NCBI GenBank assembly: GCA_020161265.1
Contig: JAIUOC010000001.1
Coordinates: 868,001 to 932,000, forward strand
Direction of reading: 5' to 3'
Source: Chloroflexota bacterium
GTDB taxonomy: Bacteria > Chloroflexota > Chloroflexia > Chloroflexales > Herpetosiphonaceae
Length of the DNA stretch: 64,000 nucleotides
Shown: positions 1 to 64,000 of the stretch, one piece after another
Position numbering within the stretch: position 1 is the stretch's first letter
How the letters are laid out: the number at the start of each line of letters is the position of its first letter
Translations under genes and position numbers: made by a program
The notes under the pieces: generated by a model
The model's database searches: none
The model's input: the letters and a program-made list of their open reading frames with translations, nothing else
What the model was told of the DNA's origin: nothing

Positions 1-81
1 ACGACAAAGCCGCTCTAAACGATCGCGTTGTTCAGCAGGTAAGACAACTCGACAAGGCAAAGTAAAGAAACCGTCGCTCAT
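1..81 (-). CDS. Start of an unidentified protein, cut by the window edge
   Basis: Only the first 27 codons are present, beginning MSDGFFTLPCRVVLPAEQRD. A good ribosome binding site (GGAGGAATC) sits directly before the ATG. Its start overlaps the stop of the upstream O-antigen-ligase-like gene in an ATGA arrangement (4 bp), so the two are probably co-transcribed and translationally coupled. That suggests a role linked to polysaccharide or envelope synthesis, but the fragment is too short to assign a family. Confidence 0.6.
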   Translation of the reverse strand, partial: MSDGFFTLPCRVVLPAEQRDRLERLCR

Positions 82-2162
82 GATTCCTCCGTTGCGGATG
101 GCCGCCAAACACTGATAAGGAGCAAGCTCCACCAGAGATATATCATATCACCGCCAAGCATGGTTTGGTCAAGCATGCCATGAATCACTAAATCTGCCAA
201 GATTGCCAGCACAACCAAGCCTAGAGCCTGTTTGCTGCGCCACCAACGCCAAATCTGCCAGCCAAGCATAGCCAAAACTACCAGCAAACCAAGCAAACCC
301 AATTGCAACCAAACATCAAGCAGCAAATTATGCGGATGCGCCAAGGTCAAAAAACGAATTTGCGGAATTCCATAACGACTTGGCTCAAGCTGGGCAAATT
401 GATCAAGCCCAAACCCAAGCACTGGTTGATCCTGCACCGCTCGCCATGCCGAGGCCCAAATCTCTTGGCGAGCCGAGCCAGTGCCCTCGCCAAGCCGCAG
501 CACGCGGGCCAGCAAACTGGGCTGAATCAAGCCAAAGCCTGCTAGCCCAACACCAGCCAAGCCAACAGCGCCAAGCAACAAACGCCAACGTCGTTGCAGC
601 AGCAAAACCAGAGCAACAGCGCCAGCCACGCCCAACCATGCGCCGCGCGTAAAGGTCAGCAAGACACCCAAACTCAGTGGGAGGCTGAGTAACCACGCCA
701 ATTGGCGCTGTTGGGCCGATTCGGCACTCAAAGCCAAGGCTAAACTACCAGCCAAACCAGCACCCAAGTAAACACCCAAGGCGGTTGAGCTTGGCAACAG
801 GCCGATCAAGCGTGGCACCCCAGTCGTGGCCCAAACGCCTTCGCCCAAGGCAAAACGCACCAAGCCATCACCAGCGATCCAAGCCGCCATGACAATATAG
901 CTCCAGAGCATACTTTGCGCTTTAACTCGCTGAGTTGCCAGTAATAGCAAGGCCACACAAGCCCAAATTGCTGGCTCGATGATCGTGCGCCGCAATTCGC
1001 GTAGGGCTGTCGCAGGCTCAACCAAGCCACTAGAGCCAAGGCTCAACCCAGCCGCCAGCACCAAACCCAGCGCTATTGCCCCAATTGGCCAATACCAACT
1101 AGTTTTGAGCCAGGCCAAGTGTGGGCGTTGGCCGCGCCACCAACGCCAAATCACATGCAATAGCAAACCAGCAGCACTGATGCCAAACAAGGTTTCGTTG
1201 AGCGGAAAACTCAAGTTACCAACCAAGCGAGCGCGATAATACAGCGGAATCGCGAGCAACGGCAGACAAGCAGCTAAACTTGGGCGCAAGCCAATTAAGC
1301 CAACTAGTGCGAGCAACCCAACCGCCGCCACAGACCATGGCAGGCCAAACCATGCCGCCAAGGCCACACCTGCCACCACCAACAGCCAATCTTTGGCTAA
1401 TACAGCGCGTAAAACCCACCACAACAAACCTGCTAAACCCAAGGCTAAACCACTTGCCAAAACCCAACGCCACCATGGCCGCGCATTAGTTTGGCTGGTG
1501 ATTGTTTGTTGCAAGGTTTGGGCATATTGATCAAGCACTTGGCGATAGGTTTGATCAAGTTCGCGCAGTTGGCGTTGGCTATAACTGGCCCGCCCAACCT
1601 CAATCGCTGCTTGGGTTGCTTGTTCAAGTGTGCCGTTGCTAATCGTAATTGCGCGGGTTTGAAAATAGTCGCTGCTTGGGGCCAACCAATCGCTGCGGGT
1701 TCCGAGTGGTGGTGGATACAGTTTGAGGTGTTCGACAATTGGCCACGTGGCTGAGCGCAGTTGCTCGGCCAATGCACCTAAATCGCGGGTTTGGCCCATC
1801 AAGGCCGTATCGTAGGCTTGCAAGGCTTGGCGCTCATGCTCAGCCGCCAGTGAGGCTTGGGCCAATAATTCAACATCAGCCGCCAATTCGCGCCGCACTT
1901 GGGCTTGTTGTTCGGGGCTGAGTTGGGCCAATTGCACGCCACGGCGCTCGAAATCACCACGTTCGCCATCAAGCACACTAGCAGCAATGACAGCAATTTG
2001 GCGTTGCTCAGCCTGTTGATCAAGCGTGGCAAGGCTCGCCTGAACCAACGCCGCCGGAGCGTTGGCATTCGATAAGGCTGGCATTGGTAAGAATAATGTC
2101 CAGCAGCTGAGGCCAAGCAGCAGCAAAGCCAATACCCGATCAAATTGGCGTGATTGAGCCAT
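78..2162 (-). CDS. O-antigen ligase / Wzy polymerase-like membrane protein
   Basis: A protein of about 694 residues from the preferred start MAQSRQF, which puts a signal/membrane segment first; an ATG six codons upstream (2180) is also possible. Residues ~30-230 form a soluble, mostly helical extracytoplasmic region rich in Gln and Ala. After that come about ten hydrophobic segments. Near residue 600 lies the Wzy_C-type signature: a long periplasmic loop with GFGLDQF and then AHPHNLLLDVW before another membrane segment. Proteins of this family ligate or polymerise lipid-linked glycans outside the membrane. In a Chloroflexota cell, usually without LPS, exopolysaccharide or cell-wall glycan polymerisation is more likely than true O-antigen ligation. 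The large N-terminal soluble domain is unusual. The gene is coupled to the partial gene at 1-81. Confidence 0.75.
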   Translation of the reverse strand: MAQSRQFDRVLALLLLGLSCWTLFLPMPALSNANAPAALVQASLATLDQQAEQRQIAVIAASVLDGERGDFERRGVQLAQLSPEQQAQVRRELAADVELLAQASLAAEHERQALQAYDTALMGQTRDLGALAEQLRSATWPIVEHLKLYPPPLGTRSDWLAPSSDYFQTRAITISNGTLEQATQAAIEVGRASYSQRQLRELDQTYRQVLDQYAQTLQQTITSQTNARPWWRWVLASGLALGLAGLLWWVLRAVLAKDWLLVVAGVALAAWFGLPWSVAAVGLLALVGLIGLRPSLAACLPLLAIPLYYRARLVGNLSFPLNETLFGISAAGLLLHVIWRWWRGQRPHLAWLKTSWYWPIGAIALGLVLAAGLSLGSSGLVEPATALRELRRTIIEPAIWACVALLLLATQRVKAQSMLWSYIVMAAWIAGDGLVRFALGEGVWATTGVPRLIGLLPSSTALGVYLGAGLAGSLALALSAESAQQRQLAWLLSLPLSLGVLLTFTRGAWLGVAGAVALVLLLQRRWRLLLGAVGLAGVGLAGFGLIQPSLLARVLRLGEGTGSARQEIWASAWRAVQDQPVLGFGLDQFAQLEPSRYGIPQIRFLTLAHPHNLLLDVWLQLGLLGLLVVLAMLGWQIWRWWRSKQALGLVVLAILADLVIHGMLDQTMLGGDMIYLWWSLLLISVWRPSATEES

Positions 2163-2334
2163 ACAACGATCTTTCCACATTGCTATACCAGATCATGGGG
2201 TTGATATCCCACTTCAAGCAAGTTAAGGATTGATAAAGGTGGGAGCAAACATCCTGCGCCCGAATCCTGCCCAGAGGGGTTATCACCAGCTACGAAGCAG
2301 GCTAGGATCAACCACGGTTCATCGTTGCTGAAGC

Positions 2335-2724
2335 TTAGGCATCACGAGACGGTGGCGCTTGTTGAGCCAACACGCTTGCAACATCGGGCGGTTGCCAATC
2401 GGCGGGTTTAAGCTGTTTACCATCGGCTCGGCGCGGGCCAGTGGTTTTGGCTAAATTTGCCCGATGCACTTCAGCAAACACCGGATTCAAATCAATGCCA
2501 TACGTGAGGCATAGGCCATAGGTAACATACAGTAAATCAGCGGCTTCTTGAGCAATAGCAACCAGATCTCCAGCGTTAACCGCCGCTTGGAGTTCGGTAT
2601 ATTCTTCCTGAAGTAATGTTTGGCGCAAAGCTTGCACAGCGAGAGATGGAAGTTGGGGGGTCTCTGGCAACTCCATTCCAATCGCCTCGTGAAATGCTCG
2701 CACCGCAGCGCTATGATCTGGCAT
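2335..2724 (-). CDS. MazG-like nucleotide pyrophosphohydrolase
   Basis: A protein of about 129 residues with the all-alpha NTP-pyrophosphohydrolase pattern: QEEYTEL (the ExxE metal-binding helix) followed by EAADLLYVTYG (ExxD). The family hydrolyses nucleoside or modified-nucleoside triphosphates to monophosphate and pyrophosphate with Mg2+. It includes house-cleaning enzymes and PRA-PH relatives. The short single-domain length fits MazG-like proteins rather than full MazG. The start is an ATG preceded by GAGG about 10 bases upstream; a TTG four codons earlier is less likely. It stands alone. The exact substrate cannot be deduced. Confidence 0.8.
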   Translation of the reverse strand: MPDHSAAVRAFHEAIGMELPETPQLPSLAVQALRQTLLQEEYTELQAAVNAGDLVAIAQEAADLLYVTYGLCLTYGIDLNPVFAEVHRANLAKTTGPRRADGKQLKPADWQPPDVASVLAQQAPPSRDA

Positions 2725-2843
2725 CGTCAACCTCAAACCAATGAACCGCGCTTATCCTACCCGTGATCAGCGAATGCTGCAACTGATGGCCCTGTTTTCG
2801 CCGTCATATTCGCATCACAAACCCTAGTTCGGAGCCTTTTCGC

Positions 2844-3248
2844 ATGACAATGTACTCACGCCAGATTGATGCGCAGACCCGTACTGCGCAATTCTCCTAT
2901 GATCCACGTGGGATCTTATGGATCATCTCGCTCCCTGCAGCCCAAGAATCGCCTGCTGACGCGACTGAAAATGTAGCAGTCATGCAACGGTTCTTGGCGA
3001 ATCGGCCAAATAGTGCGGTTATTCTCGATATGCGAGCCTTAGAAGCGATCGATCGCGAAGCTCGCCATATTTACACTAGCGGCGATGGTAAGTTCCCCGC
3101 GCGAGCCTTAGCGATCGTGGTCGAATCGGCAACCAGCCGCATCACTGGCAATCTCTATATGACGATTAGCCGTGGGAGTGGCCGCCCAACCCGTATGTTT
3201 CAAACTCCTGCCGATGCTGAAATTTGGGCGGTTAATCAACTTAACTAA
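2844..3248 (+). CDS. STAS/SpoIIAA-like (DUF7793-type) small protein
   Basis: A 134-residue soluble protein. The core ILDMRALEAIDREARHIY followed by RALAIVVESATSRITGNLYM, and a closing FQTPADAEIWA, resembles a family of STAS/SEC14-like domains found mostly in Bacteroidetes and other gliding bacteria. The first half has the alternating strand pattern of a STAS fold. The role in these organisms is unknown; STAS domains usually mediate regulatory protein contacts. A GGAG lies about 13 bases upstream of the ATG; the in-frame ATG two codons later is equally possible. A terminator-like hairpin follows 19 bases after the stop, suggesting a single-gene transcript. Confidence 0.5.
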   Translation: MTMYSRQIDAQTRTAQFSYDPRGILWIISLPAAQESPADATENVAVMQRFLANRPNSAVILDMRALEAIDREARHIYTSGDGKFPARALAIVVESATSRITGNLYMTISRGSGRPTRMFQTPADAEIWAVNQLN

Positions 3249-3266
3249 TTAAAAAGTGTTAGGCGA

Positions 3267-3293
3267 GGGGATACTAGCTAGCCTAGCATCCCC
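3267..3293 (+). terminator. Hairpin terminator after the STAS-like gene
   Basis: GGGGAT...ATCCCC arms extend through CTAG on both sides with a single mismatch, giving an about 11-bp stem. A short TTT follows. It lies directly downstream of the stop at 3248. Confidence 0.6.
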
Positions 3294-3487
3294 TTTAGTG
3301 GTTAAAGCGCCACTATTTCTGGCCTCAAACTAGGATTCGGCAAGGGGTAATCATCCGCGAGGAACCTAAAGAAACACAAAGAATACTAATTCATCAATCC
3401 AGAAGTATAGAGGATTTAAGGGTGACAAATGATTTTAGTTCTTGGGCATGGGGTGATAACCCAAGCTCAGATCTTCTCGTGGCCTGA

Positions 3488-3616
3488 TTAACTGATATTG
3501 GTTTCGATCGCCAAGCGTTGATCGGTATAATGAGCGAGGGTGCGCAACGTCCGAACGGCCACTACGTGCAGGGCATTCGTGGCATGAAGCTTGACAGCGC
3601 TGCTAGAATAGGCCAT
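3488..3616 (-). pseudogene. Short ORF, possible gene remnant (transposase-like debris)
   Basis: A 42-codon ORF starting MAYSSSAVKLHATNALHVVA and ending in TAA. There is no clear ribosome binding site and no recognisable full domain. The sequence reads like a piece of a larger protein rather than a complete small protein; a decayed transposase is one possibility. I do not recognise the family. It could also be chance. Confidence 0.2.
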
Positions 3617-3769
3617 AGTCAATCCTTAGGATGGTCACATGTCAATCAATCTGGCATATCTAGTTTACCATAATTTTCTTGCTTACAAATTGAAACAACT
3701 CCGTGGCATGGGTTATCGCTTGCATCCTGCTGCTGGTGTAGCCTGCTTTCGAAAAGTGGACACCTAGGT

Positions 3770-6700
3770 ATTTCAATCAACGCCCCGAGGAAGCGGGGAT
3801 TAAAACACGCGCAACCTCGTCGATCTTGGCGAACAGCAGGCATTTCAATCAACGCCCCGAGGAAGAGGGGATTAAAACAAAATGAAAAAGCTCTTCTCCT
3901 AATGGATATTGACACATTTCAATCAACGCCCCGAGGAAGAGGGGTTTAAAACCATCAGGACCTCGAAAGATCCCTGGGTGTCCAGGAACATTTCAATCAA
4001 CACCCCGAGGAAGAGGGGATTAAAACCTATAGCAGACAAAATATGTCTGGCACGAACTGGCCATTTCAATCAACGCCCCGAGGAAGAGGGGATTAAAACC
4101 CAGAGTGGGCTTTTTTTCGCAAATCGCCTTGAAGCTAATCTCAATCAATGCCCCGAGGAAGAGGGGATTAAAACCAGAATAGCGCAGCCAATTCTGCGCC
4201 ATCCAGTCAATCTCAATCAATGCCCCGAGGAAGAGGGGATTAAAACTTTGTGGTTTACTCGAAGAATTTGCGTCATTACTAATGAATCTCAATCAATGCC
4301 CCGAGGAAGAGGGGATTAAAACGAAGATGTTGGTTAACAGTAAATGGGAAATCAATTGAATTTCAATCAACGCCCCGAGGAAGAGGGGATTAAAACTCAA
4401 GGGCAGTATCGATTTCGATTATTAATTTGCCATTTCAATCAACGCCCCGAGGAAGCGGGGATTAAAACCAATGGAAGGTTGCCAATAGTCTTGCGGAAGT
4501 AGAGATTTCAATCAACGCCCCGAGGAAGCGGGGATTAAAACGCGAGAATGATTACAGGAACCCAAAAGGTTTTGCCTGTTATTTCAATCAACGCCCCGAG
4601 GAAGAGGGGATTAAAACCTCGTTCCAGAGAACGCCATTGCTGTCGTTATCTTTCATTTCAATCAACGCCCCGAGGAAGAGGGGATTAAAACCTCGTTCCC
4701 GCTGAAGCCGAATCCGACGACGTGTGCTATTTCAATCAACGCCCCGAGGAAGCGGGGATTAAAACCTCGTTCCCGCTGAAGCCGAATCCGACGACGTGTG
4801 CTATTTCAATCAACGCCCCGAGGAAGCGGGGATTAAAACACAAAGGCCATCTTTTTCTCCTTTACTGAAAGAGCTTATTTCAATCAACGCCCCGAGGAAG
4901 CGGGGATTAAAACTCCAGAATCACTGGTTGGTAACCGGGGGATTCTGGATTATTTCAATCAACGCCCCGAGGAAGAGGGGATTAAAACGCGATAGGCCTG
5001 TCCGATGTGCGTATTTGTTCATGATGAATCTCAATCAATGCCCCGAGGAAGAGGGGATTAAAACGCAAATGATTGATCTCCACGAATTGCATTTCCCATA
5101 AAATCTCAATCAATGCCCCGAGGAAGAGGGGATTAAAACGCGCAGCCAGCAAAGTTTGATTGGCTGGCTGCGCAATCTCAATCAATGCCCCGAGGAAGAG
5201 GGGATTAAAACCATGGAACACATCTCCCCGCTCGATTTGTCCAAGCTCATTTCAATCAACGCCCCGAGGAAGAGGGGATTAAAACGCTAAGGAAGCCACA
5301 GTCCCAGGACCATATTTTTCGAATTTCAATCAACGCCCCGAGGAAGCGGGGATTAAAACAAAACTGTCACCAGAGACGTTGGCTTTGATCACACGACATT
5401 TCAATCAACGCCCCGAGGAAGCGGGGATTAAAACCCTCAGGAGTCTCAATTTGGGCGCCATTGGTGGCTTCAATTTCAATCAACGCCCCGAGGAAGCGGG
5501 GATTAAAACATTAATCTTTTATTTTTTAGGTAATGCACCAAGTAGAATTTCAATCAACGCCCCGAGGAAGCGGGGATTAAAACCAATTGCCTTCCTCAAT
5601 CACGCGGCGAAAGAATTATTTCAATCAACGCCCCGAGGAAGAGGGGATTAAAACGGAAGTTGACTCAGAAGAGGTAATCTGTCTGGAATCGGCATCTCAA
5701 TCAACGCCCCGAGGAAGAGGGGATTAAAACCATATGATTGCTAAGAGTATAGCTCTGCCTGGCACATCTCAATCAACGCCCCGAGGAAGCGGGGATTAAA
5801 ACAGAATTGACCATCAAACATTAGTTGTACTGATTGGATCTCAATCAACGCCCCGAGGAAGCGGGGATTAAAACCAGGGTGACCGCATTGTCGTTGCCGA
5901 TGGGGAAGCTATTTCAATCAACGCCCCGAGGAAGAGGGGATTAAAACCAATCCGATCACGAGGTTTCCTCCATGATAGTAGGGTCATTTCAATCAACGCC
6001 CCGAGGAAGAGGGGATTAAAACAGACAAGTTTCGTATCGCAATGGGTCGAGCGCCATCAACCATTTCAATCAACGCCCCGAGGAAGAGGGGATTAAAACT
6101 TACTGGGACCCAGAAGATTTTGCCTGTTAGTTTAGTTATTTCAATCAACGCCCCGAGGAAGAGGGGATTAAAACAGACTATAGATGCGTAAGGCATCGGT
6201 AGCCCGTAAACTGTGGATTTCAATCAACGCCCCGAGGAAGAGGGGATTAAAACAATAAGGGCCATAAAGGCAAAAAAATTGAAAGGTTTTTTATTTCAAT
6301 CAACGCCCCGAGGAAGAGGGGATTAAAACGAAAATCATTACCCCATTAGTTGGAGTATTAGTAAATCCATTTCAATCAACGCCCCGAGGAAGAGGGGATT
6401 AAAACGGTTGAAACATTATTTAGCTGGCGCTACCGCAATGGGATTTCAATCAACGCCCCGAGGAAGAGGGGATTAAAACAAATAAACGATATCCCAGCAA
6501 TCAATTTTTTGGCATCTCAATCAACGCCCCGAGGAAGAGGGGATTAAAACAAAACCGTTAAAATCGACCGGTGGAAGAACCTGTCCATCTCAATCAACGC
6601 CCCGAGGAAGAGGGGATTAAAACATTCAGCATTGATTTTATTGCGATCATTAATTGAAATCTCAATCAACGCCCCGAGGAAGAGGGGATTAAAACCCACT

Positions 6701-7726
6701 GGATCATCGTGCCGCTTGAAGCTACGATGATCTCAATCAACGCCCCGAGGAAGAGGGGATTAAAACGCGCGGAAGATTGGTCCAGCGGCTATAATAGCCA
6801 TAATCTCAATCAACGCCCCGAGGAAGAGGGGATTAAAACTGGCCAAACGGGGCCATATCAACGCTGTAGCGGGGCATATCTCAATCAACGCCCCGAGGAA
6901 GAGGGGATTAAAACTTTGGCTCAACCGGAAAGTCAATGTACGCAATCGTATATTTCAATCAACGCCCCGAGGAAGCGGGGATTAAAACCATAAGATCGCT
7001 GGCTGATGTTGGCGCCATAATCGGATTTCAATCAACGCCCCGAGGAAGAGGGGATTAAAACCAATAGAATGGCCGATTCCTAATAGTGATAGGTAATGCA
7101 TTTCAATCAACGCCCCGAGGAAGAGGGGATTAAAACACTACTGTTGTGCAATGGGAGAGGGAAATGCCATTCCATTTCAATCAACGCCCCGAGGAAGAGG
7201 GGATTAAAACTAAACTACTAATAAAGAAAACTAACGCATCTAAAATCATTTCAATCAACGCCCCGAGGAAGAGGGGATTAAAACTATGTTGAGGGTCGTC
7301 ACGGTGTTCGTGGAAAGGTCGAATTTCAATCAACGCCCCGAGGAAGAGGGGATTAAAACATGTTCACTGTCACCAAGAATGGGTGGCGACTCAGCCCTTC
7401 GGATTTCAATCAACGCCCCGAGGAAGAGGGGATTAAAACTCCATTCATCAGCTTATATAAATCAGCATTATATAGTGTATTTCAATCAACGCCCCGAGGA
7501 AGAGGGGATTAAAACCAATAGCGGCAGTATCTCAGAGCGATCAAGTGCAAATTTCAATCAACGCCCCGAGGAAGAGGGGATTAAAACGCGATAACGCGAT
7601 TAATGTAGGCAAAGTGTTCGGGCAACATTTCAATCAACGCCCCGAGGAAGAGGGGATTAAAACACCTAGTCCTTTAAGATCTTCTCTCGGGACTAGTTGC
7701 GTATTTCAATCAACGCCCCGAGGAAG
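3770..7726 (-). CRISPR. CRISPR array, 53 full repeats plus one truncated, 53 spacers
   Basis: The 37-base repeat reads on the plus strand as AT[T/C]TCAATCAA[C/T]GCCCC, then GAGGAAG[A/C]GGGG, then ATTAAAAC. Spacers are 34-43 bases. The read-through of CCCC...GGGG forms a 4-bp stem, extended to 5 bp in the C variant. In the opposite orientation the repeat starts GTTTTAATCCCC and ends GATTGAAAT. This resembles the ATTGAAA(C/G) ends common in type I and type III arrays, so the minus strand is the more likely transcribed strand. The subtype cannot be fixed because no cas gene lies in the window. Repeats 3 and 4 carry private point changes; the last unit (7703-7726) stops after 24 bases. Spacers 13 and 14 are identical. 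Apparent reading frames inside the array are artefacts of the repeat. Confidence 0.98.
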
Positions 7727-7834
7727 CTGAGTTATTGCCACAACCAAAACTTGCCAAAACCCACAATTTGATGCAAGATCAACACGGCCCAGCGCCCATG
7801 CTCCACACCGTTCATTCCACCCATTAGAGGCTCT

Positions 7835-9169
7835 ATGCGTATCACTCGCGAACTCGAAAATCAGTATCATAAGCTGGATTCATCGTTATGGTTTCGGCCC
7901 ACGCTCATGGCAATTGGCTCGGCTATTTTGGCCTTTATCACGGTTGAGCTGGATCGGGTTTTCGATTTTGATCATGTGGCTTTTTTGCGGGCTGGGATCG
8001 ACGATGCGCGGGCGATTCTCTCTTCTGTCACCAGCTCGATGCTCACCGTCACCACCGTTACCTTTTCGATCATTATGGTGGCCTTGGTGCTCGCGTCGCA
8101 GCAATTTTCGCCACGAATTATTCGTAATGTGATGCGCGATACGCCTTCGCAATATGTACTAGGCACATTTATTGGCACATTTATTTATAGTTTGCTGGTG
8201 CTGGGGCAGATTAACGATCAAGCATCGTTTGTCTTTGTGCCGATTCTCTCACTTGCCACTAGCATTATGTTAACTCTCTTGAGTATTGTGGCCTTTATTT
8301 ATTTTGTGCACCACATCGCCGAGACAATTCAAGCCAGTGTCTTGATTGCCCGCGCCGCCGAACGCACGATCGATGTGTTGGATCGGCGCTTCCCCGAAAC
8401 GCTGGGCCATGCGATGGAGCAAATTCCACCGCCGCCCATCCCCAACGAAACCCCAACCACAATTTACAATGCCAAGGGCGGCTATATTCAAGCAATCGAT
8501 CCTGTGCCTTTGTTGGAGTTGGCTCAGCGCTTCGATGTAGTGATTTACATGGATCGCGCGGTCGGCGATTTTGTGCCAACTGGTAATCCACTCTTACATA
8601 TGGTTCCGCAACGCGAACTTGATCCCGATAGCATCGCTGAATTTCAAGATGTATTCGAGATTGGTTTAGAACGAACGTTGTTTGATGATGTGTTGTTTGG
8701 CATTCGCCAACTGGTGGATATTGCGCTCAAGGCAATTTCGCCTGCGGTCAATGACCCGAGCACCGCGATTAATGCGATCGATTTGCTGAGTGATGTACTG
8801 GCGCAGGCCATTCGTCGCCCTGAGCAATCGCCATGTCGCTACGATGAATTTGATCAGCTACGGGTGGTTGCGAATACAATTACATTTCGCCAGATGTTAG
8901 GCACTGCACTTAACCAAATTCGCCAATATGCTAAAGGCGAAATCGCGGTAACTGCCCGATTATTGGTGTTGCTGAATGAAGTTGCGCTAGCCTGCGACAA
9001 CCAAGAACGCCGGGCCATGCTCTGGGAACAAGCCTGCATCATCACACGGGGAGCCGATCAAGGTATCACTGAGCCATTCGATCGCGCCTATATCAACGAG
9101 CATTTGGTGACGCTTGCCAATACATTAGCCATCGCAGCTGAGCAACGCATTATGCTGAAAGTTGGCTAA
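7835..9169 (+). CDS. DUF2254 family membrane protein
   Basis: A 444-residue protein. About four hydrophobic segments lie in the first ~165 residues (FRPTLMAIGSAILAF; TVTFSIIMVALVLAS; a segment after YVLGTFIGTF; a segment around MLTLLSIVAFIYFVHH). A soluble C-terminal region of ~270 residues follows. The order of membrane segments, the conserved AINDPSTA-like stretch (here SPAVNDPSTAINAID) and the length match DUF2254, a widespread family of predicted integral membrane proteins of unknown function, sometimes proposed to be channel-like. TAGAGG precedes the ATG. The 3' end overlaps the convergent diguanylate cyclase gene by 20 bases. The start is only 108 bases from the truncated CRISPR repeat. 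Confidence 0.85.
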   Translation: MRITRELENQYHKLDSSLWFRPTLMAIGSAILAFITVELDRVFDFDHVAFLRAGIDDARAILSSVTSSMLTVTTVTFSIIMVALVLASQQFSPRIIRNVMRDTPSQYVLGTFIGTFIYSLLVLGQINDQASFVFVPILSLATSIMLTLLSIVAFIYFVHHIAETIQASVLIARAAERTIDVLDRRFPETLGHAMEQIPPPPIPNETPTTIYNAKGGYIQAIDPVPLLELAQRFDVVIYMDRAVGDFVPTGNPLLHMVPQRELDPDSIAEFQDVFEIGLERTLFDDVLFGIRQLVDIALKAISPAVNDPSTAINAIDLLSDVLAQAIRRPEQSPCRYDEFDQLRVVANTITFRQMLGTALNQIRQYAKGEIAVTARLLVLLNEVALACDNQERRAMLWEQACIITRGADQGITEPFDRAYINEHLVTLANTLAIAAEQRIMLKVG

Positions 9170-10952
9170 CTGACGCATCCAAACGCTCAACCGTATAACA
9201 ATTGCGCCCCGCCGCCTTGGAACGATACAACGCTTGATCAGCTAATTGGGTCAGGCGTTCAGGGTCATCAACCTGCTCAGTCCAGGCAATGCCAAGGCTA
9301 ATTGTTACGTTGACGGCGGTTTGCTTAACCACATACGGCGTGTTGGCAATCGCCGTGCGCAAGCGTTCAGCAATCACAATTGCCTCTTGCATCGAGGTAT
9401 GCGGCAGAAAGACCAAAAATTCCTCGCCGCCGTAGCGCCCAAACACATCGCTATGACGCAGCACCAACCGCGCTCGTTGGGCAATCCCACGTAGCACCTC
9501 GTCGCCGCTATCATGGCCATAGCTATCGTTAATCGCCTTGAAAAAATCAATATCAAACATAATCCAAGCCCAGCCTTGCGCATCAGTTTGTTGATGTTGC
9601 AAAGCAAGGTCGATTTGTTCGTATAAACCGCGCCGATTGAGAATTTCGGTCAGTGAGTCAGTTTTAGCCCATTCAGCCAATTGCAAATTAATTTGTTGAA
9701 TATCAGCTAATTGTTGATGCAAATCATCATTTTGCAAATGATACAGCGCTGCTTGATTACGAGCTTCATCTAAACGATACATTGTTTGTAGAACTTGCAT
9801 TCGTCGCACTGATTGCTCATTAAAAACCGTATCTTTTAATTCATAATAGGCTTTATAGTGCTTCAACGAGGCTTTAAAATCGCCTAAGGCCTCATAGGTA
9901 TCAGCCAAAGCTTGATGTGCCCGATAGACTTTTTGCTGATTGATTGTAGGATTGACTGAAATCAAGGCTTGCTCAAGAATCACGCGGGCGGCTTGATAAT
10001 GCTTAATCCGATTGAGCAAAACACCATGGCGAATCAAGGCTTCAATTGCTTCGTGAATATTGTTCGAGCCACAAGCTAATTCATAGGCTTGCATAAAATG
10101 CTCAATTGCTCGGTTTTGTTGATCAAGCCCAGCATAGGCTAAACCTAAATTATTATGACACTCAGCCTGGCCATGCTGCCAATCGATTTCGTGATAGAGC
10201 GCCAGTGCTTGCTCACCATAGCTCACAGCCTGCTCAAATTGCTTCAAGGCACAGGCCGCCCGACCGCTGTTATCGAGAATTTCGGCTCGCATGCGCAGAT
10301 GCGCCGGAAATTGGGTCATGGCTTCAAGTAAGCGCAAACCATGCGCCAGATCATTCAGGGCAATTTCGGGGCTTTGCAATTCGCAATGCAAAAAGCCCAA
10401 ATTATTGCAAACCAAAGCCTCAAACCATTGATCATTTAATTGGATCGCATCGCGTTTGGCTCGCTGCAAATATTGCAAAGCTTCGGTATAGTTGCCCAGC
10501 ACAATTAATAACACGCCCAAGGCATTATGCACCGCCGCGCTATGAATGCCGCTGGCCAAAAATGCATCACTATCTTCCGAGCCAAGTGAGGCTGATTGAA
10601 AACTGGTATCTAAGATATCAAGCCAATGCGGGTTGGGCTGGCGGGGTGGGGTTAATTGGCACAGTTTGCTGGCGCGAAAGAGGTAGGTTAACGCCTGATG
10701 ATACGATTGTTCACTAAACAGCAGTTTGGAACGCCAATAGAAACAATCGATCAACCCTTGAGTATAAGGCTTGCTTTCGTCGCCCGCCATCCGCGCCAAA
10801 CCTTCGGCCTGATGGTTGAGTGCCCAAGCCTGTTCATGGTCAACTAAACGGAGTTCGGCAACTAATCGGTTAAGTACATCGACATGCTGCATTGGGTTAT
10901 GAATTTCGGCCAATGCAGCATGTAAGGCCGCTAAAGTTGTTGCATGATTCAT
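9150..10952 (-). CDS. TPR-repeat diguanylate cyclase (GGDEF)
   Basis: About 600 residues. Residues ~1-400 are tetratricopeptide-like helical repeats (for example ALGVLLIVLGNYTEALQYLQ and NNLGLAYAGLDQQNRAIEHF). A short coiled-coil linker follows, then a C-terminal GGDEF domain. The active-site loop reads RYGGEEF at about residue 510, preceded by FDIDFFKAINDSYGH. An RxxD motif (RHSD) lies exactly five residues before GGEEF, the position of the product-inhibition I-site. The protein should therefore make cyclic di-GMP and be feedback-inhibited. No membrane segment or signal peptide is visible, so the sensor is cytoplasmic and probably protein-binding through the TPRs. The start could be the ATG chosen here or a GTG three codons upstream. 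Confidence 0.92.
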   Translation of the reverse strand: MNHATTLAALHAALAEIHNPMQHVDVLNRLVAELRLVDHEQAWALNHQAEGLARMAGDESKPYTQGLIDCFYWRSKLLFSEQSYHQALTYLFRASKLCQLTPPRQPNPHWLDILDTSFQSASLGSEDSDAFLASGIHSAAVHNALGVLLIVLGNYTEALQYLQRAKRDAIQLNDQWFEALVCNNLGFLHCELQSPEIALNDLAHGLRLLEAMTQFPAHLRMRAEILDNSGRAACALKQFEQAVSYGEQALALYHEIDWQHGQAECHNNLGLAYAGLDQQNRAIEHFMQAYELACGSNNIHEAIEALIRHGVLLNRIKHYQAARVILEQALISVNPTINQQKVYRAHQALADTYEALGDFKASLKHYKAYYELKDTVFNEQSVRRMQVLQTMYRLDEARNQAALYHLQNDDLHQQLADIQQINLQLAEWAKTDSLTEILNRRGLYEQIDLALQHQQTDAQGWAWIMFDIDFFKAINDSYGHDSGDEVLRGIAQRARLVLRHSDVFGRYGGEEFLVFLPHTSMQEAIVIAERLRTAIANTPYVVKQTAVNVTISLGIAWTEQVDDPERLTQLADQALYRSKAAGRNCYTVERLDASVSQLSA

Positions 10953-11054
10953 GCTTGCCACGCAGTGTAATGATTAAAAATTCGTTGCATGCATCATAGT
11001 ATTTCATGGCAATTGATGCAACTCTTCAGTGGTGTTTTTGACCTTAGGACTTTG

Positions 11055-11837
11055 CTACAATGCCTCGCGCAAGCGCCACCAAGCCTCACCAGCTGTAGCC
11101 GCTTGGCGTAAGCTAGCAATTTTATCGGGCGCAACCAACCAAGCTTCAAAGGCGGCTCGGCTACAGATTAATGCTGCTGCCGCTGGTACACCGCGTTGTT
11201 CGAGCAATTGCCATAGCTGCTCCAAACCAGTTGCGCTCAATTGTGGTACAGTCTCAGTCGCATAGGCATCGAAGGTTGTCACATAGGCGACTTGTCCATT
11301 GCGCAATTCAGCAATCAGGCCAATCGCCAGTTGTTCGCCATCAAATACGCACAGTGCAATGCCTGCCTCTGAGCCAAGTTGGGCCACAAATTGCTCGATG
11401 CCACGATAGGTCCAGTGGTTCCAATGGCCGGCTGGCGGCGGAACCGTGACATAGCCTTGGCCATCGCCCCAGAGCAACGAATAGACCAAATGATAGTAAG
11501 CTGGCATGCTTAGGCTGCGTTGCTCTGGTTGTTGAGCTTGCTTGGCAACCTCGGCCAAATGCTGCTTGCTAATCACATGCACCCGATCCCAACGCCCTTC
11601 GCTCGCCAACTCTTCGGCCAATACTTGGGGTGTGGTGGTCAAATTGCCAGTAATTTCACGTTGCACATGATTGTTACTATCAACCGCTCGTAAAATGTTC
11701 TGACCATCGTGGAGCACATATAAGCCATGTTCGCCAGGTCGCGCAGCTTGGATGTATTTGCCAACCTCGATAAAGCGCCCAATATTGCGCCAAGTAATTG
11801 GGTCAAGATCCAACACCTGCCAAAAACGATCAATCAT
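11055..11837 (-). CDS. Unknown protein, last gene of the sugar-uptake operon
   Basis: About 260 residues from the start MIDRFWQV, soluble and rich in Trp and Gln. I do not recognise the family. Its ATG lies inside the end of the GH35 gene (8-base overlap), indicating translational coupling. The second half contains alternating hydrophobic strands (IALCVFDGEQLAIGLIAEL, QVAYVTTFDAYA) that could belong to an acyltransferase-like fold, but no signature is clear. Position suggests an accessory role in glycoside metabolism. An ATG seven codons upstream would lengthen the overlap. Confidence 0.7.
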   Translation of the reverse strand: MIDRFWQVLDLDPITWRNIGRFIEVGKYIQAARPGEHGLYVLHDGQNILRAVDSNNHVQREITGNLTTTPQVLAEELASEGRWDRVHVISKQHLAEVAKQAQQPEQRSLSMPAYYHLVYSLLWGDGQGYVTVPPPAGHWNHWTYRGIEQFVAQLGSEAGIALCVFDGEQLAIGLIAELRNGQVAYVTTFDAYATETVPQLSATGLEQLWQLLEQRGVPAAAALICSRAAFEAWLVAPDKIASLRQAATAGEAWWRLREAL

Positions 11838-13848
11838 GCTGCACCTCGACAATTGCAATCGTGTAGGCTGCTAGGCTAATCGGCTGCTGTTGTTGGAGAT
11901 CAGCGCCAGCGAATGCTCCCCACAAGCTGGTTAACCGCACAGGATGGGCAAAATCCAAGCTTGAGTTAATCGTTTCAGCGGTTGGGTTGGCTACAAACAG
12001 AATTTCGCGGCCTTGGTGGCGATGGCTGGTAACCGCCAATTGAGGGTTTTGAGGCCGCACTGGCAAGCCTGCTGCAACTTCGGCACAAAAAGCGCCTAGT
12101 TCGGCTTGGCTCAGCAAGCCCAAATGGCCACTGCCCAAGGCAACTTGGCGTTTGCCCGCCAATTGATCAGCTAAAATCGTGCAGGGCTGGAAATATTCGT
12201 CAAGGGTTGGCAAGGTCGGGCCAAGCCAAACGGTTGCACCAGCTTCGGCAGCCTGCAACAAACGCTGTTGATCGGCGCGGCTCATCCAATCGACACTTTG
12301 AGCAAACACCAATTTATAGTCAGCAATTCGTGAACTGCGCAAATGGCTATCGCTCAAATCGTAGTCGATATGGTTGGCATCGAGCGTGCTCCGCAACGAG
12401 CCATACCAACTTTGCGGATGAAAATCATCGCTTTCAACTTCGAGATCGCTGCTAAAACCCAAATCTAATTCGACTCGATTTAATCCTGGCGGCAGGCCGA
12501 GTAAATCGACATGGCCATAGTGCAAGGTTGAAGTGGCGGCCCAATAGCGCCCAAGATCATAGCTGAGCAGCACTAAAACCTCAGGTTTACGCTGGAAGTT
12601 CCACCATTGTTGCTGTTGCAAAAAGCCCATCAAACGCTCAAAAAATTGCGCATATTCAGGCCGATAATCGCCATGACGCGTGATTGGGCAGGCCAACCAA
12701 CGATCGCGCTCGACCAACATATAGAAATTGAAGGCTTTAATCCCATACATCAAGGCCGCTAAAGTGACAAATTCTGCTTCTTCAGGCCGTGGCGTGAGCG
12801 CATGGTGAATCCACAGGCCGCTGCCAAATTCAGGGATAAACGGCAGACGTGTGGTGCCAGCCATATAGCGCACCAAGGTAATCGCGCCATCAAAGCCTTG
12901 TGGTTGGCGATAATAGTTGATCCCAACCCAATCGACATGGCCGTTGGCTTCCATGGCATTGATATCGAGCGGCGTGCGATATTGAAAAGCTACATCGTGG
13001 AATAATGGCACATCAACCACGCCACGCTCACGCAGCATATCGGCCATGGTCGCAACAATCCAATTAACATGCACTTCTTTGTAGCGCACCCAATCGAGGT
13101 GAGCCACTAAATCGGGGCGACTGGCGATATCGGCATCGCGCGGCGCAACTACTTCGCTAAAAGTAGCATAGTTGGTCGCATAGGCTTGATTCAATTCCTC
13201 GATTGCGCCATATTGCTCAGCCAACATTGCTTGATACAAGGCCAACGACGAAGGGCTGTAATCGGTCGCATAGGCCTGCTCATGAAACATATAGCAGGTT
13301 TCATTATCGCTTTGCACCGCGACAATTGGCCCATGCGGCGCAAGTTGCGGCACAATCACTTGGCACATGTGGTCGAACCACACGCCCACGGCGGCCAAAT
13401 ATTCAGGGCTGGTATACGATGGCACAGGAAATTGATGCGGTGGATGCAAACCCGCTGCCAAGCTCATATGCATGGTATCCAGCGCCGTGCGAGCTTGCAT
13501 CGCAGGATCATCCAAAATCCATTGGGGAAAGCCAAAGTCGGTCAATTCAGCATTGATCAATGGCCCAGGCCGCGCAATCAGCCAGATTCCCCGTTCATGG
13601 CACAAGCGCATAAAGGCCGTGAGATCCTTGCGTGGATCGATTTGGCCCCAATCGTATTGACCGGGAGCGGTTTCATGCACACCCCAAGGAATGTAGGTTT
13701 CGATCATCGAAAAGCCAAGCGCCTTGGCTTGGTCGAGAATATAATCCCAGCGGTCGCGCTCTAAACGCCAATAGTGGATAGTGCCGGAATAAACCGGCAC
13801 TTCCTGACCATTGACTGCAAGACCGTTGGCAGTCAGCGTCACGCTCAT
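11830..13848 (-). CDS. GH35-like beta-galactosidase
   Basis: 672 residues without a signal peptide, so probably cytoplasmic. The N-terminal (beta/alpha)8 barrel has the GH35 hallmarks: IHYWRLERDRW near residue 25, TYIPWGVHE at 51-59, ARPGPLINAE at 92-101, a candidate acid/base Glu183 in VQSDNETCY and a candidate nucleophile Glu340 in FIPEFGSGLW. These motifs fit beta-galactosidases that release terminal beta-galactose from oligosaccharides with retention. The C-terminal half has Rossmann-like and beta-rich accessory parts. The start overlaps the stop of the upstream ABC ATPase by ATGA. Adjacency to an Opp/Dpp-type importer and a LacI regulator supports cleavage of imported oligosaccharides. 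GH42-like specificity cannot be excluded. Confidence 0.85.
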   Translation of the reverse strand: MSVTLTANGLAVNGQEVPVYSGTIHYWRLERDRWDYILDQAKALGFSMIETYIPWGVHETAPGQYDWGQIDPRKDLTAFMRLCHERGIWLIARPGPLINAELTDFGFPQWILDDPAMQARTALDTMHMSLAAGLHPPHQFPVPSYTSPEYLAAVGVWFDHMCQVIVPQLAPHGPIVAVQSDNETCYMFHEQAYATDYSPSSLALYQAMLAEQYGAIEELNQAYATNYATFSEVVAPRDADIASRPDLVAHLDWVRYKEVHVNWIVATMADMLRERGVVDVPLFHDVAFQYRTPLDINAMEANGHVDWVGINYYRQPQGFDGAITLVRYMAGTTRLPFIPEFGSGLWIHHALTPRPEEAEFVTLAALMYGIKAFNFYMLVERDRWLACPITRHGDYRPEYAQFFERLMGFLQQQQWWNFQRKPEVLVLLSYDLGRYWAATSTLHYGHVDLLGLPPGLNRVELDLGFSSDLEVESDDFHPQSWYGSLRSTLDANHIDYDLSDSHLRSSRIADYKLVFAQSVDWMSRADQQRLLQAAEAGATVWLGPTLPTLDEYFQPCTILADQLAGKRQVALGSGHLGLLSQAELGAFCAEVAAGLPVRPQNPQLAVTSHRHQGREILFVANPTAETINSSLDFAHPVRLTSLWGAFAGADLQQQQPISLAAYTIAIVEVQHD

Positions 13849-14888
13849 GCCGCAGTTCCTCCACTGCCCTCACCATACAAATGGCAACGAACCCAGTGAT
13901 TTGGGGCAATCGTTTGTACATCGGGCATTACTTTGCGACAAACATCCTTGACTTGAGGGCAACGTGCCGCAAACGGGCAGCCAGGCGGCGGATCGATCAA
14001 GGAAGGCGGCTCACCACGGGCGACAACTTCACGCTGGCCAAGCGCAACTTCGGGGTTTGGCACGGCGGAAAGCAACAATTTCGTATAGGGATGGGCGGGG
14101 TTGCCGATCAACTCGTCACTATCAGCACCTTCCATCATTTGGCCTGCATACAACACCATAATCCGGTCGGCAAAATAGCGGGCGCTAGCAATATCGTGGG
14201 TAATGTAGAGATAGCCAATCCCGATCTCTTTTTTGAGTTTGGCCATCAAATTCAAAACGCCAATCCGAATCGAAACATCGAGCATCGAAATTGGTTCGTC
14301 GGCCAGCACAATTTCGGGATCGACGGCCAAAGCGCGGGCAATTGCTACCCGTTGGCGTTGCCCACCAGATAACTCGTGGGGATATTTATTGGCAATATCG
14401 GCTGGCGGATTCAGGCCGACCGTCGCCAGCAACTCATGCACTCGTGGCAACAAATCGCTGCGCCGCTCAACTTTATGATGAATTTGCAACGGTCGCATAA
14501 TGTGATGCGCCACCGAGTGGGTTGGATTCATCGAGCCAAATGGATCTTGAAAAATCATCTGTACGCCGCTGCGATAGCTCAGCGAAGCACCGCGTTTCTC
14601 AGTTTGCAGCACATTTTGGCCACGGAAGATAATCTCGCCACTGGTTGGCTCCATCAAGCGGGCGATCAAACGGGCGGCGGTGCTTTTGCCGCTACCTGAT
14701 TCGCCCACGACCGCCAACACCTCGCCACGCCGAATTGCAAATGACACATCGGTTAAGGCATGGACATGTTTGCTGCGAAACAGGCCGCCCACTGGAAAGC
14801 GCTTGGTCAAATTGCGCACTTCCAAGACCACCGGGTCGGGAGATTCAGCTAATTTCCACTGCTCAGCAGTTAACACAGTTTTGGTCAT
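13845..14888 (-). CDS. ABC transporter ATP-binding protein, OppF/DppF type
   Basis: About 347 residues. Walker A GESGSGKST, signature LSGGQRQRVAIARAL, Walker B IVLADEPISMLD and the C-terminal Opp/Dpp extension with clustered cysteines (PPPGCPFAARCPQVKDVC) define the DppF-type subunit. It energises uptake together with the OppD-like subunit encoded just upstream. The chosen ATG (MTKTVL) is preceded by GAGGTGC and lies 8 bases after the previous stop. An upstream start would overlap. The 3' end overlaps the GH35 start by 4 bases. The pairing with a glycosidase suggests the substrate is an oligosaccharide, as known for several Opp-like sugar importers. Confidence 0.9.
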   Translation of the reverse strand: MTKTVLTAEQWKLAESPDPVVLEVRNLTKRFPVGGLFRSKHVHALTDVSFAIRRGEVLAVVGESGSGKSTAARLIARLMEPTSGEIIFRGQNVLQTEKRGASLSYRSGVQMIFQDPFGSMNPTHSVAHHIMRPLQIHHKVERRSDLLPRVHELLATVGLNPPADIANKYPHELSGGQRQRVAIARALAVDPEIVLADEPISMLDVSIRIGVLNLMAKLKKEIGIGYLYITHDIASARYFADRIMVLYAGQMMEGADSDELIGNPAHPYTKLLLSAVPNPEVALGQREVVARGEPPSLIDPPPGCPFAARCPQVKDVCRKVMPDVQTIAPNHWVRCHLYGEGSGGTAA

Positions 14889-14896
14889 GATGCACC

Positions 14897-15910
14897 TCAG
14901 TACAAGTGACAAGCCACAAAATGGCCTGGTTCAACTTCGCGTAGGGTTGGTTGTTGCAGTGAACACTGAGCAATCGCCTTGGGGCAGCGTGGGTGAAAGC
15001 GACAACCGCTTGGTGGTTCGAGCATATTTGGCGGCGAACCAGGAATCCCAGTTAGGGTTTCCTTGGGGCCAACCAAGGCAGGGAACGAAGCCATCAAGCC
15101 TTGGGTGTAGGGATGCATGGGCTTGTTGAATAGCTCGTGGGCAGCAGTCATTTCGACAATCTCGCCAGCATACATCACACCGATGCGGTCGGAAAACTCG
15201 ACCATCAGCGATAAGTCGTGGGTAATAAACAAAATCGAGAAATCAAGCTCTTTTTTGAGATACTCGATTTGCTGCATAATATCTTTTTGCACCACCACAT
15301 CAAGCGCGGTGGTTGGCTCGTCCATAATCATCAACTGTGGTTTGAGTGCGAGTGCAACCGCAATCACCACCCGTTGGCGCATGCCGCCGGAAAGTTGATG
15401 CGGATAATCATCAACTCGCTTCCCATCGATCCCCACAATATCGAGCAATTCGGCGGCACGATCTTTGGCCTGTTGCTTGGTCGTTTTAGGTTGATGGCGT
15501 TGGATCACATCGATAATCTGCTCGCCAACGGTCAAAACTGGATTGAGCGCATTCATGGCGCTTTGAAACACCATCGAAATATCGCGCCAACGGAACGCTT
15601 CGAGGCCTTCCATATCCATTTCAAGCACATCATCGCCATCGAATAGCACATTGCCACCAGTAATCACTGCGGGCGAATGCAAAATCCGCATAATGGCGTG
15701 AGCAATGGTCGATTTACCGCTGCCCGACTCGCCAGCGAGGCCAAAAACCTCGCCTTGGCCGATGCTAAACGAAACGTTGGAAACAGCTTGGACTGGGCCG
15801 CGCAACGTCTGGTATTCGACCGATAGGTTCTGAACATCGAGCAATGGCTCAGCCGCACTACTTGCGGATGACTGGGGTGACAAGGACGTTGGCACGGGAG
15901 CGCTTGCCAT
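14897..15910 (-). CDS. ABC transporter ATP-binding protein, OppD/DppD type
   Basis: About 337 residues from MASAPVP, which follows a GGAGACC ribosome binding site. It has Walker A GESGSGKST, signature LSGGMRQRVVIAVAL, Walker B LMIMDEPTTALD, the H-loop FITHDLSLM and the typical oligopeptide-family tail PPSGCRFHPRCPKAIAQC. It is the partner of the OppF-like ATPase. The start lies inside the end of the upstream permease gene (about 53-base overlap), so expression is coupled. Confidence 0.9.
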   Translation of the reverse strand: MASAPVPTSLSPQSSASSAAEPLLDVQNLSVEYQTLRGPVQAVSNVSFSIGQGEVFGLAGESGSGKSTIAHAIMRILHSPAVITGGNVLFDGDDVLEMDMEGLEAFRWRDISMVFQSAMNALNPVLTVGEQIIDVIQRHQPKTTKQQAKDRAAELLDIVGIDGKRVDDYPHQLSGGMRQRVVIAVALALKPQLMIMDEPTTALDVVVQKDIMQQIEYLKKELDFSILFITHDLSLMVEFSDRIGVMYAGEIVEMTAAHELFNKPMHPYTQGLMASFPALVGPKETLTGIPGSPPNMLEPPSGCRFHPRCPKAIAQCSLQQPTLREVEPGHFVACHLY

Positions 15911-16862
15911 GAGTGGTCTCCTTTTCGGCACGTAAGCGAGGGTTGGTAATTTCGTCAAGGGCATAGTTCAGCATGGTTAAGGCAAAGGCACACAAGGCAA
16001 TACAGATCCCAGTTGGCACGAATGTCCACCAAGCTCCGGTCAAGATGCCAGCATTATTTTGCGCCCAGTAGAGCATCGTGCCCCAGCTGGTTGTGCCAAC
16101 ATCGGTCAAGCCAAGGAAGGCCAAACCAACATCAGCGCCAATTGCATACACCGTCGAACCAACCATGCTCCCAACAAACACCGAGGACATATTTGGCAAG
16201 ACTTCGCTAAACAAAATCCGTGGAGTTCGTTCGCCGCTCACCACCGAGGCCGCGATAAAATCTTTGGCCCTGAGCGAAAGCACCTGCGAACGCATAACGC
16301 GGGCTGGCCAAGCCCATCCGGTAATGGTCAGCACCATCACAACGGTCACCGGCCCTGGTTTGAGAAAGGCCGCAAGAATAACCAACAATGGCATGCCCGG
16401 AATAATCAGCATCACATTGGTCAACAATGAGAGCAAATCATCAACCCAACCGCCCAGATAGCCAGCGGTCAAACCGATAATTGTGCCCAAAATTGTTGAG
16501 GCAATGCCGACACTCAGGCCAACCGTGAGCGATAAACGCGACCCCCAAACCAGCTGGCGAAACACATCTTGGCCTTGACCAGTTGTGCCAAGTAAGAAGG
16601 TTTTGCCGCCTGGAGCAGGCTTATCAGCGATCCAAGCTGGGGCCAAGTGGGCACGGCTTTCCATCTTTTTGGGGTTGCCTGGGGCAATCCATGGGGCTAG
16701 TAGGGCCACCATCACAAAGAAGAACATAATGCTTACGCCGAGCATCGCCTTGCGATTACGCAAGAATGCTCGTAGCAACGGCCAATGCGCCAACCATGGA
16801 CGGCCTGTTTTGGTAGTTTCGGCTGCCTTTGAAGCCAAGGTTTTCTCCGGTGATGCTTGCAT
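15858..16862 (-). CDS. ABC transporter permease, DppC/OppC type
   Basis: About 334 residues from MQASPEK, preceded by AGGAG. It has an N-terminal membrane segment (MLGVSIMFFFVMVALLAPW), the DppC-type periplasmic stretch with LLGTTGQGQDVFRQLVWGSR, and a five-helix core ending with a NYALDEITNPRLR C-terminus typical of the family. The EAA-loop region is visible around RSQVLSLRAKDFIAASVVSG. It forms the translocation channel with the DppB-like subunit, 10 bases upstream. Confidence 0.9.
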   Translation of the reverse strand: MQASPEKTLASKAAETTKTGRPWLAHWPLLRAFLRNRKAMLGVSIMFFFVMVALLAPWIAPGNPKKMESRAHLAPAWIADKPAPGGKTFLLGTTGQGQDVFRQLVWGSRLSLTVGLSVGIASTILGTIIGLTAGYLGGWVDDLLSLLTNVMLIIPGMPLLVILAAFLKPGPVTVVMVLTITGWAWPARVMRSQVLSLRAKDFIAASVVSGERTPRILFSEVLPNMSSVFVGSMVGSTVYAIGADVGLAFLGLTDVGTTSWGTMLYWAQNNAGILTGAWWTFVPTGICIALCAFALTMLNYALDEITNPRLRAEKETTHGKRSRANVLVTPVIRK

Positions 16863-16872
16863 GGCACAACTC

Positions 16873-17850
16873 CTAGCGTCGAGTGCGTGGATCAAGCCAC
16901 ACATACAATATGTCAACCAACAGATTGGCCCCAAGCACCGCAAACGTAATCATCAAAAACAAGCCCTGCATCAATGGGTAATCCAAGTTGCGAACTGCTT
17001 GCAACAGCAAATAGCCTAAGCCTGGATACGCAAAGATAATTTCGGTGAGCAAGGAGCCGCTGAGCACAAAGCCAAGTGCCATCCCAAACGAGGTAACATT
17101 GGGCAATAAGGCGTTGCGAGCAGCATAACTAAACATAATTCGTTGTTGCGATAAACCCTTAGCCTGCGCCATGGTGATGTAATCCTCGGAGAGAATCCCA
17201 ACCATGGTATTGCGCATGCCAAGCATCCAACCGCCAATCGAAGCCAGCACAATACAGCTTGCTGGCAAAATCATGTGCGAGATAACACTCTTTATAAAGG
17301 TGAGGCTGCCCCAATCAACCGATAGTGCATCGTTATAAGCATGTCGTAACGGGAACCAGCCTGCTTGAAATGCAAGGAAATACAGCGCAATCATCGCTAA
17401 GAAGAAGTAGGGAAATGCGCCGATAAAGGTTAGTAAGGGTGGAGCAACCGAATCGAGGATACCATTACGCCGCCAAGCGCCGATAATCCCCAAAACATTG
17501 CCCAAGAAAAAACTAATCACGGTGGCTAAACCAGCCAGCAAGATAGTCCACATAAATCCAGTTGAAATAACCGTGGTAACTTGGGCAGGGAAAAAGTTGA
17601 TTGAGATACCAAACTCTCCGCGACTCAAGCTTCTCAGGTAGGTAAAATACTGTTCGAGCAAGGGAGCATCGCTTAGGCCATAAGCTTTGCGCAACGAATC
17701 GATTTCTTCAGGGCGAAGTTTGCCTTGAAAACGGGCGAAGATAGCCGAGGCTGGGTCACCAGGCATAAGCCGGGGTAGGTAGAAATTGACGGTAAGCGAG
17801 ACCCAAGCCGCGACCGCGTAAAAGCCCAGCCGTCGCAACAAGAAACGCAT
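16873..17850 (-). CDS. ABC transporter permease, DppB/OppB type
   Basis: 325 residues. MRFLLRRLGFYAVAAWVSLT is the usual first helix. LMPGDPASAIF and LRKAYGLSDAPLLEQYFTYL are characteristic of DppB proteins. The EAA loop reads EDYITMAQAKGLSQQRIMFSYAARNALLP, and the protein ends with a membrane helix and WLDPRTRR. It pairs with the DppC-like permease. A strong hairpin in the 85-base gap to the upstream binding-protein gene may set differential expression. Confidence 0.9.
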   Translation of the reverse strand: MRFLLRRLGFYAVAAWVSLTVNFYLPRLMPGDPASAIFARFQGKLRPEEIDSLRKAYGLSDAPLLEQYFTYLRSLSRGEFGISINFFPAQVTTVISTGFMWTILLAGLATVISFFLGNVLGIIGAWRRNGILDSVAPPLLTFIGAFPYFFLAMIALYFLAFQAGWFPLRHAYNDALSVDWGSLTFIKSVISHMILPASCIVLASIGGWMLGMRNTMVGILSEDYITMAQAKGLSQQRIMFSYAARNALLPNVTSFGMALGFVLSGSLLTEIIFAYPGLGYLLLQAVRNLDYPLMQGLFLMITFAVLGANLLVDILYVWLDPRTRR

Positions 17851-17888
17851 GGTTCTTCCTTTCAGGGTTTCGCGCCTGGGTCGGGTTG

Positions 17889-17915
17889 GTGCTGGAGCCG
17901 TATTGGCTCCAGCAC
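17889..17915 (-). promoter_or_regulatory. Intercistronic hairpin between binding protein and permease
   Basis: A perfect 11-bp inverted repeat (GTGCTGGAGCC / GGCTCCAGCAC) with a 5-base loop and no T tract. In ABC importer operons such a hairpin commonly stabilises the upstream binding-protein message or partly stops transcription, giving more binding protein than permease. The function here is inferred from position. Confidence 0.6.
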
Positions 17916-17935
17916 ACGACCAAACCAGACACTGC

Positions 17936-19729
17936 TTATTTTGGTTTGATGTTGGTCAAGAGGATCAAGCGGTCGGGTTGAGCGAACGATGAAAGCAAGA
18001 CATATGGGTTTTCTTCGTTCGGGAAGTTGGTAAAGCGTTTGGTGTTGTATTCACCCCAATAGATGTTTGGCATAATTGGGATAGCTGGGGCTTCTTGAAC
18101 AAAGATCATCTGAATTTCGTTCATGATTTTCTTTTGTTCGGCTGGGTCTGAGGTTTTGACAAATTGTGAGTACAATTCATCGACCTTTGGATTGCCATAG
18201 CGGTGCCAGTTGTCGCCGTTGGCTTCGCCAATTGGGGTATCGGCGGTTTCACCTGACATCAAGCCACGATAGAATTGGAGTGGGGTTGGGGCATTGTTGC
18301 TCCAGCCAATCGACATATCAAACTCGCCCTTTTGAACTTTATCGAACCAAGCGCTAAAGTCGTAGGTACGGGTGGTGGCGTTGATCCCGATTTCTTTCAA
18401 GCTTTCAGCAATGATTTGGTCGGTGGTCACCCAGTCGGTCCAGCCAGAAACCACGTTGATATCGTAAACCATTGGCGTGCCATCGGGCAATACGCGAATC
18501 CCATCAGCGCCACGGGTCAGACCAGCAGCATCCAACATTGCATTGGCTTTTTCAACATCAAAGTTGACCCAATCGCCAGCGGCAACGGCTTCAGGGTTCT
18601 TCCAATCAGCAAATGATTCAGGCAAACCAGTTGCATCTGAAGGTGAGTTGTAGCTGTAGGTAGCGATTTCGGTAATTTGTTGGCGATCAAAGCCCATGCT
18701 GATCGCTTTGCGCACGTTAGGATCGTTGAATGGAGCCTTGGTGGTGTTCAAGAGCAACATCACTGGCGCATTGACTGGTGGGAACCAGTAGTGGTTGTTT
18801 TCAGGATCTTTGGCGACATAGGTATTTTCAACATCAGGAATGAAGTTGCTAGCCAAGTCGTTTTCGCCGTTGATCGTTGCCAAGTTGGCGGCATCGTTGC
18901 TGGGGTAGGCTGGTTGGCGAATACCATCGATGTATGGTTTGCCAGCTTGCCAGTAGTTTGGATTCTTGCCAAGTTCCCAGATTTGGTCTTGGAAGCGGAT
19001 GATTTCGGTGAATGGACCGGTTGCAACTGGAGTTTCGTTGGTGAAAGTCACTGGATCAGCGATCTTGCTCCAGATATGTTCTGGCACGATCATTTGATGG
19101 CCAATATCATACAGTGCAATCGTTGAAACTTCGCTGAACTTCACGACAACTTTGTTGCCATCGGCGGCGACGCTATCGATGAAACGCATTGCAGCGCGGC
19201 CATTGCCTTGCAGCTTTTCGTTTTCTTTCATCAAATTGAGGGTATAGGCAACGTCTTTTGAGCTAAATGCTTCGCCGTCTGACCACTTCACGCCATCGCG
19301 GATGGTGAAGGTCAACTCGGTGTTATCGCTATTCCAAGCCCATTCGGTGGCGAGCCATGGCTCGATTTTACCGGTTGCAATGTTGTAAATAAACATTGGC
19401 TCGTAGATCCCGGCGGCGGTTGGCCAGCGGTTATCACTTGCAAATGGGTTGAAGTTGCGCACCCAAGTTGATTGTTGTTGGTCTGAAACCGTCAAAAATA
19501 CTTTGCCATCACTGCTCGTGGAACCGGTATCTGTGGTTGCCGCAGCAGTTGGTTCGGCGGTTGGATCGGTGCTGCCCGTGGCAGGAGCTTCTGTTGCAGT
19601 AGCGGCTGGGGCGGTTGTACTTGGTGCTTGAGTTGCTTGTGGTGTGAGGGTTGACGCATCACCACATGCGGCCAACATGCTGGTAAAGATAATAACCAGC
19701 AACATCAACGCAGGAAACCGTAGCTTCAT
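17936..19729 (-). CDS. Solute-binding lipoprotein, SBP_bac_5 family
   Basis: 597 residues. The signal peptide MKLRFPALMLLVIIFTSMLA ends in lipobox LAAC, so the mature protein is a lipoprotein anchored at Cys22. A Thr/Ala/Pro-rich linker of ~50 residues follows. The rest matches family 5 peptide/oligosaccharide-binding proteins: WSDGEAFSSKDVAYTLNLM, PFNDPNVRKAISMGFDRQQI and the late QEAPAIPIMPNIYWGEYN. It captures the substrate outside the cell for the DppBCDF-like complex encoded downstream. The glycosidase neighbours point to an oligosaccharide ligand; a peptide is possible. It is the first structural gene after the LacI regulator. Confidence 0.92.
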   Translation of the reverse strand: MKLRFPALMLLVIIFTSMLAACGDASTLTPQATQAPSTTAPAATATEAPATGSTDPTAEPTAAATTDTGSTSSDGKVFLTVSDQQQSTWVRNFNPFASDNRWPTAAGIYEPMFIYNIATGKIEPWLATEWAWNSDNTELTFTIRDGVKWSDGEAFSSKDVAYTLNLMKENEKLQGNGRAAMRFIDSVAADGNKVVVKFSEVSTIALYDIGHQMIVPEHIWSKIADPVTFTNETPVATGPFTEIIRFQDQIWELGKNPNYWQAGKPYIDGIRQPAYPSNDAANLATINGENDLASNFIPDVENTYVAKDPENNHYWFPPVNAPVMLLLNTTKAPFNDPNVRKAISMGFDRQQITEIATYSYNSPSDATGLPESFADWKNPEAVAAGDWVNFDVEKANAMLDAAGLTRGADGIRVLPDGTPMVYDINVVSGWTDWVTTDQIIAESLKEIGINATTRTYDFSAWFDKVQKGEFDMSIGWSNNAPTPLQFYRGLMSGETADTPIGEANGDNWHRYGNPKVDELYSQFVKTSDPAEQKKIMNEIQMIFVQEAPAIPIMPNIYWGEYNTKRFTNFPNEENPYVLLSSFAQPDRLILLTNIKPK

Positions 19730-19751
19730 GGTGGATACCCTTTCTGTATGC

Positions 19752-19767
19752 GATAGATCGTTCTATC
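19752..19767. promoter_or_regulatory. Short perfect inverted repeat before the binding-protein gene
   Basis: GATAGA-TCGT-TCTATC, a 6-4-6 palindrome about 25 bases upstream of the binding-protein ATG. It could be an operator or a 5'-leader hairpin. It does not resemble the LacI-type sites found upstream of the regulator. Confidence 0.3.
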
Positions 19768-19808
19768 CACACACCCGCGCTGCTCAGTGGGCCCTACGTC
19801 ACAGGCGG

Positions 19809-19824
19809 GCGACAACTTTGTCGC
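19809..19824. promoter_or_regulatory. Palindrome just after the LacI-family gene
   Basis: GCGACAA-CT-TTGTCGC, a perfect 7-2-7 inverted repeat two bases beyond the regulator's stop codon. A second perfect palindrome, ACGTTCC-GA-GGAACGT, overlaps the last codons (about 19829-19844). Together they could act as a weak terminator or operator between regulator and transport genes. Confidence 0.35.
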
Positions 19825-19825
19825 G

Positions 19826-20932
19826 TTACACGTTCCGAGGAACGTCGCACGATTGGCGAATAATCAAGGTAGTTGGCAAAATGGTACGCGCAATCGGTTG
19901 CTCAGGATTATTGATCCGAGCGAGCAACATTCGAACAGCTTCGCGTCCCAGTTGTTCTAATGGCTGGGCGACCGTCGTCAATGGCGGTGCTACCTGCGAG
20001 GCTTGCGCAATATCGTCAAAGCCAATCACCGAGATGTCACTTGGAATCCGCAATCCGGCATCGCGAACCGCTTCCATCACCCCAAAGGCCATGACATCGT
20101 TCGAGGCAAATATTGCTGTTGGTGGCTCTGGCAGCCGCAACAGGGTTTGTGCCCCCGCATAGCCTTCCGGTTGATAATAGGTTCCTTCATACACGAGTTG
20201 TGGATCGGCTGGCAAACCATGGTCACGCAGCGCAGCTTGATAGCCACTCAGGCGATCTTGCGAACTACGCATATCCATCATGCCGGTTAGAAACCCAATC
20301 CGTCGATGACCAAGCTCAATCAGATAGCGCGTGGCATCGTAGCCACCCTGCCAGTTGGTAGTAATCACCACTGGAGTGCGCTCGTCAAGCCCTTGATGAT
20401 CGATCAGGACATAGGGAAAGTTGGTCTGATCAAGGGTTTCTAGATAGGCCTCAAGGTTTTCTGGCAAAACCAAGAGCAGCCCATCAGTCATGCCCTGAAT
20501 CAAATTGTTGACGTAAATCCGTTCTTTGATTTTGCGGCGATGGGTGGTATAGAGCATCAGATTGTATTGAGCTGCACTAAGCGACTCGTCAATCCCTCGC
20601 ACAATTTCACCCATATAGCTTGAGCCAAGATCGCGCACCAACAACCCAACTGCATATGAACGCCCACCAGCCAAACTTCTGGCCTGCTGGTTGACGACAT
20701 ATCCCAAGCTTGTAATCGCTTTCAGCACCCGTTCTCGCGTATCCGATTTAACATATTCTTTGTTATTGACCACTCGCGAGACAGTTGCATACGAGACACC
20801 AGCTTCACGCGCCACATCCATAATCGTGGTGCTGCTGAGGCCATTGCCATTCGGGCGGCGGCCTCGGGGCGTTTTTAGGGTTTGGGTTGGTTGTTCGAGT
20901 TTTTTGCTCATTGCGTTGTTGCGCCTTTGCAT
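19826..20932 (-). CDS. LacI/GalR family transcriptional regulator
   Basis: About 361-368 residues. The helix-turn-helix TIMDVAREAGVSYATVSRVV at about residues 36-55 is followed by the hinge helix QQARSLAGGRS and a periplasmic-binding-protein-like effector domain (residues ~85-360). Contacts typical of sugar-binding LacI proteins are seen in IFASNDVMAFGVMEA and DISVIGFDDIAQAS. The first gene of the operon, it most likely represses the transporter/GH35 genes until a sugar binds. Three LacI-type operator-like sequences lie just upstream, suggesting autoregulation. The start may be seven codons later (MSKKLEQ). Confidence 0.92.
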   Translation of the reverse strand: MQRRNNAMSKKLEQPTQTLKTPRGRRPNGNGLSSTTIMDVAREAGVSYATVSRVVNNKEYVKSDTRERVLKAITSLGYVVNQQARSLAGGRSYAVGLLVRDLGSSYMGEIVRGIDESLSAAQYNLMLYTTHRRKIKERIYVNNLIQGMTDGLLLVLPENLEAYLETLDQTNFPYVLIDHQGLDERTPVVITTNWQGGYDATRYLIELGHRRIGFLTGMMDMRSSQDRLSGYQAALRDHGLPADPQLVYEGTYYQPEGYAGAQTLLRLPEPPTAIFASNDVMAFGVMEAVRDAGLRIPSDISVIGFDDIAQASQVAPPLTTVAQPLEQLGREAVRMLLARINNPEQPIARTILPTTLIIRQSCDVPRNV

Positions 20933-20952
20933 CTGCGAACTGGATTGTGAAT

Positions 20953-20966
20953 TGTAAGCATTTACA
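20953..20966. promoter_or_regulatory. Candidate LacI-family operator 1
   Basis: TGTAAGCATTTACA, an imperfect palindrome of the TGTAAnCGnTTACA type bound by many LacI-family proteins. It is about 20 bases upstream of the regulator start. Confidence 0.5.
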
Positions 20967-21017
20967 GAACGATTGTGGGGTTTTGCACCTAGAGAGGCTT
21001 GTTCGGTTTTTTATTCT

Positions 21018-21031
21018 TGCAAACGCTTACA
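21018..21031. promoter_or_regulatory. Candidate LacI-family operator 2
   Basis: TGCAAACGCTTACA, close to the LacI-family consensus TGTAAACGTTTACA, with the central CG. It is about 85 bases upstream of the regulator. Confidence 0.55.
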
Positions 21032-21039
21032 GAAATGAT

Positions 21040-21052
21040 TGTAAACGATGCA
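21040..21052. promoter_or_regulatory. Candidate LacI-family operator 3
   Basis: TGTAAACGATGCA, a half-conserved version of the same site, 22 bases start-to-start from operator 2. It may form a paired site with it. Confidence 0.4.
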
Positions 21053-21349
21053 ATATACTTTCGTCAAGTAGGCTGAGATAAGTCAAAAGGCAAAAGGCAA
21101 AAGGCAAAAATGGGCTAGGATTTAGGGATCAGGGGCCAGTAGTCAAGGTTCAAGCATGTGGCACAGCAAAATAATCATACAAATCTGTGGCAATCTGTGG
21201 CTAAAAACTTAACCTTCGTGCGCTTCGTGTCCTTCGTGGATCAAATGGCCAAATCCGTCCGCTGATTGGCACGATTAAGCCTTGTAGTAAGGTTTATCGC
21301 TGGTTATGCTTATGGCCAGATTCTACTCAACTAGCTCGAAGGAGTTGCC

Positions 21350-22324
21350 ATGCAGGAATCGATCAGGCCAATCTATGTATTGCTCTTGCCGCATGTGCAA
21401 TTGCTCGATTGCGCTGGCCCAAGCCAAGTGTTTTTTGAGGCAACGTTGCAAGGCGCAAACTATCAATTAATATTTTGTGGTATAGATTCAGTCGTCACCA
21501 GTGCTCAAGGCTTGGTGCTGCAAACGCAATCAGGCTTGCCTGAAATCCAACCAGAAGCCACGATTTTGATTCCTGGGGTGCAACTCGATTATTATGCCGA
21601 TCTCAGTACTCCAATCGATCCAAAGATTACAAATTGGCTGCGGGCTAGCACCGCTGCTGGCTGTCGAATTGCCGCAATTTGTAGTGGCGCATTTGTACTT
21701 GGTGAGGCAGGCCTGCTCGATAACCGCCCATGTACAACCCACTGGTCAGCGCTAGAATTATTACAACAACGCTATCCTAAAGCCCAAGTACGCCAAAATG
21801 TGTTATATATTCAAAGTGAGCGGATTATCACCAGCGCTGGAATTAGCACCGGCATTGATCTGGCCTTGGCGCTGGTTGAACAAGATTATGATCCGTTGTT
21901 GGTAGCGAAAATCGCCCGCCAATTGGTGCTATATCTGCGACGCAGCGGCCAACAAACCCAGCACAGCATCTATCTGCAATATCGTAACCATCTGCATATC
22001 GGCGTGCATCGGGTTCAAGACTATCTTGCCGAGCATTTAGCCGAAACGATCAGCCTTGAACAACTGGCCGCAATCGCTAAATTAAGTGTTCGCTCACTCA
22101 ATCGGGCATTTCGCACCACACTCGGCCTAACACCCATTAGTTATCAACAACAATTACGTTTAGAGCTAGCCGCCAATTTACTGCACAACCCAGCATGGAG
22201 CATTGAACACATTGCGCAGCAAGTTGGGTTTAGCGATGCTCGCCATTTTCGGCGGCTTTGGCAGCGCTACTTTGGCACAAATCCCACCCAATCTCGCCAT
22301 ACTCAGGAGCCAAATCTATGCTAA
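21350..22324 (+). CDS. GlxA-type regulator: DJ-1/PfpI domain plus AraC HTH
   Basis: 324 residues. Residues ~8-180 form a DJ-1/PfpI (glutamine amidotransferase-like) domain with the nucleophile-elbow Cys in AAICSGAFVLGEAGLLDNR and the following TTHW. The C-terminal ~100 residues are an AraC-type double helix-turn-helix (LEQLAAIAKLSVRSLNRAFRT ... IAQQVGFSDARHFRRLWQRYFG). AAGGAG lies before the ATG. The ligand of such regulators is usually unknown. The gene overlaps the next one by 7 bases, so it probably works with that membrane-bound DJ-1-like protein. Confidence 0.92.
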   Translation: MQESIRPIYVLLLPHVQLLDCAGPSQVFFEATLQGANYQLIFCGIDSVVTSAQGLVLQTQSGLPEIQPEATILIPGVQLDYYADLSTPIDPKITNWLRASTAAGCRIAAICSGAFVLGEAGLLDNRPCTTHWSALELLQQRYPKAQVRQNVLYIQSERIITSAGISTGIDLALALVEQDYDPLLVAKIARQLVLYLRRSGQQTQHSIYLQYRNHLHIGVHRVQDYLAEHLAETISLEQLAAIAKLSVRSLNRAFRTTLGLTPISYQQQLRLELAANLLHNPAWSIEHIAQQVGFSDARHFRRLWQRYFGTNPTQSRHTQEPNLC

Positions 22325-23655
22325 AACGTCAGCTTACGCGCCTCGGTTATTTGCTGCTAGCTTGTCTACCCTTGCTTTTAGCCGCCAGCATCGGTAGCTA
22401 TTATTCAATGCAAGTAGCGATGAGTATTCGCGCCGATCAACCCAGCATTCAATCACAGCCAACAAGTTACGATGCCCAAAAACCAACCGCCGTGATTGTG
22501 CTTGGCAATACGGTTAGCGAAATTACCGATGTGCTCGCACCCTATGCATTATTAGCCAAAACAGGCTTGTATAATGTCTATACCGTGGCTGAAACAAGCA
22601 GCGTGCGCAGCCTCAGCGGTGGGCTTGATCTGCTGCCTGATTATTCTTTTGCAGACCTTGCAACGTTGCTCAAGCAACCACCAGCGCTGGTAATTGTGCC
22701 TGCAATTACTGAAATTCAGGCCAGCCAAAATCAACCAGTTTTGGCATGGCTGCGCCAACAATCGCAAGCAGCCAGCACGGTAATGTCATGGTGTACTGGG
22801 GCTGAGGTTTTAGCTGAAAGCGGCTTGCTCGATGGATTGCCAGCAACCGCCCACTGGGCCGATCTTAGTAGTTTGGCCAAGCGTTATCCTCAAGTTAAAT
22901 GGCAAAATAATCAACGTTATGTCGATACAGATCAACAAATTATCACCACAGCTGGATTAACTTCAGGAATCGATGCAACTCTGTATTTCTTGCAAAAAAT
23001 GCATGGTGCAGATGTAAGCCAACGGCTGGCTCAAGCAATCAATTATTCAGACCAAAGCTACCTTGAACGTGCTACGATGCAGCCTTTCAGCATAACCCCA
23101 AGCGATAGTGTTTATCTGCTGAATGCGGCGTTCTATTGGCCCAAGCAAACGCTGGGCATTTGGCTCAGCCAAGGGGTCGATGAACTAACGTTAGCGGCTT
23201 TTTTCGATGTTTATACAGGTTCGTGGGTTTACGATTTTCGGACAATTGGCGCAGAGCCAAATATTCGCTCAGCTCATGGTTTGCAATTCATCCCACGTTA
23301 TCAAGCAGCAGATACGGGTGTCGATAGTTTGATTGGATTTAGCCCAGATCAACAAGCCCAAACTTGGGCAAACCAGCAGCAAGTCGCCTATCAGCAGCTT
23401 GATTTAGCGCCACAGAGCAATGTTTTTGAGCAGGCGCTTGTCCGATTTGCGATAGATCAAGACCAAGCTAGTGCTCAATTTGCAGCCAAACGCATGGAAT
23501 ATCGCCAACCATTAACGTTGCGTGGGGCAAGCTGGCCATGGCGCACATTGATAGGAATTGGAATTTGGGTAGGGGTCGGAATTGGGGCATGCTATGGGTT
23601 GCGGCGGATCAGCAACAAACGCAAATCCGCCGCTAAGAGCCAAAACTTAGGCTAA
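22318..23655 (+). CDS. Membrane-anchored DJ-1/PfpI-like protein
   Basis: About 445 residues from MLKRQLTRLGYLLLACLPLL, a signal anchor, with a second hydrophobic segment near the C-terminus (WRTLIGIGIWVGVGIGACY) and a basic tail. The bulk is therefore predicted outside the membrane. Residues ~60-250 resemble the DJ-1/PfpI domain of the preceding regulator, with conserved SWCTGAEVLAESGLLDG and TAHW. Residues ~265-370 look like a second, shorter DJ-1-like unit (LGIWLSQGVDELTLAAFFDV ... GLQFIPRY) without a Cys elbow. The tandem, overlapping arrangement with the AraC/DJ-1 gene suggests duplication and joint signalling. The 3' end overlaps the convergent GH1 gene by 9 bases. Confidence 0.75.
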   Translation: MLKRQLTRLGYLLLACLPLLLAASIGSYYSMQVAMSIRADQPSIQSQPTSYDAQKPTAVIVLGNTVSEITDVLAPYALLAKTGLYNVYTVAETSSVRSLSGGLDLLPDYSFADLATLLKQPPALVIVPAITEIQASQNQPVLAWLRQQSQAASTVMSWCTGAEVLAESGLLDGLPATAHWADLSSLAKRYPQVKWQNNQRYVDTDQQIITTAGLTSGIDATLYFLQKMHGADVSQRLAQAINYSDQSYLERATMQPFSITPSDSVYLLNAAFYWPKQTLGIWLSQGVDELTLAAFFDVYTGSWVYDFRTIGAEPNIRSAHGLQFIPRYQAADTGVDSLIGFSPDQQAQTWANQQQVAYQQLDLAPQSNVFEQALVRFAIDQDQASAQFAAKRMEYRQPLTLRGASWPWRTLIGIGIWVGVGIGACYGLRRISNKRKSAAKSQNLG

Positions 23656-25005
23656 AACTTCCAATGGCTGCACGGCATTGGCTTTGACTACGCGGCTATA
23701 CCAATGGGCGCTAGCCTTGGGGATGCGTTGTTGGGTTTCGTAATCGACCCAAATCACGCCGAAGCGTTGGCTATAGCCTTTGGCCCACTCAAAGTTATCC
23801 ATCAACGACCAGACGAAGTAGCCCGCCAATGGCACCCCAGCAGCAATTGCATCGGAGCAAACGCTCAGGTGATCGTGCAAATATTGGGTGCGACGGGTGT
23901 CGTTGACTTCGCCATGCGCGTCAGGGCCGTCGTTGTAGCTGGCACCATTTTCAGTTACATAAATTTTGCCTGGGTTGTAAGCAAAGGCTAAGCGCTTGAG
24001 CAAATCACCTAAGCCTTGGGGATAGACTTCCCAGCCAATATCGGTATATTCGGAATCTAGTTTGGGCGCGGTGCCAGTTTTAGGATCGTGAATCACCGCC
24101 CGACTGTAGTAGTTTACGCCCAAGAAATCGGTGGTTGCGGCCATGGCCTTGAAGTCGCCATCGTGGACAAAATCGAGGCCATTAGGCAAGTAGCCAAGTT
24201 CAGTGTAATCGCGCACCATATCAGCAGGATATTCGCGGCCATATACTGGGTCGAGGAACCAACGATTGAAAAAGCCATCAAAGTGGCGGGTTGCATTCAA
24301 ATCTTCGGTGCTGCGTGAAGCAGGCATGGCTGGCGTAAAGTTCAGCGTGATCCCAACGCTGGCCTGTGGCACGTTGCGTCGAATCACATCAACTGCCCAG
24401 CCGTGCGAGAGCAAAAGATGATGACTGGCCTTCAAGCCGTCATTCCAATTTTTGCGGCCTGGAGCATGTTCGCCAATTTGGTAGCCGAGCAAACCGGCAC
24501 ACCATGGCTCGTTGTGGGTAATCCAATCTTTGACGGTATCGCCCAAGGCCCGACTGACCGCATCGGCATATTCAACGAAGGCTTCAGCCGTAGCCCGCTC
24601 AGGCCAACCGCCAGCATCTTCGAGAATTTGCGGCAAATCCCAGTGGTAAAGCGTTACAAATGGCCGAATGTTGTGTTGTAGCAATTCATCGACCAAGCGT
24701 CGATAAAAATCGAGGCCAGCCTGATTGACCGCACCACGCCCATTGGGCAACACGCGCGGCCAAGCCACCGAAAAACGATAGGCTTGCAGGCCCAAACGCG
24801 CCATCAAAGCAACATCATCACGATAGCGATTGTAATGATCGCAAGCAATATCACCATTGGATTGATCTAAAATAGCACCTGGTTGTTTACAAAAACGATC
24901 CCAAATCGATTCGCTACGGCCATCGGCAAACGCAGCGCCTTCAATTTGATACGACGATGTGGCGGAACCCCAGAGGAAATCGGAAGGAAAGGCACGCTGA
25001 GTCAT
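23647..25005 (-). CDS. GH1 beta-glucosidase / beta-glycosidase
   Basis: About 452 residues starting MTQRAFPSDFLWGSATSSYQ, preceded by AAGGAG. GH1 signatures: acid/base Glu166 in ITHNEPW, nucleophile Glu352 in YVTENGASYND, QIEGA at 20-24, and the C-terminal LMDNFEWAKGYSQRFGVIWVDY. The enzyme hydrolyses beta-linked glucosides or galactosides with retention. No signal peptide, so cytoplasmic. It likely works with imported cellobiose- or galactoside-like sugars and complements the nearby transporter/GH35 operon, though it is transcribed separately. An inverted repeat lies about 185 bases upstream. Confidence 0.95.
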   Translation of the reverse strand: MTQRAFPSDFLWGSATSSYQIEGAAFADGRSESIWDRFCKQPGAILDQSNGDIACDHYNRYRDDVALMARLGLQAYRFSVAWPRVLPNGRGAVNQAGLDFYRRLVDELLQHNIRPFVTLYHWDLPQILEDAGGWPERATAEAFVEYADAVSRALGDTVKDWITHNEPWCAGLLGYQIGEHAPGRKNWNDGLKASHHLLLSHGWAVDVIRRNVPQASVGITLNFTPAMPASRSTEDLNATRHFDGFFNRWFLDPVYGREYPADMVRDYTELGYLPNGLDFVHDGDFKAMAATTDFLGVNYYSRAVIHDPKTGTAPKLDSEYTDIGWEVYPQGLGDLLKRLAFAYNPGKIYVTENGASYNDGPDAHGEVNDTRRTQYLHDHLSVCSDAIAAGVPLAGYFVWSLMDNFEWAKGYSQRFGVIWVDYETQQRIPKASAHWYSRVVKANAVQPLEVLA

Positions 25006-25398
25006 GCCGGAGTACTCCTTGCAAACATGCTTTGTCTGCATACTCTAGCTACATTGCCCCACGCCAACCATTGTACGGTAGGTTGCGACGCTTGGCAATG
25101 CAGCTTTTGGTTTGATATCGCTTAAAACCCATATTTGGAATCGGTTTCAAAGCAGATTTTAGCAGGTTTCGCGTATTTTCACAACAATCGCGCTAGCAAA
25201 ATGATTAAAACATGCTAGCGCTGGTAAGAATATGTTTTATTGACGAACAAACTGCTTGGAGCGACGCATTTCTGCTGAACGCAATCGTTTTTGTTGATCA
25301 CATTCGGGTAAATTCTTCAACTATTCGAGGAATCAGGGCCACGGATCAGGCTATTAGCACAAGCAACCAATCCCCAACCCCCGACAACCGATCCCCAC
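25006..25398. other. Intergenic region between GH1 and endonuclease III genes
   Basis: Contains the probable promoter region of the GH1 gene, the inverted repeat at 25190-25221 and, at 25330-25400, low-complexity text such as AATCAGGGCCACGGATCAGG resembling dispersed intergenic filler. No gene or RNA is recognised. Confidence 0.4.
25190..25221. promoter_or_regulatory. Long inverted repeat upstream of the GH1 gene
   Basis: Perfect 9-bp arms GCGCTAGCA / TGCTAGCGC separated by 14 AT-rich bases. Each arm contains the palindrome GCTAGC. It lacks a T tract, so an operator pair is more likely than a terminator. It differs from the TGTAA-type sites near the LacI gene. Confidence 0.4.
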
Positions 25399-26061
25399 TT
25401 ATGATCCTTGATAAAACTCGCAAATCTCGGTTAATGGGCAGCGTTCGCAGGCTGGGCGTTGGGCATGGCAAATTTGGCGGCCATGCAACAACACGCTGAC
25501 ATGAAATTGATACATTTGATCAACTGGCACAGCCGACTCAAGCAAATCGTGGGCAGCATCGGCAGAAACTTTAGGCCCGATCATGCCAACCCGTTTGGCC
25601 ACCCGATGAATGTGGGTATCGACGATCATCGCAGGCTGATTGCAGGCAAAACAGAGCACACAGCCCGCCGTTTTGGGGCCAATGCCCGGCAGTGCAGTCA
25701 GCCAAGCTCGCGCCTCGTGCAAACCTAGCTCGCGCAGAAAATCGAGGCTAAATTCGCCGCGCTGCTCCAAAATTACCGCCAAGGTGTTTTGAATCCGCGC
25801 CGCCTTGATTTTAGCCAACCCACCAACTCGAATTGTTTCCTCTAACTCGCTTGATTCGGCGTTGAGCACTGCCGCCCACGTTGGGTAGCGCCCTTTGAGT
25901 TCGCGAAAAGCCCGCCCACTGTTGCGGTCGGAAGTATTTTGCGAAAGAATCGTCAAAACCAATTCATCAAGCGGATCACGTTGAGTATGCAAGACGCGTG
26001 GACCAAAACGTTCACGCAATATGTGCAACGTTTCAAGCACTTTCTCAGGGTTGAGCATCAC
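25399..26061 (-). CDS. nth: Endonuclease III (base-excision DNA glycosylase/AP lyase)
   Basis: 220 residues. The helix-hairpin-helix LPGIGPKTAGCVL carries the catalytic Lys, and VDTHIHRVAKR carries the catalytic Asp. The C-terminal [4Fe-4S] motif is C-x6-C-x2-C-x5-C (CHAQRPACERCPLTEIC). The enzyme removes oxidised pyrimidines and cleaves at abasic sites. The order and length match the family well. AAGGAATAG precedes the ATG. It follows the putative defence cassette on the same strand, 174 bases away, and is probably independent. Confidence 0.93.
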   Translation of the reverse strand: MMLNPEKVLETLHILRERFGPRVLHTQRDPLDELVLTILSQNTSDRNSGRAFRELKGRYPTWAAVLNAESSELEETIRVGGLAKIKAARIQNTLAVILEQRGEFSLDFLRELGLHEARAWLTALPGIGPKTAGCVLCFACNQPAMIVDTHIHRVAKRVGMIGPKVSADAAHDLLESAVPVDQMYQFHVSVLLHGRQICHAQRPACERCPLTEICEFYQGS

Positions 26062-26235
26062 TATTCCTTCTAGCTATCGTTTTGAGTGAGTAGAGAACCA
26101 ACCTTTGTATGCCGTAGCCCGCCGCAGTGGGCGAGCCAGTTAGGTGTGAGGGAACATGATGCGCTTCTAACCTCATAAACCATTATAACTAAGGACTGAA
26201 AAACTAGTATGCATCAAAATCACCAACATGGAACG

Positions 26236-27231
26236 CTATATTTCGCGGCGAATTACATAACTCCCGTTATCAATCCGCTCAACAATAATAGCATCACGTT
26301 CTAGCGCTTTGGCAAAATCCTGGCGGTAGGTGGGATGCATAGCGTTGACAATTTCATCCTTCATTGCCTCAATTGTTTGCTTGGTAAAGTCAAGATGCAT
26401 AACCGAAAGATTCGATACGACCAACGGGAGATCATAATCGTTTGTCATGGTTGGCTCTAATAAAAAGGTCATTCCATCGTGCTTGATAATGCTCGTGCGC
26501 ATCGCTTCAACCAAATTTGCATGCACAAAATTGTTCCGCAGCGCACGAACTGCTTTATATTGAGCATAAACTGCAGTATCAATCGGGATACGGTCACCGC
26601 TAAAACAGATACAATAGATTGGAGCCATCGCGATTTTTGTATCAATCGGCGATTTAATCGCCGGTTCACGAGTATCTTTACTATCCCGAATCGCAGGTTT
26701 GAGATACAGATCATATAAAATATTGAGTAAACCCTCAAACGCTGAGAGGAATTGAAAAAAGGCCGAGCGACAAAGTGTATTACCTTGCTGACTCGACCGT
26801 AGATCCTTTGCCAATGCCAAAAGTTCCGCCCCGGTATCCATATACACACGATATGGATTCTGCAGCATTACAAGATTACTTGACTTTGAATCTCTTTTAA
26901 TCGCAGAATCCTGATTATTCCGTGCTTTATTAAAGATTGTTTTCAAACTTTCATAGATCGCTTGGGCTGTTGCAACAAGTTGGTCATCAGGATAAATAAT
27001 CAATGTGCAACCATAGAGTTTCCAATCGCTGATCCGCAGAAATGCATTTGGAGCCTCAAGTTCGTAGCTCCATTGACTATTTTTGCTCAACGCTGCATTT
27101 GGCATTCCAAATTGGGCCTTGAGTGTGGTATACATGCTGTATGGCTCAATATGATCAATCGCAAACGTATAGGATTTTCGTTTTAAGGTAATTGGATCGA
27201 TCAAGACGGGTTTTAAATCTAGTAAATCCAT
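26236..27231 (-). CDS. Putative HEPN-domain protein of the defence cassette
   Basis: 331 residues with no close family I can name. A helical central part includes RSAFFQFLSAFEGLLNILYDL and then, at about residue 230, VRALRNNFVHAN. The latter fits the R-N-x-x-x-H motif of HEPN nucleases and HEPN-like toxins, following a long helix as in that fold. The N-terminal ~100 residues look alpha/beta. It lies 40 bases downstream of the DUF262 gene and is the last gene of a helicase-methylase-DUF262 cluster. An effector RNase role is plausible but inferred from the motif alone; many HEPN-like proteins are non-catalytic. Confidence 0.55.
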   Translation of the reverse strand: MDLLDLKPVLIDPITLKRKSYTFAIDHIEPYSMYTTLKAQFGMPNAALSKNSQWSYELEAPNAFLRISDWKLYGCTLIIYPDDQLVATAQAIYESLKTIFNKARNNQDSAIKRDSKSSNLVMLQNPYRVYMDTGAELLALAKDLRSSQQGNTLCRSAFFQFLSAFEGLLNILYDLYLKPAIRDSKDTREPAIKSPIDTKIAMAPIYCICFSGDRIPIDTAVYAQYKAVRALRNNFVHANLVEAMRTSIIKHDGMTFLLEPTMTNDYDLPLVVSNLSVMHLDFTKQTIEAMKDEIVNAMHPTYRQDFAKALERDAIIVERIDNGSYVIRREI

Positions 27232-27271
27232 AATATATCCTTATCCCAAAAAAATATTATTCAACACTGTA

Positions 27272-29365
27272 TCAAAGTTCATTATTATGATAATTAAAAG
27301 CTTGTTGAATTAATTCCATCGCATAATCAAGATCTATTAGACCTGTAACACTGTATTCTACGGTCGCATTACCCCAATTTCCAATTCCAGTTGTATTTCG
27401 GGCACGTTGTTGTGGATCATGCAATTGGTCAAACGGAACCCGTAATCCAATCCGTAGGCGACTTTTTTGTGGCTCAACAACACAGAAATTAACATCGAGC
27501 TTGAAGGCAATATATAAACGGGTTTGCTCTTCTTGAATGGCCGCACTCAAATTAAAAATTCGCTGGCGCAGCTCATTATAGCATTCGCGCCAGATCTCTT
27601 GTAAAAATTCCGACCCGATAGTGCTTCCTGCTTGCTCACGTATCGCAACCGGAACACGCTCGACAGCTGTTGGATATGACCATACACTACATGCAGCCTG
27701 TGCCAGCCGTATTGCACGATCTTGAATCGCTCGTTCATCCCAATGCGTCAAGCTCATCAAATCACGATTGAGCATACCGCCTGTATTCAGAAACCCCCCT
27801 GGTGCACGTTGTTTATCAGTAAAACTGGCCTGCTCATCAATTGGTTGCTGAACCAAAGAAAGATTAATTAATCGATTAACCACACTGCCTTGAATTGCTT
27901 GCCACTCAATCCCCAATTCACTTTGCCATTCCATAGTTAAGGGGTTAGCCGTTGGAACAATTTGGGTTACGCTCAAATTCGAAAGATCATGGCTGGATTC
28001 AGGCGATCCCATATGAATGCTATAGAGCAAGTAATTACGGTTACGAAAGTTATTGATGTCTTTGGCAAGCAATTCACGCCGAAATTCTTCATCGTTGGGG
28101 AAGCGTCGATAACTATCTTTATCCAGTAAGGCTGCTTCAAGCCGTGCAATAAATGAGCTATCGAGGTTCAACGAGAAGCGGCTGAGCAAATGAGGATTAT
28201 CCATATCGCGTAATAGGTTGGCAAAGGTTTTATTAAGTGAATTGGTTGGAATACCACAAATAGCGCGTCGAAATACATAGCTTTGACTCAACCGCACGAT
28301 ATACACCATCTCACGCTGTGATAAACGATGAGTTTTATACACCCGCATACATTGCATCAAAAATGGATAAGCAACATCAACTCGTAAAATATGCATATCC
28401 CGAATCGCGGCATCAAGTTCACGATCATTGGTTGTAGCAAAATTAAGATCAGCAAAGTACCCAGAATATGCGCCAATGTCGGCCACAACCTCTTTAACAT
28501 TGAGATTATTCTCGGTCATATAGCGCTTAAATTCATCGTAGACATCTTCGATGTTTGGAATGCGCCCAAGTTTGATCGTCAAGTAGTCGCGCATAAACCG
28601 ATTAAAGCGGGCCGAATAATCGCTCTCAAAGCGTTGTTCCATTGGATACCAATAGGCCTTATACATCGATGATTGATCGTTATGGTTTTGGCCCATCAAA
28701 ATATAATTGCGAATCAAATCAGCTTGAGTTAGTTTCAAACCAGTCGAATTTAAACTTTCAAAAATAAGTTGAGGATTATCTTTATCCCGTTCAAGCGAGA
28801 TTTCAACCACAATAATCCGTTTGATTGCCTCAAAAATTCGTTGAAGATTGGGGGCATTGCGCACACGTTCAAGAAAATAGCGGTAGTTTTCTTGAATTCG
28901 GAGCGAGGCATTAGAATGAAACTCTTCGCGATTAACCACATTAATCAATGCTGATTTATCGCTTTGAGTTAAGAGTAATTTATAATGACGATCTTCATCT
29001 TCATCATTATTCCGCAAATAATAGTTATAGAGCTTCTTACTAGTTATTTCAACTGGCTCATTAACCCGCTCGTCAATCACATTAGCTAACGCAGCTAATA
29101 ACAACGAGAGTGTCGTTAATCGTTGTTGTCCATCAATAACTAACAATTGAGGAACAACACTTTTGCTATATTGATCGTCCTCAACATAGACCACTGAGCC
29201 AATAAAGTGACCCTTGATGCTGACATCTTGGGCTAAGCGCTCAATATCCCGCCAGAGTTGTTCACATTGTTCACGTGTCCAGCTATACGTCCGTTGATAG
29301 ATCGGAATCACAAATTGTTTTGTGCCATTGAGGAATTCAAACAATGCGGTTTCTTTGGCTTTCAT
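27272..29365 (-). CDS. DUF262/GmrSD-like protein with DUF5655-like C-terminus
   Basis: 697 residues. The N-terminal DUF262 domain shows IPIYQRTYSWTREQCEQLW and VIDGQQRLTTLSLLLAAL, the nucleotide-sensing DGQQR motif of GmrS-type proteins. The middle region aligns with DUF1524, but where the nuclease normally has EHIxPQ this protein reads TQIVPTANPLTMEWQSELG. The later N-rich HNH positions also look altered (RLINLSLVQQPIDEQ), so the His-Me-finger nuclease is probably dead. The C-terminal ~90 residues (LRIGLRVPFDQLHDP ... GIGNWGNATVEYSV) resemble DUF5655. AAGGAATTTT precedes the ATG. The protein may act as a sensor or regulator within the methylase-helicase cassette. Confidence 0.85.
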   Translation of the reverse strand: MKAKETALFEFLNGTKQFVIPIYQRTYSWTREQCEQLWRDIERLAQDVSIKGHFIGSVVYVEDDQYSKSVVPQLLVIDGQQRLTTLSLLLAALANVIDERVNEPVEITSKKLYNYYLRNNDEDEDRHYKLLLTQSDKSALINVVNREEFHSNASLRIQENYRYFLERVRNAPNLQRIFEAIKRIIVVEISLERDKDNPQLIFESLNSTGLKLTQADLIRNYILMGQNHNDQSSMYKAYWYPMEQRFESDYSARFNRFMRDYLTIKLGRIPNIEDVYDEFKRYMTENNLNVKEVVADIGAYSGYFADLNFATTNDRELDAAIRDMHILRVDVAYPFLMQCMRVYKTHRLSQREMVYIVRLSQSYVFRRAICGIPTNSLNKTFANLLRDMDNPHLLSRFSLNLDSSFIARLEAALLDKDSYRRFPNDEEFRRELLAKDINNFRNRNYLLYSIHMGSPESSHDLSNLSVTQIVPTANPLTMEWQSELGIEWQAIQGSVVNRLINLSLVQQPIDEQASFTDKQRAPGGFLNTGGMLNRDLMSLTHWDERAIQDRAIRLAQAACSVWSYPTAVERVPVAIREQAGSTIGSEFLQEIWRECYNELRQRIFNLSAAIQEEQTRLYIAFKLDVNFCVVEPQKSRLRIGLRVPFDQLHDPQQRARNTTGIGNWGNATVEYSVTGLIDLDYAMELIQQAFNYHNNEL

Positions 29366-29440
29366 GGAAAATTCCTTAAGCTAAGAGGATGTTCATACCT
29401 GGCAGCATCAATCTATGTACACCGATTGAAAATCAAGCAA

Positions 29441-32400
29441 TTATTCTTCTTCGCTATCACCGCCCATTCGATACTTAATATCATAGTTAATAATATAATC
29501 AAGTTCTTCAGCAGTAAATCCATAGCATTGGGACAATAAGTAATCAATACTATCGATGATGTGTTTCGCCTTGGAAACATCAAAATTAATCTCGTCAGCA
29601 CGAATAATATCACCTCTTCTCTCTCGCATTTTTTTATTGGAATAGTATATATTCAATAAATCTCTAGAAATATCACAAAATAATTGATTTTTACCAAAAA
29701 TATCAAATACCGGAAACTCAAAAACCTCTCTAGAAACAACATCCATACAGTTTGAATTTTGTATCCAAAACCAATAAAACAACTGACTATTCAAGATACA
29801 TAAAACGACATCGATATTTTCTCTATCTACTGAGATAGGTTTATAGTGTGATGATAATGAGTTCAAAATAGCCTTACGCCAATATCTTCCTCCAGAATGA
29901 TAAAAAACTTTTTGGCCAGATTTATTCTCAAAAAAGCCAAGCTTCTTAGAAAACGAAATCATTTTATTAATTATACTAACTTCCAAATTATTCCCTATTT
30001 TAGGAAAATTATTACTCAATCCATCAATATTATCAACTTTTACATAATTCAATTTATCAAATATATAATCTCTACTACCATTAATGCCATCATTCCATCT
30101 TATATAATTAGTACTATATATGCTTTGAGTATATTTTTTTGCTAAGATAGTAATCGAAAGATTCATATCAACGCCGTTAAATAACTTACCAGGGCGAACA
30201 GCATAGTTACTATTCCAAGATGTAAAATTTTTATAAATATCTTGAAGGCTTTTCATTGATTCAGTTGATATCGAGGCAATTGGAACAATCATACCAAGCC
30301 GAATATCTTTATTAACTAAGCAAATCGATCTTTCAATAGCAAAAGCATATAGATTATTAGCTTTTTCTGTACGATATTTTAAAATCGTATATCCTTTTCG
30401 TACTTTAGGATATGCAACATACGGAGGATTACCAATAATAACATCAAATCCGCCCTTATCTTCAATAATACTGTAGAATTCTACAAACCAATGGAATGGC
30501 TTATGGGTTGAAAGCCAAGTCGAAAAATCATCAGCTTTTAATGGGTTTACACGATACTCTTGGGCCAAGTAGTCATTTAAACTGCCGTTGAGTTGATCTA
30601 ATGCTATACGCAGCCTTGCCTTGGATTGAGCAATATTCAGGATGCTTAAATCATCACCCGCTTGCGCAGTTCGAAAGGCATGATAAGCAGTATTGGTCAT
30701 TTTTGCTTGGGCTAAAATACGCTCTTTAGTATTGGACACATCCATTTTGCTATCAAGCAATTCTTCAACTTCAGCATAACGAGCAAAGCCCACTAGCGTA
30801 TTTCCAGCTCGAATATTAAAATCAATATCAGGTAATGGTTCTATCTGTCTGACCGATTCTGCTTGAGCCATTAATTTGAGGAACAAACGTAATTTACAAA
30901 TTTCAACCGCTTCTTCCATAATGTCAACACCATATAAATTCTGTAAAATAATCGTTTTTAGAATAAAATACTGTTTATTAGGATGTTTTTGGCGATTATT
31001 CATACGAGCCAAGACAGCAGTAAAAAATATTGATGACTCTGCATCAAGTGATTTTTGCAGCATTTCTTGCATCCGATCTAAACATTGTTCATAGAGTGGT
31101 TGTAAAATATTCAGTGCTGCAAATAAAAATGCACCAGAGCCACATGTTGGATCAAGTACCGATAACGATTCAAGCGCCGTATATATCGCACGAAGGGTTG
31201 GAGAATGGTCGCACAAAGCAATCACATCACGGGCAAAGCTAATGATATCGAGATTATGGGTAATCAAATCGTTAATCGAAGTAACTCTACCCAACTTAAT
31301 TTGTAATTCTATATGTTGATACTGTTGACGACGAGCAATATGCTCGCGCCACGTCTCGGTTGGGAGAGCAAACTCTTTGGTAGCAGGTTTATTCCATAGG
31401 GTTCGTTGCTGAACATTCTTAAGCCCACAAGCAATCTCTGTTGGTAAATCATGCTTAACACCATAACGGACGGCCTCATAAATATATGCATCGGGATTAC
31501 GTTTCAAAATATCCCATATCCAACCATCCACAGCAAAAGATGGCATAGCAGCATTAACCAAGGCAGCCCGATCAAAGATTGCAGGGATAATTGTATTTTT
31601 ACTGATATATTCAGTAATATCCTCTTTGGTATAATAGGCGCCCATCTGTTTTCGGTTGATATATTTTTCAAAAATATAGCCTAGAACATCTGGATTAATC
31701 TCATTATCGTCATTTGTAAGCCGATCATCAAGATGCCATTGATAGCTATCAAAAAAAATAAATATTTTTTCAAAAGCCACATCAGGAATCCGAATAATAC
31801 GATTTTCAAGCTCCAATTGATGAATATCAAATAAGCCGCCATTTAAGTAGGGTACATCCCCGATTAACGACTTTATTGGAGATGGATAGCTTGGTTTGCT
31901 TAAGCCATCATGGAATAAAACTAATAAAAATTTATTATAAAAGTCATAAAATCCCTGTACACCTGGAGTGTAATTTTTTTTAATTTGGTTCAATTTAGTC
32001 CGCAAATAATTAGGATCACCTGCTAAAAACCCCTTTCGTTGAATAAAATACAGGAACATAAGGCGATTGAGCATTAATGATGTGTACCATTTTCGACTTT
32101 CTTCATCAAGAATACCCTCAATATCTTTCATAAAATTATCGTGGCGTTCTTCAAATAATTTATAAAATTGTTTCGTAACTTTTTCGACATCAAATGCAGA
32201 TCTTGTTCGCTGTGCCATATCAGTAATCGATAATCTGCCTTCTTCGCTGATATCAACGTATAGTTCGGCTAATCGCTGAATGAGATCATCGTTCGTTCTG
32301 CCTCTAGTCCAAGTGAATGCTCGCGGACGACGAATACCATTATCGGATTTTACCCACATCCAAGTTTGGCAGGTTTGAGCAGGATCGATAAAGACCAAAA

Positions 32401-32665
32401 TCCGTTCTTGCGAGAATTTAGCTACTTCGCTATCAAGTTTCAATCGGATCTTAAGATCGGGGATTGATAGATTCGCATCAGTATTCTCACACAACAATAA
32501 GCGTAAGCCTTGTTTATGGGCGATTGGTTTAAGTATAAACGTTCGATCATCAACTGCCAGCAACACAGCTGACTCATTTAAAATACTCCAACCCAACTCA
32601 TCGCGAAGAGCTACAAAGTTAAACGTATTTAGTGCATTGCGTATCTTAGATTGATTAGCAGGCAT
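29441..32665 (-). CDS. Eco57I-like adenine-specific DNA methyltransferase
   Basis: About 1,074 residues from an ATG preceded by GGAGAG. The SAM-binding motif I is VLDPTCGSGAFLF near residue 503; the catalytic motif IV is DVIIGNPPYVAYPK near residue 743, so it is an N6-adenine gamma-class enzyme. The ~400-residue N-terminal region contains ILVFIDPAQTCQTWMWVKSD, similar to the front part of large type IIG/PglX-like enzymes. I see no secure nuclease motif. The last ~330 residues should be target recognition, and their DNA is markedly AT-richer than the rest. It lies between the helicase and DUF262 genes; together they suggest a restriction-like system. Confidence 0.85.
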   Translation of the reverse strand: MPANQSKIRNALNTFNFVALRDELGWSILNESAVLLAVDDRTFILKPIAHKQGLRLLLCENTDANLSIPDLKIRLKLDSEVAKFSQERILVFIDPAQTCQTWMWVKSDNGIRRPRAFTWTRGRTNDDLIQRLAELYVDISEEGRLSITDMAQRTRSAFDVEKVTKQFYKLFEERHDNFMKDIEGILDEESRKWYTSLMLNRLMFLYFIQRKGFLAGDPNYLRTKLNQIKKNYTPGVQGFYDFYNKFLLVLFHDGLSKPSYPSPIKSLIGDVPYLNGGLFDIHQLELENRIIRIPDVAFEKIFIFFDSYQWHLDDRLTNDDNEINPDVLGYIFEKYINRKQMGAYYTKEDITEYISKNTIIPAIFDRAALVNAAMPSFAVDGWIWDILKRNPDAYIYEAVRYGVKHDLPTEIACGLKNVQQRTLWNKPATKEFALPTETWREHIARRQQYQHIELQIKLGRVTSINDLITHNLDIISFARDVIALCDHSPTLRAIYTALESLSVLDPTCGSGAFLFAALNILQPLYEQCLDRMQEMLQKSLDAESSIFFTAVLARMNNRQKHPNKQYFILKTIILQNLYGVDIMEEAVEICKLRLFLKLMAQAESVRQIEPLPDIDFNIRAGNTLVGFARYAEVEELLDSKMDVSNTKERILAQAKMTNTAYHAFRTAQAGDDLSILNIAQSKARLRIALDQLNGSLNDYLAQEYRVNPLKADDFSTWLSTHKPFHWFVEFYSIIEDKGGFDVIIGNPPYVAYPKVRKGYTILKYRTEKANNLYAFAIERSICLVNKDIRLGMIVPIASISTESMKSLQDIYKNFTSWNSNYAVRPGKLFNGVDMNLSITILAKKYTQSIYSTNYIRWNDGINGSRDYIFDKLNYVKVDNIDGLSNNFPKIGNNLEVSIINKMISFSKKLGFFENKSGQKVFYHSGGRYWRKAILNSLSSHYKPISVDRENIDVVLCILNSQLFYWFWIQNSNCMDVVSREVFEFPVFDIFGKNQLFCDISRDLLNIYYSNKKMRERRGDIIRADEINFDVSKAKHIIDSIDYLLSQCYGFTAEELDYIINYDIKYRMGGDSEEE

Positions 32666-32758
32666 AAGATGTCTCTCCAAGCTAGATCATTACATTATGA
32701 GTATTGGATCAGCCACTGGCATTACATCGACACTACAGCTCAAACAGAAGATTCCTAC

Positions 32759-35700
32759 TTAACGATCCCATATCCCTAGTGAGCAAATTAATCGTGGTTC
32801 TCGCACATCATCATCATCATGAATAATACAGAGACGGTTCTCATTTCGCAGCGCCATGATCAATTCAGCGAGAGCTTGATCACTAATTCCTGCTCGAAGT
32901 TGACGATTAATACTATCCAAGGCTGTTTGACGCAGAGGATAACGATAGATGTCATCAACAGCGCGGGATAACTCTGTCGATTCAAATATCTGCCCACGAA
33001 TACTATCTGTATAATGTTTCAAGCGCTCATACGTGCGAAAACGAGCACCAGTGGTTCGGCCTAAGCCACCACCAACGGTTTGTTCTTCATAGGTAATATG
33101 TTCTACACCAGCCTGGACTAAGCTATGATGCTGGATATGACGACTAATAGCAGGGGTATTAGGCGAGCAGGCAGCTGCTTGCAAAATCGTCAACTGTGAC
33201 TGGGTTATATAGCGTTTCGCTTCATCAACCCACGCAAGGGCATCATTTCCATTAGCCGTCCGTAGATAAACTAAGACTCCCGACGGATAAGCAGGAAGTG
33301 AATTAAATGAACGGCTACTATAAATCACGTCTGGAAGATTCGGAATTAAGTGGTTGAGGCCAGGATCATTATCTATAGCATTTTTCCAAATTTGATAGGC
33401 ATACGACACTAAATCAATCTCACCTGGATCATCATCGCCATCAAGCACCGCAGCATTTTCGCTATAGAGATCGAGCAAAGATGTATCATTTTGCTCATCT
33501 TCAAAAAAAGCCTCATCGCTGCCCATAACTTCGGCATTTTGACGTAAGCGATCACGCACTCGTGCCCGTAACTTGAGAATTCGCTCAATTCCATCCGCTG
33601 GTAAGAACGAATAGCAGAGAATTTCTTGAGCAGTTTGACCGATACGATCAATCCGTCCTGCTCGTTGAATGAGTCGAATAATTGCCCAAGGTAAGTCATA
33701 ATTAACAATAATATGGGCATCTTGAAGATTTTGGCCTTCACTCAATACATCAGTAGCAATCAGAATCCGAATTTCATCGCTAGGTTGCAACAGACTAATA
33801 CCGTTGCTCTTAGGGCTAAACCGTCGGATCAACATCGTTGCATCAACTGATCCACCTTTGATCGTCGCTACTTGTTGGATACCCGCTAAGTGTAATTGTG
33901 CTTTGAGATAGTCAAGTGTATCGGCAAACTGGGTAAAAACAAGAATTTTCTCGTGGGGGTGTTGACGTTCGATTAAATCAACCAACTGCTGGAGTTTTCG
34001 ATCATGCGCTGGAATCCATTGCCCACAATGAGTCGCCACATAATGGAGACGTTGGATATCAGCCATTAGCTGGCGTTTCAAATCACGGCTAAAAAAGCTC
34101 GGACGAACCCACTTAAATTGATTATGATAGCGGGTTGCATACGCTTGATACAATACGCTAGCACGCTGGCGAAATCGCAGAGGACTCCACAGGTGATCAG
34201 GCTCTTCTAGGAGTAAGACTGGATCATCATTCGGTGTCGTAATATCATGATCTTGATCATGTTGGCTTGAATCGAGCAAGGCCGCGCTTTGTGAGCCAAG
34301 CGGAATCGCACGATTCTGATCGAGCGCATGTAACACAATATAATTGCGCAGAATATGACGCTCAATTGATTGTAAAAATGCTGGCCCGCCACTTTCCAAG
34401 CGCTTAAAAATATTCGTGCGACTAAACCCGCGTAGCCGATTGCGAGCACGACGCAAATCCTCGATAATTGCAAGCTCACTCGCCGATGGATGCTCAGAAA
34501 ACGATGAGCGAAGATACATTCCAAGCGCATACCGAGGAAGCGTTAATTCATCGATGGCATCGACAACCAACGGATCAAGCAAGCGTGAATAGCCATTATT
34601 AGGATCATCAGGATCAATATTGAAGCGTAGTGTCCGTGGGATGCGTTGGGGGAAAATCGTTTTGTTACCATTTGAAAACTGTAAAAACCGTAAGCCTGTT
34701 TCGACATCAAGAACAGCATAGTTTTGTTTGATGAAGGATCGTGTTCGCCGAACCAAGTATCGGCGCATCAATTCACGCCAGTCATCAGCATAGGTGCTTT
34801 TTTCAAAGGCTGCAAGGGTTGAAGGCGATCGTTGATGCAGTCGCGCAAAATCTAGCTCACCAATCTCACGCAGCAACATTTCAGGCCGAATTCCAAGATC
34901 TTCATCTTCATCAAGAAATAATCCCAATTGGGCTGACAGATCCCGATATTGTTTGTTATAGGGTGTCGCTGATAACAGAATACACTTGCTATCGCTCTGT
35001 TGAATATAGGTTTTGAGCGCCTTATAACGTTGCCCTTCAGGATTACGCAAATTATGACTTTCATCGATCAACACCAAGCGATAGCGTGCTGGAATCGTCT
35101 GCATTTCGGCTTCAGTTACCCGACTTAAGGGCAGCACCCGCGCTCGCAAGCCATAGCGTTGACTATAAGCGACCCACATATCTTCGAGATGTTTAGGGCA
35201 GATAATTAACGTGCTATAGCCATAACTATCCTCCATCATGCGAGCTAAGGCGGTGGCCATCATCGTCTTACCCAAACCCACCACATCGCCGATGAGCACT
35301 CCACCTCGTTGTTTGAGATGACGAGCTGCAATTTTCACGGCTGCTGCCTGAAAATCGAAAAGTTCCTGGTTCATATCAAATGGGATAGAAAATTCGGCTA
35401 AACCTGCGCGAGCTTCCTGCGATAAATGATAAATCATCTTCAAATAGACATGATAGGGAGCAACTGTTGATCCTCGTGCCCAACTTTCATCAATAATCGC
35501 CGCCAATTCTGCTGAAATATCAAGACACCAGCGATCATCCCAAAGTTCATCAAACCATCCTTGTAATTTCTCGCAAGTATTTGTTTCAAGAACATCAAGA
35601 TTCAATTCTGTTTGGGTTACCAAGCCAGCAAACGTCAAATTACTGCTACCAACGTACCCAATAAATGGATTAAGTGGATCAGAAACTTGAAATAAATAAA

Positions 35701-36121
35701 GCTTCGCATGTAGGTTATGACGCAAAAACAATTTAATCACAACTTTGCCTTCTTTAAGTTGGCGGCTCAGCTGACGCAAGCCCGCTTCATCGGCATTATT
35801 GGGAGCACCCACCATTAACTGTTGACGAAACTCCTCAGCCATTTGTTGTTTCAAGCGCACAATTCGCGACTGATCCATCCCAAGATTGGGAACAAGACTT
35901 AGGGCAGCGCGAAGTTCATCACGGGGTGCAGACTGCATCCCAATGAGAACTCGGCAACATGAATGCTGACCACCAGACCATTGATCTATGCGATCAGCAA
36001 TCATTCGCCATCCTCGCAAATTAAAATAGCCAATACAAAAATCAGCCCGAAGCGCTGAATCAAGTGTAAGCAGCAGTTGGTCAAGAAACTGTCGATGCAT
36101 ATTATCAAAGATATCAGGCAT
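32759..36121 (-). CDS. PLD-nuclease-like domain fused to SNF2-type helicase
   Basis: 1,120 residues. Residues ~1-200: phospholipase-D-like domain with HNLHAKLYLF (HxK) near 135 and GYVGSSNLTFAGL. Residues ~250-480: SF2 helicase core with Walker A GDVVGLGKTMMAT near 277, DESHN near 350 and LLSATPYN. Residues ~690-860: helicase C-terminal lobe with EKILVFTQFADTLDYLKAQL, LIATDVLSEGQNLQ and QRAGRIDRIGQT. The last ~250 residues are of unknown fold. Such PLD-helicase fusions accompany methylases in defence islands and probably translocate on DNA and cut it. It is the first gene of the minus-strand cassette. Confidence 0.88.
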   Translation of the reverse strand: MPDIFDNMHRQFLDQLLLTLDSALRADFCIGYFNLRGWRMIADRIDQWSGGQHSCCRVLIGMQSAPRDELRAALSLVPNLGMDQSRIVRLKQQMAEEFRQQLMVGAPNNADEAGLRQLSRQLKEGKVVIKLFLRHNLHAKLYLFQVSDPLNPFIGYVGSSNLTFAGLVTQTELNLDVLETNTCEKLQGWFDELWDDRWCLDISAELAAIIDESWARGSTVAPYHVYLKMIYHLSQEARAGLAEFSIPFDMNQELFDFQAAAVKIAARHLKQRGGVLIGDVVGLGKTMMATALARMMEDSYGYSTLIICPKHLEDMWVAYSQRYGLRARVLPLSRVTEAEMQTIPARYRLVLIDESHNLRNPEGQRYKALKTYIQQSDSKCILLSATPYNKQYRDLSAQLGLFLDEDEDLGIRPEMLLREIGELDFARLHQRSPSTLAAFEKSTYADDWRELMRRYLVRRTRSFIKQNYAVLDVETGLRFLQFSNGNKTIFPQRIPRTLRFNIDPDDPNNGYSRLLDPLVVDAIDELTLPRYALGMYLRSSFSEHPSASELAIIEDLRRARNRLRGFSRTNIFKRLESGGPAFLQSIERHILRNYIVLHALDQNRAIPLGSQSAALLDSSQHDQDHDITTPNDDPVLLLEEPDHLWSPLRFRQRASVLYQAYATRYHNQFKWVRPSFFSRDLKRQLMADIQRLHYVATHCGQWIPAHDRKLQQLVDLIERQHPHEKILVFTQFADTLDYLKAQLHLAGIQQVATIKGGSVDATMLIRRFSPKSNGISLLQPSDEIRILIATDVLSEGQNLQDAHIIVNYDLPWAIIRLIQRAGRIDRIGQTAQEILCYSFLPADGIERILKLRARVRDRLRQNAEVMGSDEAFFEDEQNDTSLLDLYSENAAVLDGDDDPGEIDLVSYAYQIWKNAIDNDPGLNHLIPNLPDVIYSSRSFNSLPAYPSGVLVYLRTANGNDALAWVDEAKRYITQSQLTILQAAACSPNTPAISRHIQHHSLVQAGVEHITYEEQTVGGGLGRTTGARFRTYERLKHYTDSIRGQIFESTELSRAVDDIYRYPLRQTALDSINRQLRAGISDQALAELIMALRNENRLCIIHDDDDVREPRLICSLGIWDR

Positions 36122-36266
36122 ATGGTATTCCCACGACGAAGGAACGGCTTACGCAAGCATACCATACTCTATAACAAATTTACTTACAAGACCTTTAACC
36201 TATAGATCTGATATCAATTATATTTTTTATAGGATTATACTTTCCAGCCTACCATAGCAATCAATC

Positions 36267-38246
36267 TTATGGAACCCAAATCAAATACATTGGAGAGGCC
36301 TCCACCACGCTGCCATAAACATCATTAAATTGAACAGTGATTGATTGGCCAGCATACGGCGCGAGGGTCGCATAGGGCACAGTTACAATCGCCGAATTAG
36401 GGGTTGAATATTCATGGCGAAAAATTTGGGTGCTATTAGCATATAACACCACTGCATCATCAACTAGGCTCGGCATAACGCTCGTTGGGCTGGCCGAAAG
36501 ATAATACGTACCAGTTGCAGGCAAATCACTGGGCAATATAAAGCTTGAGTTCAAAAAGGTTTCGCCTTGAACAGTGATCGGGCGAATCGGAATCGTATTA
36601 GGATTAATCGTAGCAATCAGGGTCGTCATCCGTTTAAAGACCAATGGCAAATAGGCAACCGATTGTGCTAGGCTAAACACATAGGCCGCACCAGCATTCA
36701 TCGCGCTGTTATCGGTTTGGTTGCCATCAATTCCGGTTGCATTGCTATCTTCCCACCATGCCCCAACCACCAAACTTAAACCATCGGTTGCCATGGTATA
36801 GCCAAAAGTATCTTCAACTCCAGTATTCGAGGCTTTCAAATAGTGTTGCTGGCTCCACACCGTACCAACTCGTGCAAAGACAAAAGCCGCTCCAGAACCG
36901 CCAGCATCAGCATTCTGTTGATCACCATTGATGCCAATGGCCGCACTATCGTCAGCATAGGCGCTAACAATCAGCCGATCGCCACGCAACACCAATGCAT
37001 GACCAAAATAATTTTCAGTATCAGTATTTGAGGCTTTAATATAGGCTTGCTGGCTCCAACTCACACCATCAAAGCTATAGACATAGGCAGCTCCTGAAAA
37101 GGTCGTATTATTATTATTTTGGTCACCATTAACGCCCGTAGCCGAACTATCTTCCCACCATGCGCCAACTGCTACGGTTGAGTCATCGATCGTCACGCTC
37201 TCGCCGAAGAAATCGTTGGCCTCGGTATTTGAGGCTTTGAGGTAAGCTTGCTGACTCCAGGTCGTGCCACTGCGTACAAAAACATAGGCTGCGCCAGCAC
37301 TAGCTGCATCATTATTGGATTGATCACCATTAATGCCAGTGGCAGCACTATCTTCATTGACCGCCCCAACCACCAAGCGATCGCCGCTTAGGTCAAGTGC
37401 CATCGCAAAATTATCGTTGGCCTCGGTATTTGAGGCTTTGAGATAGGCTTGTTGGCTCCAGGTCGTGCCAGTGCGCACAAATATATAGGCTGCTCCTGAA
37501 CGGACAGCATTATTATCGGATTGGTTGCCATTAACTCCAGTCGCATTGCTCGATTCAAGATTAGCCCCAACCGCTAAGGTATTGCCATCAAGCGCGACAA
37601 TCCAGCCAAATTGATCAAAGGCTTCAGCATTTGAAGCTTTGAGATAGGATTGCTGGCTCCAAGTCGTGCCACTGCGCACAAAAACATAAACGGCCCCAGC
37701 ATTCATCGCGCTGTTATCGGTTTGGTTGCCATTAATTCCGGTGGCCTCACTTGATTCATTGACCGCCCCAACCACCAAGGTATTACCAGACAATGCCACG
37801 CTATGACCGAATAGATCATTGAAATCGGGATTTGAGGCTTTAATATAGGCTTGCTGGCTCCAGGTGGTCCCAGTACGCACAAAAATATAAACTGCACCTG
37901 AACTAATGACACTATTATCCTGTTGATTGCCATTAATTCCAGTGGCCGCGCTTGATTCGTTGGGCGCACCAATCGCAATTGTATTGCCATCGATCGCCAC
38001 GCTTGAGCTAAACTGATCGCCAAGATTGGTATTTGAAGCCTTGAGATAGGCTTGTTGGCTTGGGGGTAATAGCTGGCTAATGGCTTGCCAATCGCTGGCG
38101 CGGATGCTCGCTGATTGGGCTGATTGGGCATGGGCAAACCGCCCAACTCGCGCCAACCCAATAACCACAGCCAACAACAATAATCCAGCAATAATTCGGC
38201 GAGCAACTCGCATAGTCGGCAGCATTTGATCAGAATGAAAAGCCAT
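36267..38246 (-). CDS. Secreted FG-GAP repeat protein
   Basis: 659 residues. A signal peptide (RRIIAGLLLLAVVIGLARV ... FAHA) is followed from about residue 67 by seven ~67-residue repeats. Each has the pattern YLKASNT..xDxFG..VALxGNTLVVGA.xEDS.ATG(I/V)NG(D/N)Q...SGAAYVF, ending TWSQQ. The Gly-Asn-Gln-Asp loops fit the Ca-binding FG-GAP/beta-propeller unit found in surface adhesins and in secreted proteins of gliding bacteria. Seven blades would close one propeller. The C-terminal ~110 residues (IATINPNTIPIRPI onward) look like a beta-sandwich tail. AAGGAG precedes the ATG. The function is probably binding at the cell surface; no enzyme motif is seen. Confidence 0.85.
   Translation of the reverse strand: MAFHSDQMLPTMRVARRIIAGLLLLAVVIGLARVGRFAHAQSAQSASIRASDWQAISQLLPPSQQAYLKASNTNLGDQFSSSVAIDGNTIAIGAPNESSAATGINGNQQDNSVISSGAVYIFVRTGTTWSQQAYIKASNPDFNDLFGHSVALSGNTLVVGAVNESSEATGINGNQTDNSAMNAGAVYVFVRSGTTWSQQSYLKASNAEAFDQFGWIVALDGNTLAVGANLESSNATGVNGNQSDNNAVRSGAAYIFVRTGTTWSQQAYLKASNTEANDNFAMALDLSGDRLVVGAVNEDSAATGINGDQSNNDAASAGAAYVFVRSGTTWSQQAYLKASNTEANDFFGESVTIDDSTVAVGAWWEDSSATGVNGDQNNNNTTFSGAAYVYSFDGVSWSQQAYIKASNTDTENYFGHALVLRGDRLIVSAYADDSAAIGINGDQQNADAGGSGAAFVFARVGTVWSQQHYLKASNTGVEDTFGYTMATDGLSLVVGAWWEDSNATGIDGNQTDNSAMNAGAAYVFSLAQSVAYLPLVFKRMTTLIATINPNTIPIRPITVQGETFLNSSFILPSDLPATGTYYLSASPTSVMPSLVDDAVVLYANSTQIFRHEYSTPNSAIVTVPYATLAPYAGQSITVQFNDVYGSVVEASPMYLIWVP
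36641..38050 (-). repeat. Seven tandem ~200-bp coding repeats
   Basis: Tandem in-frame units of about 200 bp encoding the FG-GAP blades. Segments such as the codons for TTWSQQAYLKASN recur almost unchanged, while the loop positions vary. The high DNA similarity suggests recent duplication or gene conversion. Confidence 0.8.
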
Positions 38247-38446
38247 GCACTGCTCCTTTTTTTAATTTCGCAACGGCTTGGGCAGCATAGCAGACCACCC
38301 TAGCTTGCTCAAGGGTTAATTTGTGGGCTATTAATCTAACGTTGTGGGGTAGCAAAAAATGAATTTCAGCCTATTGCGATACGCTCAGGCGGTTCCATGC
38401 TATGATGGAGTGTGCCGCAGGGAACAACACAAGGAGCTGTATTGGT

Positions 38447-39049
38447 ATGACGATTAAACGCCCAGAATTGAGTGTGTGTGTGTTCTGTGGTTCGCGCAAT
38501 GGAGCGCAACCAGACTATAGCGATGCAGCTAGGGAACTCGGTATCGCCGCAGCCCAACGGGGTTTAGGCTTAGTCTATGGTGGCTCTTCGAACGGCTTGA
38601 TGGGAATTTTGGCCAACAGTGCGCTGGCAGCCGGAGGCTATGTCGAAGGCATTATTCCCGATGGCCTTTTTTTAAAGGAAGTGGCCCATCCGCGCTTATC
38701 GCAGCGCTTTGTCGTGCGCAGCATGCACGAACGCAAAGCCATGATGGCCGAACGTTCAAACGCATTTATCGCGCTACCAGGTGGTTTAGGTACGTTCGAG
38801 GAATTATTTGAGATTTTAACCTGGGCCCAGCTTGGCATCCACGCCAAACCAATTGTGGTCTGGAATGTCAAAGGCTACTATGACCCGCTGCTGGCCTTTA
38901 TCGAAGGAGCGGTCACTGAAGGCTTTGTGGCTCCTGAACATCGGCGGTTTATTTCAATTCGCAGCACGCTTGATGAAGTATTGCACGATGTGTTAAATTT
39001 TAAAGCGCCCACTAGCATTGCCAAATGGCTCGAACGCGATGAACTCTAA
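38447..39049 (+). CDS. LOG/TIGR00730 family phosphoribohydrolase-like protein
   Basis: About 200 residues starting MTIKRPELSVCVFCGSRNG, with AAGGAG 10 bases upstream. The Rossmann-fold signature PGGLGTFEELFEILTWAQLG is the PGGxGTxxE motif of LOG-type enzymes. GGSSNGLMG and VVRSMHERKAMM, which carries the catalytic Arg, are also present. Family members hydrolyse nucleoside 5'-monophosphates to base plus ribose 5-phosphate; plant and some bacterial members act on cytokinin nucleotides. A cellular nucleotide-salvage role is most likely here. It is a single gene, followed by a strong bidirectional terminator. Confidence 0.92.
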   Translation: MTIKRPELSVCVFCGSRNGAQPDYSDAARELGIAAAQRGLGLVYGGSSNGLMGILANSALAAGGYVEGIIPDGLFLKEVAHPRLSQRFVVRSMHERKAMMAERSNAFIALPGGLGTFEELFEILTWAQLGIHAKPIVVWNVKGYYDPLLAFIEGAVTEGFVAPEHRRFISIRSTLDEVLHDVLNFKAPTSIAKWLERDEL

Positions 39050-39082
39050 GTGCTCAATCTAACAATTTTAAGTAATACATTC

Positions 39083-39109
39083 GGCGGGGATGCTTGATCC
39101 ATCCCCGCC
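39083..39109. terminator. Bidirectional terminator
   Basis: A perfect 10-bp stem GGCGGGGATG / CATCCCCGCC with a 7-base loop, between the convergent LOG gene and the beta-helix gene. A short T-rich stretch lies on the right side (TGATTGTTT). Confidence 0.8.
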
Positions 39110-39120
39110 TGATTGTTTAA

Positions 39121-40911
39121 CTATTGGCTGATATAGGGCGCAAACAGCACAAAACGGGTTGGCGCAGGCAAGCTATATTCAAATGCGCCAATATCACAAA
39201 CCGCTTGCAGATCGCCATCGCCATCTTGTGGGCGGGCAATTCCCCGCTGATCAAACGGGCCACAATCAGCACCAGCATCAATCGCTGGACTCAGCGGATT
39301 AAGGCTATAACTCCGAGTTGTGCCAGAATGAAAATCAAATTGATCGAGGATCGGGTCAAGATTAAGTTGATCACTCGCTTGTGCTTGAAAAGTACAGTGG
39401 CTGGGATGTTCTAGCAAATTATGGTCAAGACTTAGAACCGTGCCCCTACAATCATAGACATCAACTACGCTAGTATTATAATTCTTGGCCACAATTGTAT
39501 TGCCAATGGACATACGGCCAATCGCGTAGAGGCCTGCAGTCAACATATTTTCATTACCATCATCATTCTCATAATAGCCATTGGTGTTGGAAACAATCGT
39601 TGAATTGGTAATTGTCATTATTGCAGTCGCTTGGAGTTGAGCAATCCCGCTGCCCGTATGAAACGAGTAATTATCGGCAATGGTGCTGGTGTCAAGCGTC
39701 ACCACACCGAGATTTTGGTAAATTGCGCCACCATAACCAAAACACTCTTCATCATTCCGAACCCCACCACTACTACGGTTTTCAACCCATTCACTATCAA
39801 GCAGCGTTGCCTTGCCAGCATGCTGATAGAGCGCTCCGCCGAGATCAGCATAGTTGCCAATAAAGCGACTTCGGCTAACCGAGAGCGTTGCCGCATTATA
39901 AATTGCCCCACCACGCGAACATTGACGGGCATTAGAATTACTAAAACCATTCGCAATAAAGGTAGTATCAGCAATTGTGGCGCTGCTTGCTCCACGCAGT
40001 GACAAGCCCTGTGGCGTATTATTTAACAGCCCACCACCTGTTATCATCACTCGCCCACCAAGGACATTGATCGCAGCCGAGGTTTGGTGACTATCGGATG
40101 AACGCTGAATCACGCTATTCAGCAGACTTAAATTACCCTTGATCATATAAATTGCTGGCCCAAAACCACGTTGATTGTTATCAAAAAGCGAATTGGTAAT
40201 AGTCACCGCTTGGCTACTTATGTATAAGCCAGCCCCAAAACCACTGCCTGCATCAAAACCATCAACATATGAACGTAACGTATTACTGCGAATCGTACTG
40301 TCGTCGATCTTGAGGGTTCCGTTCAGGCTAGCAATGCCACCACCATAGTTATTGCCCAGCAGCGTGGAGCGCAGCAAGCCATTCCGTTCAATCAAACTCG
40401 ATTGAATATGCAGATTGCCATAGCGATGCAAAATACCATGGCCATAGTAGCGTCCCGTTTCATCATCATTATCCACAAAGCCATTGCGAATTTGCAGATT
40501 GTTCAGGGTCACCGTGGCCGTGTAGATATCGAGTACGCGATCGCTTTCCATGCCATCAATAATTGTGGTGGCCGAACTCACCCCAGTAATCGTTAAATCG
40601 CTCAAAATATCCAGATCGCCAAGCGCACCCGTCTCATCATTCATGCCATTGCGGGTTAAACGATAGCTTGCCGCAGCGAGCTGAATCGTATCGTTCGCTC
40701 CACCAGCGGGACAAGCATCATAGGCCTGGTTGGTATTGGCCGCATAAAGCGCCTCACGCAACGAACATGTGCCATTATCGGCAATAAAATCATCATCCGC
40801 CGTTGTTACCACAAAGGTCGTTTGCAGGCTCGCCGCTTGGGCAGGCAACATGAACCCCAGCAGGCTCACAAAACCAATTATAACCAGCAATCCACGGACA
40901 AAAGAACCCAT
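39121..40911 (-). CDS. Secreted CSLREA-domain right-handed beta-helix protein
   Basis: 596 residues. A signal peptide (VRGLLVIIGFVSLLGFMLPAQA) is followed by the CSLREALYAAN motif near residue 48, the entry element of many secreted beta-helix proteins. The body is rich in short N/D/S/T repeats with isolated hydrophobic positions (NSLFDNNQ, SRFIGNYADLGGALYQ, STIADNYSFHTGSGI), as in pectate-lyase-like helices. The end, SPAIDAGADCGPFDQRGIARPQDGDG..CDIGAFEY, is the choice-of-anchor Q-type C-terminus. The role is probably surface adhesion or polysaccharide binding. GGAGGGTTT precedes the ATG. Confidence 0.85.
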   Translation of the reverse strand: MGSFVRGLLVIIGFVSLLGFMLPAQAASLQTTFVVTTADDDFIADNGTCSLREALYAANTNQAYDACPAGGANDTIQLAAASYRLTRNGMNDETGALGDLDILSDLTITGVSSATTIIDGMESDRVLDIYTATVTLNNLQIRNGFVDNDDETGRYYGHGILHRYGNLHIQSSLIERNGLLRSTLLGNNYGGGIASLNGTLKIDDSTIRSNTLRSYVDGFDAGSGFGAGLYISSQAVTITNSLFDNNQRGFGPAIYMIKGNLSLLNSVIQRSSDSHQTSAAINVLGGRVMITGGGLLNNTPQGLSLRGASSATIADTTFIANGFSNSNARQCSRGGAIYNAATLSVSRSRFIGNYADLGGALYQHAGKATLLDSEWVENRSSGGVRNDEECFGYGGAIYQNLGVVTLDTSTIADNYSFHTGSGIAQLQATAIMTITNSTIVSNTNGYYENDDGNENMLTAGLYAIGRMSIGNTIVAKNYNTSVVDVYDCRGTVLSLDHNLLEHPSHCTFQAQASDQLNLDPILDQFDFHSGTTRSYSLNPLSPAIDAGADCGPFDQRGIARPQDGDGDLQAVCDIGAFEYSLPAPTRFVLFAPYISQ

Positions 40912-40973
40912 AAACCCTCCACAGCCAAAGTAACAGCAAGGCTAGTATCGGCGATGGTGGATATAAACACAAT

Positions 40974-40994
40974 CTAAAAAGCTCGGCTTTTTAG
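40974..40994. terminator. Hairpin terminator with A/T arms
   Basis: CTAAAAAGC-TCG-GCTTTTTAG, a perfect 9-bp stem about 115 bases after the ammonia-lyase stop. The A5/T5 runs suit termination in both directions. Confidence 0.5.
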
Positions 40995-41041
40995 GGCACA
41001 TTTGTGGAGTTTTTTTGACTGAATGACTCGATTAACGAATC

Positions 41042-41079
41042 GCGCCAATTTCTGCCATAAACAGGCCGGAAATTGGCGC
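41042..41079. terminator. Hairpin downstream of the ammonia-lyase gene
   Basis: Perfect 11-bp arms GCGCCAATTTC / GAAATTGGCGC with a 16-base loop, about 30 bases after the stop of the ammonia-lyase gene on the minus strand. It probably ends the minus-strand transcript of the ligase/lyase genes. Confidence 0.55.
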
Positions 41080-41109
41080 AACTGCTTGATTCAGCTGTTT
41101 AAGCGAAGA

Positions 41110-42810
41110 TTAGGCAAATAAAATTATTGAGCGCAAACTATCTAAGGTTTCTTGAATTGCCTGGGGAATAATTCCATCGTTGGTGATGTCGCTAACGATT
41201 GCGCTGATATGTTGTTCTAAAGCTTGTTCGTTGTCATTCCAAATGTAGGGGCGTTCGTGCGAAATCGGCTTGCCTACCACTTCACGCATCGCACTGTAGA
41301 GCTTGGCGGTCATCGGCGAAAGTGTTTCAACTGCGTTATAGTGCCCAGTTCGCTTGAAGGTGCGTAAATCGACCGCTTGCACCCCAAAAATCAAGGCAAT
41401 CGCAATATATTGTTGCAAAGTTTCGATCGTTTGGCGGGCCAAATTAGCCGAACCAAAGCCTTGGCTGTTGATATTTTGGTTAAATTGTTCAGCATGCGTT
41501 GGAAAACGATCAGCCAACGAGTTACCCAAAAAGCCCAAAATTGGCATAATCGAGTTGCCCGAAATTTGCAAGCCTTTGAGGCCCATATTGACCTTGCGGT
41601 CGGTGTTGCCGACCAAAGAGGCCGATAAGCCATTGTTGAATTGTGGCGAAACCAACAAAGCAATTTGGACATCAAGGTGTTTGGCCATCAAGCCCATGTA
41701 ATAGCGCAATTGATCCATGCCTACGCCAATGTATTGGCCGAGGAAATTGCCGCCATGATAGCTGGCCCCAGCTTCGGTATTAATTAAAGGATTATCGTTG
41801 GCCGAGTTGATTTCGACTCGCAAATGATGGGTGATATAGGCCATACCATCAATGATTGGCCCAAGAAACTGGGGCAAACAGCGCAGCGAATAGCGATCTT
41901 GAATCAAATCACCCTCGCGATATTCATGTCGTCCATCAAGTTCATCGCGCGATAACGCCGAGCCTTCTAAAATTTGTAGCATATGGTCGGCGGCCCAAAC
42001 TTGGCCAGTATGCGCTTTATGCTGATGAATAAACGGGTGGAATGATTGATTGGTGCCTTGCAAGCCTTGAATCATCAACCCATGGATATTCAGCGCCAAG
42101 CCCAGCAAAATCCTTGCATCATGCAGCACATTCGAAGCAATCCCCGTCATCACCGATGTGCCATTCATCATGGCCAAGCCTTCTTTGGGCAACAACTGCA
42201 AGCGTGGCAAGTTGAGCCGTTCCAAAGCCTCAAGACAATCAATATTTTCGCCATCAAAATCGACGCGGAAGGCGGGATCTGTGCCAAGCAAGGCTCCAGT
42301 AATGCTGATTAATGGCACAAGATCGCCGCTAGCCCCAATTGAACCAAACTCGCGCACATGCGGCGTGACATTGGCATTCAAAAACGTCATCATGCGTTGA
42401 ATAATTTCCAGGCGAATGCCCGAAACCCCGCGCATATGCGAATTGGCGCGTAGCAACATCGCCGCCCGGACATCGGCCAAGGGCAACAATTTGCCAGCGC
42501 CAGTTTTGTGATACCAAATGGCATTATTCTGCAAATCGGCAGCTTCCTCGGACGAAATAACCACATCGGCCATGCCACCAAAGCCAGTTGTTACCCCATA
42601 CACAGGCTTACTAGCTTTAACTGCATCGTTAATGTAGGTACACGAGGCCTCGATCTGTTGCAAGATCTCAGGATTATCAGTTAGCCCAACTGGTTGATTA
42701 TGGCGAGCCACGCGAACAACGTCCTCAATGGTTAGGCCTGTACCTGTTAGGGTTACTTGGTGGCGCATGTGGTTTTCCAACGTTGAATTTGTTGATAGTC
42801 GCTCTAACAT
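41110..42810 (-). CDS. Aromatic amino acid ammonia-lyase (tyrosine/phenylalanine)
   Basis: 566 residues from the longest start; family alignment favours the ATG at codon 15 (MRHQVTLTG). The MIO-forming triad Ala-Ser-Gly lies at 160-162 in FGSIGASGDLVPL. Further motifs are YGVTTGFGG, EGLAMMNGTSVMTGI, QDRYSLRC, NSANDNPLI, SYHGGNFLGQY and THAEQFNQNINSQG. These match bacterial PAL/TAL enzymes closely. The two substrate-selectivity residues, normally Phe-Leu in cyanobacterial PAL, are Tyr100-His101 (IWYHKTGAGK). From memory this pair also occurs in the Herpetosiphon tyrosine ammonia-lyase HaTAL1, so p-coumarate from tyrosine is the favoured product. The gene is followed by terminators and preceded by a CoA-ligase gene. 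Confidence 0.9.
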   Translation of the reverse strand: MLERLSTNSTLENHMRHQVTLTGTGLTIEDVVRVARHNQPVGLTDNPEILQQIEASCTYINDAVKASKPVYGVTTGFGGMADVVISSEEAADLQNNAIWYHKTGAGKLLPLADVRAAMLLRANSHMRGVSGIRLEIIQRMMTFLNANVTPHVREFGSIGASGDLVPLISITGALLGTDPAFRVDFDGENIDCLEALERLNLPRLQLLPKEGLAMMNGTSVMTGIASNVLHDARILLGLALNIHGLMIQGLQGTNQSFHPFIHQHKAHTGQVWAADHMLQILEGSALSRDELDGRHEYREGDLIQDRYSLRCLPQFLGPIIDGMAYITHHLRVEINSANDNPLINTEAGASYHGGNFLGQYIGVGMDQLRYYMGLMAKHLDVQIALLVSPQFNNGLSASLVGNTDRKVNMGLKGLQISGNSIMPILGFLGNSLADRFPTHAEQFNQNINSQGFGSANLARQTIETLQQYIAIALIFGVQAVDLRTFKRTGHYNAVETLSPMTAKLYSAMREVVGKPISHERPYIWNDNEQALEQHISAIVSDITNDGIIPQAIQETLDSLRSIILFA

Positions 42811-42828
42811 GTCCTAAACCTTTCGAAT

Positions 42829-44334
42829 TTAGGCTCCAGCCTCGTTGCGTAAGAGCCGCTTTAACACTTTGCCGGTCGGGTTTTTGGGAATTGAATCAAC
42901 GACTTTGATTGCGGTTGGCACTTTAAAGCTCGCCATATGTTGGCGACAAAACGCGATAATTGCTTGAATTGGCAGCTGTTGATTGGCTTTGAAGACGATT
43001 TGGGCTTCAACGCGTTCTCCAGTAATCGCATCGGCAACCCCATAGACCGCCACTTCAGCAACCTCGGGTAATTGATAGATGACGTTTTCGACTTCAGCGG
43101 GGTACACTTTAATCCCAGCAACGTTGATCATATCTTTCAACCGATCAACGATAAATAAATAACCAGCTTGGTCTTTTTTGCCAAGGTCGCCTGTATAAAA
43201 CCAGCCATCGCGAATTGCTTGCGCGGTTGCGGTTGGATTATTCCAATAGCCCAACATGACATTTGGGCCACGAATAATAATTTCTCCCACCTCATCAGGC
43301 AATACTTCGACATCGGTTTCAATATCGACGATTTTTATTTCAACTTGCTCAATTGGCACACCAACCGAGCCAAGTTTATAGTCGGAGATATGATTATAAG
43401 CAGCAAACGGTGAGGTTTCAGTTAAACCATAGCCTTCATGAATTGGTAATTTATATTTGGCATACCAACGCTGAGCAATTTCAAGCGGCAAAATTGCTGC
43501 TCCTGAGAAGAAATAACGTACTGCATGAAATTGCTCAGGCTCAGTTTTATTCAATAGCAACAGATAAATTGTTGGTACACCAAAAAACATCGTTACTTGA
43601 TCGGATTGAATTGAACGCAGCACTAAATCAAGATTAAAGCTGCGGTGTAATACAATTGTGGCTCCAGCATTCAGGGCACTATTAAAAATCGCATTTTGGC
43701 CAAAACAATGAAAAAGTGGCACGCACAGCAATAAGCGATCGCTTGAGCGCATATCACAATAGCGATTTTTAGCCTGCATATTCGAGATAATATTATGGTG
43801 CGAGAGAGTTACACCTTTGGGAAAGCCAGTCGTACCCGATGAATACACAATCGCAGCCGGATCATGGGGTTGCATAGCACGAGCTTGATATTCCTTGGGC
43901 GCTGATTCGATTAAGCTGGCTAAACTTGTCGATGCATCAGCCGAACCAGTGACGAGCACATGCTTGAGGCTTGGGCATTCAGTGATTGGCACACGTTGGG
44001 CTAATTCTGGCGTGGTGATCATTGCTGTAGCTTGGCTATCGTTGACAATAAATTGAATCTCGTTGTACTGGAGTTGCACATTCAACGAAACGGCAATCGC
44101 GCCGAGTTTAATAATGCCAAGATAGCTAAACATAAATTCAGGAATATTGGGCAAGAAAAGCGCGACGCGATCGCCAACCCGAATGCCAAGTTGGGCTAGG
44201 CCATTAGCCACTTGATTAGCTTGTTGATCAAGTTCTTGATAGCTATAGTGGGTATTTTCAAAAATCAGCGCTAGCTTGTTGGGGCTGTGAAGTCGCGCTT
44301 TTTCAATATGCTGGGCAATATTCATCTGCTGCAT
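42829..44334 (-). CDS. 4-coumarate:CoA ligase-like acyl-CoA synthetase
   Basis: About 501 residues from the start MQQMNIAQHIEKA (AAGGG five bases upstream); a start three codons later is possible. ANL-superfamily motifs: AAIVYSSGTTGFPKGVTLSH, YGLTETSPF, GWFYTGDLGKK, DRLKDMINVAGIKVYPAEVE and the catalytic Lys in KNPTGKVLKRLL. It activates a carboxylic acid to an acyl-AMP and then to CoA or a carrier protein. Its position 18 bases before the ammonia-lyase gene, transcribed together, makes coumarate or cinnamate the likely substrate. A medium- or long-chain fatty acid remains possible. About 200 bases separate it from the glycosyltransferase gene. Confidence 0.88.
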   Translation of the reverse strand: MQQMNIAQHIEKARLHSPNKLALIFENTHYSYQELDQQANQVANGLAQLGIRVGDRVALFLPNIPEFMFSYLGIIKLGAIAVSLNVQLQYNEIQFIVNDSQATAMITTPELAQRVPITECPSLKHVLVTGSADASTSLASLIESAPKEYQARAMQPHDPAAIVYSSGTTGFPKGVTLSHHNIISNMQAKNRYCDMRSSDRLLLCVPLFHCFGQNAIFNSALNAGATIVLHRSFNLDLVLRSIQSDQVTMFFGVPTIYLLLLNKTEPEQFHAVRYFFSGAAILPLEIAQRWYAKYKLPIHEGYGLTETSPFAAYNHISDYKLGSVGVPIEQVEIKIVDIETDVEVLPDEVGEIIIRGPNVMLGYWNNPTATAQAIRDGWFYTGDLGKKDQAGYLFIVDRLKDMINVAGIKVYPAEVENVIYQLPEVAEVAVYGVADAITGERVEAQIVFKANQQLPIQAIIAFCRQHMASFKVPTAIKVVDSIPKNPTGKVLKRLLRNEAGA

Positions 44335-44531
44335 CTTTCCCTTATCAATTCGTGGTTGGGCCGACCAACCTTCAATATCAGCACATTGGCACAAAGCAAG
44401 GCCTACGGGGTGCTCGCTGGAAGTGGCATCGCAGCCAATCTCAATCAGCAAACACCTCGATTGATCGCAAACAAATAACCTAGGAATCAGCCTTAATTGA
44501 GCACCAGAGGCGGCACTGCCTAGGGGCAAGC

Positions 44532-45875
44532 TTACGAGGCAACGGTTCGGGTATGCGGTAATTTGCTTTGAATTAATTCCAGCGCTGGGCTAGCAGCCTC
44601 CAAGGCGCGAAATTCCTCGCCCATTGCCGTAACTCGTTGTTTAAAGTTAGGATTTTGAATCACTTGGTTGAGCATGGTTTCCAGCGCTTGGGCCGAAACT
44701 TTACCCATCGCACCCATCAACCCTAGCTCATGGTAAACAACCCGCGCCGCATAGCCAGGTTGATCACGCATCCCAGGGAATACCACCATTGGCACGTTGA
44801 AATAGACACATTCCTTAATCGTGCCAACCCCACCATGGGTAATCATCACGCTGGTGCGCGGCAAAATTTGCTCGACCGAAGCCCATTGCAGCAAATGCAC
44901 ATTGGCTGGCACATTGGCAAATTCATGGGCTTTAAATTCTTTGCCGAGCGCCATAATCAATTGCCAATCGGGGCGACTGCGCATTGTGTCGATCACGGTT
45001 TGAAAAAAGCGCCGACTATGCTTGTAGATATGGCTTTGGCTGCCCAAGGTACAAAAAATCAGCGGTTTGTCGGGGTCAATCTGCGACCAATCAAAGGCCG
45101 CTTCTTGACGATCAAGATCGATCGATGGCTCACAGTAGAAAATCCCTTGCTCAACGCTTGGCCGTGGAAAATCAAAGGCTTGCGGGCAAAGCACGAGTTC
45201 GGGTATCTCAAGTTGCGGTCGCAAGCGCGGAAATAGCGCCGCTGGCACAACTAAATCGGCAGGAAAGCCAAAGTGGGTTGCCAGTTCGGTTAGTTTTTTC
45301 TGAAAATTGTAGCCAATCAAAAGGTTGGTTATTTTGATCGCTAACCCGCTGAATTTCCAAGCCATGCCAGCTTTAGAGAGCGAGGCAGGGGTGTTATCGG
45401 GCACAATATTGGTGACAACTGGCGGATAATTGGCGGCCTGCGGAAGATTAATATTAATACTCAGACTAATCACTTCCAGGCCAGCATGCCGCGCCATAAG
45501 GCTCAGCGGGGCCAAAAATCCATCAAAAAGACATAAATCTGTCCCAATATCCAACAAACTACGCTTGATTGGATTTTGATCTTCACGCACAGTTTGAAAC
45601 AACTTGAGATAAAACGCCGTTTGCGAAACCTCTTTCAAAAAGGCTCGGCCACGGGTGTTTGCAATTCGCTCGGTTTGCTGAGCACGAAAGCCCTTGGGAA
45701 AATCCTCAGCAAACAAGGGCAAATATTCAAAGCCTTGCTTGCGAATATACTCCTCAAAATCGGCCAAGGCTAAATAGTACACCTGATGGCCTTGGGCTTT
45801 TAAGCTTTTGCCAAGCTTGAAACTAGGAATAAGATGGCCTTCTTCGGGAAACATACTGATAACAATCGTCGCCAT
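44532..45875 (-). CDS. MGT/UGT-family glycosyltransferase
   Basis: 447 residues of GT-B fold. The N-terminal acceptor domain begins VISMFPEEGHLIPSFKLGKSL. The C-terminal donor site reads VMITHGGVGTIKECVYFNVPMVVFPGMRDQPGYAARV, equivalent to the HGG...E/DQ nucleotide-sugar motif of macrolide and plant UGT enzymes. It probably transfers a sugar to a small aromatic or polyketide molecule. Its place beside the ligase/lyase genes and an exporter suggests tailoring or self-resistance by glycosylation. AGGAG lies 11 bases before the ATG. Confidence 0.9.
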   Translation of the reverse strand: MATIVISMFPEEGHLIPSFKLGKSLKAQGHQVYYLALADFEEYIRKQGFEYLPLFAEDFPKGFRAQQTERIANTRGRAFLKEVSQTAFYLKLFQTVREDQNPIKRSLLDIGTDLCLFDGFLAPLSLMARHAGLEVISLSININLPQAANYPPVVTNIVPDNTPASLSKAGMAWKFSGLAIKITNLLIGYNFQKKLTELATHFGFPADLVVPAALFPRLRPQLEIPELVLCPQAFDFPRPSVEQGIFYCEPSIDLDRQEAAFDWSQIDPDKPLIFCTLGSQSHIYKHSRRFFQTVIDTMRSRPDWQLIMALGKEFKAHEFANVPANVHLLQWASVEQILPRTSVMITHGGVGTIKECVYFNVPMVVFPGMRDQPGYAARVVYHELGLMGAMGKVSAQALETMLNQVIQNPNFKQRVTAMGEEFRALEAASPALELIQSKLPHTRTVAS

Positions 45876-45898
45876 TTGATCATACTCCTATCGTGGTT

Positions 45899-45940
45899 CC
45901 CCCTCGCTCGCTCGGCGGGAGAGGGGGCTAGGGGTGAGGG
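45899..45940. repeat. Dispersed GC-rich intergenic repeat
   Basis: CCCCCTC...GAGGGGG arms enclose the text GCTCGCTCGGCG, followed by GCTAGGGGTGAGGG. This type of boilerplate palindromic element is dispersed in many bacterial genomes. It lies in the gap between the glycosyltransferase and the exporter permease. Confidence 0.5.
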
Positions 45941-45947
45941 AGCGCAA

Positions 45948-46709
45948 CTAGGCCACGCCTTGACGAAACGAGCGCACCGCCCAAAAAACACCCAAAAACG
46001 ACAATACGCCCATCACTGCAAACCCTTGCCAAACCGCTGGATGTTCAAGCTGACCAATAAACAAGGCCCGCGAGGCATCAACAGCATAGGCAAATGGATT
46101 AACTCCCGCGACATTGCGAATCCAATCAGGAGCTAAAGTGAGCGGTAGCGTAATGCCTGAAAGCAGTAAAATTGGCAAGATCAAAAAGTTGAGCAACGAG
46201 GCAACTGTGTTTTCATCCTGCAAAATCAGCGCAACCGCATACGAGCATGAAGAAACCAACAAGCCCAGCAGCACCACAATCAACAACGAAAGCGCTACGC
46301 CAGCAGGATCAGCCCGCAAGCCCATAAGCCATGCCACGCCAACCAGCACCAAGGCTTGCAGCAGCAACATCGTGACATCGCGCAGCAAACGCCCAAGCAC
46401 GAGCGCCAACCGACTCAGTGGCGTAACCCGCATGCGCTCAAGCACGCCCGCCCGCAACTCGGCAATAAAGCCAAATACCACAAACAACGAGCCAGTAATA
46501 CCCAACATCACCAGCAAGCCAGGCGTAAAAACCCCGATTGCGCCGCCTTCGGGAAAGCCCTCAGTTCCAGCAATTGGCTCTAACAAGGGCGCAAATAATA
46601 ACAATTGCACCACTGGTTGAAAAAGGCCGACAATCACCATCACTGGGTTGCGCATGGTCATGGTGAGATAATGTTTAAACAGCAGCCATGTATCACGTAG
46701 CGATTGCAT
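45948..46709 (-). CDS. ABC-2 type exporter permease, DrrB-like
   Basis: 253 residues with six hydrophobic segments (NPVMVIVGLFQPVVQLLLFA; GLLVMLGITGSLFVVFGFI; LVSSCSYAVALIL; LLNFLILPILLLSGITLPL; and C-terminal VMGVLSFLGVFWAV). The cytoplasmic ELRAGVLERMRVTPLSRLALVLGR is the usual ABC-2 amphipathic loop. It pairs with the ATPase encoded 14 bases upstream. Together they form a DrrAB-type exporter, often used for self-resistance in antibiotic producers; exported substrate unknown. Confidence 0.92.
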   Translation of the reverse strand: MQSLRDTWLLFKHYLTMTMRNPVMVIVGLFQPVVQLLLFAPLLEPIAGTEGFPEGGAIGVFTPGLLVMLGITGSLFVVFGFIAELRAGVLERMRVTPLSRLALVLGRLLRDVTMLLLQALVLVGVAWLMGLRADPAGVALSLLIVVLLGLLVSSCSYAVALILQDENTVASLLNFLILPILLLSGITLPLTLAPDWIRNVAGVNPFAYAVDASRALFIGQLEHPAVWQGFAVMGVLSFLGVFWAVRSFRQGVA

Positions 46710-46723
46710 TGAATATCCTCGAG

Positions 46724-47689
46724 CTAGTTGGCAGACTCGCGTAATGAACGACCAGTTTGCTTAAGAAAAACATCATCCAGCGAAGGGCGCGAAAGTTCAA
46801 CGGTTTGAACTTGCACATTGGCTTCATCGATCAGCCGCAAAATTAATGGCAAAGCCTCGGAGCCACGGTCAACCACCAAGCGAATTGTTTGCTCAGCATA
46901 TTCCAGCGAATGGATATAGCTCTGCTGTTGCAACAAAGCTTGAACGGTGTGATCGATTTCAGGTTGAAATTGCAAGCCCAAGGTGATCGTATCGCCAACG
47001 ATCTGGCGTTTGAGGGCATCGGGCGTACCTTCAACCACAATCCGACCATCATCAATAATCGCCAAGCGTTGACAGAGTGCATCAGCCTCATCAAGGTAGT
47101 GGGTCGTCATAAAAATCGTTGTGCCCTCGGTATTCAGACGGCGCACCTCAGCCCACAACCAAGCCCGACTTTGCGGATCAAGCGCGGCAGTCGGCTCATC
47201 GAGCAAGAGCAATTTAGGTTTATGCACCATACCCAAGGCCAAATCGAGGCGACGGCGTTGACCACCGGAGTAGCTGCTACTTGGGCGATCGGCAATCTGC
47301 TCAAGATCAAGCGCTGCCAATAATTCTTTGGCTCGCACATCGGCATCGTGAGGGGTTATGCCATAAAAGCGGGCTTGTAGAATCAAATTTTCACGCGCAG
47401 TACAAGCGCCCTCGGCTCCGCCAGCTTGGCTCACATAGCCAATTTTTTCGCGAACCTGGCGCGAATGTTGTAAGAGATCGATACCAGCAATCGTTGCCTG
47501 ACCACTACTTGGCTTGAGCAAGGTCGTCAGCATGCGCATTGTGGTCGTTTTACCGGCCCCGTTCGGCCCGAGAAATCCAAAAATTTCGCCTGCTTGAACA
47601 TTCATCGTCACGCCTTTGACGGCCTCGACTAAGCGTCCACGCACCCGAAAACTTTTGGCCAATTCCTTGGTTTCAAGAATAATCATCAA
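46724..47689 (-). CDS. ABC exporter ATP-binding protein, DrrA-like
   Basis: 321 residues. Walker A LGPNGAGKTTTM, signature SYSGGQRRRLDLAL, Walker B LLLLDEPTAALD, H-loop MTTHYLDEADALC, and a C-terminal ~90-residue extension typical of daunorubicin-resistance ATPases. It powers the DrrB-like permease. The start may be either of two consecutive ATGs. The position beside the glycosyltransferase and PKS/NRPS genes suggests export of the locus product. Confidence 0.93.
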   Translation of the reverse strand: MMIILETKELAKSFRVRGRLVEAVKGVTMNVQAGEIFGFLGPNGAGKTTTMRMLTTLLKPSSGQATIAGIDLLQHSRQVREKIGYVSQAGGAEGACTARENLILQARFYGITPHDADVRAKELLAALDLEQIADRPSSSYSGGQRRRLDLALGMVHKPKLLLLDEPTAALDPQSRAWLWAEVRRLNTEGTTIFMTTHYLDEADALCQRLAIIDDGRIVVEGTPDALKRQIVGDTITLGLQFQPEIDHTVQALLQQQSYIHSLEYAEQTIRLVVDRGSEALPLILRLIDEANVQVQTVELSRPSLDDVFLKQTGRSLRESAN

Positions 47690-47953
47690 GCTGCTCCGTT
47701 GAGGTTCATGTGTGATAGACCGTTTTCAGCATTGGAAGCCTCGACCGCATGATGGAACGAGGAATTGGCGGCAAACGTGATGTTCAGATTAGAACAATTG
47801 TTCACCGAGCAACCTGGTGTTGCAGGTTGATAGTACGCCAGGGGTGAGATGAGGCAGCAGATGGCGCAAGCATATTCATGGCGCTAGCGTCAGCTTCGTT
47901 GCCTAGCTAGCACCCTAGTTGTTTCCCAAATTAGGCCTTGGGATTATTTATGC

Positions 47954-48703
47954 CTATTCAGGTTTATTGGCGTTAACTCGTCGCACGATCTGCATAATCA
48001 AGGTGCTGATGACTCCTGCACCCAGCGAGGCCAAACCAGCTTTGCGGGCAGGACCTTTTGATTGCGCCAGCCCTGATAACATCTGCGAGCAAAGCACACC
48101 CAAAGCAGTTGCAGCCAAGACATCTTGTTGCGAGCGGAAGGTCAAGCGCTGGCGATCGGTTGCCAGCGAAGCCAAAAAGACCCCCAACAAACAGTAGGAA
48201 GAACCAGACATATTTGTCAGCACAGCATCATCGTCAGCTTGGGGCGCAGTCACGAGCAATGGCACAAAAATACCCAGCCGTACCGCTGAAAAAGCGAGAC
48301 TAAACGATTGGAAGCGGGTAGTTGCTGTGCCTAAAATGCTGACGGCAGCACCTTCACGGAGGGCCGCAGCGAGGCTAGGGTGAACCAAGCTATAGCTAAG
48401 AATTCGCCAAACTTGGCCTGTGTTAAGCTGCGATTTTTGAAACGCACCCCAGCCGGCTTTGGTTTCGGCCTCGCTTGAGTTGGCATTCATCAACGCACTC
48501 AGACCACTCAACCCATACAGCACTGCCACCTTGGCTAAACTGTCGGTGACAGGCACCAACAATGCACCAACTGGCAGCAAATCGGCAGCGTCGGTTGATT
48601 CTAGGGCGCTATCGTCAACGGTTGTATGTTCGCTCAGGGCAAAAAGTTGTTTGGTGGCCTGCAAACCCAACCCGATCATGCTTAATCGATCAAATATGTT
48701 CAT
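47954..48703 (-). CDS. Unknown hydrophobic protein
   Basis: About 249 residues starting MNIFDRLSMIGLG. Several moderately hydrophobic, Ala/Leu/Ser-rich segments (LAKVAVLYGLSGLSALM; SLAFSAVRLGIFVPLLV; YCLLGVFLASLA; a glycine-rich stretch near the end), with few charged positions. This could be a small membrane protein or an amphipathic helical one. I do not recognise the family. GAGGAG lies 13 bases before the ATG. It is on the same strand as the exporter, 265 bases upstream, facing the large regulatory gap. Confidence 0.6.
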   Translation of the reverse strand: MNIFDRLSMIGLGLQATKQLFALSEHTTVDDSALESTDAADLLPVGALLVPVTDSLAKVAVLYGLSGLSALMNANSSEAETKAGWGAFQKSQLNTGQVWRILSYSLVHPSLAAALREGAAVSILGTATTRFQSFSLAFSAVRLGIFVPLLVTAPQADDDAVLTNMSGSSYCLLGVFLASLATDRQRLTFRSQQDVLAATALGVLCSQMLSGLAQSKGPARKAGLASLGAGVISTLIMQIVRRVNANKPE

Positions 48704-49471
48704 GCTGTTGTTGCTACTCCTCAATCGATTGGCTAGCTAAATCAACTAACGTCATCAAATTGCTGATCTGCCAGTGGCAAAACCAAAGGACAGGATTTGG
48801 GATCACAACCCAAGCTGGGGCAAAAATGTTGTTTTGTGATGCAGCTTTGGCGAATCGTGGCGATTGCACATCAGTCTATAGACCGATAAATCGATCGATA
48901 ACTGATTAAATCGTACAATGTAAAGCTTAATTGATCAGCAACTACTTGGAAGATGTTTTACGATCGATTTTTAGGATGACTTCTGGCAAATAGTCGCAAA
49001 ATTAATGAGTCTTAGGGCTGATTTATGTTGCTGACGATACATCAACAAATTAAGCTTAAATTTAACGAATCTTCGCACACAGCGTGGATAATAACCTAAG
49101 AAAATAAATTATGCAAGAACCCCAAATCTACTGCATATACATGCTCAATCAAATCACAAGCATGCCTAGATATATTTTAATCTGCCTTGACAATGTTAAT
49201 GAACTCTAACTATAATAGGCGCGTTGTAAGTCAGCTGTGCTAAAAATCGTTGATCGAACTAGGCTTGTGTTAATCTCTTAACCTCAAGTTAACTCGACTT
49301 AACAAATAAAATAGTACAGTTTAGGGCTTCACAATCAGCTCATTATAAATAGCAAACTCTCCTGTTTAATCAAGGTAAATCCTCTTATTTCATCCTACTC
49401 CTTTACCAAGATAACAGATACCCAGGCTTTTTATTTAACGATGTAAATGTATATAGCTACAGCTAAATTTA

Positions 49472-49522
49472 GATAGTTTGCACAATAACTCGTGGAAACT
49501 TTTTTGGATAGTTTGTACAATA
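49472..49522. promoter_or_regulatory. Direct repeat pair GATAGTTTGNACAATA
   Basis: GATAGTTTGCACAATA at 49472-49487 and GATAGTTTGTACAATA at 49507-49522, differing at one base, 35 bases start to start. The spacing (about 3.3 helical turns) and similarity suggest tandem activator or repressor sites for the PKS operon. Confidence 0.55.
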
Positions 49523-49708
49523 TGGGTTTACTCGAATAGCTTTACAGCATTAGATTATTAATCAGAATGAAACTTCAATATCATACCGATCAATACAGTT
49601 TCATAAACCTATATTGTTATAAATTAATTATTCAGAATTTACATTGAGTAAATTTATTCAATTTTACTTAATTATAACATCATTAAGTTATTTATTACCA
49701 TAAAACCC

Positions 49709-49752
49709 GAATCTTAATCTAATAGAAATTACTTATTTATTAGATAAGATTC
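49709..49752. promoter_or_regulatory. Long AT-rich inverted repeat
   Basis: GAATCTTAATCTAATA and TATTAGATAAGATTC pair over 15 positions with one bulged A and a 13-base loop. About 165 bases upstream of the PKS start; possible operator or leader structure. Confidence 0.45.
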
Positions 49753-49773
49753 AGATCGTCTTAGGTATATTAA

Positions 49774-49800
49774 TTCTGATACTTCTGGCAAGTATCAGAA
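49774..49800 (+). promoter_or_regulatory. Perfect 11-bp hairpin in the PKS leader
   Basis: TTCTGATACTT-CTGGC-AAGTATCAGAA. There is no T tract after it, so it is unlikely to be a plain terminator. It lies 117 bases before the PKS start and may act in the leader RNA or as an operator. Confidence 0.5.
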
Positions 49801-49916
49801 GCTTAACAGTTCAATACATATAAAGACCGATTTCAATCTGATGTAACTTCCAGTATATAGATGCTCACAACTTCGATTAAACCTTATCGCACAATGCTAC
49901 ATTACAGAGGATGACT

Positions 49917-52900
49917 ATGAACAACCTACCATCTGGAACGGATAGCATCAAGCCTGAAACAATCGAAACAACCGCAGAAATATTAACTGAGTGGTTAGTA
50001 AATCACTTTTGTACCTATTTAAACGTTTCCTCGAATGAAATTGATGTGCGCTTGCCTTTTGCGCACTATCAAATCGATTCAATCCAAGCGCTTAGTTTAA
50101 TCAGTAAGCTTGAGCAATTTCTAGGGCGTTCGCTCTCACCAACATTGCTTTGGGATTATCCGAGCATTGCAACGTTGGTTCCAGCGCTGATCGGCACTGA
50201 ACAGCCTGAAGTCGCAATCGTGGCTGATTCCGACCAAAATGCTGATGCAATTGCCATTATCGGCATGAGTTGTCGCTTTCCTGGTGCTCGCAATTTGGCC
50301 GAATACTGGGATTTATTGATTAACGGTCGCGATGCAATTACCGAAATTCCTGCCGAGCGTTGGAATTTAGAGGCCGTGTATAACCCCGATCGCAGTGTGC
50401 CCGGCACGATGTACACCCGTTGGGGTGGCTTTGTTGATCAGCCTGATTATTTCGATGCAGGCTTTTTTGGCATCTCGCCGCGAGAGGCCATTCACCTTGA
50501 CCCACAACAGCGCATGTTGTTGGAGTGCACATGGGAAGCCTTCGAAGATGCTGGTCAATCGCCACAAGCCTTGGCTGGCAGCAAAACTGGGGTGTTTATT
50601 GCTTCAGTCAGCGAAGATTATGGCCGAATTTTATTCAGCCACCCCGAAATTATCGATGCCTACACTGGCCCAGGCACGGCCCACAGCATTTTGGCCAATC
50701 GGCTCTCATATGTGCTGAATTTGCAAGGCCCAAGCATCAACATCAACACAGCTTGCTCGGGATCACTCGTCGCAATTCATATGGCCTGCCAAGCATTGCA
50801 AACGGGCGAAGCCGATCTGGTGGTTGCTGGCGGGGTCAATGCCAGCTTGTTGCCTGATGGCAATCTATTTTTCTCTAAAGCTGGAGCCTTATCGCCCGAT
50901 GGCCGCTGCAAAACCTTCGATGCTCGCGCCAATGGAATTGTGCGTAGCGACGGCGCAGGCATTGTAATTCTCAAGCCTTTGCAAAAAGCCTTGGCCGATG
51001 GCAACCCAATTTATGCAGTCATTCGTGGCAGCGCCGTCAATAGCGATGGCCGTACCAACGGGATTATGGCTCCCAACCGTCAATCGCAAGAGGTTGTACT
51101 GCAAGAAGCCTATCGCCGCGCTGGAGTTAATCCCGCGACAGTGCAGTATATCGAAGCCCATGGCACGGGCACAAGCCTTGGCGATGTGATCGAGGCCCAA
51201 GCACTTGGCGCAGTTTTGGCAGTTGGACGCTCAGCCCAACAACCCTGTGCGCTTGGCTCGGTCAAAACCAATATTGGCCACAGCGAATCAGCAGCAGGCA
51301 TTGCAGGGGTGATCAAGGTGGCACTGGCAATGAAACATCAGCTCTTGCCGGCAAGTTTACACTTTGAAACTCCCAACCCCATGATTCCGTTTGAGGAACT
51401 CCGCTTGCAGGTTCAAGCCCAACGTGGGCCATGGCCCAATGCTAGCGGCCCGCTCTTAGCAGGGGTTAGTGGCTTTGGTTTTGGCGGTACAAACGCTCAC
51501 GTGGTGCTCGAATCGGCTCCAATTCGCGAAACCCAAAGCCCAAATATCAACGATGCTTGGCCATTGTTATTGCCATTATCAGCCCAAAGCGAGCCAGCCT
51601 TATGGCAACTTGCAGCCCGCTATGCCAGCCAAATTGCCGCCGCTAGCCCGAGCGAAGTTGCCAATATTTGCTATAGCGCTAGCGTTGGGCGCAGCCAGCT
51701 TGATCATCGCCTTGCCGCATATGCAGCCAGCCCAGCCTTGCTTGCCGAACAGCTCAACGATTTTGCTGAGGGTCGCTCCGTCACTGGTTTGATCACCCAA
51801 GATCGTTCGCAAGCCCACAAATTGGTTTGGGTCTTTTCAGGCCAAGGCTCGCATTGGGTTGGCATGGGGCGCGGTCTGCTTGGCCAACAACCAATCTTCC
51901 GCCAAACCCTCGAAGCTTGCGATCAAGCCTTCGCTAATTATGCTGGTTGGTCGTTGATCGCAGCCTTGCTCGATGATCAAGCTGCTGAGCAGATCAACCA
52001 AACGGATCGTGCTCAACCGCTGATTTTTGCCTTGCAAGTCAGTCTCGCCGCGCTTTGGCGATCATGGGGCATTACTCCGGCGGCGATTGTTGGGCATAGT
52101 TTAGGCGAGGTCGCTGCGGCCTATGTCAGTGGTGTGCTAACGCTCGATGAAGCGGTACAAGTGGTTTACCATCGCAGCCGTTTGATGAAGCAAGTTGCTG
52201 GCAAAGGCAAAACTGCCGCCGTCGAATTGACCTTCGAGCAAGCCCGCTTGCTGTTGGTTGGCCGCGAACAACAGGTAGCAATTGCTGGCATCAATAGCCC
52301 AACCTCGTGTATTCTGGCGGGCGATCCGAGCACGTTGGAGCAATTAGTTGCCTCGTTGCAGCATAACGATGTGTTTGCTCGCTTGGTGCGCGGGGTTGAT
52401 ATTGCCTTTCATAGCCCACAGATGGAGCCACTAGTTCCTGAATTAAACGCCGCTTTGGCCCAGCTCAAACCACAAGCGCCCATGATTCCCTTGGTTTCAA
52501 CCGTGACTGGCACGTTTGCCGAGCAAGCGCTCTACAGCGAGGGTTATTGGGGCCGCAATCTGCGTGAACCATTCTTGTTTGCCACTGCGATCAAAAGTTT
52601 GCTCGACAAGGGCTTCGATACATTTTTGGAAGTCAGCCCACACCCGGTTTTGGGTGAATCGATGTTGCGCAGCATCCAACACTTCAAGCAGTCAGCCCAA
52701 GTGTTTAGCTCGTTACGCCGCGATCAAGCTGAATTGGATTTGCTGTTTGAGACACTTGGGCGGCTATTCGTGGCTGGCTATAGCCCTGATTGGCAGCAGG
52801 TTTATCCCGAGCCACGTCAGCGCAGCGCTTTGCCAAACTATCCCTGGCAACGTGAACGCTACTGGTTCGATCAGCTTTTGCCAGCAACGAGCAATCAAAC

Positions 52901-55736
52901 GTCGGCCCGTGGTGGGTTTGTGCCAGCGCTCTTAGCCGGCAACCTTAAGGCCATACCCAGTGCTCAACACCCGTTGCTCGGTATTTCGATCAGCTCGGCG
53001 GTCAATCAAAGCCAGTTCTGGCAAACCAATTTAGCCGCCAATTATCCGGCTTATTTGGCCGACCATGTGGTGCAAGAACAGGTGTTGTTGCCTGGCGCGG
53101 CCTATGTTGAGATGATCATTGCCGCCCTGCGGAGTCGTGGCCAACACCATGTCACAATCAATAACTTGGTGTTCAAACAGCCATTGATCTTGCCAAACCA
53201 AGGCCAATGCACCGTCCAACTGGTGTGCAACGCTGATGATAATGGCGTTAATCTCCAAATTTTGAGCCAAGCCGCCGAGCCAGATAGCCCTTGGGAATTG
53301 CATGCAACCGCCAATGCGATTGATAATGCCACACCTGTAAATCATTCAGCCTATCTTGCCCTCGACGAATTGCAAGCCCGTTGTGCCGAAAGCGTCGCAG
53401 TGAGTGAGCATTATGCTCGCATGCAAGCAGTGCAATTGGTGTATGGCCCAGCCTTTCAATCGCTCAGCCAAATTTGGCGCGGCGAGGCTGAGGCTTTGGC
53501 CCAATTGCAACTAGCGCCAGCAATCGGCCAACTTGCCCAGCACGATCAGCTGCATCCAGCGTTACTCGATGCTACCTTCCAGCTCGTCGCGGTGATGCTC
53601 GCCCAACATACCAACGATCAAACCTACTTGCCAATTGCGATTGAGCGCTTGAATGTGCTTGATCGAATTCCTGCCGAAGCTTGGTGTCATGCGGTGTTGC
53701 GCTCGGCTCCTGCTGATGAAACCCTGATGTATGAAGCGGATTTGGTGATTGCTGATGCCCAAGGGCGAGTTGTGGTAGAAATTGCTGGCTTGAAGTTATT
53801 CCAAGTGGCTGCCGCGCGGAGTGCCAACCAGCCCCAACAAGCGTTGTATGACTATCGTTGGCAACCGTTCGAAAGCCAAACTACTGAGCATCCCGCTGAA
53901 CGTTGGCTGATTTTGGCCAATACCCACGATCAATTTGCCAAACAGTTGAGCAACGGCTTGGCAGCCCATGGTCAGCAGGTCGATTGCCTCGAACAATCAA
54001 TTGAAGCCGCCAGCTTAGGCGATTGGCTCAAAACCCAGTTGCAAGCCAATTATCAGCAGATCGTTTGTTTATGGCCACTGGCCGCCAGTAATGATCAAGC
54101 GCCAGTCGCTAGCGCAACCCAGCAAAGCTTGGCAATGTTAACCCTGCTGCAAACGCTCAGCGATTCAAGCAGTGCTACGCCGCGCTTGTGGTGTGTCACA
54201 CGCGGCGCACAGGCCGTGCTCGATCACGAAGTTATTAATCTGGCACAAGCACCGCTGTGGGGCATGCTGCGCAGCGCCGCCTTAGAACACCCCGAACTAG
54301 CGCCAAGCTTGATCGACCTTGCACCAATGACTGAAAGCAATGAAGCAACCCAACTCGCCAAGACGTTATTGCAACGTGCCAATGAACATCAACAGGCCTT
54401 GCGCAATCAACAGCAGTTGGTAGCTCGCTTGCAACAACGCTCAGTCAGCAAGTCAAGCCCGCTCAAGTTGAGCAATCAAGCGGCTTATTTGATTACTGGT
54501 GGTAGCGGTGGTTTGGGCCTGGAGATTGCCCATTGGATGCTGGCCAAGGGCGCGAGCAATTTGATTATCCTTGGTCGCCGACCCTTACAGCCAAGCCATA
54601 ACGCCGTATCCGAGCAGCAATCACAGCTTGTAAATGCGCTTAGCCAACTCGAACAAGCTGGGGCAAACCTGCGCTACGCCGCAATCAACGTGGCCGATCA
54701 GGCGGCCTTGGCCGAATTTTTGCAGCAGTATCGCGCCGAAACTGGCCTTGCCATTCGCGGGATTGTGCATGCTGCGGGTGTGCTTGATGATCAAATGCTC
54801 TATCGCATGGAGCCAAGTGCCCTGACCAGCGTTTTTGCGCCCAAAGTTGCTGGCGCATGGGCCTTGCACGAAGTTTTCAGCCAAGAACCACTTGATTTTA
54901 TGATCTTCTGTTCATCGCTGGCGGCCAGCATTGGCTCGGTTGGTCAAGCGCATTATGCCGCCGCCAACAGCTTTATGGATAGCCTGGCAGCCTATCGTCA
55001 CAGCCAAGGCTTGGCTGGGCTAAGCATTAATTGGGGGCCATGGGCCGAGGTGGGAATGGCCGCCAAGCTCAATCCACAATTATTTGAAGCCCATGGCGTG
55101 CAATTACTGCAACCTCAACAAGCTTTAGTTGCAATGGAGCAACTGATCAACGATCAAGCAATTCAGACGACGATTGCTGAGATCGATTGGGCAACGTGGC
55201 TCAAAAGTAATCAGGTTGTCGCAACCCTACCCTTCTTTGCGGCACTTGCGCCGTCAGCCACCATTGCTCAAACAGCCAGCAATGCAACCCAAGAGCATGA
55301 ATTTCGCCAACGGGTTTTACAGACCCAGCCCAGCGAACGTCAAGCGTTGATAACTCAACAACTCAAACAATTGATTGCCAAGGTTATGCAGCTTGAGCCA
55401 TCAAAACTGGACAGCCAACTAGCACTCCATACCCTCGGCCTCGACTCGATTATGGCAATTGAACTCAAAACCAGCATTAGCCAAAATCTTGGCGTAACCT
55501 TGTCGGTTGCCTATCTGATTCAGGGTCCCAGCATTGATGAAATTGTTGCCAATGTCAATCAACAACTATCCCTAGAACTATCATCGGAGATGTTTGCATC
55601 GCCTGAAACCCGCGATGATGCGCTTCAGGTGCTACTTGAACAAGTACAGCAAAGCGATCACGACCAGATCGCTCAAATACTTGCTGAATTAGAACAACTC
55701 TCCACTGATGAGGCTAAATCTCGTCTGGTTGGGTGA
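49917..55736 (+). CDS. Type I modular PKS: ACP-KS-AT-DH-KR-ACP
   Basis: About 1,939 residues; the ATG at 49917 has AGAGG six bases upstream (ATG at 49911 is the alternative). Domains: N-terminal carrier ~20-95 with QIDSIQAL; KS ~110-530 with Cys ~279 (TACSGS), EAHGTGT and NIGHSES; AT ~635-940 with GHSLGE and IAFHSP, suggesting malonyl-CoA; DH ~1020-1290 with H-V-V-Q-E-Q-V-L-L-P (the usual Gly is Glu) and LHPALLDATFQ; KR ~1520-1710 with GGSGGLG and LDD, a B-type signature, plus catalytic Ser/Tyr; C-terminal carrier ~1815-1880 with GLDSIMAIEL. No ER or TE, so one extension gives an enoyl chain. The leading carrier domain suggests loading of a starter in trans. Followed 16 bases later by the NRPS gene. 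Confidence 0.95.
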   Translation: MNNLPSGTDSIKPETIETTAEILTEWLVNHFCTYLNVSSNEIDVRLPFAHYQIDSIQALSLISKLEQFLGRSLSPTLLWDYPSIATLVPALIGTEQPEVAIVADSDQNADAIAIIGMSCRFPGARNLAEYWDLLINGRDAITEIPAERWNLEAVYNPDRSVPGTMYTRWGGFVDQPDYFDAGFFGISPREAIHLDPQQRMLLECTWEAFEDAGQSPQALAGSKTGVFIASVSEDYGRILFSHPEIIDAYTGPGTAHSILANRLSYVLNLQGPSININTACSGSLVAIHMACQALQTGEADLVVAGGVNASLLPDGNLFFSKAGALSPDGRCKTFDARANGIVRSDGAGIVILKPLQKALADGNPIYAVIRGSAVNSDGRTNGIMAPNRQSQEVVLQEAYRRAGVNPATVQYIEAHGTGTSLGDVIEAQALGAVLAVGRSAQQPCALGSVKTNIGHSESAAGIAGVIKVALAMKHQLLPASLHFETPNPMIPFEELRLQVQAQRGPWPNASGPLLAGVSGFGFGGTNAHVVLESAPIRETQSPNINDAWPLLLPLSAQSEPALWQLAARYASQIAAASPSEVANICYSASVGRSQLDHRLAAYAASPALLAEQLNDFAEGRSVTGLITQDRSQAHKLVWVFSGQGSHWVGMGRGLLGQQPIFRQTLEACDQAFANYAGWSLIAALLDDQAAEQINQTDRAQPLIFALQVSLAALWRSWGITPAAIVGHSLGEVAAAYVSGVLTLDEAVQVVYHRSRLMKQVAGKGKTAAVELTFEQARLLLVGREQQVAIAGINSPTSCILAGDPSTLEQLVASLQHNDVFARLVRGVDIAFHSPQMEPLVPELNAALAQLKPQAPMIPLVSTVTGTFAEQALYSEGYWGRNLREPFLFATAIKSLLDKGFDTFLEVSPHPVLGESMLRSIQHFKQSAQVFSSLRRDQAELDLLFETLGRLFVAGYSPDWQQVYPEPRQRSALPNYPWQRERYWFDQLLPATSNQTSARGGFVPALLAGNLKAIPSAQHPLLGISISSAVNQSQFWQTNLAANYPAYLADHVVQEQVLLPGAAYVEMIIAALRSRGQHHVTINNLVFKQPLILPNQGQCTVQLVCNADDNGVNLQILSQAAEPDSPWELHATANAIDNATPVNHSAYLALDELQARCAESVAVSEHYARMQAVQLVYGPAFQSLSQIWRGEAEALAQLQLAPAIGQLAQHDQLHPALLDATFQLVAVMLAQHTNDQTYLPIAIERLNVLDRIPAEAWCHAVLRSAPADETLMYEADLVIADAQGRVVVEIAGLKLFQVAAARSANQPQQALYDYRWQPFESQTTEHPAERWLILANTHDQFAKQLSNGLAAHGQQVDCLEQSIEAASLGDWLKTQLQANYQQIVCLWPLAASNDQAPVASATQQSLAMLTLLQTLSDSSSATPRLWCVTRGAQAVLDHEVINLAQAPLWGMLRSAALEHPELAPSLIDLAPMTESNEATQLAKTLLQRANEHQQALRNQQQLVARLQQRSVSKSSPLKLSNQAAYLITGGSGGLGLEIAHWMLAKGASNLIILGRRPLQPSHNAVSEQQSQLVNALSQLEQAGANLRYAAINVADQAALAEFLQQYRAETGLAIRGIVHAAGVLDDQMLYRMEPSALTSVFAPKVAGAWALHEVFSQEPLDFMIFCSSLAASIGSVGQAHYAAANSFMDSLAAYRHSQGLAGLSINWGPWAEVGMAAKLNPQLFEAHGVQLLQPQQALVAMEQLINDQAIQTTIAEIDWATWLKSNQVVATLPFFAALAPSATIAQTASNATQEHEFRQRVLQTQPSERQALITQQLKQLIAKVMQLEPSKLDSQLALHTLGLDSIMAIELKTSISQNLGVTLSVAYLIQGPSIDEIVANVNQQLSLELSSEMFASPETRDDALQVLLEQVQQSDHDQIAQILAELEQLSTDEAKSRLVG

Positions 55737-55752
55737 GGTATGGAGATTTCAC

Positions 55753-58700
55753 ATGACTGATTTTGCTGCAAAAATTGCTGCATTACCACCAGAAAAACAA
55801 GCGCTGTTGATTCGCCGACTGCAACAAGCAGCTAACGAGCCACCAGCCTTGGTTGCCCAACCACGGACAACCAATACGCTGCCATTATCGTTTGCCCAAG
55901 AGCGCCAATGGGTGTTGTATCAGTGGGACCCAACTAGCCCGCTGTATAACATCGTTTATGGGGTGCGCTATCGTGGCAAGCTCGATATTGCCGCCTTGCA
56001 AGCAGGCTTTAACACCATTGCCCAGCGCCATGAAGTATTGCGCACGACCTTTTTGTTGGTTGATACAGTGCCCCATCAGCAGATCCATGCTGAGCTTAAG
56101 CCAGGGTTTAGCGTGGTCGATTTACGCGATCTGGCCGAAACTGAGCGCGATGTCGCCATCCAAGCGCAGATTCAAGCCGAAACCCAGTTAGCGTTTGATT
56201 TGCAAAATGGGCCATTATTGCGCGTGCTGTTGCTGCAGATTCGCGATCACGAATATATCAAATTAGTCAGCGTGCATCATAGTGTTTTTGATGGTTGGTC
56301 GGCTGGAGTGATCATCTCCGAATTGAATCATTTGCTGAATGCGGCTTATGCTGGCGAGCCAAGCAGCTTGCCAGCCTTGCCAATTCAATACGCCGATTAT
56401 GCAATTTGGCAACGCAATTGGCTGCAAGGCAAGGTGTTGGAGCAACAACTCCAATATTGGAAGGAACAACTCGCTGGCGAATTGCCAATTCTACAATTAC
56501 CCACCGATCGGCCTTATCCACCAGTTGAATCGTCACGCGGTGCGCATTATCGGCTGCAATTAGACGACGATTTGGTGCAACGCTTGGTGACATGGAGCCG
56601 CAACGAAGGCTATACGCTCAACATTATTTTGCTCACCATCTGGAAAACCTTGCTCTTCCGTTATACCAATCAAAACGATTTATTGGTTGGCATGCCAATC
56701 GCCAATCGCCATTACAACGATTTGCAGGCCTTGATCGGCTATTTCGTTAATACCTTGGTGATTCGCACCAAAGCCGCTGGCGATCTCAGTTTCCGCAGCT
56801 TTTTGGATCAAGTGCGAGCGGCGAATTTGGCAGCGCAAGAACATCAAGATTTGCCATTTGAGCAATTGGTCGAGGCCTTGCAGCCTGATCGTAATCTAGC
56901 GCACACGCCAATTTTTCAAAGCTTGTTTGTGTTTCAGCGCGATACAGTCAATAGTTTTCAAATGCCTGAACTTTCGGTTGAGCCATTGCCAATTGAAACT
57001 GGCACGGCCAAGTTTGCCCTCAGCCTTGAAGCTGTCTCGCTTGATCAGCAAATCAACCTCAATTTTGAGTATAAAACTGATCTCTTTGACTCAGCGACGA
57101 TCGAACGCTTAGCCCAACATTACCAAAATTTACTCGAAGCAGCGCTTGCTTCGCCCGATTTGGAGCTTTCGCGCTTACCCATGTTGGGCAAGGCTGAACT
57201 TGCCCAGTTGCTGCCAACGCCAACAGCGCTCGAAGCAAATTTGTTGCCCTTGCACCAACGCTTTGAGCAGCAGGTGCAGGCCAATCCGCAGGCGATTGCG
57301 GTACGCTTTGAGCAAAACCAACTAAGCTATGCCGAGCTAAACAGCCGCGCCAATCAACTCGCCCATCAACTCAAAACGCTCGATGTTGGCCCAGATACCT
57401 TGGTTGGGCTATGTGTTGAGCCATCGCTCGATACAATCATTGGGATTTTGGCAATTCTCAAGGCTGGTGGCGCATATCTGCCGATCGATCCTTCGCATCC
57501 TCAAGAGCGAATTGTTTGGTTGTTGGCTGATGCCAAGGTTGGATTGGTGGTTACCCAAGCGCGTTGTGTCAACAAATTACCTCAAGCTGGGTTGCAATTG
57601 ATTGTGCTTGATGCCGTCGATTCAGCACTGAGCAATCAGCCAACCAGCAATTTGCCAGCTAGCGCCCAGCTCGATAACTTGGCCTATATGATCTACACCT
57701 CTGGTTCGACTGGCACGCCCAAAGGTGCATTGATCACCCATCGCAACGTGGCGCGATTGTTTAGTTCAACCGAGGCATGGTTCAACTTCAACAACCACGA
57801 TGTCTGGAGTTTGTTCCATTCGTTCGCCTTCGATTTCTCAGTTTGGGAAATTTGGGGAGCCTTGTTGTATGGTGGTCGCGTGGTCGTCGTGCCATTTATG
57901 ACCACTCGCAACCCCGCAGGCTTCTATCAATTGCTGGTCGATGAAGGCGTAACGGTGCTCAACCAAACGCCCTCGGCCTTCCGCCAATTGATCAGCAGCG
58001 ATGCCGAACAGGACTTGCCCTCACGTCTAACCTTACGTTATGTCATCTTCGGTGGCGAGGCGTTGAATGTTGGGGCATTGCAACCATGGTTCGAGCGCCA
58101 TGGCGATCTGCACCCACAATTGGTCAATATGTATGGCATTACGGAAACCACCGTCCATGTGACCTACCGACCGCTGAGCATGCACGATGTTGAAAATCCC
58201 CAAAGCAGCCCGATTGGCACGGCAATTCCCGATTTGGATCTGTATGTGCTTGATGATCATTGTTTGCCAGTGCCATTGGGAATTACTGGCGAACTATATG
58301 TGGGCGGCGCGGGCTTGGCTCGCGGCTATTGGAATCGACCCGAACTAACCAACGAGCGCTTTATCAAGCATCCATTTGCTGAAACAGGCCGCCTCTATAA
58401 AACTGGCGATTTAGTGCGGCGCTTGGCCAATAATGAGATCGAATATCTGGGGCGGCGTGACAACCAAGTTAAAATTCGCGGCTTCCGGATTGAGCTAGGC
58501 GAAATTCAAGCCACTCTGATGAGCCACCCCGCGATCACCGATGCGATTGTAGCGGTCAATACAATCTCAGCCGATGACCAGCGCTTGGTGGCTTATTTAG
58601 TAACCCAGCCCAATCAAGTGCCACGCTTTAGCCAATTGCGCACCTTTCTCAAGCAACGCCTGCCAGAATATATGGTGCCAACCTCGTTCATTATGCTTGA

Positions 58701-60462
58701 GAGCATTCCGCTGACTGCCAACGGCAAAATCGATTATCGCGCTTTGCCCAGCCAACAACAAACCAAACAACTTGAGCGCAGCCAGCCAATCGCGGCTCCA
58801 ACCAGCGTCACCGAGCAATCGCTGATCGCCATTTGGAGCACGTTGCTAGGAGTAGCCCACGTTGGCATTCAGGATAATTTCTTTGATTTGGGTGGGCACT
58901 CATTGTTGGCAACCCAGGTTATTTCACGGGTTCGCGAGGTCTTTAATGTTAGCCTCAACTTACGCGATTTCTTCCTCAACCCGACTATCAAGGGCTTAGC
59001 CAGCGTTATCGAGCAAGCCAACCAAAAACCTGAGCAAACGCCGATCATCGCGATTCACAAAGCCGATCCACAGGCACGTTTGCCGCTTTCCTATGCCCAA
59101 CAGCGCATCTGGTTTTTGGCTCAAATCGATCCAACCAGCAGTTTTTATACCGTACCTGTGGCCTTAGAAATTACTGGCCGATTGCAAGTTGACGCTTTGG
59201 AGCGCACCCTGAGCGAGATTGTGCAGCGCCATCATGGCTTGCGCACGCTATTTGTGAGCCACGAAGGCCAAACCCTTCAGCAAGTGCAAGCAGCTCAGCC
59301 AATTCAATTGCCAATTCACAATCTCAGCCATTTGGCTGGCGCAGACCAAGAAACCGCAATCAACCAGTTATTGGAGCAGGAAATTAATCAACCCTTCCAG
59401 CTTGATCGCGATCAACTGTTGCGTGGGCGCTTGCTCAAACTAGCCCCAACCAAGCATGTGCTCGGCTTAAGCATTCATCATATTGCCTTTGATGATTGGT
59501 CGCAGGGCATTTTGTTTGATGAAATGACTAAGCTCTACCAGGCCTTTGCCAACAATCAAGCCTCGCCATTGCCTGAATTGGCCTTGCAATACCCCGATTT
59601 TGCTGCTTGGCAACGCCAATGGCTGCAAGGCGAGGTTTTACAAAACCAATTGAATTACTGGAAACAGCAATTGAGTGGCAAATTGCCCTTGCTCGAAATG
59701 CCGCTAGATTACCCACGGCCTAGCGTGCAAAGCTTCAATGGCGCACACGAAATGCTCAGCATCGAGCCAGAACTGTATCGCAAGCTCAATCAATTGGCGC
59801 GAGATAACGAAGCAACCATGTTTATGTTGCTGATGGCAGCATGGGCGATTTTGCTCAATCGTTATAGCAATCAAACAGATATTGTCATTGGCACACCGAT
59901 CGCCAACCGCAACCGCCAAGAGCTAGAGGGCATCATCGGGTTCTTTGCTAATACCTTGGCAATTCGCGCCGATTTAACTGGCGATCCAACCATTCAGCAA
60001 GTAGTGCAGCGGATTCGCGAAACCGCCCTGAATGGCTATAGCCACCAAGATTTGCCATTCGATCTATTGGTTAGCGAGATTTTGCCCGAACGCCAAGCCA
60101 ATCGCTCACCAATTTTCCAAGCCATGTTGGTGCTACAAAACGCCTCGCAGAGCAGCAACCTCGATCTGGCGGAGGTGCAAATCGCGCCGCGTAGCGTTGA
60201 AACCAACTCGGCTAAGTTCGAGCTAAGTTTGGTGCTCTACGACAATGGCTCAAGCATCGACGCTTGGATTGAATACAACACCGACCTGTTCAAACCCACC
60301 ACAATTGGCCGCATGGTCGAGCAACTGCAACAATTGCTCACCAGCATGACCAACGATTCCCAACAACGCATCAGCCATGTTTCGTTGGTCAGTTCGGCAG
60401 AAAAAGAACGGCTGCTCGGCGGCTGGTCGCAAGGAAGCGACGACGACTACGATTTGTTCTAG
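55753..60462 (+). CDS. NRPS: C-A-PCP-C, A domain predicted threonine
   Basis: About 1,569 residues from MTDFAAKIAAL, GGAG ten bases upstream. C1 (~43-475) has HHSVFDG; A (~497-1000) has YTSGSTGTPKG, GELYVGGAGLARGYW, YKTGDLVRR and GKIDYR; PCP (~1020-1090) has FFDLGGHSLLA; C2 (~1110-1540) has HHIAFDDW, with the usual final Gly replaced by Asp. Pocket residues read by eye as D-F-W-N-I-G-M-V-H, the known threonine code. Both C domains carry the His-His motif, so neither is a Cy domain. The protein ends right after C2 with the acidic tail SQGSDDDYDLF, a likely docking tail for the next protein. C1 should join the PKS acyl chain to Thr; C2 should pass it on. Confidence 0.94.
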   Translation: MTDFAAKIAALPPEKQALLIRRLQQAANEPPALVAQPRTTNTLPLSFAQERQWVLYQWDPTSPLYNIVYGVRYRGKLDIAALQAGFNTIAQRHEVLRTTFLLVDTVPHQQIHAELKPGFSVVDLRDLAETERDVAIQAQIQAETQLAFDLQNGPLLRVLLLQIRDHEYIKLVSVHHSVFDGWSAGVIISELNHLLNAAYAGEPSSLPALPIQYADYAIWQRNWLQGKVLEQQLQYWKEQLAGELPILQLPTDRPYPPVESSRGAHYRLQLDDDLVQRLVTWSRNEGYTLNIILLTIWKTLLFRYTNQNDLLVGMPIANRHYNDLQALIGYFVNTLVIRTKAAGDLSFRSFLDQVRAANLAAQEHQDLPFEQLVEALQPDRNLAHTPIFQSLFVFQRDTVNSFQMPELSVEPLPIETGTAKFALSLEAVSLDQQINLNFEYKTDLFDSATIERLAQHYQNLLEAALASPDLELSRLPMLGKAELAQLLPTPTALEANLLPLHQRFEQQVQANPQAIAVRFEQNQLSYAELNSRANQLAHQLKTLDVGPDTLVGLCVEPSLDTIIGILAILKAGGAYLPIDPSHPQERIVWLLADAKVGLVVTQARCVNKLPQAGLQLIVLDAVDSALSNQPTSNLPASAQLDNLAYMIYTSGSTGTPKGALITHRNVARLFSSTEAWFNFNNHDVWSLFHSFAFDFSVWEIWGALLYGGRVVVVPFMTTRNPAGFYQLLVDEGVTVLNQTPSAFRQLISSDAEQDLPSRLTLRYVIFGGEALNVGALQPWFERHGDLHPQLVNMYGITETTVHVTYRPLSMHDVENPQSSPIGTAIPDLDLYVLDDHCLPVPLGITGELYVGGAGLARGYWNRPELTNERFIKHPFAETGRLYKTGDLVRRLANNEIEYLGRRDNQVKIRGFRIELGEIQATLMSHPAITDAIVAVNTISADDQRLVAYLVTQPNQVPRFSQLRTFLKQRLPEYMVPTSFIMLESIPLTANGKIDYRALPSQQQTKQLERSQPIAAPTSVTEQSLIAIWSTLLGVAHVGIQDNFFDLGGHSLLATQVISRVREVFNVSLNLRDFFLNPTIKGLASVIEQANQKPEQTPIIAIHKADPQARLPLSYAQQRIWFLAQIDPTSSFYTVPVALEITGRLQVDALERTLSEIVQRHHGLRTLFVSHEGQTLQQVQAAQPIQLPIHNLSHLAGADQETAINQLLEQEINQPFQLDRDQLLRGRLLKLAPTKHVLGLSIHHIAFDDWSQGILFDEMTKLYQAFANNQASPLPELALQYPDFAAWQRQWLQGEVLQNQLNYWKQQLSGKLPLLEMPLDYPRPSVQSFNGAHEMLSIEPELYRKLNQLARDNEATMFMLLMAAWAILLNRYSNQTDIVIGTPIANRNRQELEGIIGFFANTLAIRADLTGDPTIQQVVQRIRETALNGYSHQDLPFDLLVSEILPERQANRSPIFQAMLVLQNASQSSNLDLAEVQIAPRSVETNSAKFELSLVLYDNGSSIDAWIEYNTDLFKPTTIGRMVEQLQQLLTSMTNDSQQRISHVSLVSSAEKERLLGGWSQGSDDDYDLF

Positions 60463-60474
60463 ATCTGCGTCGAT

Positions 60475-60500
60475 CAAGGGCTGGTTCAGGCCGGCCCTTG
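60475..60500 (+). promoter_or_regulatory. Hairpin between NRPS and the next megasynthase gene
   Basis: CAAGGGC / GCCCTTG arms (7 bp) with a 12-base loop, inside the 59-base gap. No T tract, so partial attenuation or no function are both possible. Confidence 0.3.
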
Positions 60501-60521
60501 GTTACGTGTGCAAAGGGTGAA

Positions 60522-63500
60522 ATGGAAATGGATTTTCAGAGTATCCAGCGACGTTTTGCAACTGCTGTTGAACAACGATCGAGCCAGGCGGCGCTGCGTT
60601 ATCACGACCAAGTAGTTTCGTATCACGAACTGGCTGAGCGTGCCCAACGCATTGCCAGCGGCCTAGCAGCCAAGCAAGTTGGAGTTGGCACAAATGTTGC
60701 CATTGTACTAACCAACCCGATTGATATTTGTAGCACGCTGTTAGCGACGTTGCTGTTGGGCGCACGCTATGCCTTGCTCAGCCCGAATTTAGCCAACGTT
60801 CGGCTGCAACAGGTCTTGTCCCGTCAGCAATTTACGCTGGTTGGCTCAGCGGCTAGTCGTACTTTGGTTGATCAACAATATCCATGGCTTGAATTTGAGC
60901 AACTTGCCACGAGCGAACTAGCGGTAATCACGCCCCATGCGGCAAGCGCCGAAAGCCTAATCAGCCTGAGTTTGGCCTCGAATCCAAGTGGCTTGCTTGA
61001 AGCAGGCCAACTCAGCCAAACCAACCTGCTGAGTTTTATTGATTTTAATCTGAGCAAAGCCAAGGTTAGTTTTCAACAAAGCTTGTGGCTCGGCACGGAA
61101 TTCAACGATTTTACTGCCTTTGCGAGTTTGGCAACCCTCGCTAGTGGCGGCACGCTGCGATTTAGCACCCTTGAAACGCTCGATCACGATATTGATGAAC
61201 AACCGCAAACCTTGATTTTGACGCTTTCAACCTTGGGTCAACTGTTCACGCAACAACCAGCATTGCCCAAGGTGCGCCATATTCTGAGCAGCGGCGAAGG
61301 CTTGCTCGATGGCGAAGCGCTCAAACAACAACTCAAACAGCAACAAACCGCTTGGCACAATTACTACGGTTTCCCAGCCTTTCAATTGCTGACGGTGGTT
61401 GGGGCAAACACTCAGACTCAAACGGCAAGCCAAATTCATAGCGGCAAGCCGGTACCGCATACCCAAGCTTTGATTCTCGACCAACACAAACAACTCGCGC
61501 CAATTGGCTTAATTGGTGAGTTATATGTGGCTGGCGCAGGGGTTTTTGCAGGCTTCGAGCAGGCTCAATTGAATGCCGAGCGTTTTATCGCCAGCCCATT
61601 TGCTGCCGATACCCAACTCTACCAAACGCGCTATCTGGCCCGTTGGCAAGATGATGGGCGTCTGAGCATCAGCGGTAGCCTTGATTCAACGATCGAACTG
61701 GCAGCCATGCCAAGCTTATTGCAAGAAGTAGAACGCCTGCTCGAACAGCATCCGGCAATTGTTGAATGTTGTATCGTGCGGCGCATAACCCTGAGCAACA
61801 CCGAGCAATTAACCGGCTTTGTGGTCGCCAAACAGCAAGTTGAGCCAAGCGAGATCCTGCATTATCTTGAAGATCAGCTTGATTGCCAACTCGCAAATCT
61901 CGGCTTGATTCAGGTTGATCGTCTGCCGCGTACCGCCGATGGCCAGCTTGATCGCCAACAATTAGCCCAAACCAGCCTGCTTGATAGCCAGCAAATCGCC
62001 GATTTACAAGTCCAGCTTCAACAAGCGGCCAGTGGCGCAGAGCTAGCGGTGGTGGCTCAGCCGATCTTGCCAGTTTCAAGCCCGCTGCACATCGATGATC
62101 TTGTGCCAATGGTCGAAACTGGTAATTTTGGCACATCGCAACGCACAATCAGCGAGCAACCAGTTGAAACGGTGTCAACCCAAGCCAAGCCAGCGTTGGC
62201 AGTTGGGCCACCGTTGATCAAGGCGGAACAAGCGCCGTTGACCTTGGCTGAGGCCTTAGTGCTCGCCGCCAAACACTACCCTGAACATGGCATTAGTTAT
62301 ATCGAAGCAGATGGCAAAGCGTTGTTTCAATCGTATGCCGCGCTATTGGCCGATGCTGAGGCGGTTTTGGCTGGTTTGCGGGCGGCAGGTTTGAAGCATG
62401 GCCAACATGTTGTGCTGCAATTTGCCCATAACGAGCCATTTGTGGTGGCATTTTGGGCTTGTATGCTTGGTGGTTTTACGGCGGTTCCCTTGGCCTTGCC
62501 CAACAGCAGCGATCCCAATAACCCTGCCGTGAGCAAGCTCTACAACACCTGGCAAACCTTGGAACAACCACTGATCGTCAGTGAACAAGCCAGTTTAAGC
62601 CAGCTTCAGCGAATTTTCAATGGCTTGGGGGTGGCCAAACCAACGATTCAGATCACCGAACAGTTGCGCCAACATCAGCCTGATCAGCAGCATCAACAAC
62701 TCGCGCCACAGGATGCGGCCTTGTTGTTGTTTACCTCGGGCAGCACTGGCCTTCCCAAAGGGGTCGAATTAAGCCATCACAATATTATTAGCCGCTCCAA
62801 GGCGAGCGCTCAACACAATCATTTTGATCATAATGATGTTTCATTAAATTGGATGCCGCTTGATCATGTTGGTGGGATTGTGATGTTCCACGTTCACGAT
62901 GTGTGCTTGGGCTGTCGCCAAATTCAGGCCAAAACCGACTATATTCTGGAAGATCCCGTGCGTTGGCTGGATTTGCTTGAGCAGTATCGCGCCACGATTA
63001 CTTGGTCTCCCAACTTTGCCTATGCCTTGATCAACGATCAGCATGAACGGGTTAATAGTCGCCGCCGTAATCTCAGCTCGCTACGCTTTATTTTGAATGG
63101 TGGCGAGGGCATCAATAAACAAACTGCCTTGAATTTTCTTGGTTTGTTGCAAGCCCATGGCCTGCCCGCAACGGCCATGCACCCCGCCTATGGCATGTCC
63201 GAAACCTCATCGGGCATCAGCTCATCCGATCAACTGGTGCTTGGGGCAACCACAGGCTTTCACGAACTTGATCAGGCCTCATTAACTGGGGTGATTCAGC
63301 CAGCCAGCGCCGATAGCATTGGAGTTTCATTTATCGAAGTTGGCGCACCATTGCCTGGGGTTTCACTACGAATTGTCAACAGCAACAATCAATTGCTCAG
63401 CGAAGATCTGATTGGCCGTTTGCAAATCCAAGGCCCGACGATCACCGCTGGCTACTACCGCAACCCTGAGCTTAACCGCGAAGTCTTTACTGACGATGGT

Positions 63501-64000
63501 TGGTTCACGACTGGCGATTTGGCCTTTTTGCACCAAGGTCGTTTGACAATTGCTGGTCGGGAAAAAGATGTAATCATCATTAACGGCATCAATTATCACA
63601 ACCACGAAATCGAAGCCTTGGTTGAAACAATCGAAGGCGTGGAAGTTTCCTACACGGCGGCTTGTAGCGTGCCAAGCAAACATACGGGCGGCACGGAGTC
63701 GCTGGTAATTTTTTACGTTTCAAAATCAACAGAATTTGACCAACAACTAGCCCAAATTCAGCTGATTCGCGAAGTGGTGGTGCAAAAAATTGGCATCAAC
63801 CCCAGCTATGTGCTGCCAGTTGCCAAGAGCGATATTCCCAAAACAGCGATTGGCAAGATTCAGCGTTCGCAATTGAGCCAGCGTTTTATCAATGGCGAAT
63901 TTAGCAGCATCACCAAGCCAATCGATTTAGCGCTAGCCAACGAGCAAACGTTGCCACGCTGGTTCTTTAGCAAGCAATGGCAACCTGTCAGCAAGCGCCA
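60522..64000 (+). CDS. Megasynthase (partial): degenerate A domain, then FAAL-like adenylation domain
   Basis: Open from ATG 60522 (AAAGGG just upstream; ATG 60528 also possible) to the window end, at least 1,159 codons. Residues ~1-500 form an adenylation fold whose core motifs are broken: SLASNPSGL instead of TSGSTG, YQTRYLARW instead of the YxTGDL motif, and DGQLDR in place of the catalytic GK motif. GELYVAGAGVFAGF survives. Residues ~570-1125 form a second, intact domain with LLFTSGSTGLPKGVELSH, NWMPLDHVGGIVM, AYGMSETSSG, GWFTTGDLAF, GREKDVIIINGINY and Lys in IGKIQRSQL, a fatty-acyl-AMP-ligase-like type known in hybrid PKS-NRPS proteins. The final residues (PRWFFSKQWQP) resemble the start of a KR-type domain. 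It continues the assembly line. Confidence 0.9.
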   Translation, partial: MEMDFQSIQRRFATAVEQRSSQAALRYHDQVVSYHELAERAQRIASGLAAKQVGVGTNVAIVLTNPIDICSTLLATLLLGARYALLSPNLANVRLQQVLSRQQFTLVGSAASRTLVDQQYPWLEFEQLATSELAVITPHAASAESLISLSLASNPSGLLEAGQLSQTNLLSFIDFNLSKAKVSFQQSLWLGTEFNDFTAFASLATLASGGTLRFSTLETLDHDIDEQPQTLILTLSTLGQLFTQQPALPKVRHILSSGEGLLDGEALKQQLKQQQTAWHNYYGFPAFQLLTVVGANTQTQTASQIHSGKPVPHTQALILDQHKQLAPIGLIGELYVAGAGVFAGFEQAQLNAERFIASPFAADTQLYQTRYLARWQDDGRLSISGSLDSTIELAAMPSLLQEVERLLEQHPAIVECCIVRRITLSNTEQLTGFVVAKQQVEPSEILHYLEDQLDCQLANLGLIQVDRLPRTADGQLDRQQLAQTSLLDSQQIADLQVQLQQAASGAELAVVAQPILPVSSPLHIDDLVPMVETGNFGTSQRTISEQPVETVSTQAKPALAVGPPLIKAEQAPLTLAEALVLAAKHYPEHGISYIEADGKALFQSYAALLADAEAVLAGLRAAGLKHGQHVVLQFAHNEPFVVAFWACMLGGFTAVPLALPNSSDPNNPAVSKLYNTWQTLEQPLIVSEQASLSQLQRIFNGLGVAKPTIQITEQLRQHQPDQQHQQLAPQDAALLLFTSGSTGLPKGVELSHHNIISRSKASAQHNHFDHNDVSLNWMPLDHVGGIVMFHVHDVCLGCRQIQAKTDYILEDPVRWLDLLEQYRATITWSPNFAYALINDQHERVNSRRRNLSSLRFILNGGEGINKQTALNFLGLLQAHGLPATAMHPAYGMSETSSGISSSDQLVLGATTGFHELDQASLTGVIQPASADSIGVSFIEVGAPLPGVSLRIVNSNNQLLSEDLIGRLQIQGPTITAGYYRNPELNREVFTDDGWFTTGDLAFLHQGRLTIAGREKDVIIINGINYHNHEIEALVETIEGVEVSYTAACSVPSKHTGGTESLVIFYVSKSTEFDQQLAQIQLIREVVVQKIGINPSYVLPVAKSDIPKTAIGKIQRSQLSQRFINGEFSSITKPIDLALANEQTLPRWFFSKQWQPVSKR

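Follow-up and report, generated by a model that had tools for sequence, protein, structure and literature searches.

Two spacers from homologous, diverged sequences in an orphaned CRISPR array of a Herpetosiphonaceae bacterium

Spacers 11 and 32 of CRISPR array A in a member of the Herpetosiphonaceae (Chloroflexota) were confirmed as separate acquisitions from homologous, diverged sequences. The array lies in a window of 64,000 nucleotides, which is the whole stretch of DNA that was analysed; the features discussed are listed in Table 1. One locus would have been sampled twice, in two foreign elements (phage or plasmid) infecting Herpetosiphon that belong to one lineage but have diverged. A joint explanation, in which diverged foreign elements were sampled on two occasions in the era of an RT and Cas1 module, the array is used in trans by a type III-A system and the target is encoded on the minus strand, is regarded as fairly likely. 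The pair is real but ordinary in kind. It is a further case of repeated immunisation against related, diverging forms of a single element, and is mainly useful as a probe for Herpetosiphon phages. It is outweighed in interest by its setting, an RT-Cas1 module that is intact in sister species and deleted here.

Table 1. Array A, selected spacers and the adjoining sequence, in window coordinates
Feature	Coordinates	Strand	Remarks
Module scar	3319..3527	.	relatives carry an RT + Cas1 + WYL adaptation module at this site
CRISPR leader	3528..3769	+	conserved with the syntenic array of two Herpetosiphon relatives (alignment, blastn)
CRISPR array A	3770..7726	+	53 full 37-nt repeats, 53 spacers, leader at the low-coordinate end
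Spacer 11 (39 nt)	4542..4580	+	overlap with spacer 32 at 4552-4580
Spacers 13 and 14	4692..4802	+	exact duplicate, contrast case to 11/32
Spacer 16	4914..4951	+	9-bp foldback from the first base
Spacer 19	5140..5174	+	28/29 match to a conserved chromosomal H. aurantiacus gene, antisense; 11-bp foldback
Spacer 25	5584..5617	+	30-32/34 nt match to an ORF of 470-550 aa
Spacer 32 (38 nt)	6100..6137	+	overlap with spacer 11 at 6100-6128

Array A and the homologous spacers

The stretch at 3770-7726 has the near-identical repeats, the unique spacers of similar size, the leader and the degenerate terminal repeat of a CRISPR array. The commonest form of the repeat is ATTTCAATCAACGCCCCGAGGAAGAGGGGATTAAAAC, and variants are present; the terminal repeat is truncated (24 nt, 7703-7726). 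Approximately 240 nt 5' of the first repeat, which starts at 3770, are kept in two relatives, as seen in the alignment. Because this upstream sequence is conserved and the degenerate end is found at the high coordinates, the leader was placed on the left and the crRNAs were read as plus-strand sequence. Array A is the sole array with its repeat in the genome of this organism. The closest flanking genes have no match to a defence model on either side, and no effector genes adjoin the array. The H. aurantiacus DSM 785 plasmid CP000876.1 also gave matches to the array stretch.

Recomputation of the array returned the numbers and coordinates that the first-pass annotation had given for spacers 11 and 32, together with the 29-base segment with four differences that it had described as shared between them. 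The overlap is exactly 29 nt (bases 11-39 of spacer 11 against bases 1-29 of spacer 32, an offset of 10), and 25/29 positions are identical. The mismatches are located at 4556/6104, 4559/6107, 4565/6113 and 4569/6117, a divergence of 14% over the 29 nt. The further claim, that the two are independent acquisitions from homologous, diverged sequences and not a duplicated spacer, also held, given ends that are offset by 10 nt and four mismatches. A duplicated spacer has the same ends and the same sequence, as is found for spacers 13 and 14 and not for 11 and 32; the offset of the ends rules out duplication for the latter.

Scored without gaps (+1 for a match, -1.5 for a mismatch), the pair reaches 19. 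The next non-identical pair in array A has 11.5, and in 12 dinucleotide-shuffled arrays the top-scoring pair of each stood at 10-12. A chance similarity of two unrelated spacers is statistically refuted by a score of 19 against at most 12 in the shuffles, and its probability is negligible. Twenty spacers lie between 11 and 32, and the two acquisitions were therefore separated in time. This interval bears indirectly on the alternative that both spacers stem from two copies, either a repeat or paralogues, within one element that was sampled twice. Two short spacers cannot tell paralogy from orthology, and nothing direct speaks against such copies; with the acquisitions set apart by the intervening spacers they are considered quite unlikely, and two diverged members of one lineage are preferred as the source.

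Six Herpetosiphon genomes, with 22 array stretches, supplied a genus set of 1,946 distinct spacers, among which the 11/32 pair has a BLAST E of 2e-5 per query. Fifteen spacer pairs reached E<=2e-4 in this set, three of them exact duplicates; shuffled sets gave 0-1. With about a dozen pairs of its type in the genus, 11/32 is not special; such pairs recur in the ordinary course of repeated immunisation. Homologous pairs on the same strand and on opposite strands stand at 15:4 (E<=0.002, duplicates left out, 2-3 chance pairs expected). A third homologous spacer in the relative G005 (L090) was rejected, as its match ends within the spacer and the codons are not conserved. Elsewhere in G005 (L089, minus-strand coordinates 728 and 874) the same 29 nt occur in two nearby spacers in opposite orientation. 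This relative is a very large spacer archive, with approximately 480 spacers of the array A repeat family in four stretches (L088-L091) and approximately 560 of the III-A family.

Source, coding strand and type III-A use

No protospacer of spacers 11 and 32 was found in IMG/VR, INPHARED, PLSDB, the GTDB contigs or 158 Chloroflexia genomes. Degenerate peptide patterns, both forward and antisense, were run against IMG/VR, the GTDB contigs, the 158 Chloroflexia genomes and the organism's own family; INPHARED and PLSDB were searched by tblastn and blastn, and PHROGs were also searched. Because these searches required near-exact peptide conservation, absence of the target does not follow from their outcome. 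Every match examined was judged to be due to chance. Four of the eight pattern matches in IMG/VR appear to be out-of-frame readings (L013, L016, L017 and L018) of what we take to be a terminase-like TRWH motif, and other matches in IMG/VR were dismissed with at most 27/48 bases shared. Real genes with TGTQ[KN][VIM][LF]PV in frame exist, for example one for a PlsC-like acyltransferase with ITGTQKVFPVSAV (L129); this protein was rejected as the target family because the choice would be post hoc.

The plus-strand frame TGTQK[V/I]LPV, which the first-pass annotation had put forward as coding and as a handle for finding the target, is open, three of the differences being synonymous and the fourth V/I, and had been computed correctly. 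It is neither significant nor unique. When four random substitutions were placed on the 29-mer, 47% of trials kept some open frame with no more than one replacement, and 17% kept two or more such frames. The minus-strand frame TGK[T/I]FWVPV is likewise open; three of its changes are synonymous and one is a replacement (T/I). It ties with the plus frame, since both frames place their third codon positions on the same bases. Given this chance rate and this tie, identification of the coding frame and strand by the codon pattern was not supported. A codon-usage likelihood trained on the genes of the window gave an LLR of -0.38 for the merged 11/32 sequence and did not separate the strands.

The genome of this organism contains one type III-A operon (L055), consisting of Csm1-5, two Csx1, Cas6 and Cas1. 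Array B, which accompanies it, holds 168 spacers or more; the genome further has one I-A-like operon, with 87 spacers. A 267-aa ORF within the III-A operon (L055 7220-8023, between Csm5 and Csx1) has no PADLOC or Pfam match. Array A has a repeat of the type III format. The repeats of arrays A and B both end in GGGGATTAAAAC, and their last 12 bases, which include the 8-nt crRNA handle ATTAAAAC, are identical. With Csm1-5 and Cas6 present in the genome and a crRNA handle equal to that of the csm-adjoining array, use of the array A crRNAs by type III-A in trans is the most likely arrangement. Cas6 and Csm encoded elsewhere in the genome would process these crRNAs, and each of them would recognise the mRNA complementary to its spacer. 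In type III interference the crRNA must be complementary to transcripts, and a PAM is not required (PMC7515739); as a type III target, the 11/32 protospacers would therefore not be expected to have a PAM, and the guides of an array serving type III-A would be complementary to mRNA. Such complementarity was seen for spacers 25 and 19.

The target ORF of spacer 25 was found in five Herpetosiphon genomes (L109-L113), in one of them on an H. aurantiacus plasmid, and the crRNA is antisense to it in all five. Its sequence includes MARLANTANHGFQALDPAAV, and the product is presumably methyltransferase-like. Spacer 19 (loci L108 2424-2458 and L114 2310-2344) is antisense in 2/2 genomes, and both of the G005 spacer pairs with a discriminating codon pattern are minus-strand. 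All four independent readable cases (spacers 25 and 19 and the two G005 pairs) are antisense. The mean coding log-ratio shows a weak minus-strand lean for 534 array-A spacers (Wilcoxon p=0.005) and for 1,263 array-B spacers (p=6e-5). The excess of same-strand over opposite-strand homologous pairs (15:4) also counts towards the antisense reading.

The antisense reading is favoured because the repeat 3' end is that of the III-A array and all resolvable cases are antisense, and a target of spacers 11 and 32 coded on the minus strand is considered likely. The protein would contain KLTGK[T/I]FWVPVIIL rather than TGTQK[V/I]LPV, and the peptide handle proposed earlier probably sits on the wrong strand. 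Alternatively, both spacers came from a plus-strand-coding gene with ARMITGTQK[V/I]LPVSLV, possibly an N-terminus. Such a gene agrees with the open frame, its three synonymous changes and the conservative V/I exchange, which slightly favours the plus strand as T/I is less conservative, and with the occurrence of the TGTQ pattern in frame in real genes such as the PlsC-like one. The antisense frame fits equally, however, type III logic and the resolvable cases are antisense, and the frame of the motif occurrences in genome contigs was selected by the search pattern itself. The plus-strand gene is considered unlikely, if a serious contender, and the minus-strand target is retained.

The RT and Cas1 module and the foldback spacers

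Between the gene at window positions 2844-3248 and the array, the relatives G002 and G005 carry an RT of 431 or 432 aa, a Cas1 of 333 aa and a WYL-domain gene, the WYL domain having been scanned in G002 only. The module loci in relatives are L122 13184-19173, L099 3257-6631 and L123 10306-17114. The RT contains RVT_1 and has its best match in the PADLOC CRISPR-RT model (6e-88); it falls below the cut-off against the group II RT model, and Pfam returned no match for a maturase domain. None of the scanned ORFs adjoining the module, which have 490, 213, 511 and 326 aa in G002 and 268 aa in G005, matched a PADLOC model. In the window no RT or Cas1 is present between the flanking genes and array A, and the scar holds remnants of the downstream side of the module (approximately 3431-3515) and the start of the WYL gene (from 3521). 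The relatives' RT has no match in this genome, and a third Cas1 was not found in it besides those of the III-A and I-A operons.

Array A is orphaned, the module being absent here and present in relatives. It is probably now a frozen archive whose spacers date from the time with the module; they would have been inserted while the locus had its own RT and Cas1, since deleted. The III-A Cas1 acting in trans is a possible alternative means of their acquisition.

Spacers 16 and 19 are near-perfect hairpins. Spacer 19 matches the H. aurantiacus gene from base 7 onward, and its bases 1-6 match at 0/6 positions and are the exact inverted complement of its own 3' end. A gene on the organism's own chromosome gives a partial match (26/35). 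Spacer 19 is thus a direct piece of evidence, with the pattern to be expected had the 3' end of the sense strand folded back on a 5-bp match and then been extended, as in snapback by an RT; foldback by a DNA polymerase and a hairpin naturally present in a variant of the source gene are possible origins as well.

In a test chosen after spacer 19 was seen, inverted repeats starting at the first base with a stem of >=7 bp were counted in the 534 spacers of the array-A family (window and L088-L091 of G005). Seven were found against 0.65 in shuffles (Poisson p=6e-6), an approximately tenfold enrichment in the RT-linked array family; inverted repeats at the last base numbered 2 against 1.0, which is no 3' enrichment. 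Array B has 5 first-base foldbacks against 2.4 in shuffles, and the contrast between arrays A and B is modest (Fisher p=0.004 for stem 6, 0.05 for stem 7 and 0.03 for stem 8). No source was found within the family for two further foldback spacers.

The enrichment of 5' foldbacks is at most suggestive of acquisition from RNA. That RT and Cas1 wrote array A, spacers 11 and 32 included, from RNA before they were lost, with the foldback excess and spacer 19 as the fingerprint of snapback priming, is put forward tentatively and as improbable. If true, the 5' foldback signature may reveal RT-dependent acquisition from sequence alone, in natural arrays and without experiments. A narrower proposal is that 11 and 32 were copied from an RNA phage by the lost module, which would explain why no DNA source was found. 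The RT and Cas1 that relatives have next to the syntenic array, and the 5' foldback signature of the array A family, are in keeping with it, and RT-linked spacers, whose sources are an open question, are notoriously hard to trace (PMC5513706). Those of known target are, however, mostly directed against DNA phages (PMC5513706), spacer 25 matches a gene of a DNA-borne element and spacer 19 a chromosomal gene, and most spacers in any array are without a match. An RNA phage is considered very unlikely, and the lineage of phages or plasmids infecting Herpetosiphon remains the preferred source.

Comparison with known systems

CRISPR arrays commonly contain redundant spacers directed at variants of a single phage locus. 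Spacers 11 and 32 differ from these in that no source was found and in their divergence of 14% over 29 nt; they are alike in being two offset spacers of homologous sequence with mismatches. Compared with the organism's own III-A locus (L055), array A differs in the 5' part of the repeat, in its separate location and in having no effector beside it. The two are alike in a 37-nt repeat ending in GGGGATTAAAAC and in the crRNA 5' handle ATTAAAAC.

Separate RT and Cas1 genes are known from RT-CRISPR clade 9, in the Chloroflexi (PMC5541045), and the module is therefore not new. A CRISPR-neighbouring RT of H. aurantiacus (GI 159898445), which may not be the RT of the module, was put in the group II introns (PMC5541045). 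The locus described here differs from clade 9 (PMC5541045) in the deletion of the module, and the relatives are without recognised effector genes beside it; the likeness, which is one of gene arrangement and not tree-based, is that in G002 and G005 the syntenic array has next to it an RT ORF that is distinct from, but close to, a Cas1 ORF.

Snapback synthesis is an activity of the group II intron-like G2L4 RT (PMC12337344), and for Cas6-RT-Cas1 a homology of 1-2 bp is enough for priming (PMC8102632). Those results are biochemistry on other enzymes, whereas the present reading is drawn from spacer sequences; an activity of this kind would account for spacers that repeat their own 3' end in inverted form at the 5' end.

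Follow-up and report, generated by a model that had tools for sequence, protein, structure and literature searches.

Gene content and conservation of the block

The window (the whole stretch of DNA analysed, 64,000 nucleotides) comes from a genome of Herpetosiphon, a predatory soil bacterium, and contains the greater part of a block of 14 genes that runs from an aromatic lyase through to a TylF-type methyltransferase. The features of this block are the following (coordinates are those of the window).

41110 to 42810, minus strand: probable tyrosine ammonia-lyase (TAL), MIO type (PF00221; Tyr100-His101; ASG at 160-162; 99% identity to the H. aurantiacus DSM 785 orthologue)
42829 to 44334 (start maybe 44325), minus strand: acyl-CoA/AMP ligase, proposed 4-coumarate ligase (PF00501 and PF13193; adjoins the lyase in all Herpetosiphon loci checked)
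44532 to 45875, minus strand: macrolide-type glycosyltransferase GT1 (EryCIII-like_C/UDPGT; kept in the block)
45948 to 46709, minus strand: DrrB-like membrane subunit of an ABC exporter (PF01061; drrB model below cut-off; kept in the block)
46724 to 47689, minus strand: DrrA, ATPase of the ABC exporter (TIGR01188 over cut-off; kept in the block)
47954 to 48724, minus strand: rhomboid-like membrane protein (PF01694 weak here, strong in a second genus; kept in the block)
49187 to 49216, plus strand: promoter TTGACA-18-TATAAT, directed towards PKS1 (12/12 consensus match; hexamers invariant in five species)
49911 to 55736, plus strand: PKS1, ACP-KS-AT-DH-KR-ACP, with the N-terminal ACP as proposed p-coumaroyl acceptor (domains; active-site residues kept in five species)
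55708 to 60462, plus strand: NRPS1, C-A-PCP-C, with code DFWNIGMVH and a terminal C domain (domains; code and both HHxxxD motifs kept in five species)
60498 to 64000, continuing to 65987, plus strand: AulA orthologue, A1-A2-KR-PCP, cut at the window end (code GIFWLGASG; D413Y)
after AulA, to 76232, beyond the window: aulB, aulC, aulD, glycosyltransferase GT2 and the tylF-type methyltransferase gene (domains)

The preliminary description had placed PKS/NRPS genes beside the lyase-ligase pair. They are indeed present, but they do not end within the window and continue past it into the auriculamide genes. The lyase and ligase genes lie on the minus strand, divergent from PKS1 on the plus strand, and the gap between the two operons is 1.19 kb long with the perfect promoter inside it; across the five species compared, the promoter hexamers are invariant and the spacer is variable. 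A conserved small open reading frame was sought in this gap and not found, the conservation there consisting of the promoter and upstream blocks, and an Rfam search of positions 40000 to 60000 gave no match.

The 14 genes of the block are collinear among the five species of Herpetosiphon for which it was mapped. Its flanks are unconserved outside the H. aurantiacus-like pair, and the genes on one side of it are common only to the window and DSM 785 among these species. The lyase and AulA are both present, about 18 to 20 kb apart, in all six genomes of the genus; in DSM 785, which produces auriculamide, the gene order is the same and the gap between NRPS1 and AulA is similarly short. A second Herpetosiphonaceae genus (genome G012) has the genes in one co-directional run of about 40 kb with shuffled order and added sugar-nucleotide genes, which holds the lyase, the rhomboid-like protein, GT1, PKS1, NRPS1, AulA-D, GT2, the ligase, and both ABC subunits, and from which only the TylF gene is missing. 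The threonine code of NRPS1 and the inactive A1 domain of AulA (both discussed below) are kept there, with megasynthases about 46-52% identical to those of Herpetosiphon. That the genes were rearranged independently and yet almost all retained is strong evidence that the block represents one pathway.

Several neighbouring features were also observed. The rhomboid-like protein is retained within the block in two genera, without an evident biosynthetic role. A CSLREA/choice-of-anchor Q surface protein (39121-40911) adjoins the cluster in the window and is shared with DSM 785 but not with the other three species mapped. Elsewhere in the window, a restriction/defence island (25399-36121) carries a type IIG restriction-methylase, a PLD-SNF2 helicase, a GmrSD-type nuclease, and a nicking-endonuclease-like gene, with GC content down to 36% at 28-32 kb.

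The aromatic lyase and the adjoining ligase

The lyase is 566 residues long and matches PF00221 (Lyase_aromatic) with an E value of 7e-142 and 473.7 bits, against a gathering score of 27.3; its MIO triad is Ala-Ser-Gly at residues 160-162. A Tyr-His selectivity pair had been read in it and is found as Tyr100-His101. The contrast drawn with the Phe-Leu of cyanobacterial phenylalanine ammonia-lyase (PAL) holds for the AvPAL and NpPAL structures, but does not describe a general cyanobacterial state, as Tyr-His occurs in about 30 of about 80 aligned relatives, many of them cyanobacterial, and Phe-Leu is about as common and is also found in cyanobacteria. Tyr-His as the mark of a single TAL lineage was rejected, since the tree of these relatives implies six or more changes of the pair, and a literature search for Tyr-His as a TAL signature found nothing. 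With both states about equally common and switching repeatedly, the selectivity pair alone is a weak argument for tyrosine activity.

Tyrosine activity of the lyase is nonetheless well supported, the stronger argument being experimental. HaTAL of H. aurantiacus gave p-coumarate or its products in engineered Pseudomonas, Pichia, and Scheffersomyces. DSM 785 encodes exactly three PF00221 proteins, namely one HutH-type enzyme and two Tyr-His lyases that are 99% (the orthologue at 3.067 Mb) and 81% identical to the window lyase. HaTAL1, as a TAL of the same species, would be one of these two, and because both candidates are Tyr-His, the cloned enzyme should carry this pair whichever locus it was, assuming DSM 785 or a like strain as the source.

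We consider it highly improbable that the lyase is a PAL, a histidine ammonia-lyase (HAL), or a tyrosine aminomutase. Its closest solved structures are the PALs of Nostoc and Anabaena, with Phe-Leu at the selectivity pair, and no NCBIfam TAL model reaches its cut-off (FlxA, NF053541, 298.5 vs 700 bits; BagA/FevW, NF041222, 298.6 vs 1000 bits). Yet the tyrosine 2,3-aminomutase model (TIGR03832, 268.2 vs 501 bits) and the HAL models are also far below cut-off, the window's own genome encodes one such lyase and a separate HutH-type enzyme, and HaTAL, from the same small clade, is in use as a TAL.

A second TAL-ligase pair lies at 2.27 Mb in H. aurantiacus (locus L006, 4089-11671), next to dioxygenase-like and aminotransferase genes, a type II thioesterase (TE), a glycosyltransferase, and a large NRPS. 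This locus may correspond to the hydroxyphenylglycine-type cluster described in the genome paper.

In the window, the stop of the ligase gene is followed by exactly 18 bases (attcgaaaggtttaggac) and then the start of the lyase gene, as had been stated. The ligase end at 44334 corresponds to the ATG of MQQMNIAQ, and since orthologues begin MNIAQ, the true start may be 44325. The protein has the ANL adenylating fold (PF00501 and PF13193) with intact motifs, including the P-loop YSSGTTGFPKG and PTGKVLKR with the lysine of the C-terminal domain. Its description as 4CL-like stands as regards this fold and the adjacency to the lyase, and is not borne out by the family models, as the best curated model, over its cut-off, is the broad long-chain acyl-CoA ligase PRK06187. 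The closest solved relatives, at moderate similarity, are a feruloyl-CoA synthetase and a near-identical entry named 'fatty-acyl-CoA synthase', and plant 4CLs are distant matches. The proposed coumarate specificity of the ligase is based on its gene context.

This context extends well beyond Herpetosiphon. In most of the 80 loci examined, across phyla, a relative of the ligase is encoded on the same strand as the lyase and no more than 3 kb from it; PAL/TAL genes with ligase neighbours are thus widespread in this lyase clade, and the pair as a rarity was rejected. Five loci, four of Nostocales and one of Myxococcales, encode a ligase homologue with a fused carrier domain and, after it, a reducing PKS, which reads KS-AT-DH-KR-ACP in the two loci scanned against Pfam and aligns to PKS1 over its full length in the other three; ligase-carrier fusions also occur in two Planctomycetota loci. 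These fusions link this type of ligase to a carrier that feeds a KS, an arrangement in keeping with the unpaired ACP at the N terminus of PKS1. The Nostoc-type loci (L010, L011, L012, and L071) bring together a lyase, a homologous ligase, a carrier, and a KS-AT-DH-KR-ACP module as the window does, but their lyase has Phe-Leu, so that cinnamate is expected, and their carrier is fused to the ligase, whereas in the window it is fused to the PKS. Together with the Myxococcales locus (L068), they are candidate loci for cinnamoyl-primed polyketides.

A ligase that activates a fatty acid, with PKS1 taking a lipid starter and the lyase product incidental, appears very unlikely to us. The match to the long-chain model PRK06187 would fit it, as would the FAAL-like domain that precedes PKS1 in the second genus; the adjacency of lyase and ligase across phyla speaks against it, and the coumarate ligase FlxY of flexirubin biosynthesis, which also differs from plant 4CLs, nevertheless shows a 121-fold selectivity for coumarate relative to cinnamate (PMC3992019). 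FlxA and FlxY of Chitinophaga pinensis are in fact a tested precedent for a TAL and a coumarate ligase that together start an aryl polyene, although they work with discrete FAS-like enzymes rather than a modular PKS-NRPS (PMC3992019), and the window lyase scores far below the FlxA model.

The assembly-line enzymes and a proposed pathway

An unpaired carrier at the start of the PKS had been described, and a PP-binding domain at residues 27-90 of PKS1 indeed precedes the KS. The AT (xAFH), KR (LDD), and DH (His and Asp) motifs of PKS1 are present, with active-site residues kept in five species; the DH has Glu for the usual Gly of HxxxGxxxxP (Ala in one species). NRPS1 has the specificity residues D-F-W-N-I-G-M-V-H, the established code for threonine, and ends in a C domain without a TE or other release domain. 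Only 35 bases downstream on the same strand begins the AulA orthologue, which has no C domain of its own and consists of two adenylation domains, a KR, and a carrier. Its A2 code is GIFWLGASG, and its A1 has Tyr for Asp413, in a dead-A1 motif that reads QTRYLARW in five Herpetosiphon species and RTGYRARW in the second genus. Downstream of AulA follow the NRPS AulB, with the residues D-A-S-T-I-A-A-V-C read from motifs (presumably a tyrosine-type code), the PKS AulC with a TE, the type II TE AulD, GT2, and the TylF-type methyltransferase.

We infer a single collinear line to which the published aul genes belong and whose starter module is the lyase-ligase pair, and put the probability of this reading at roughly 0.7. 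It builds on the domain order, binding codes, intact active sites, and synteny observed here and on the activities of HaTAL and AulA demonstrated by others, and extends to the substrate of the ligase, the loading of the ACP, the diene, the ester bond, and the operation as a single line, all of which are predictions. On such a line from tyrosine to the product, the lyase would convert L-tyrosine to p-coumarate, which the ligase would adenylate and transfer to the unpaired ACP at the N terminus of PKS1, either directly or through CoA. PKS1 would add one malonyl unit, reduced and dehydrated to give a 5-(4-hydroxyphenyl)penta-2,4-dienoyl thioester, and NRPS1 would add threonine. The terminal C domain of NRPS1 would then form an ester to the alpha-hydroxyl of isoleucic acid held on AulA, AulB would add tyrosine or chlorotyrosine, and AulC would add a methylmalonyl-derived unit and release the chain through its TE. 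The glycosyltransferases and the methyltransferase may tailor the product, and the DrrAB-type exporter may export it.

The p-coumaroyl starter handed to the N-terminal carrier of PKS1 is supported as the best reading of the first steps, because the lyase clade is TAL-supported, the pair is invariant in the cluster, and homologous ligases are fused to carriers; the loading itself is predicted from these. It is quite unlikely, in our view, that the pair merely neighbours the PKS/NRPS genes and makes p-coumaroyl-CoA for some other use, such as sugar acylation, a type III PKS, or a pigment. The position of the pair in a divergent operon, the presence of a type III PKS in DSM 785, and the loading ligase domain that the second-genus PKS1 has of its own could be taken in this sense, but all mapped Herpetosiphon genomes keep the pair within the block, which has no acyltransferase gene in this genus, and the N-terminal ACP would be left without a loader. 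In the second genus, where the lyase has Leu-His at the selectivity pair and PKS1 has a FAAL-like domain before its ACP in addition to a separate 4CL-like gene, this extra domain suggests that the loading route may differ, be redundant, or not need the ligase.

The terminal C domain of NRPS1 without a TE, the absence of a C domain from AulA, the 35-base gap, and the retention of the block in two genera argue for a single line; the broad ligase model, the FAAL-like domain and Leu-His pair of the second genus, the published model of aulA-D only, the Glu in the DH, and the lack of a halogenase in the block argue against it. Two separate lines, one of the lyase, ligase, PKS1, and NRPS1 for a distinct acyl-threonine product and one of aulA-D for auriculamide, are in our judgement unlikely. 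Such a division would agree with the aul papers, which account for auriculamide by aulA-D alone, and with the activity of AulA by itself in vitro; it would, however, leave NRPS1 ending in a C domain without a TE or other partner and AulA without a C domain, even though the two genes always occur together in two genera, 35 bases apart on the same strand in the window.

Relation to auriculamide and PKS/NRPS 4

The single-line reading bears directly on auriculamide, in which isoleucic acid is joined to a chlorotyrosine-derived ethyl ketone (PMC5238615). The aul cluster of H. aurantiacus 114-95T has the same AulA layout, GIFWLGASG code, and D413Y change, followed by AulB, AulC, and AulD, and is the same locus in the type strain; as published, it spans 14.1 kb and comprises four enzymes, without the lyase, ligase, PKS1, NRPS1, glycosyltransferases, exporter, and methyltransferase (PMC5238615). 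AulA activates 3-methyl-2-oxovalerate in vitro, where its dead A1 is dispensable for adenylation, and the published model derives auriculamide from aulA-D alone, with no halogenase in the published cluster (PMC5238615). In our search with Trp_halogenase (PF04820), likewise, no halogenase for 3-chlorotyrosine was found in the block; the matches were only weak and lay outside the block, in the window's genome and two of the four other genomes.

Because the published cluster covers only aulA-D, the locus may make a longer p-hydroxyphenylpentadienoyl-threonine depsipeptide, with auriculamide as its C-terminal fragment. The free alpha-hydroxyl of auriculamide sits at the would-be ester site, so that the compound could arise as a fragment by hydrolysis or as a shunt product bypassing the upstream enzymes. 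We give about even odds to the full proposal, in which auriculamide, whose free alpha-hydroxyl would mark the broken ester, is the C-terminal piece of a larger glycosylated, coumaroyl-started depsipeptide, 5-(4-hydroxyphenyl)penta-2,4-dienoyl-Thr-O-isoleucic acid-(Cl)Tyr-propionate. The masses calculated for the monochlorinated core of such a product are m/z 615.247 as ketone, 641.226 as macrolactone, and 659.237 as beta-keto acid, compared with 342.147 for auriculamide. The conserved dead A1 of AulA may assist the transfer from the terminal C domain of NRPS1, which is speculation on our part.

The whole block has in all likelihood been catalogued before. PKS/NRPS 4 of the 2011 genome paper (Haur_02568-Haur_02581) comprises 14 genes with two PKS and three NRPS modules over 35.9 kb and was predicted to make a depsipeptide (PMC3368417). 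In DSM 785, the block from lyase through methyltransferase has 14 genes over 35.86 kb and matches PKS/NRPS 4 in size, gene count, and module count. The genome paper gives the depsipeptide prediction only, the starter, the product, and the link to aul being absent there (PMC3368417). The cluster, the auriculamide half, and the TAL chemistry are therefore already known, and what appears to be new within the literature searched, the 2015 auriculamide structure paper aside, is the joining of cluster, aul, and TAL, with auriculamide as a partial product.

If this proposal is true, the earliest reported natural product of Herpetosiphon aurantiacus has been linked to only half of the assembly line behind it, and the actual product is a larger molecule that may be a predation weapon. 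The H. aurantiacus-type TAL, an enzyme of metabolic engineering, would then have a native role, the locus would be a clear case of a p-coumarate-primed modular PKS-NRPS, and a reason would be suggested for the retention of the inactive AulA A1 in two genera.

A larger relative of the cluster was observed in another genus of the Herpetosiphonaceae (loci L118-L120; genome G005, contig C4, about 148000-200000), where a Tyr-His lyase directly precedes a PKS1-like gene and the locus also holds a 4CL-like ligase and an extended series of NRPSs.
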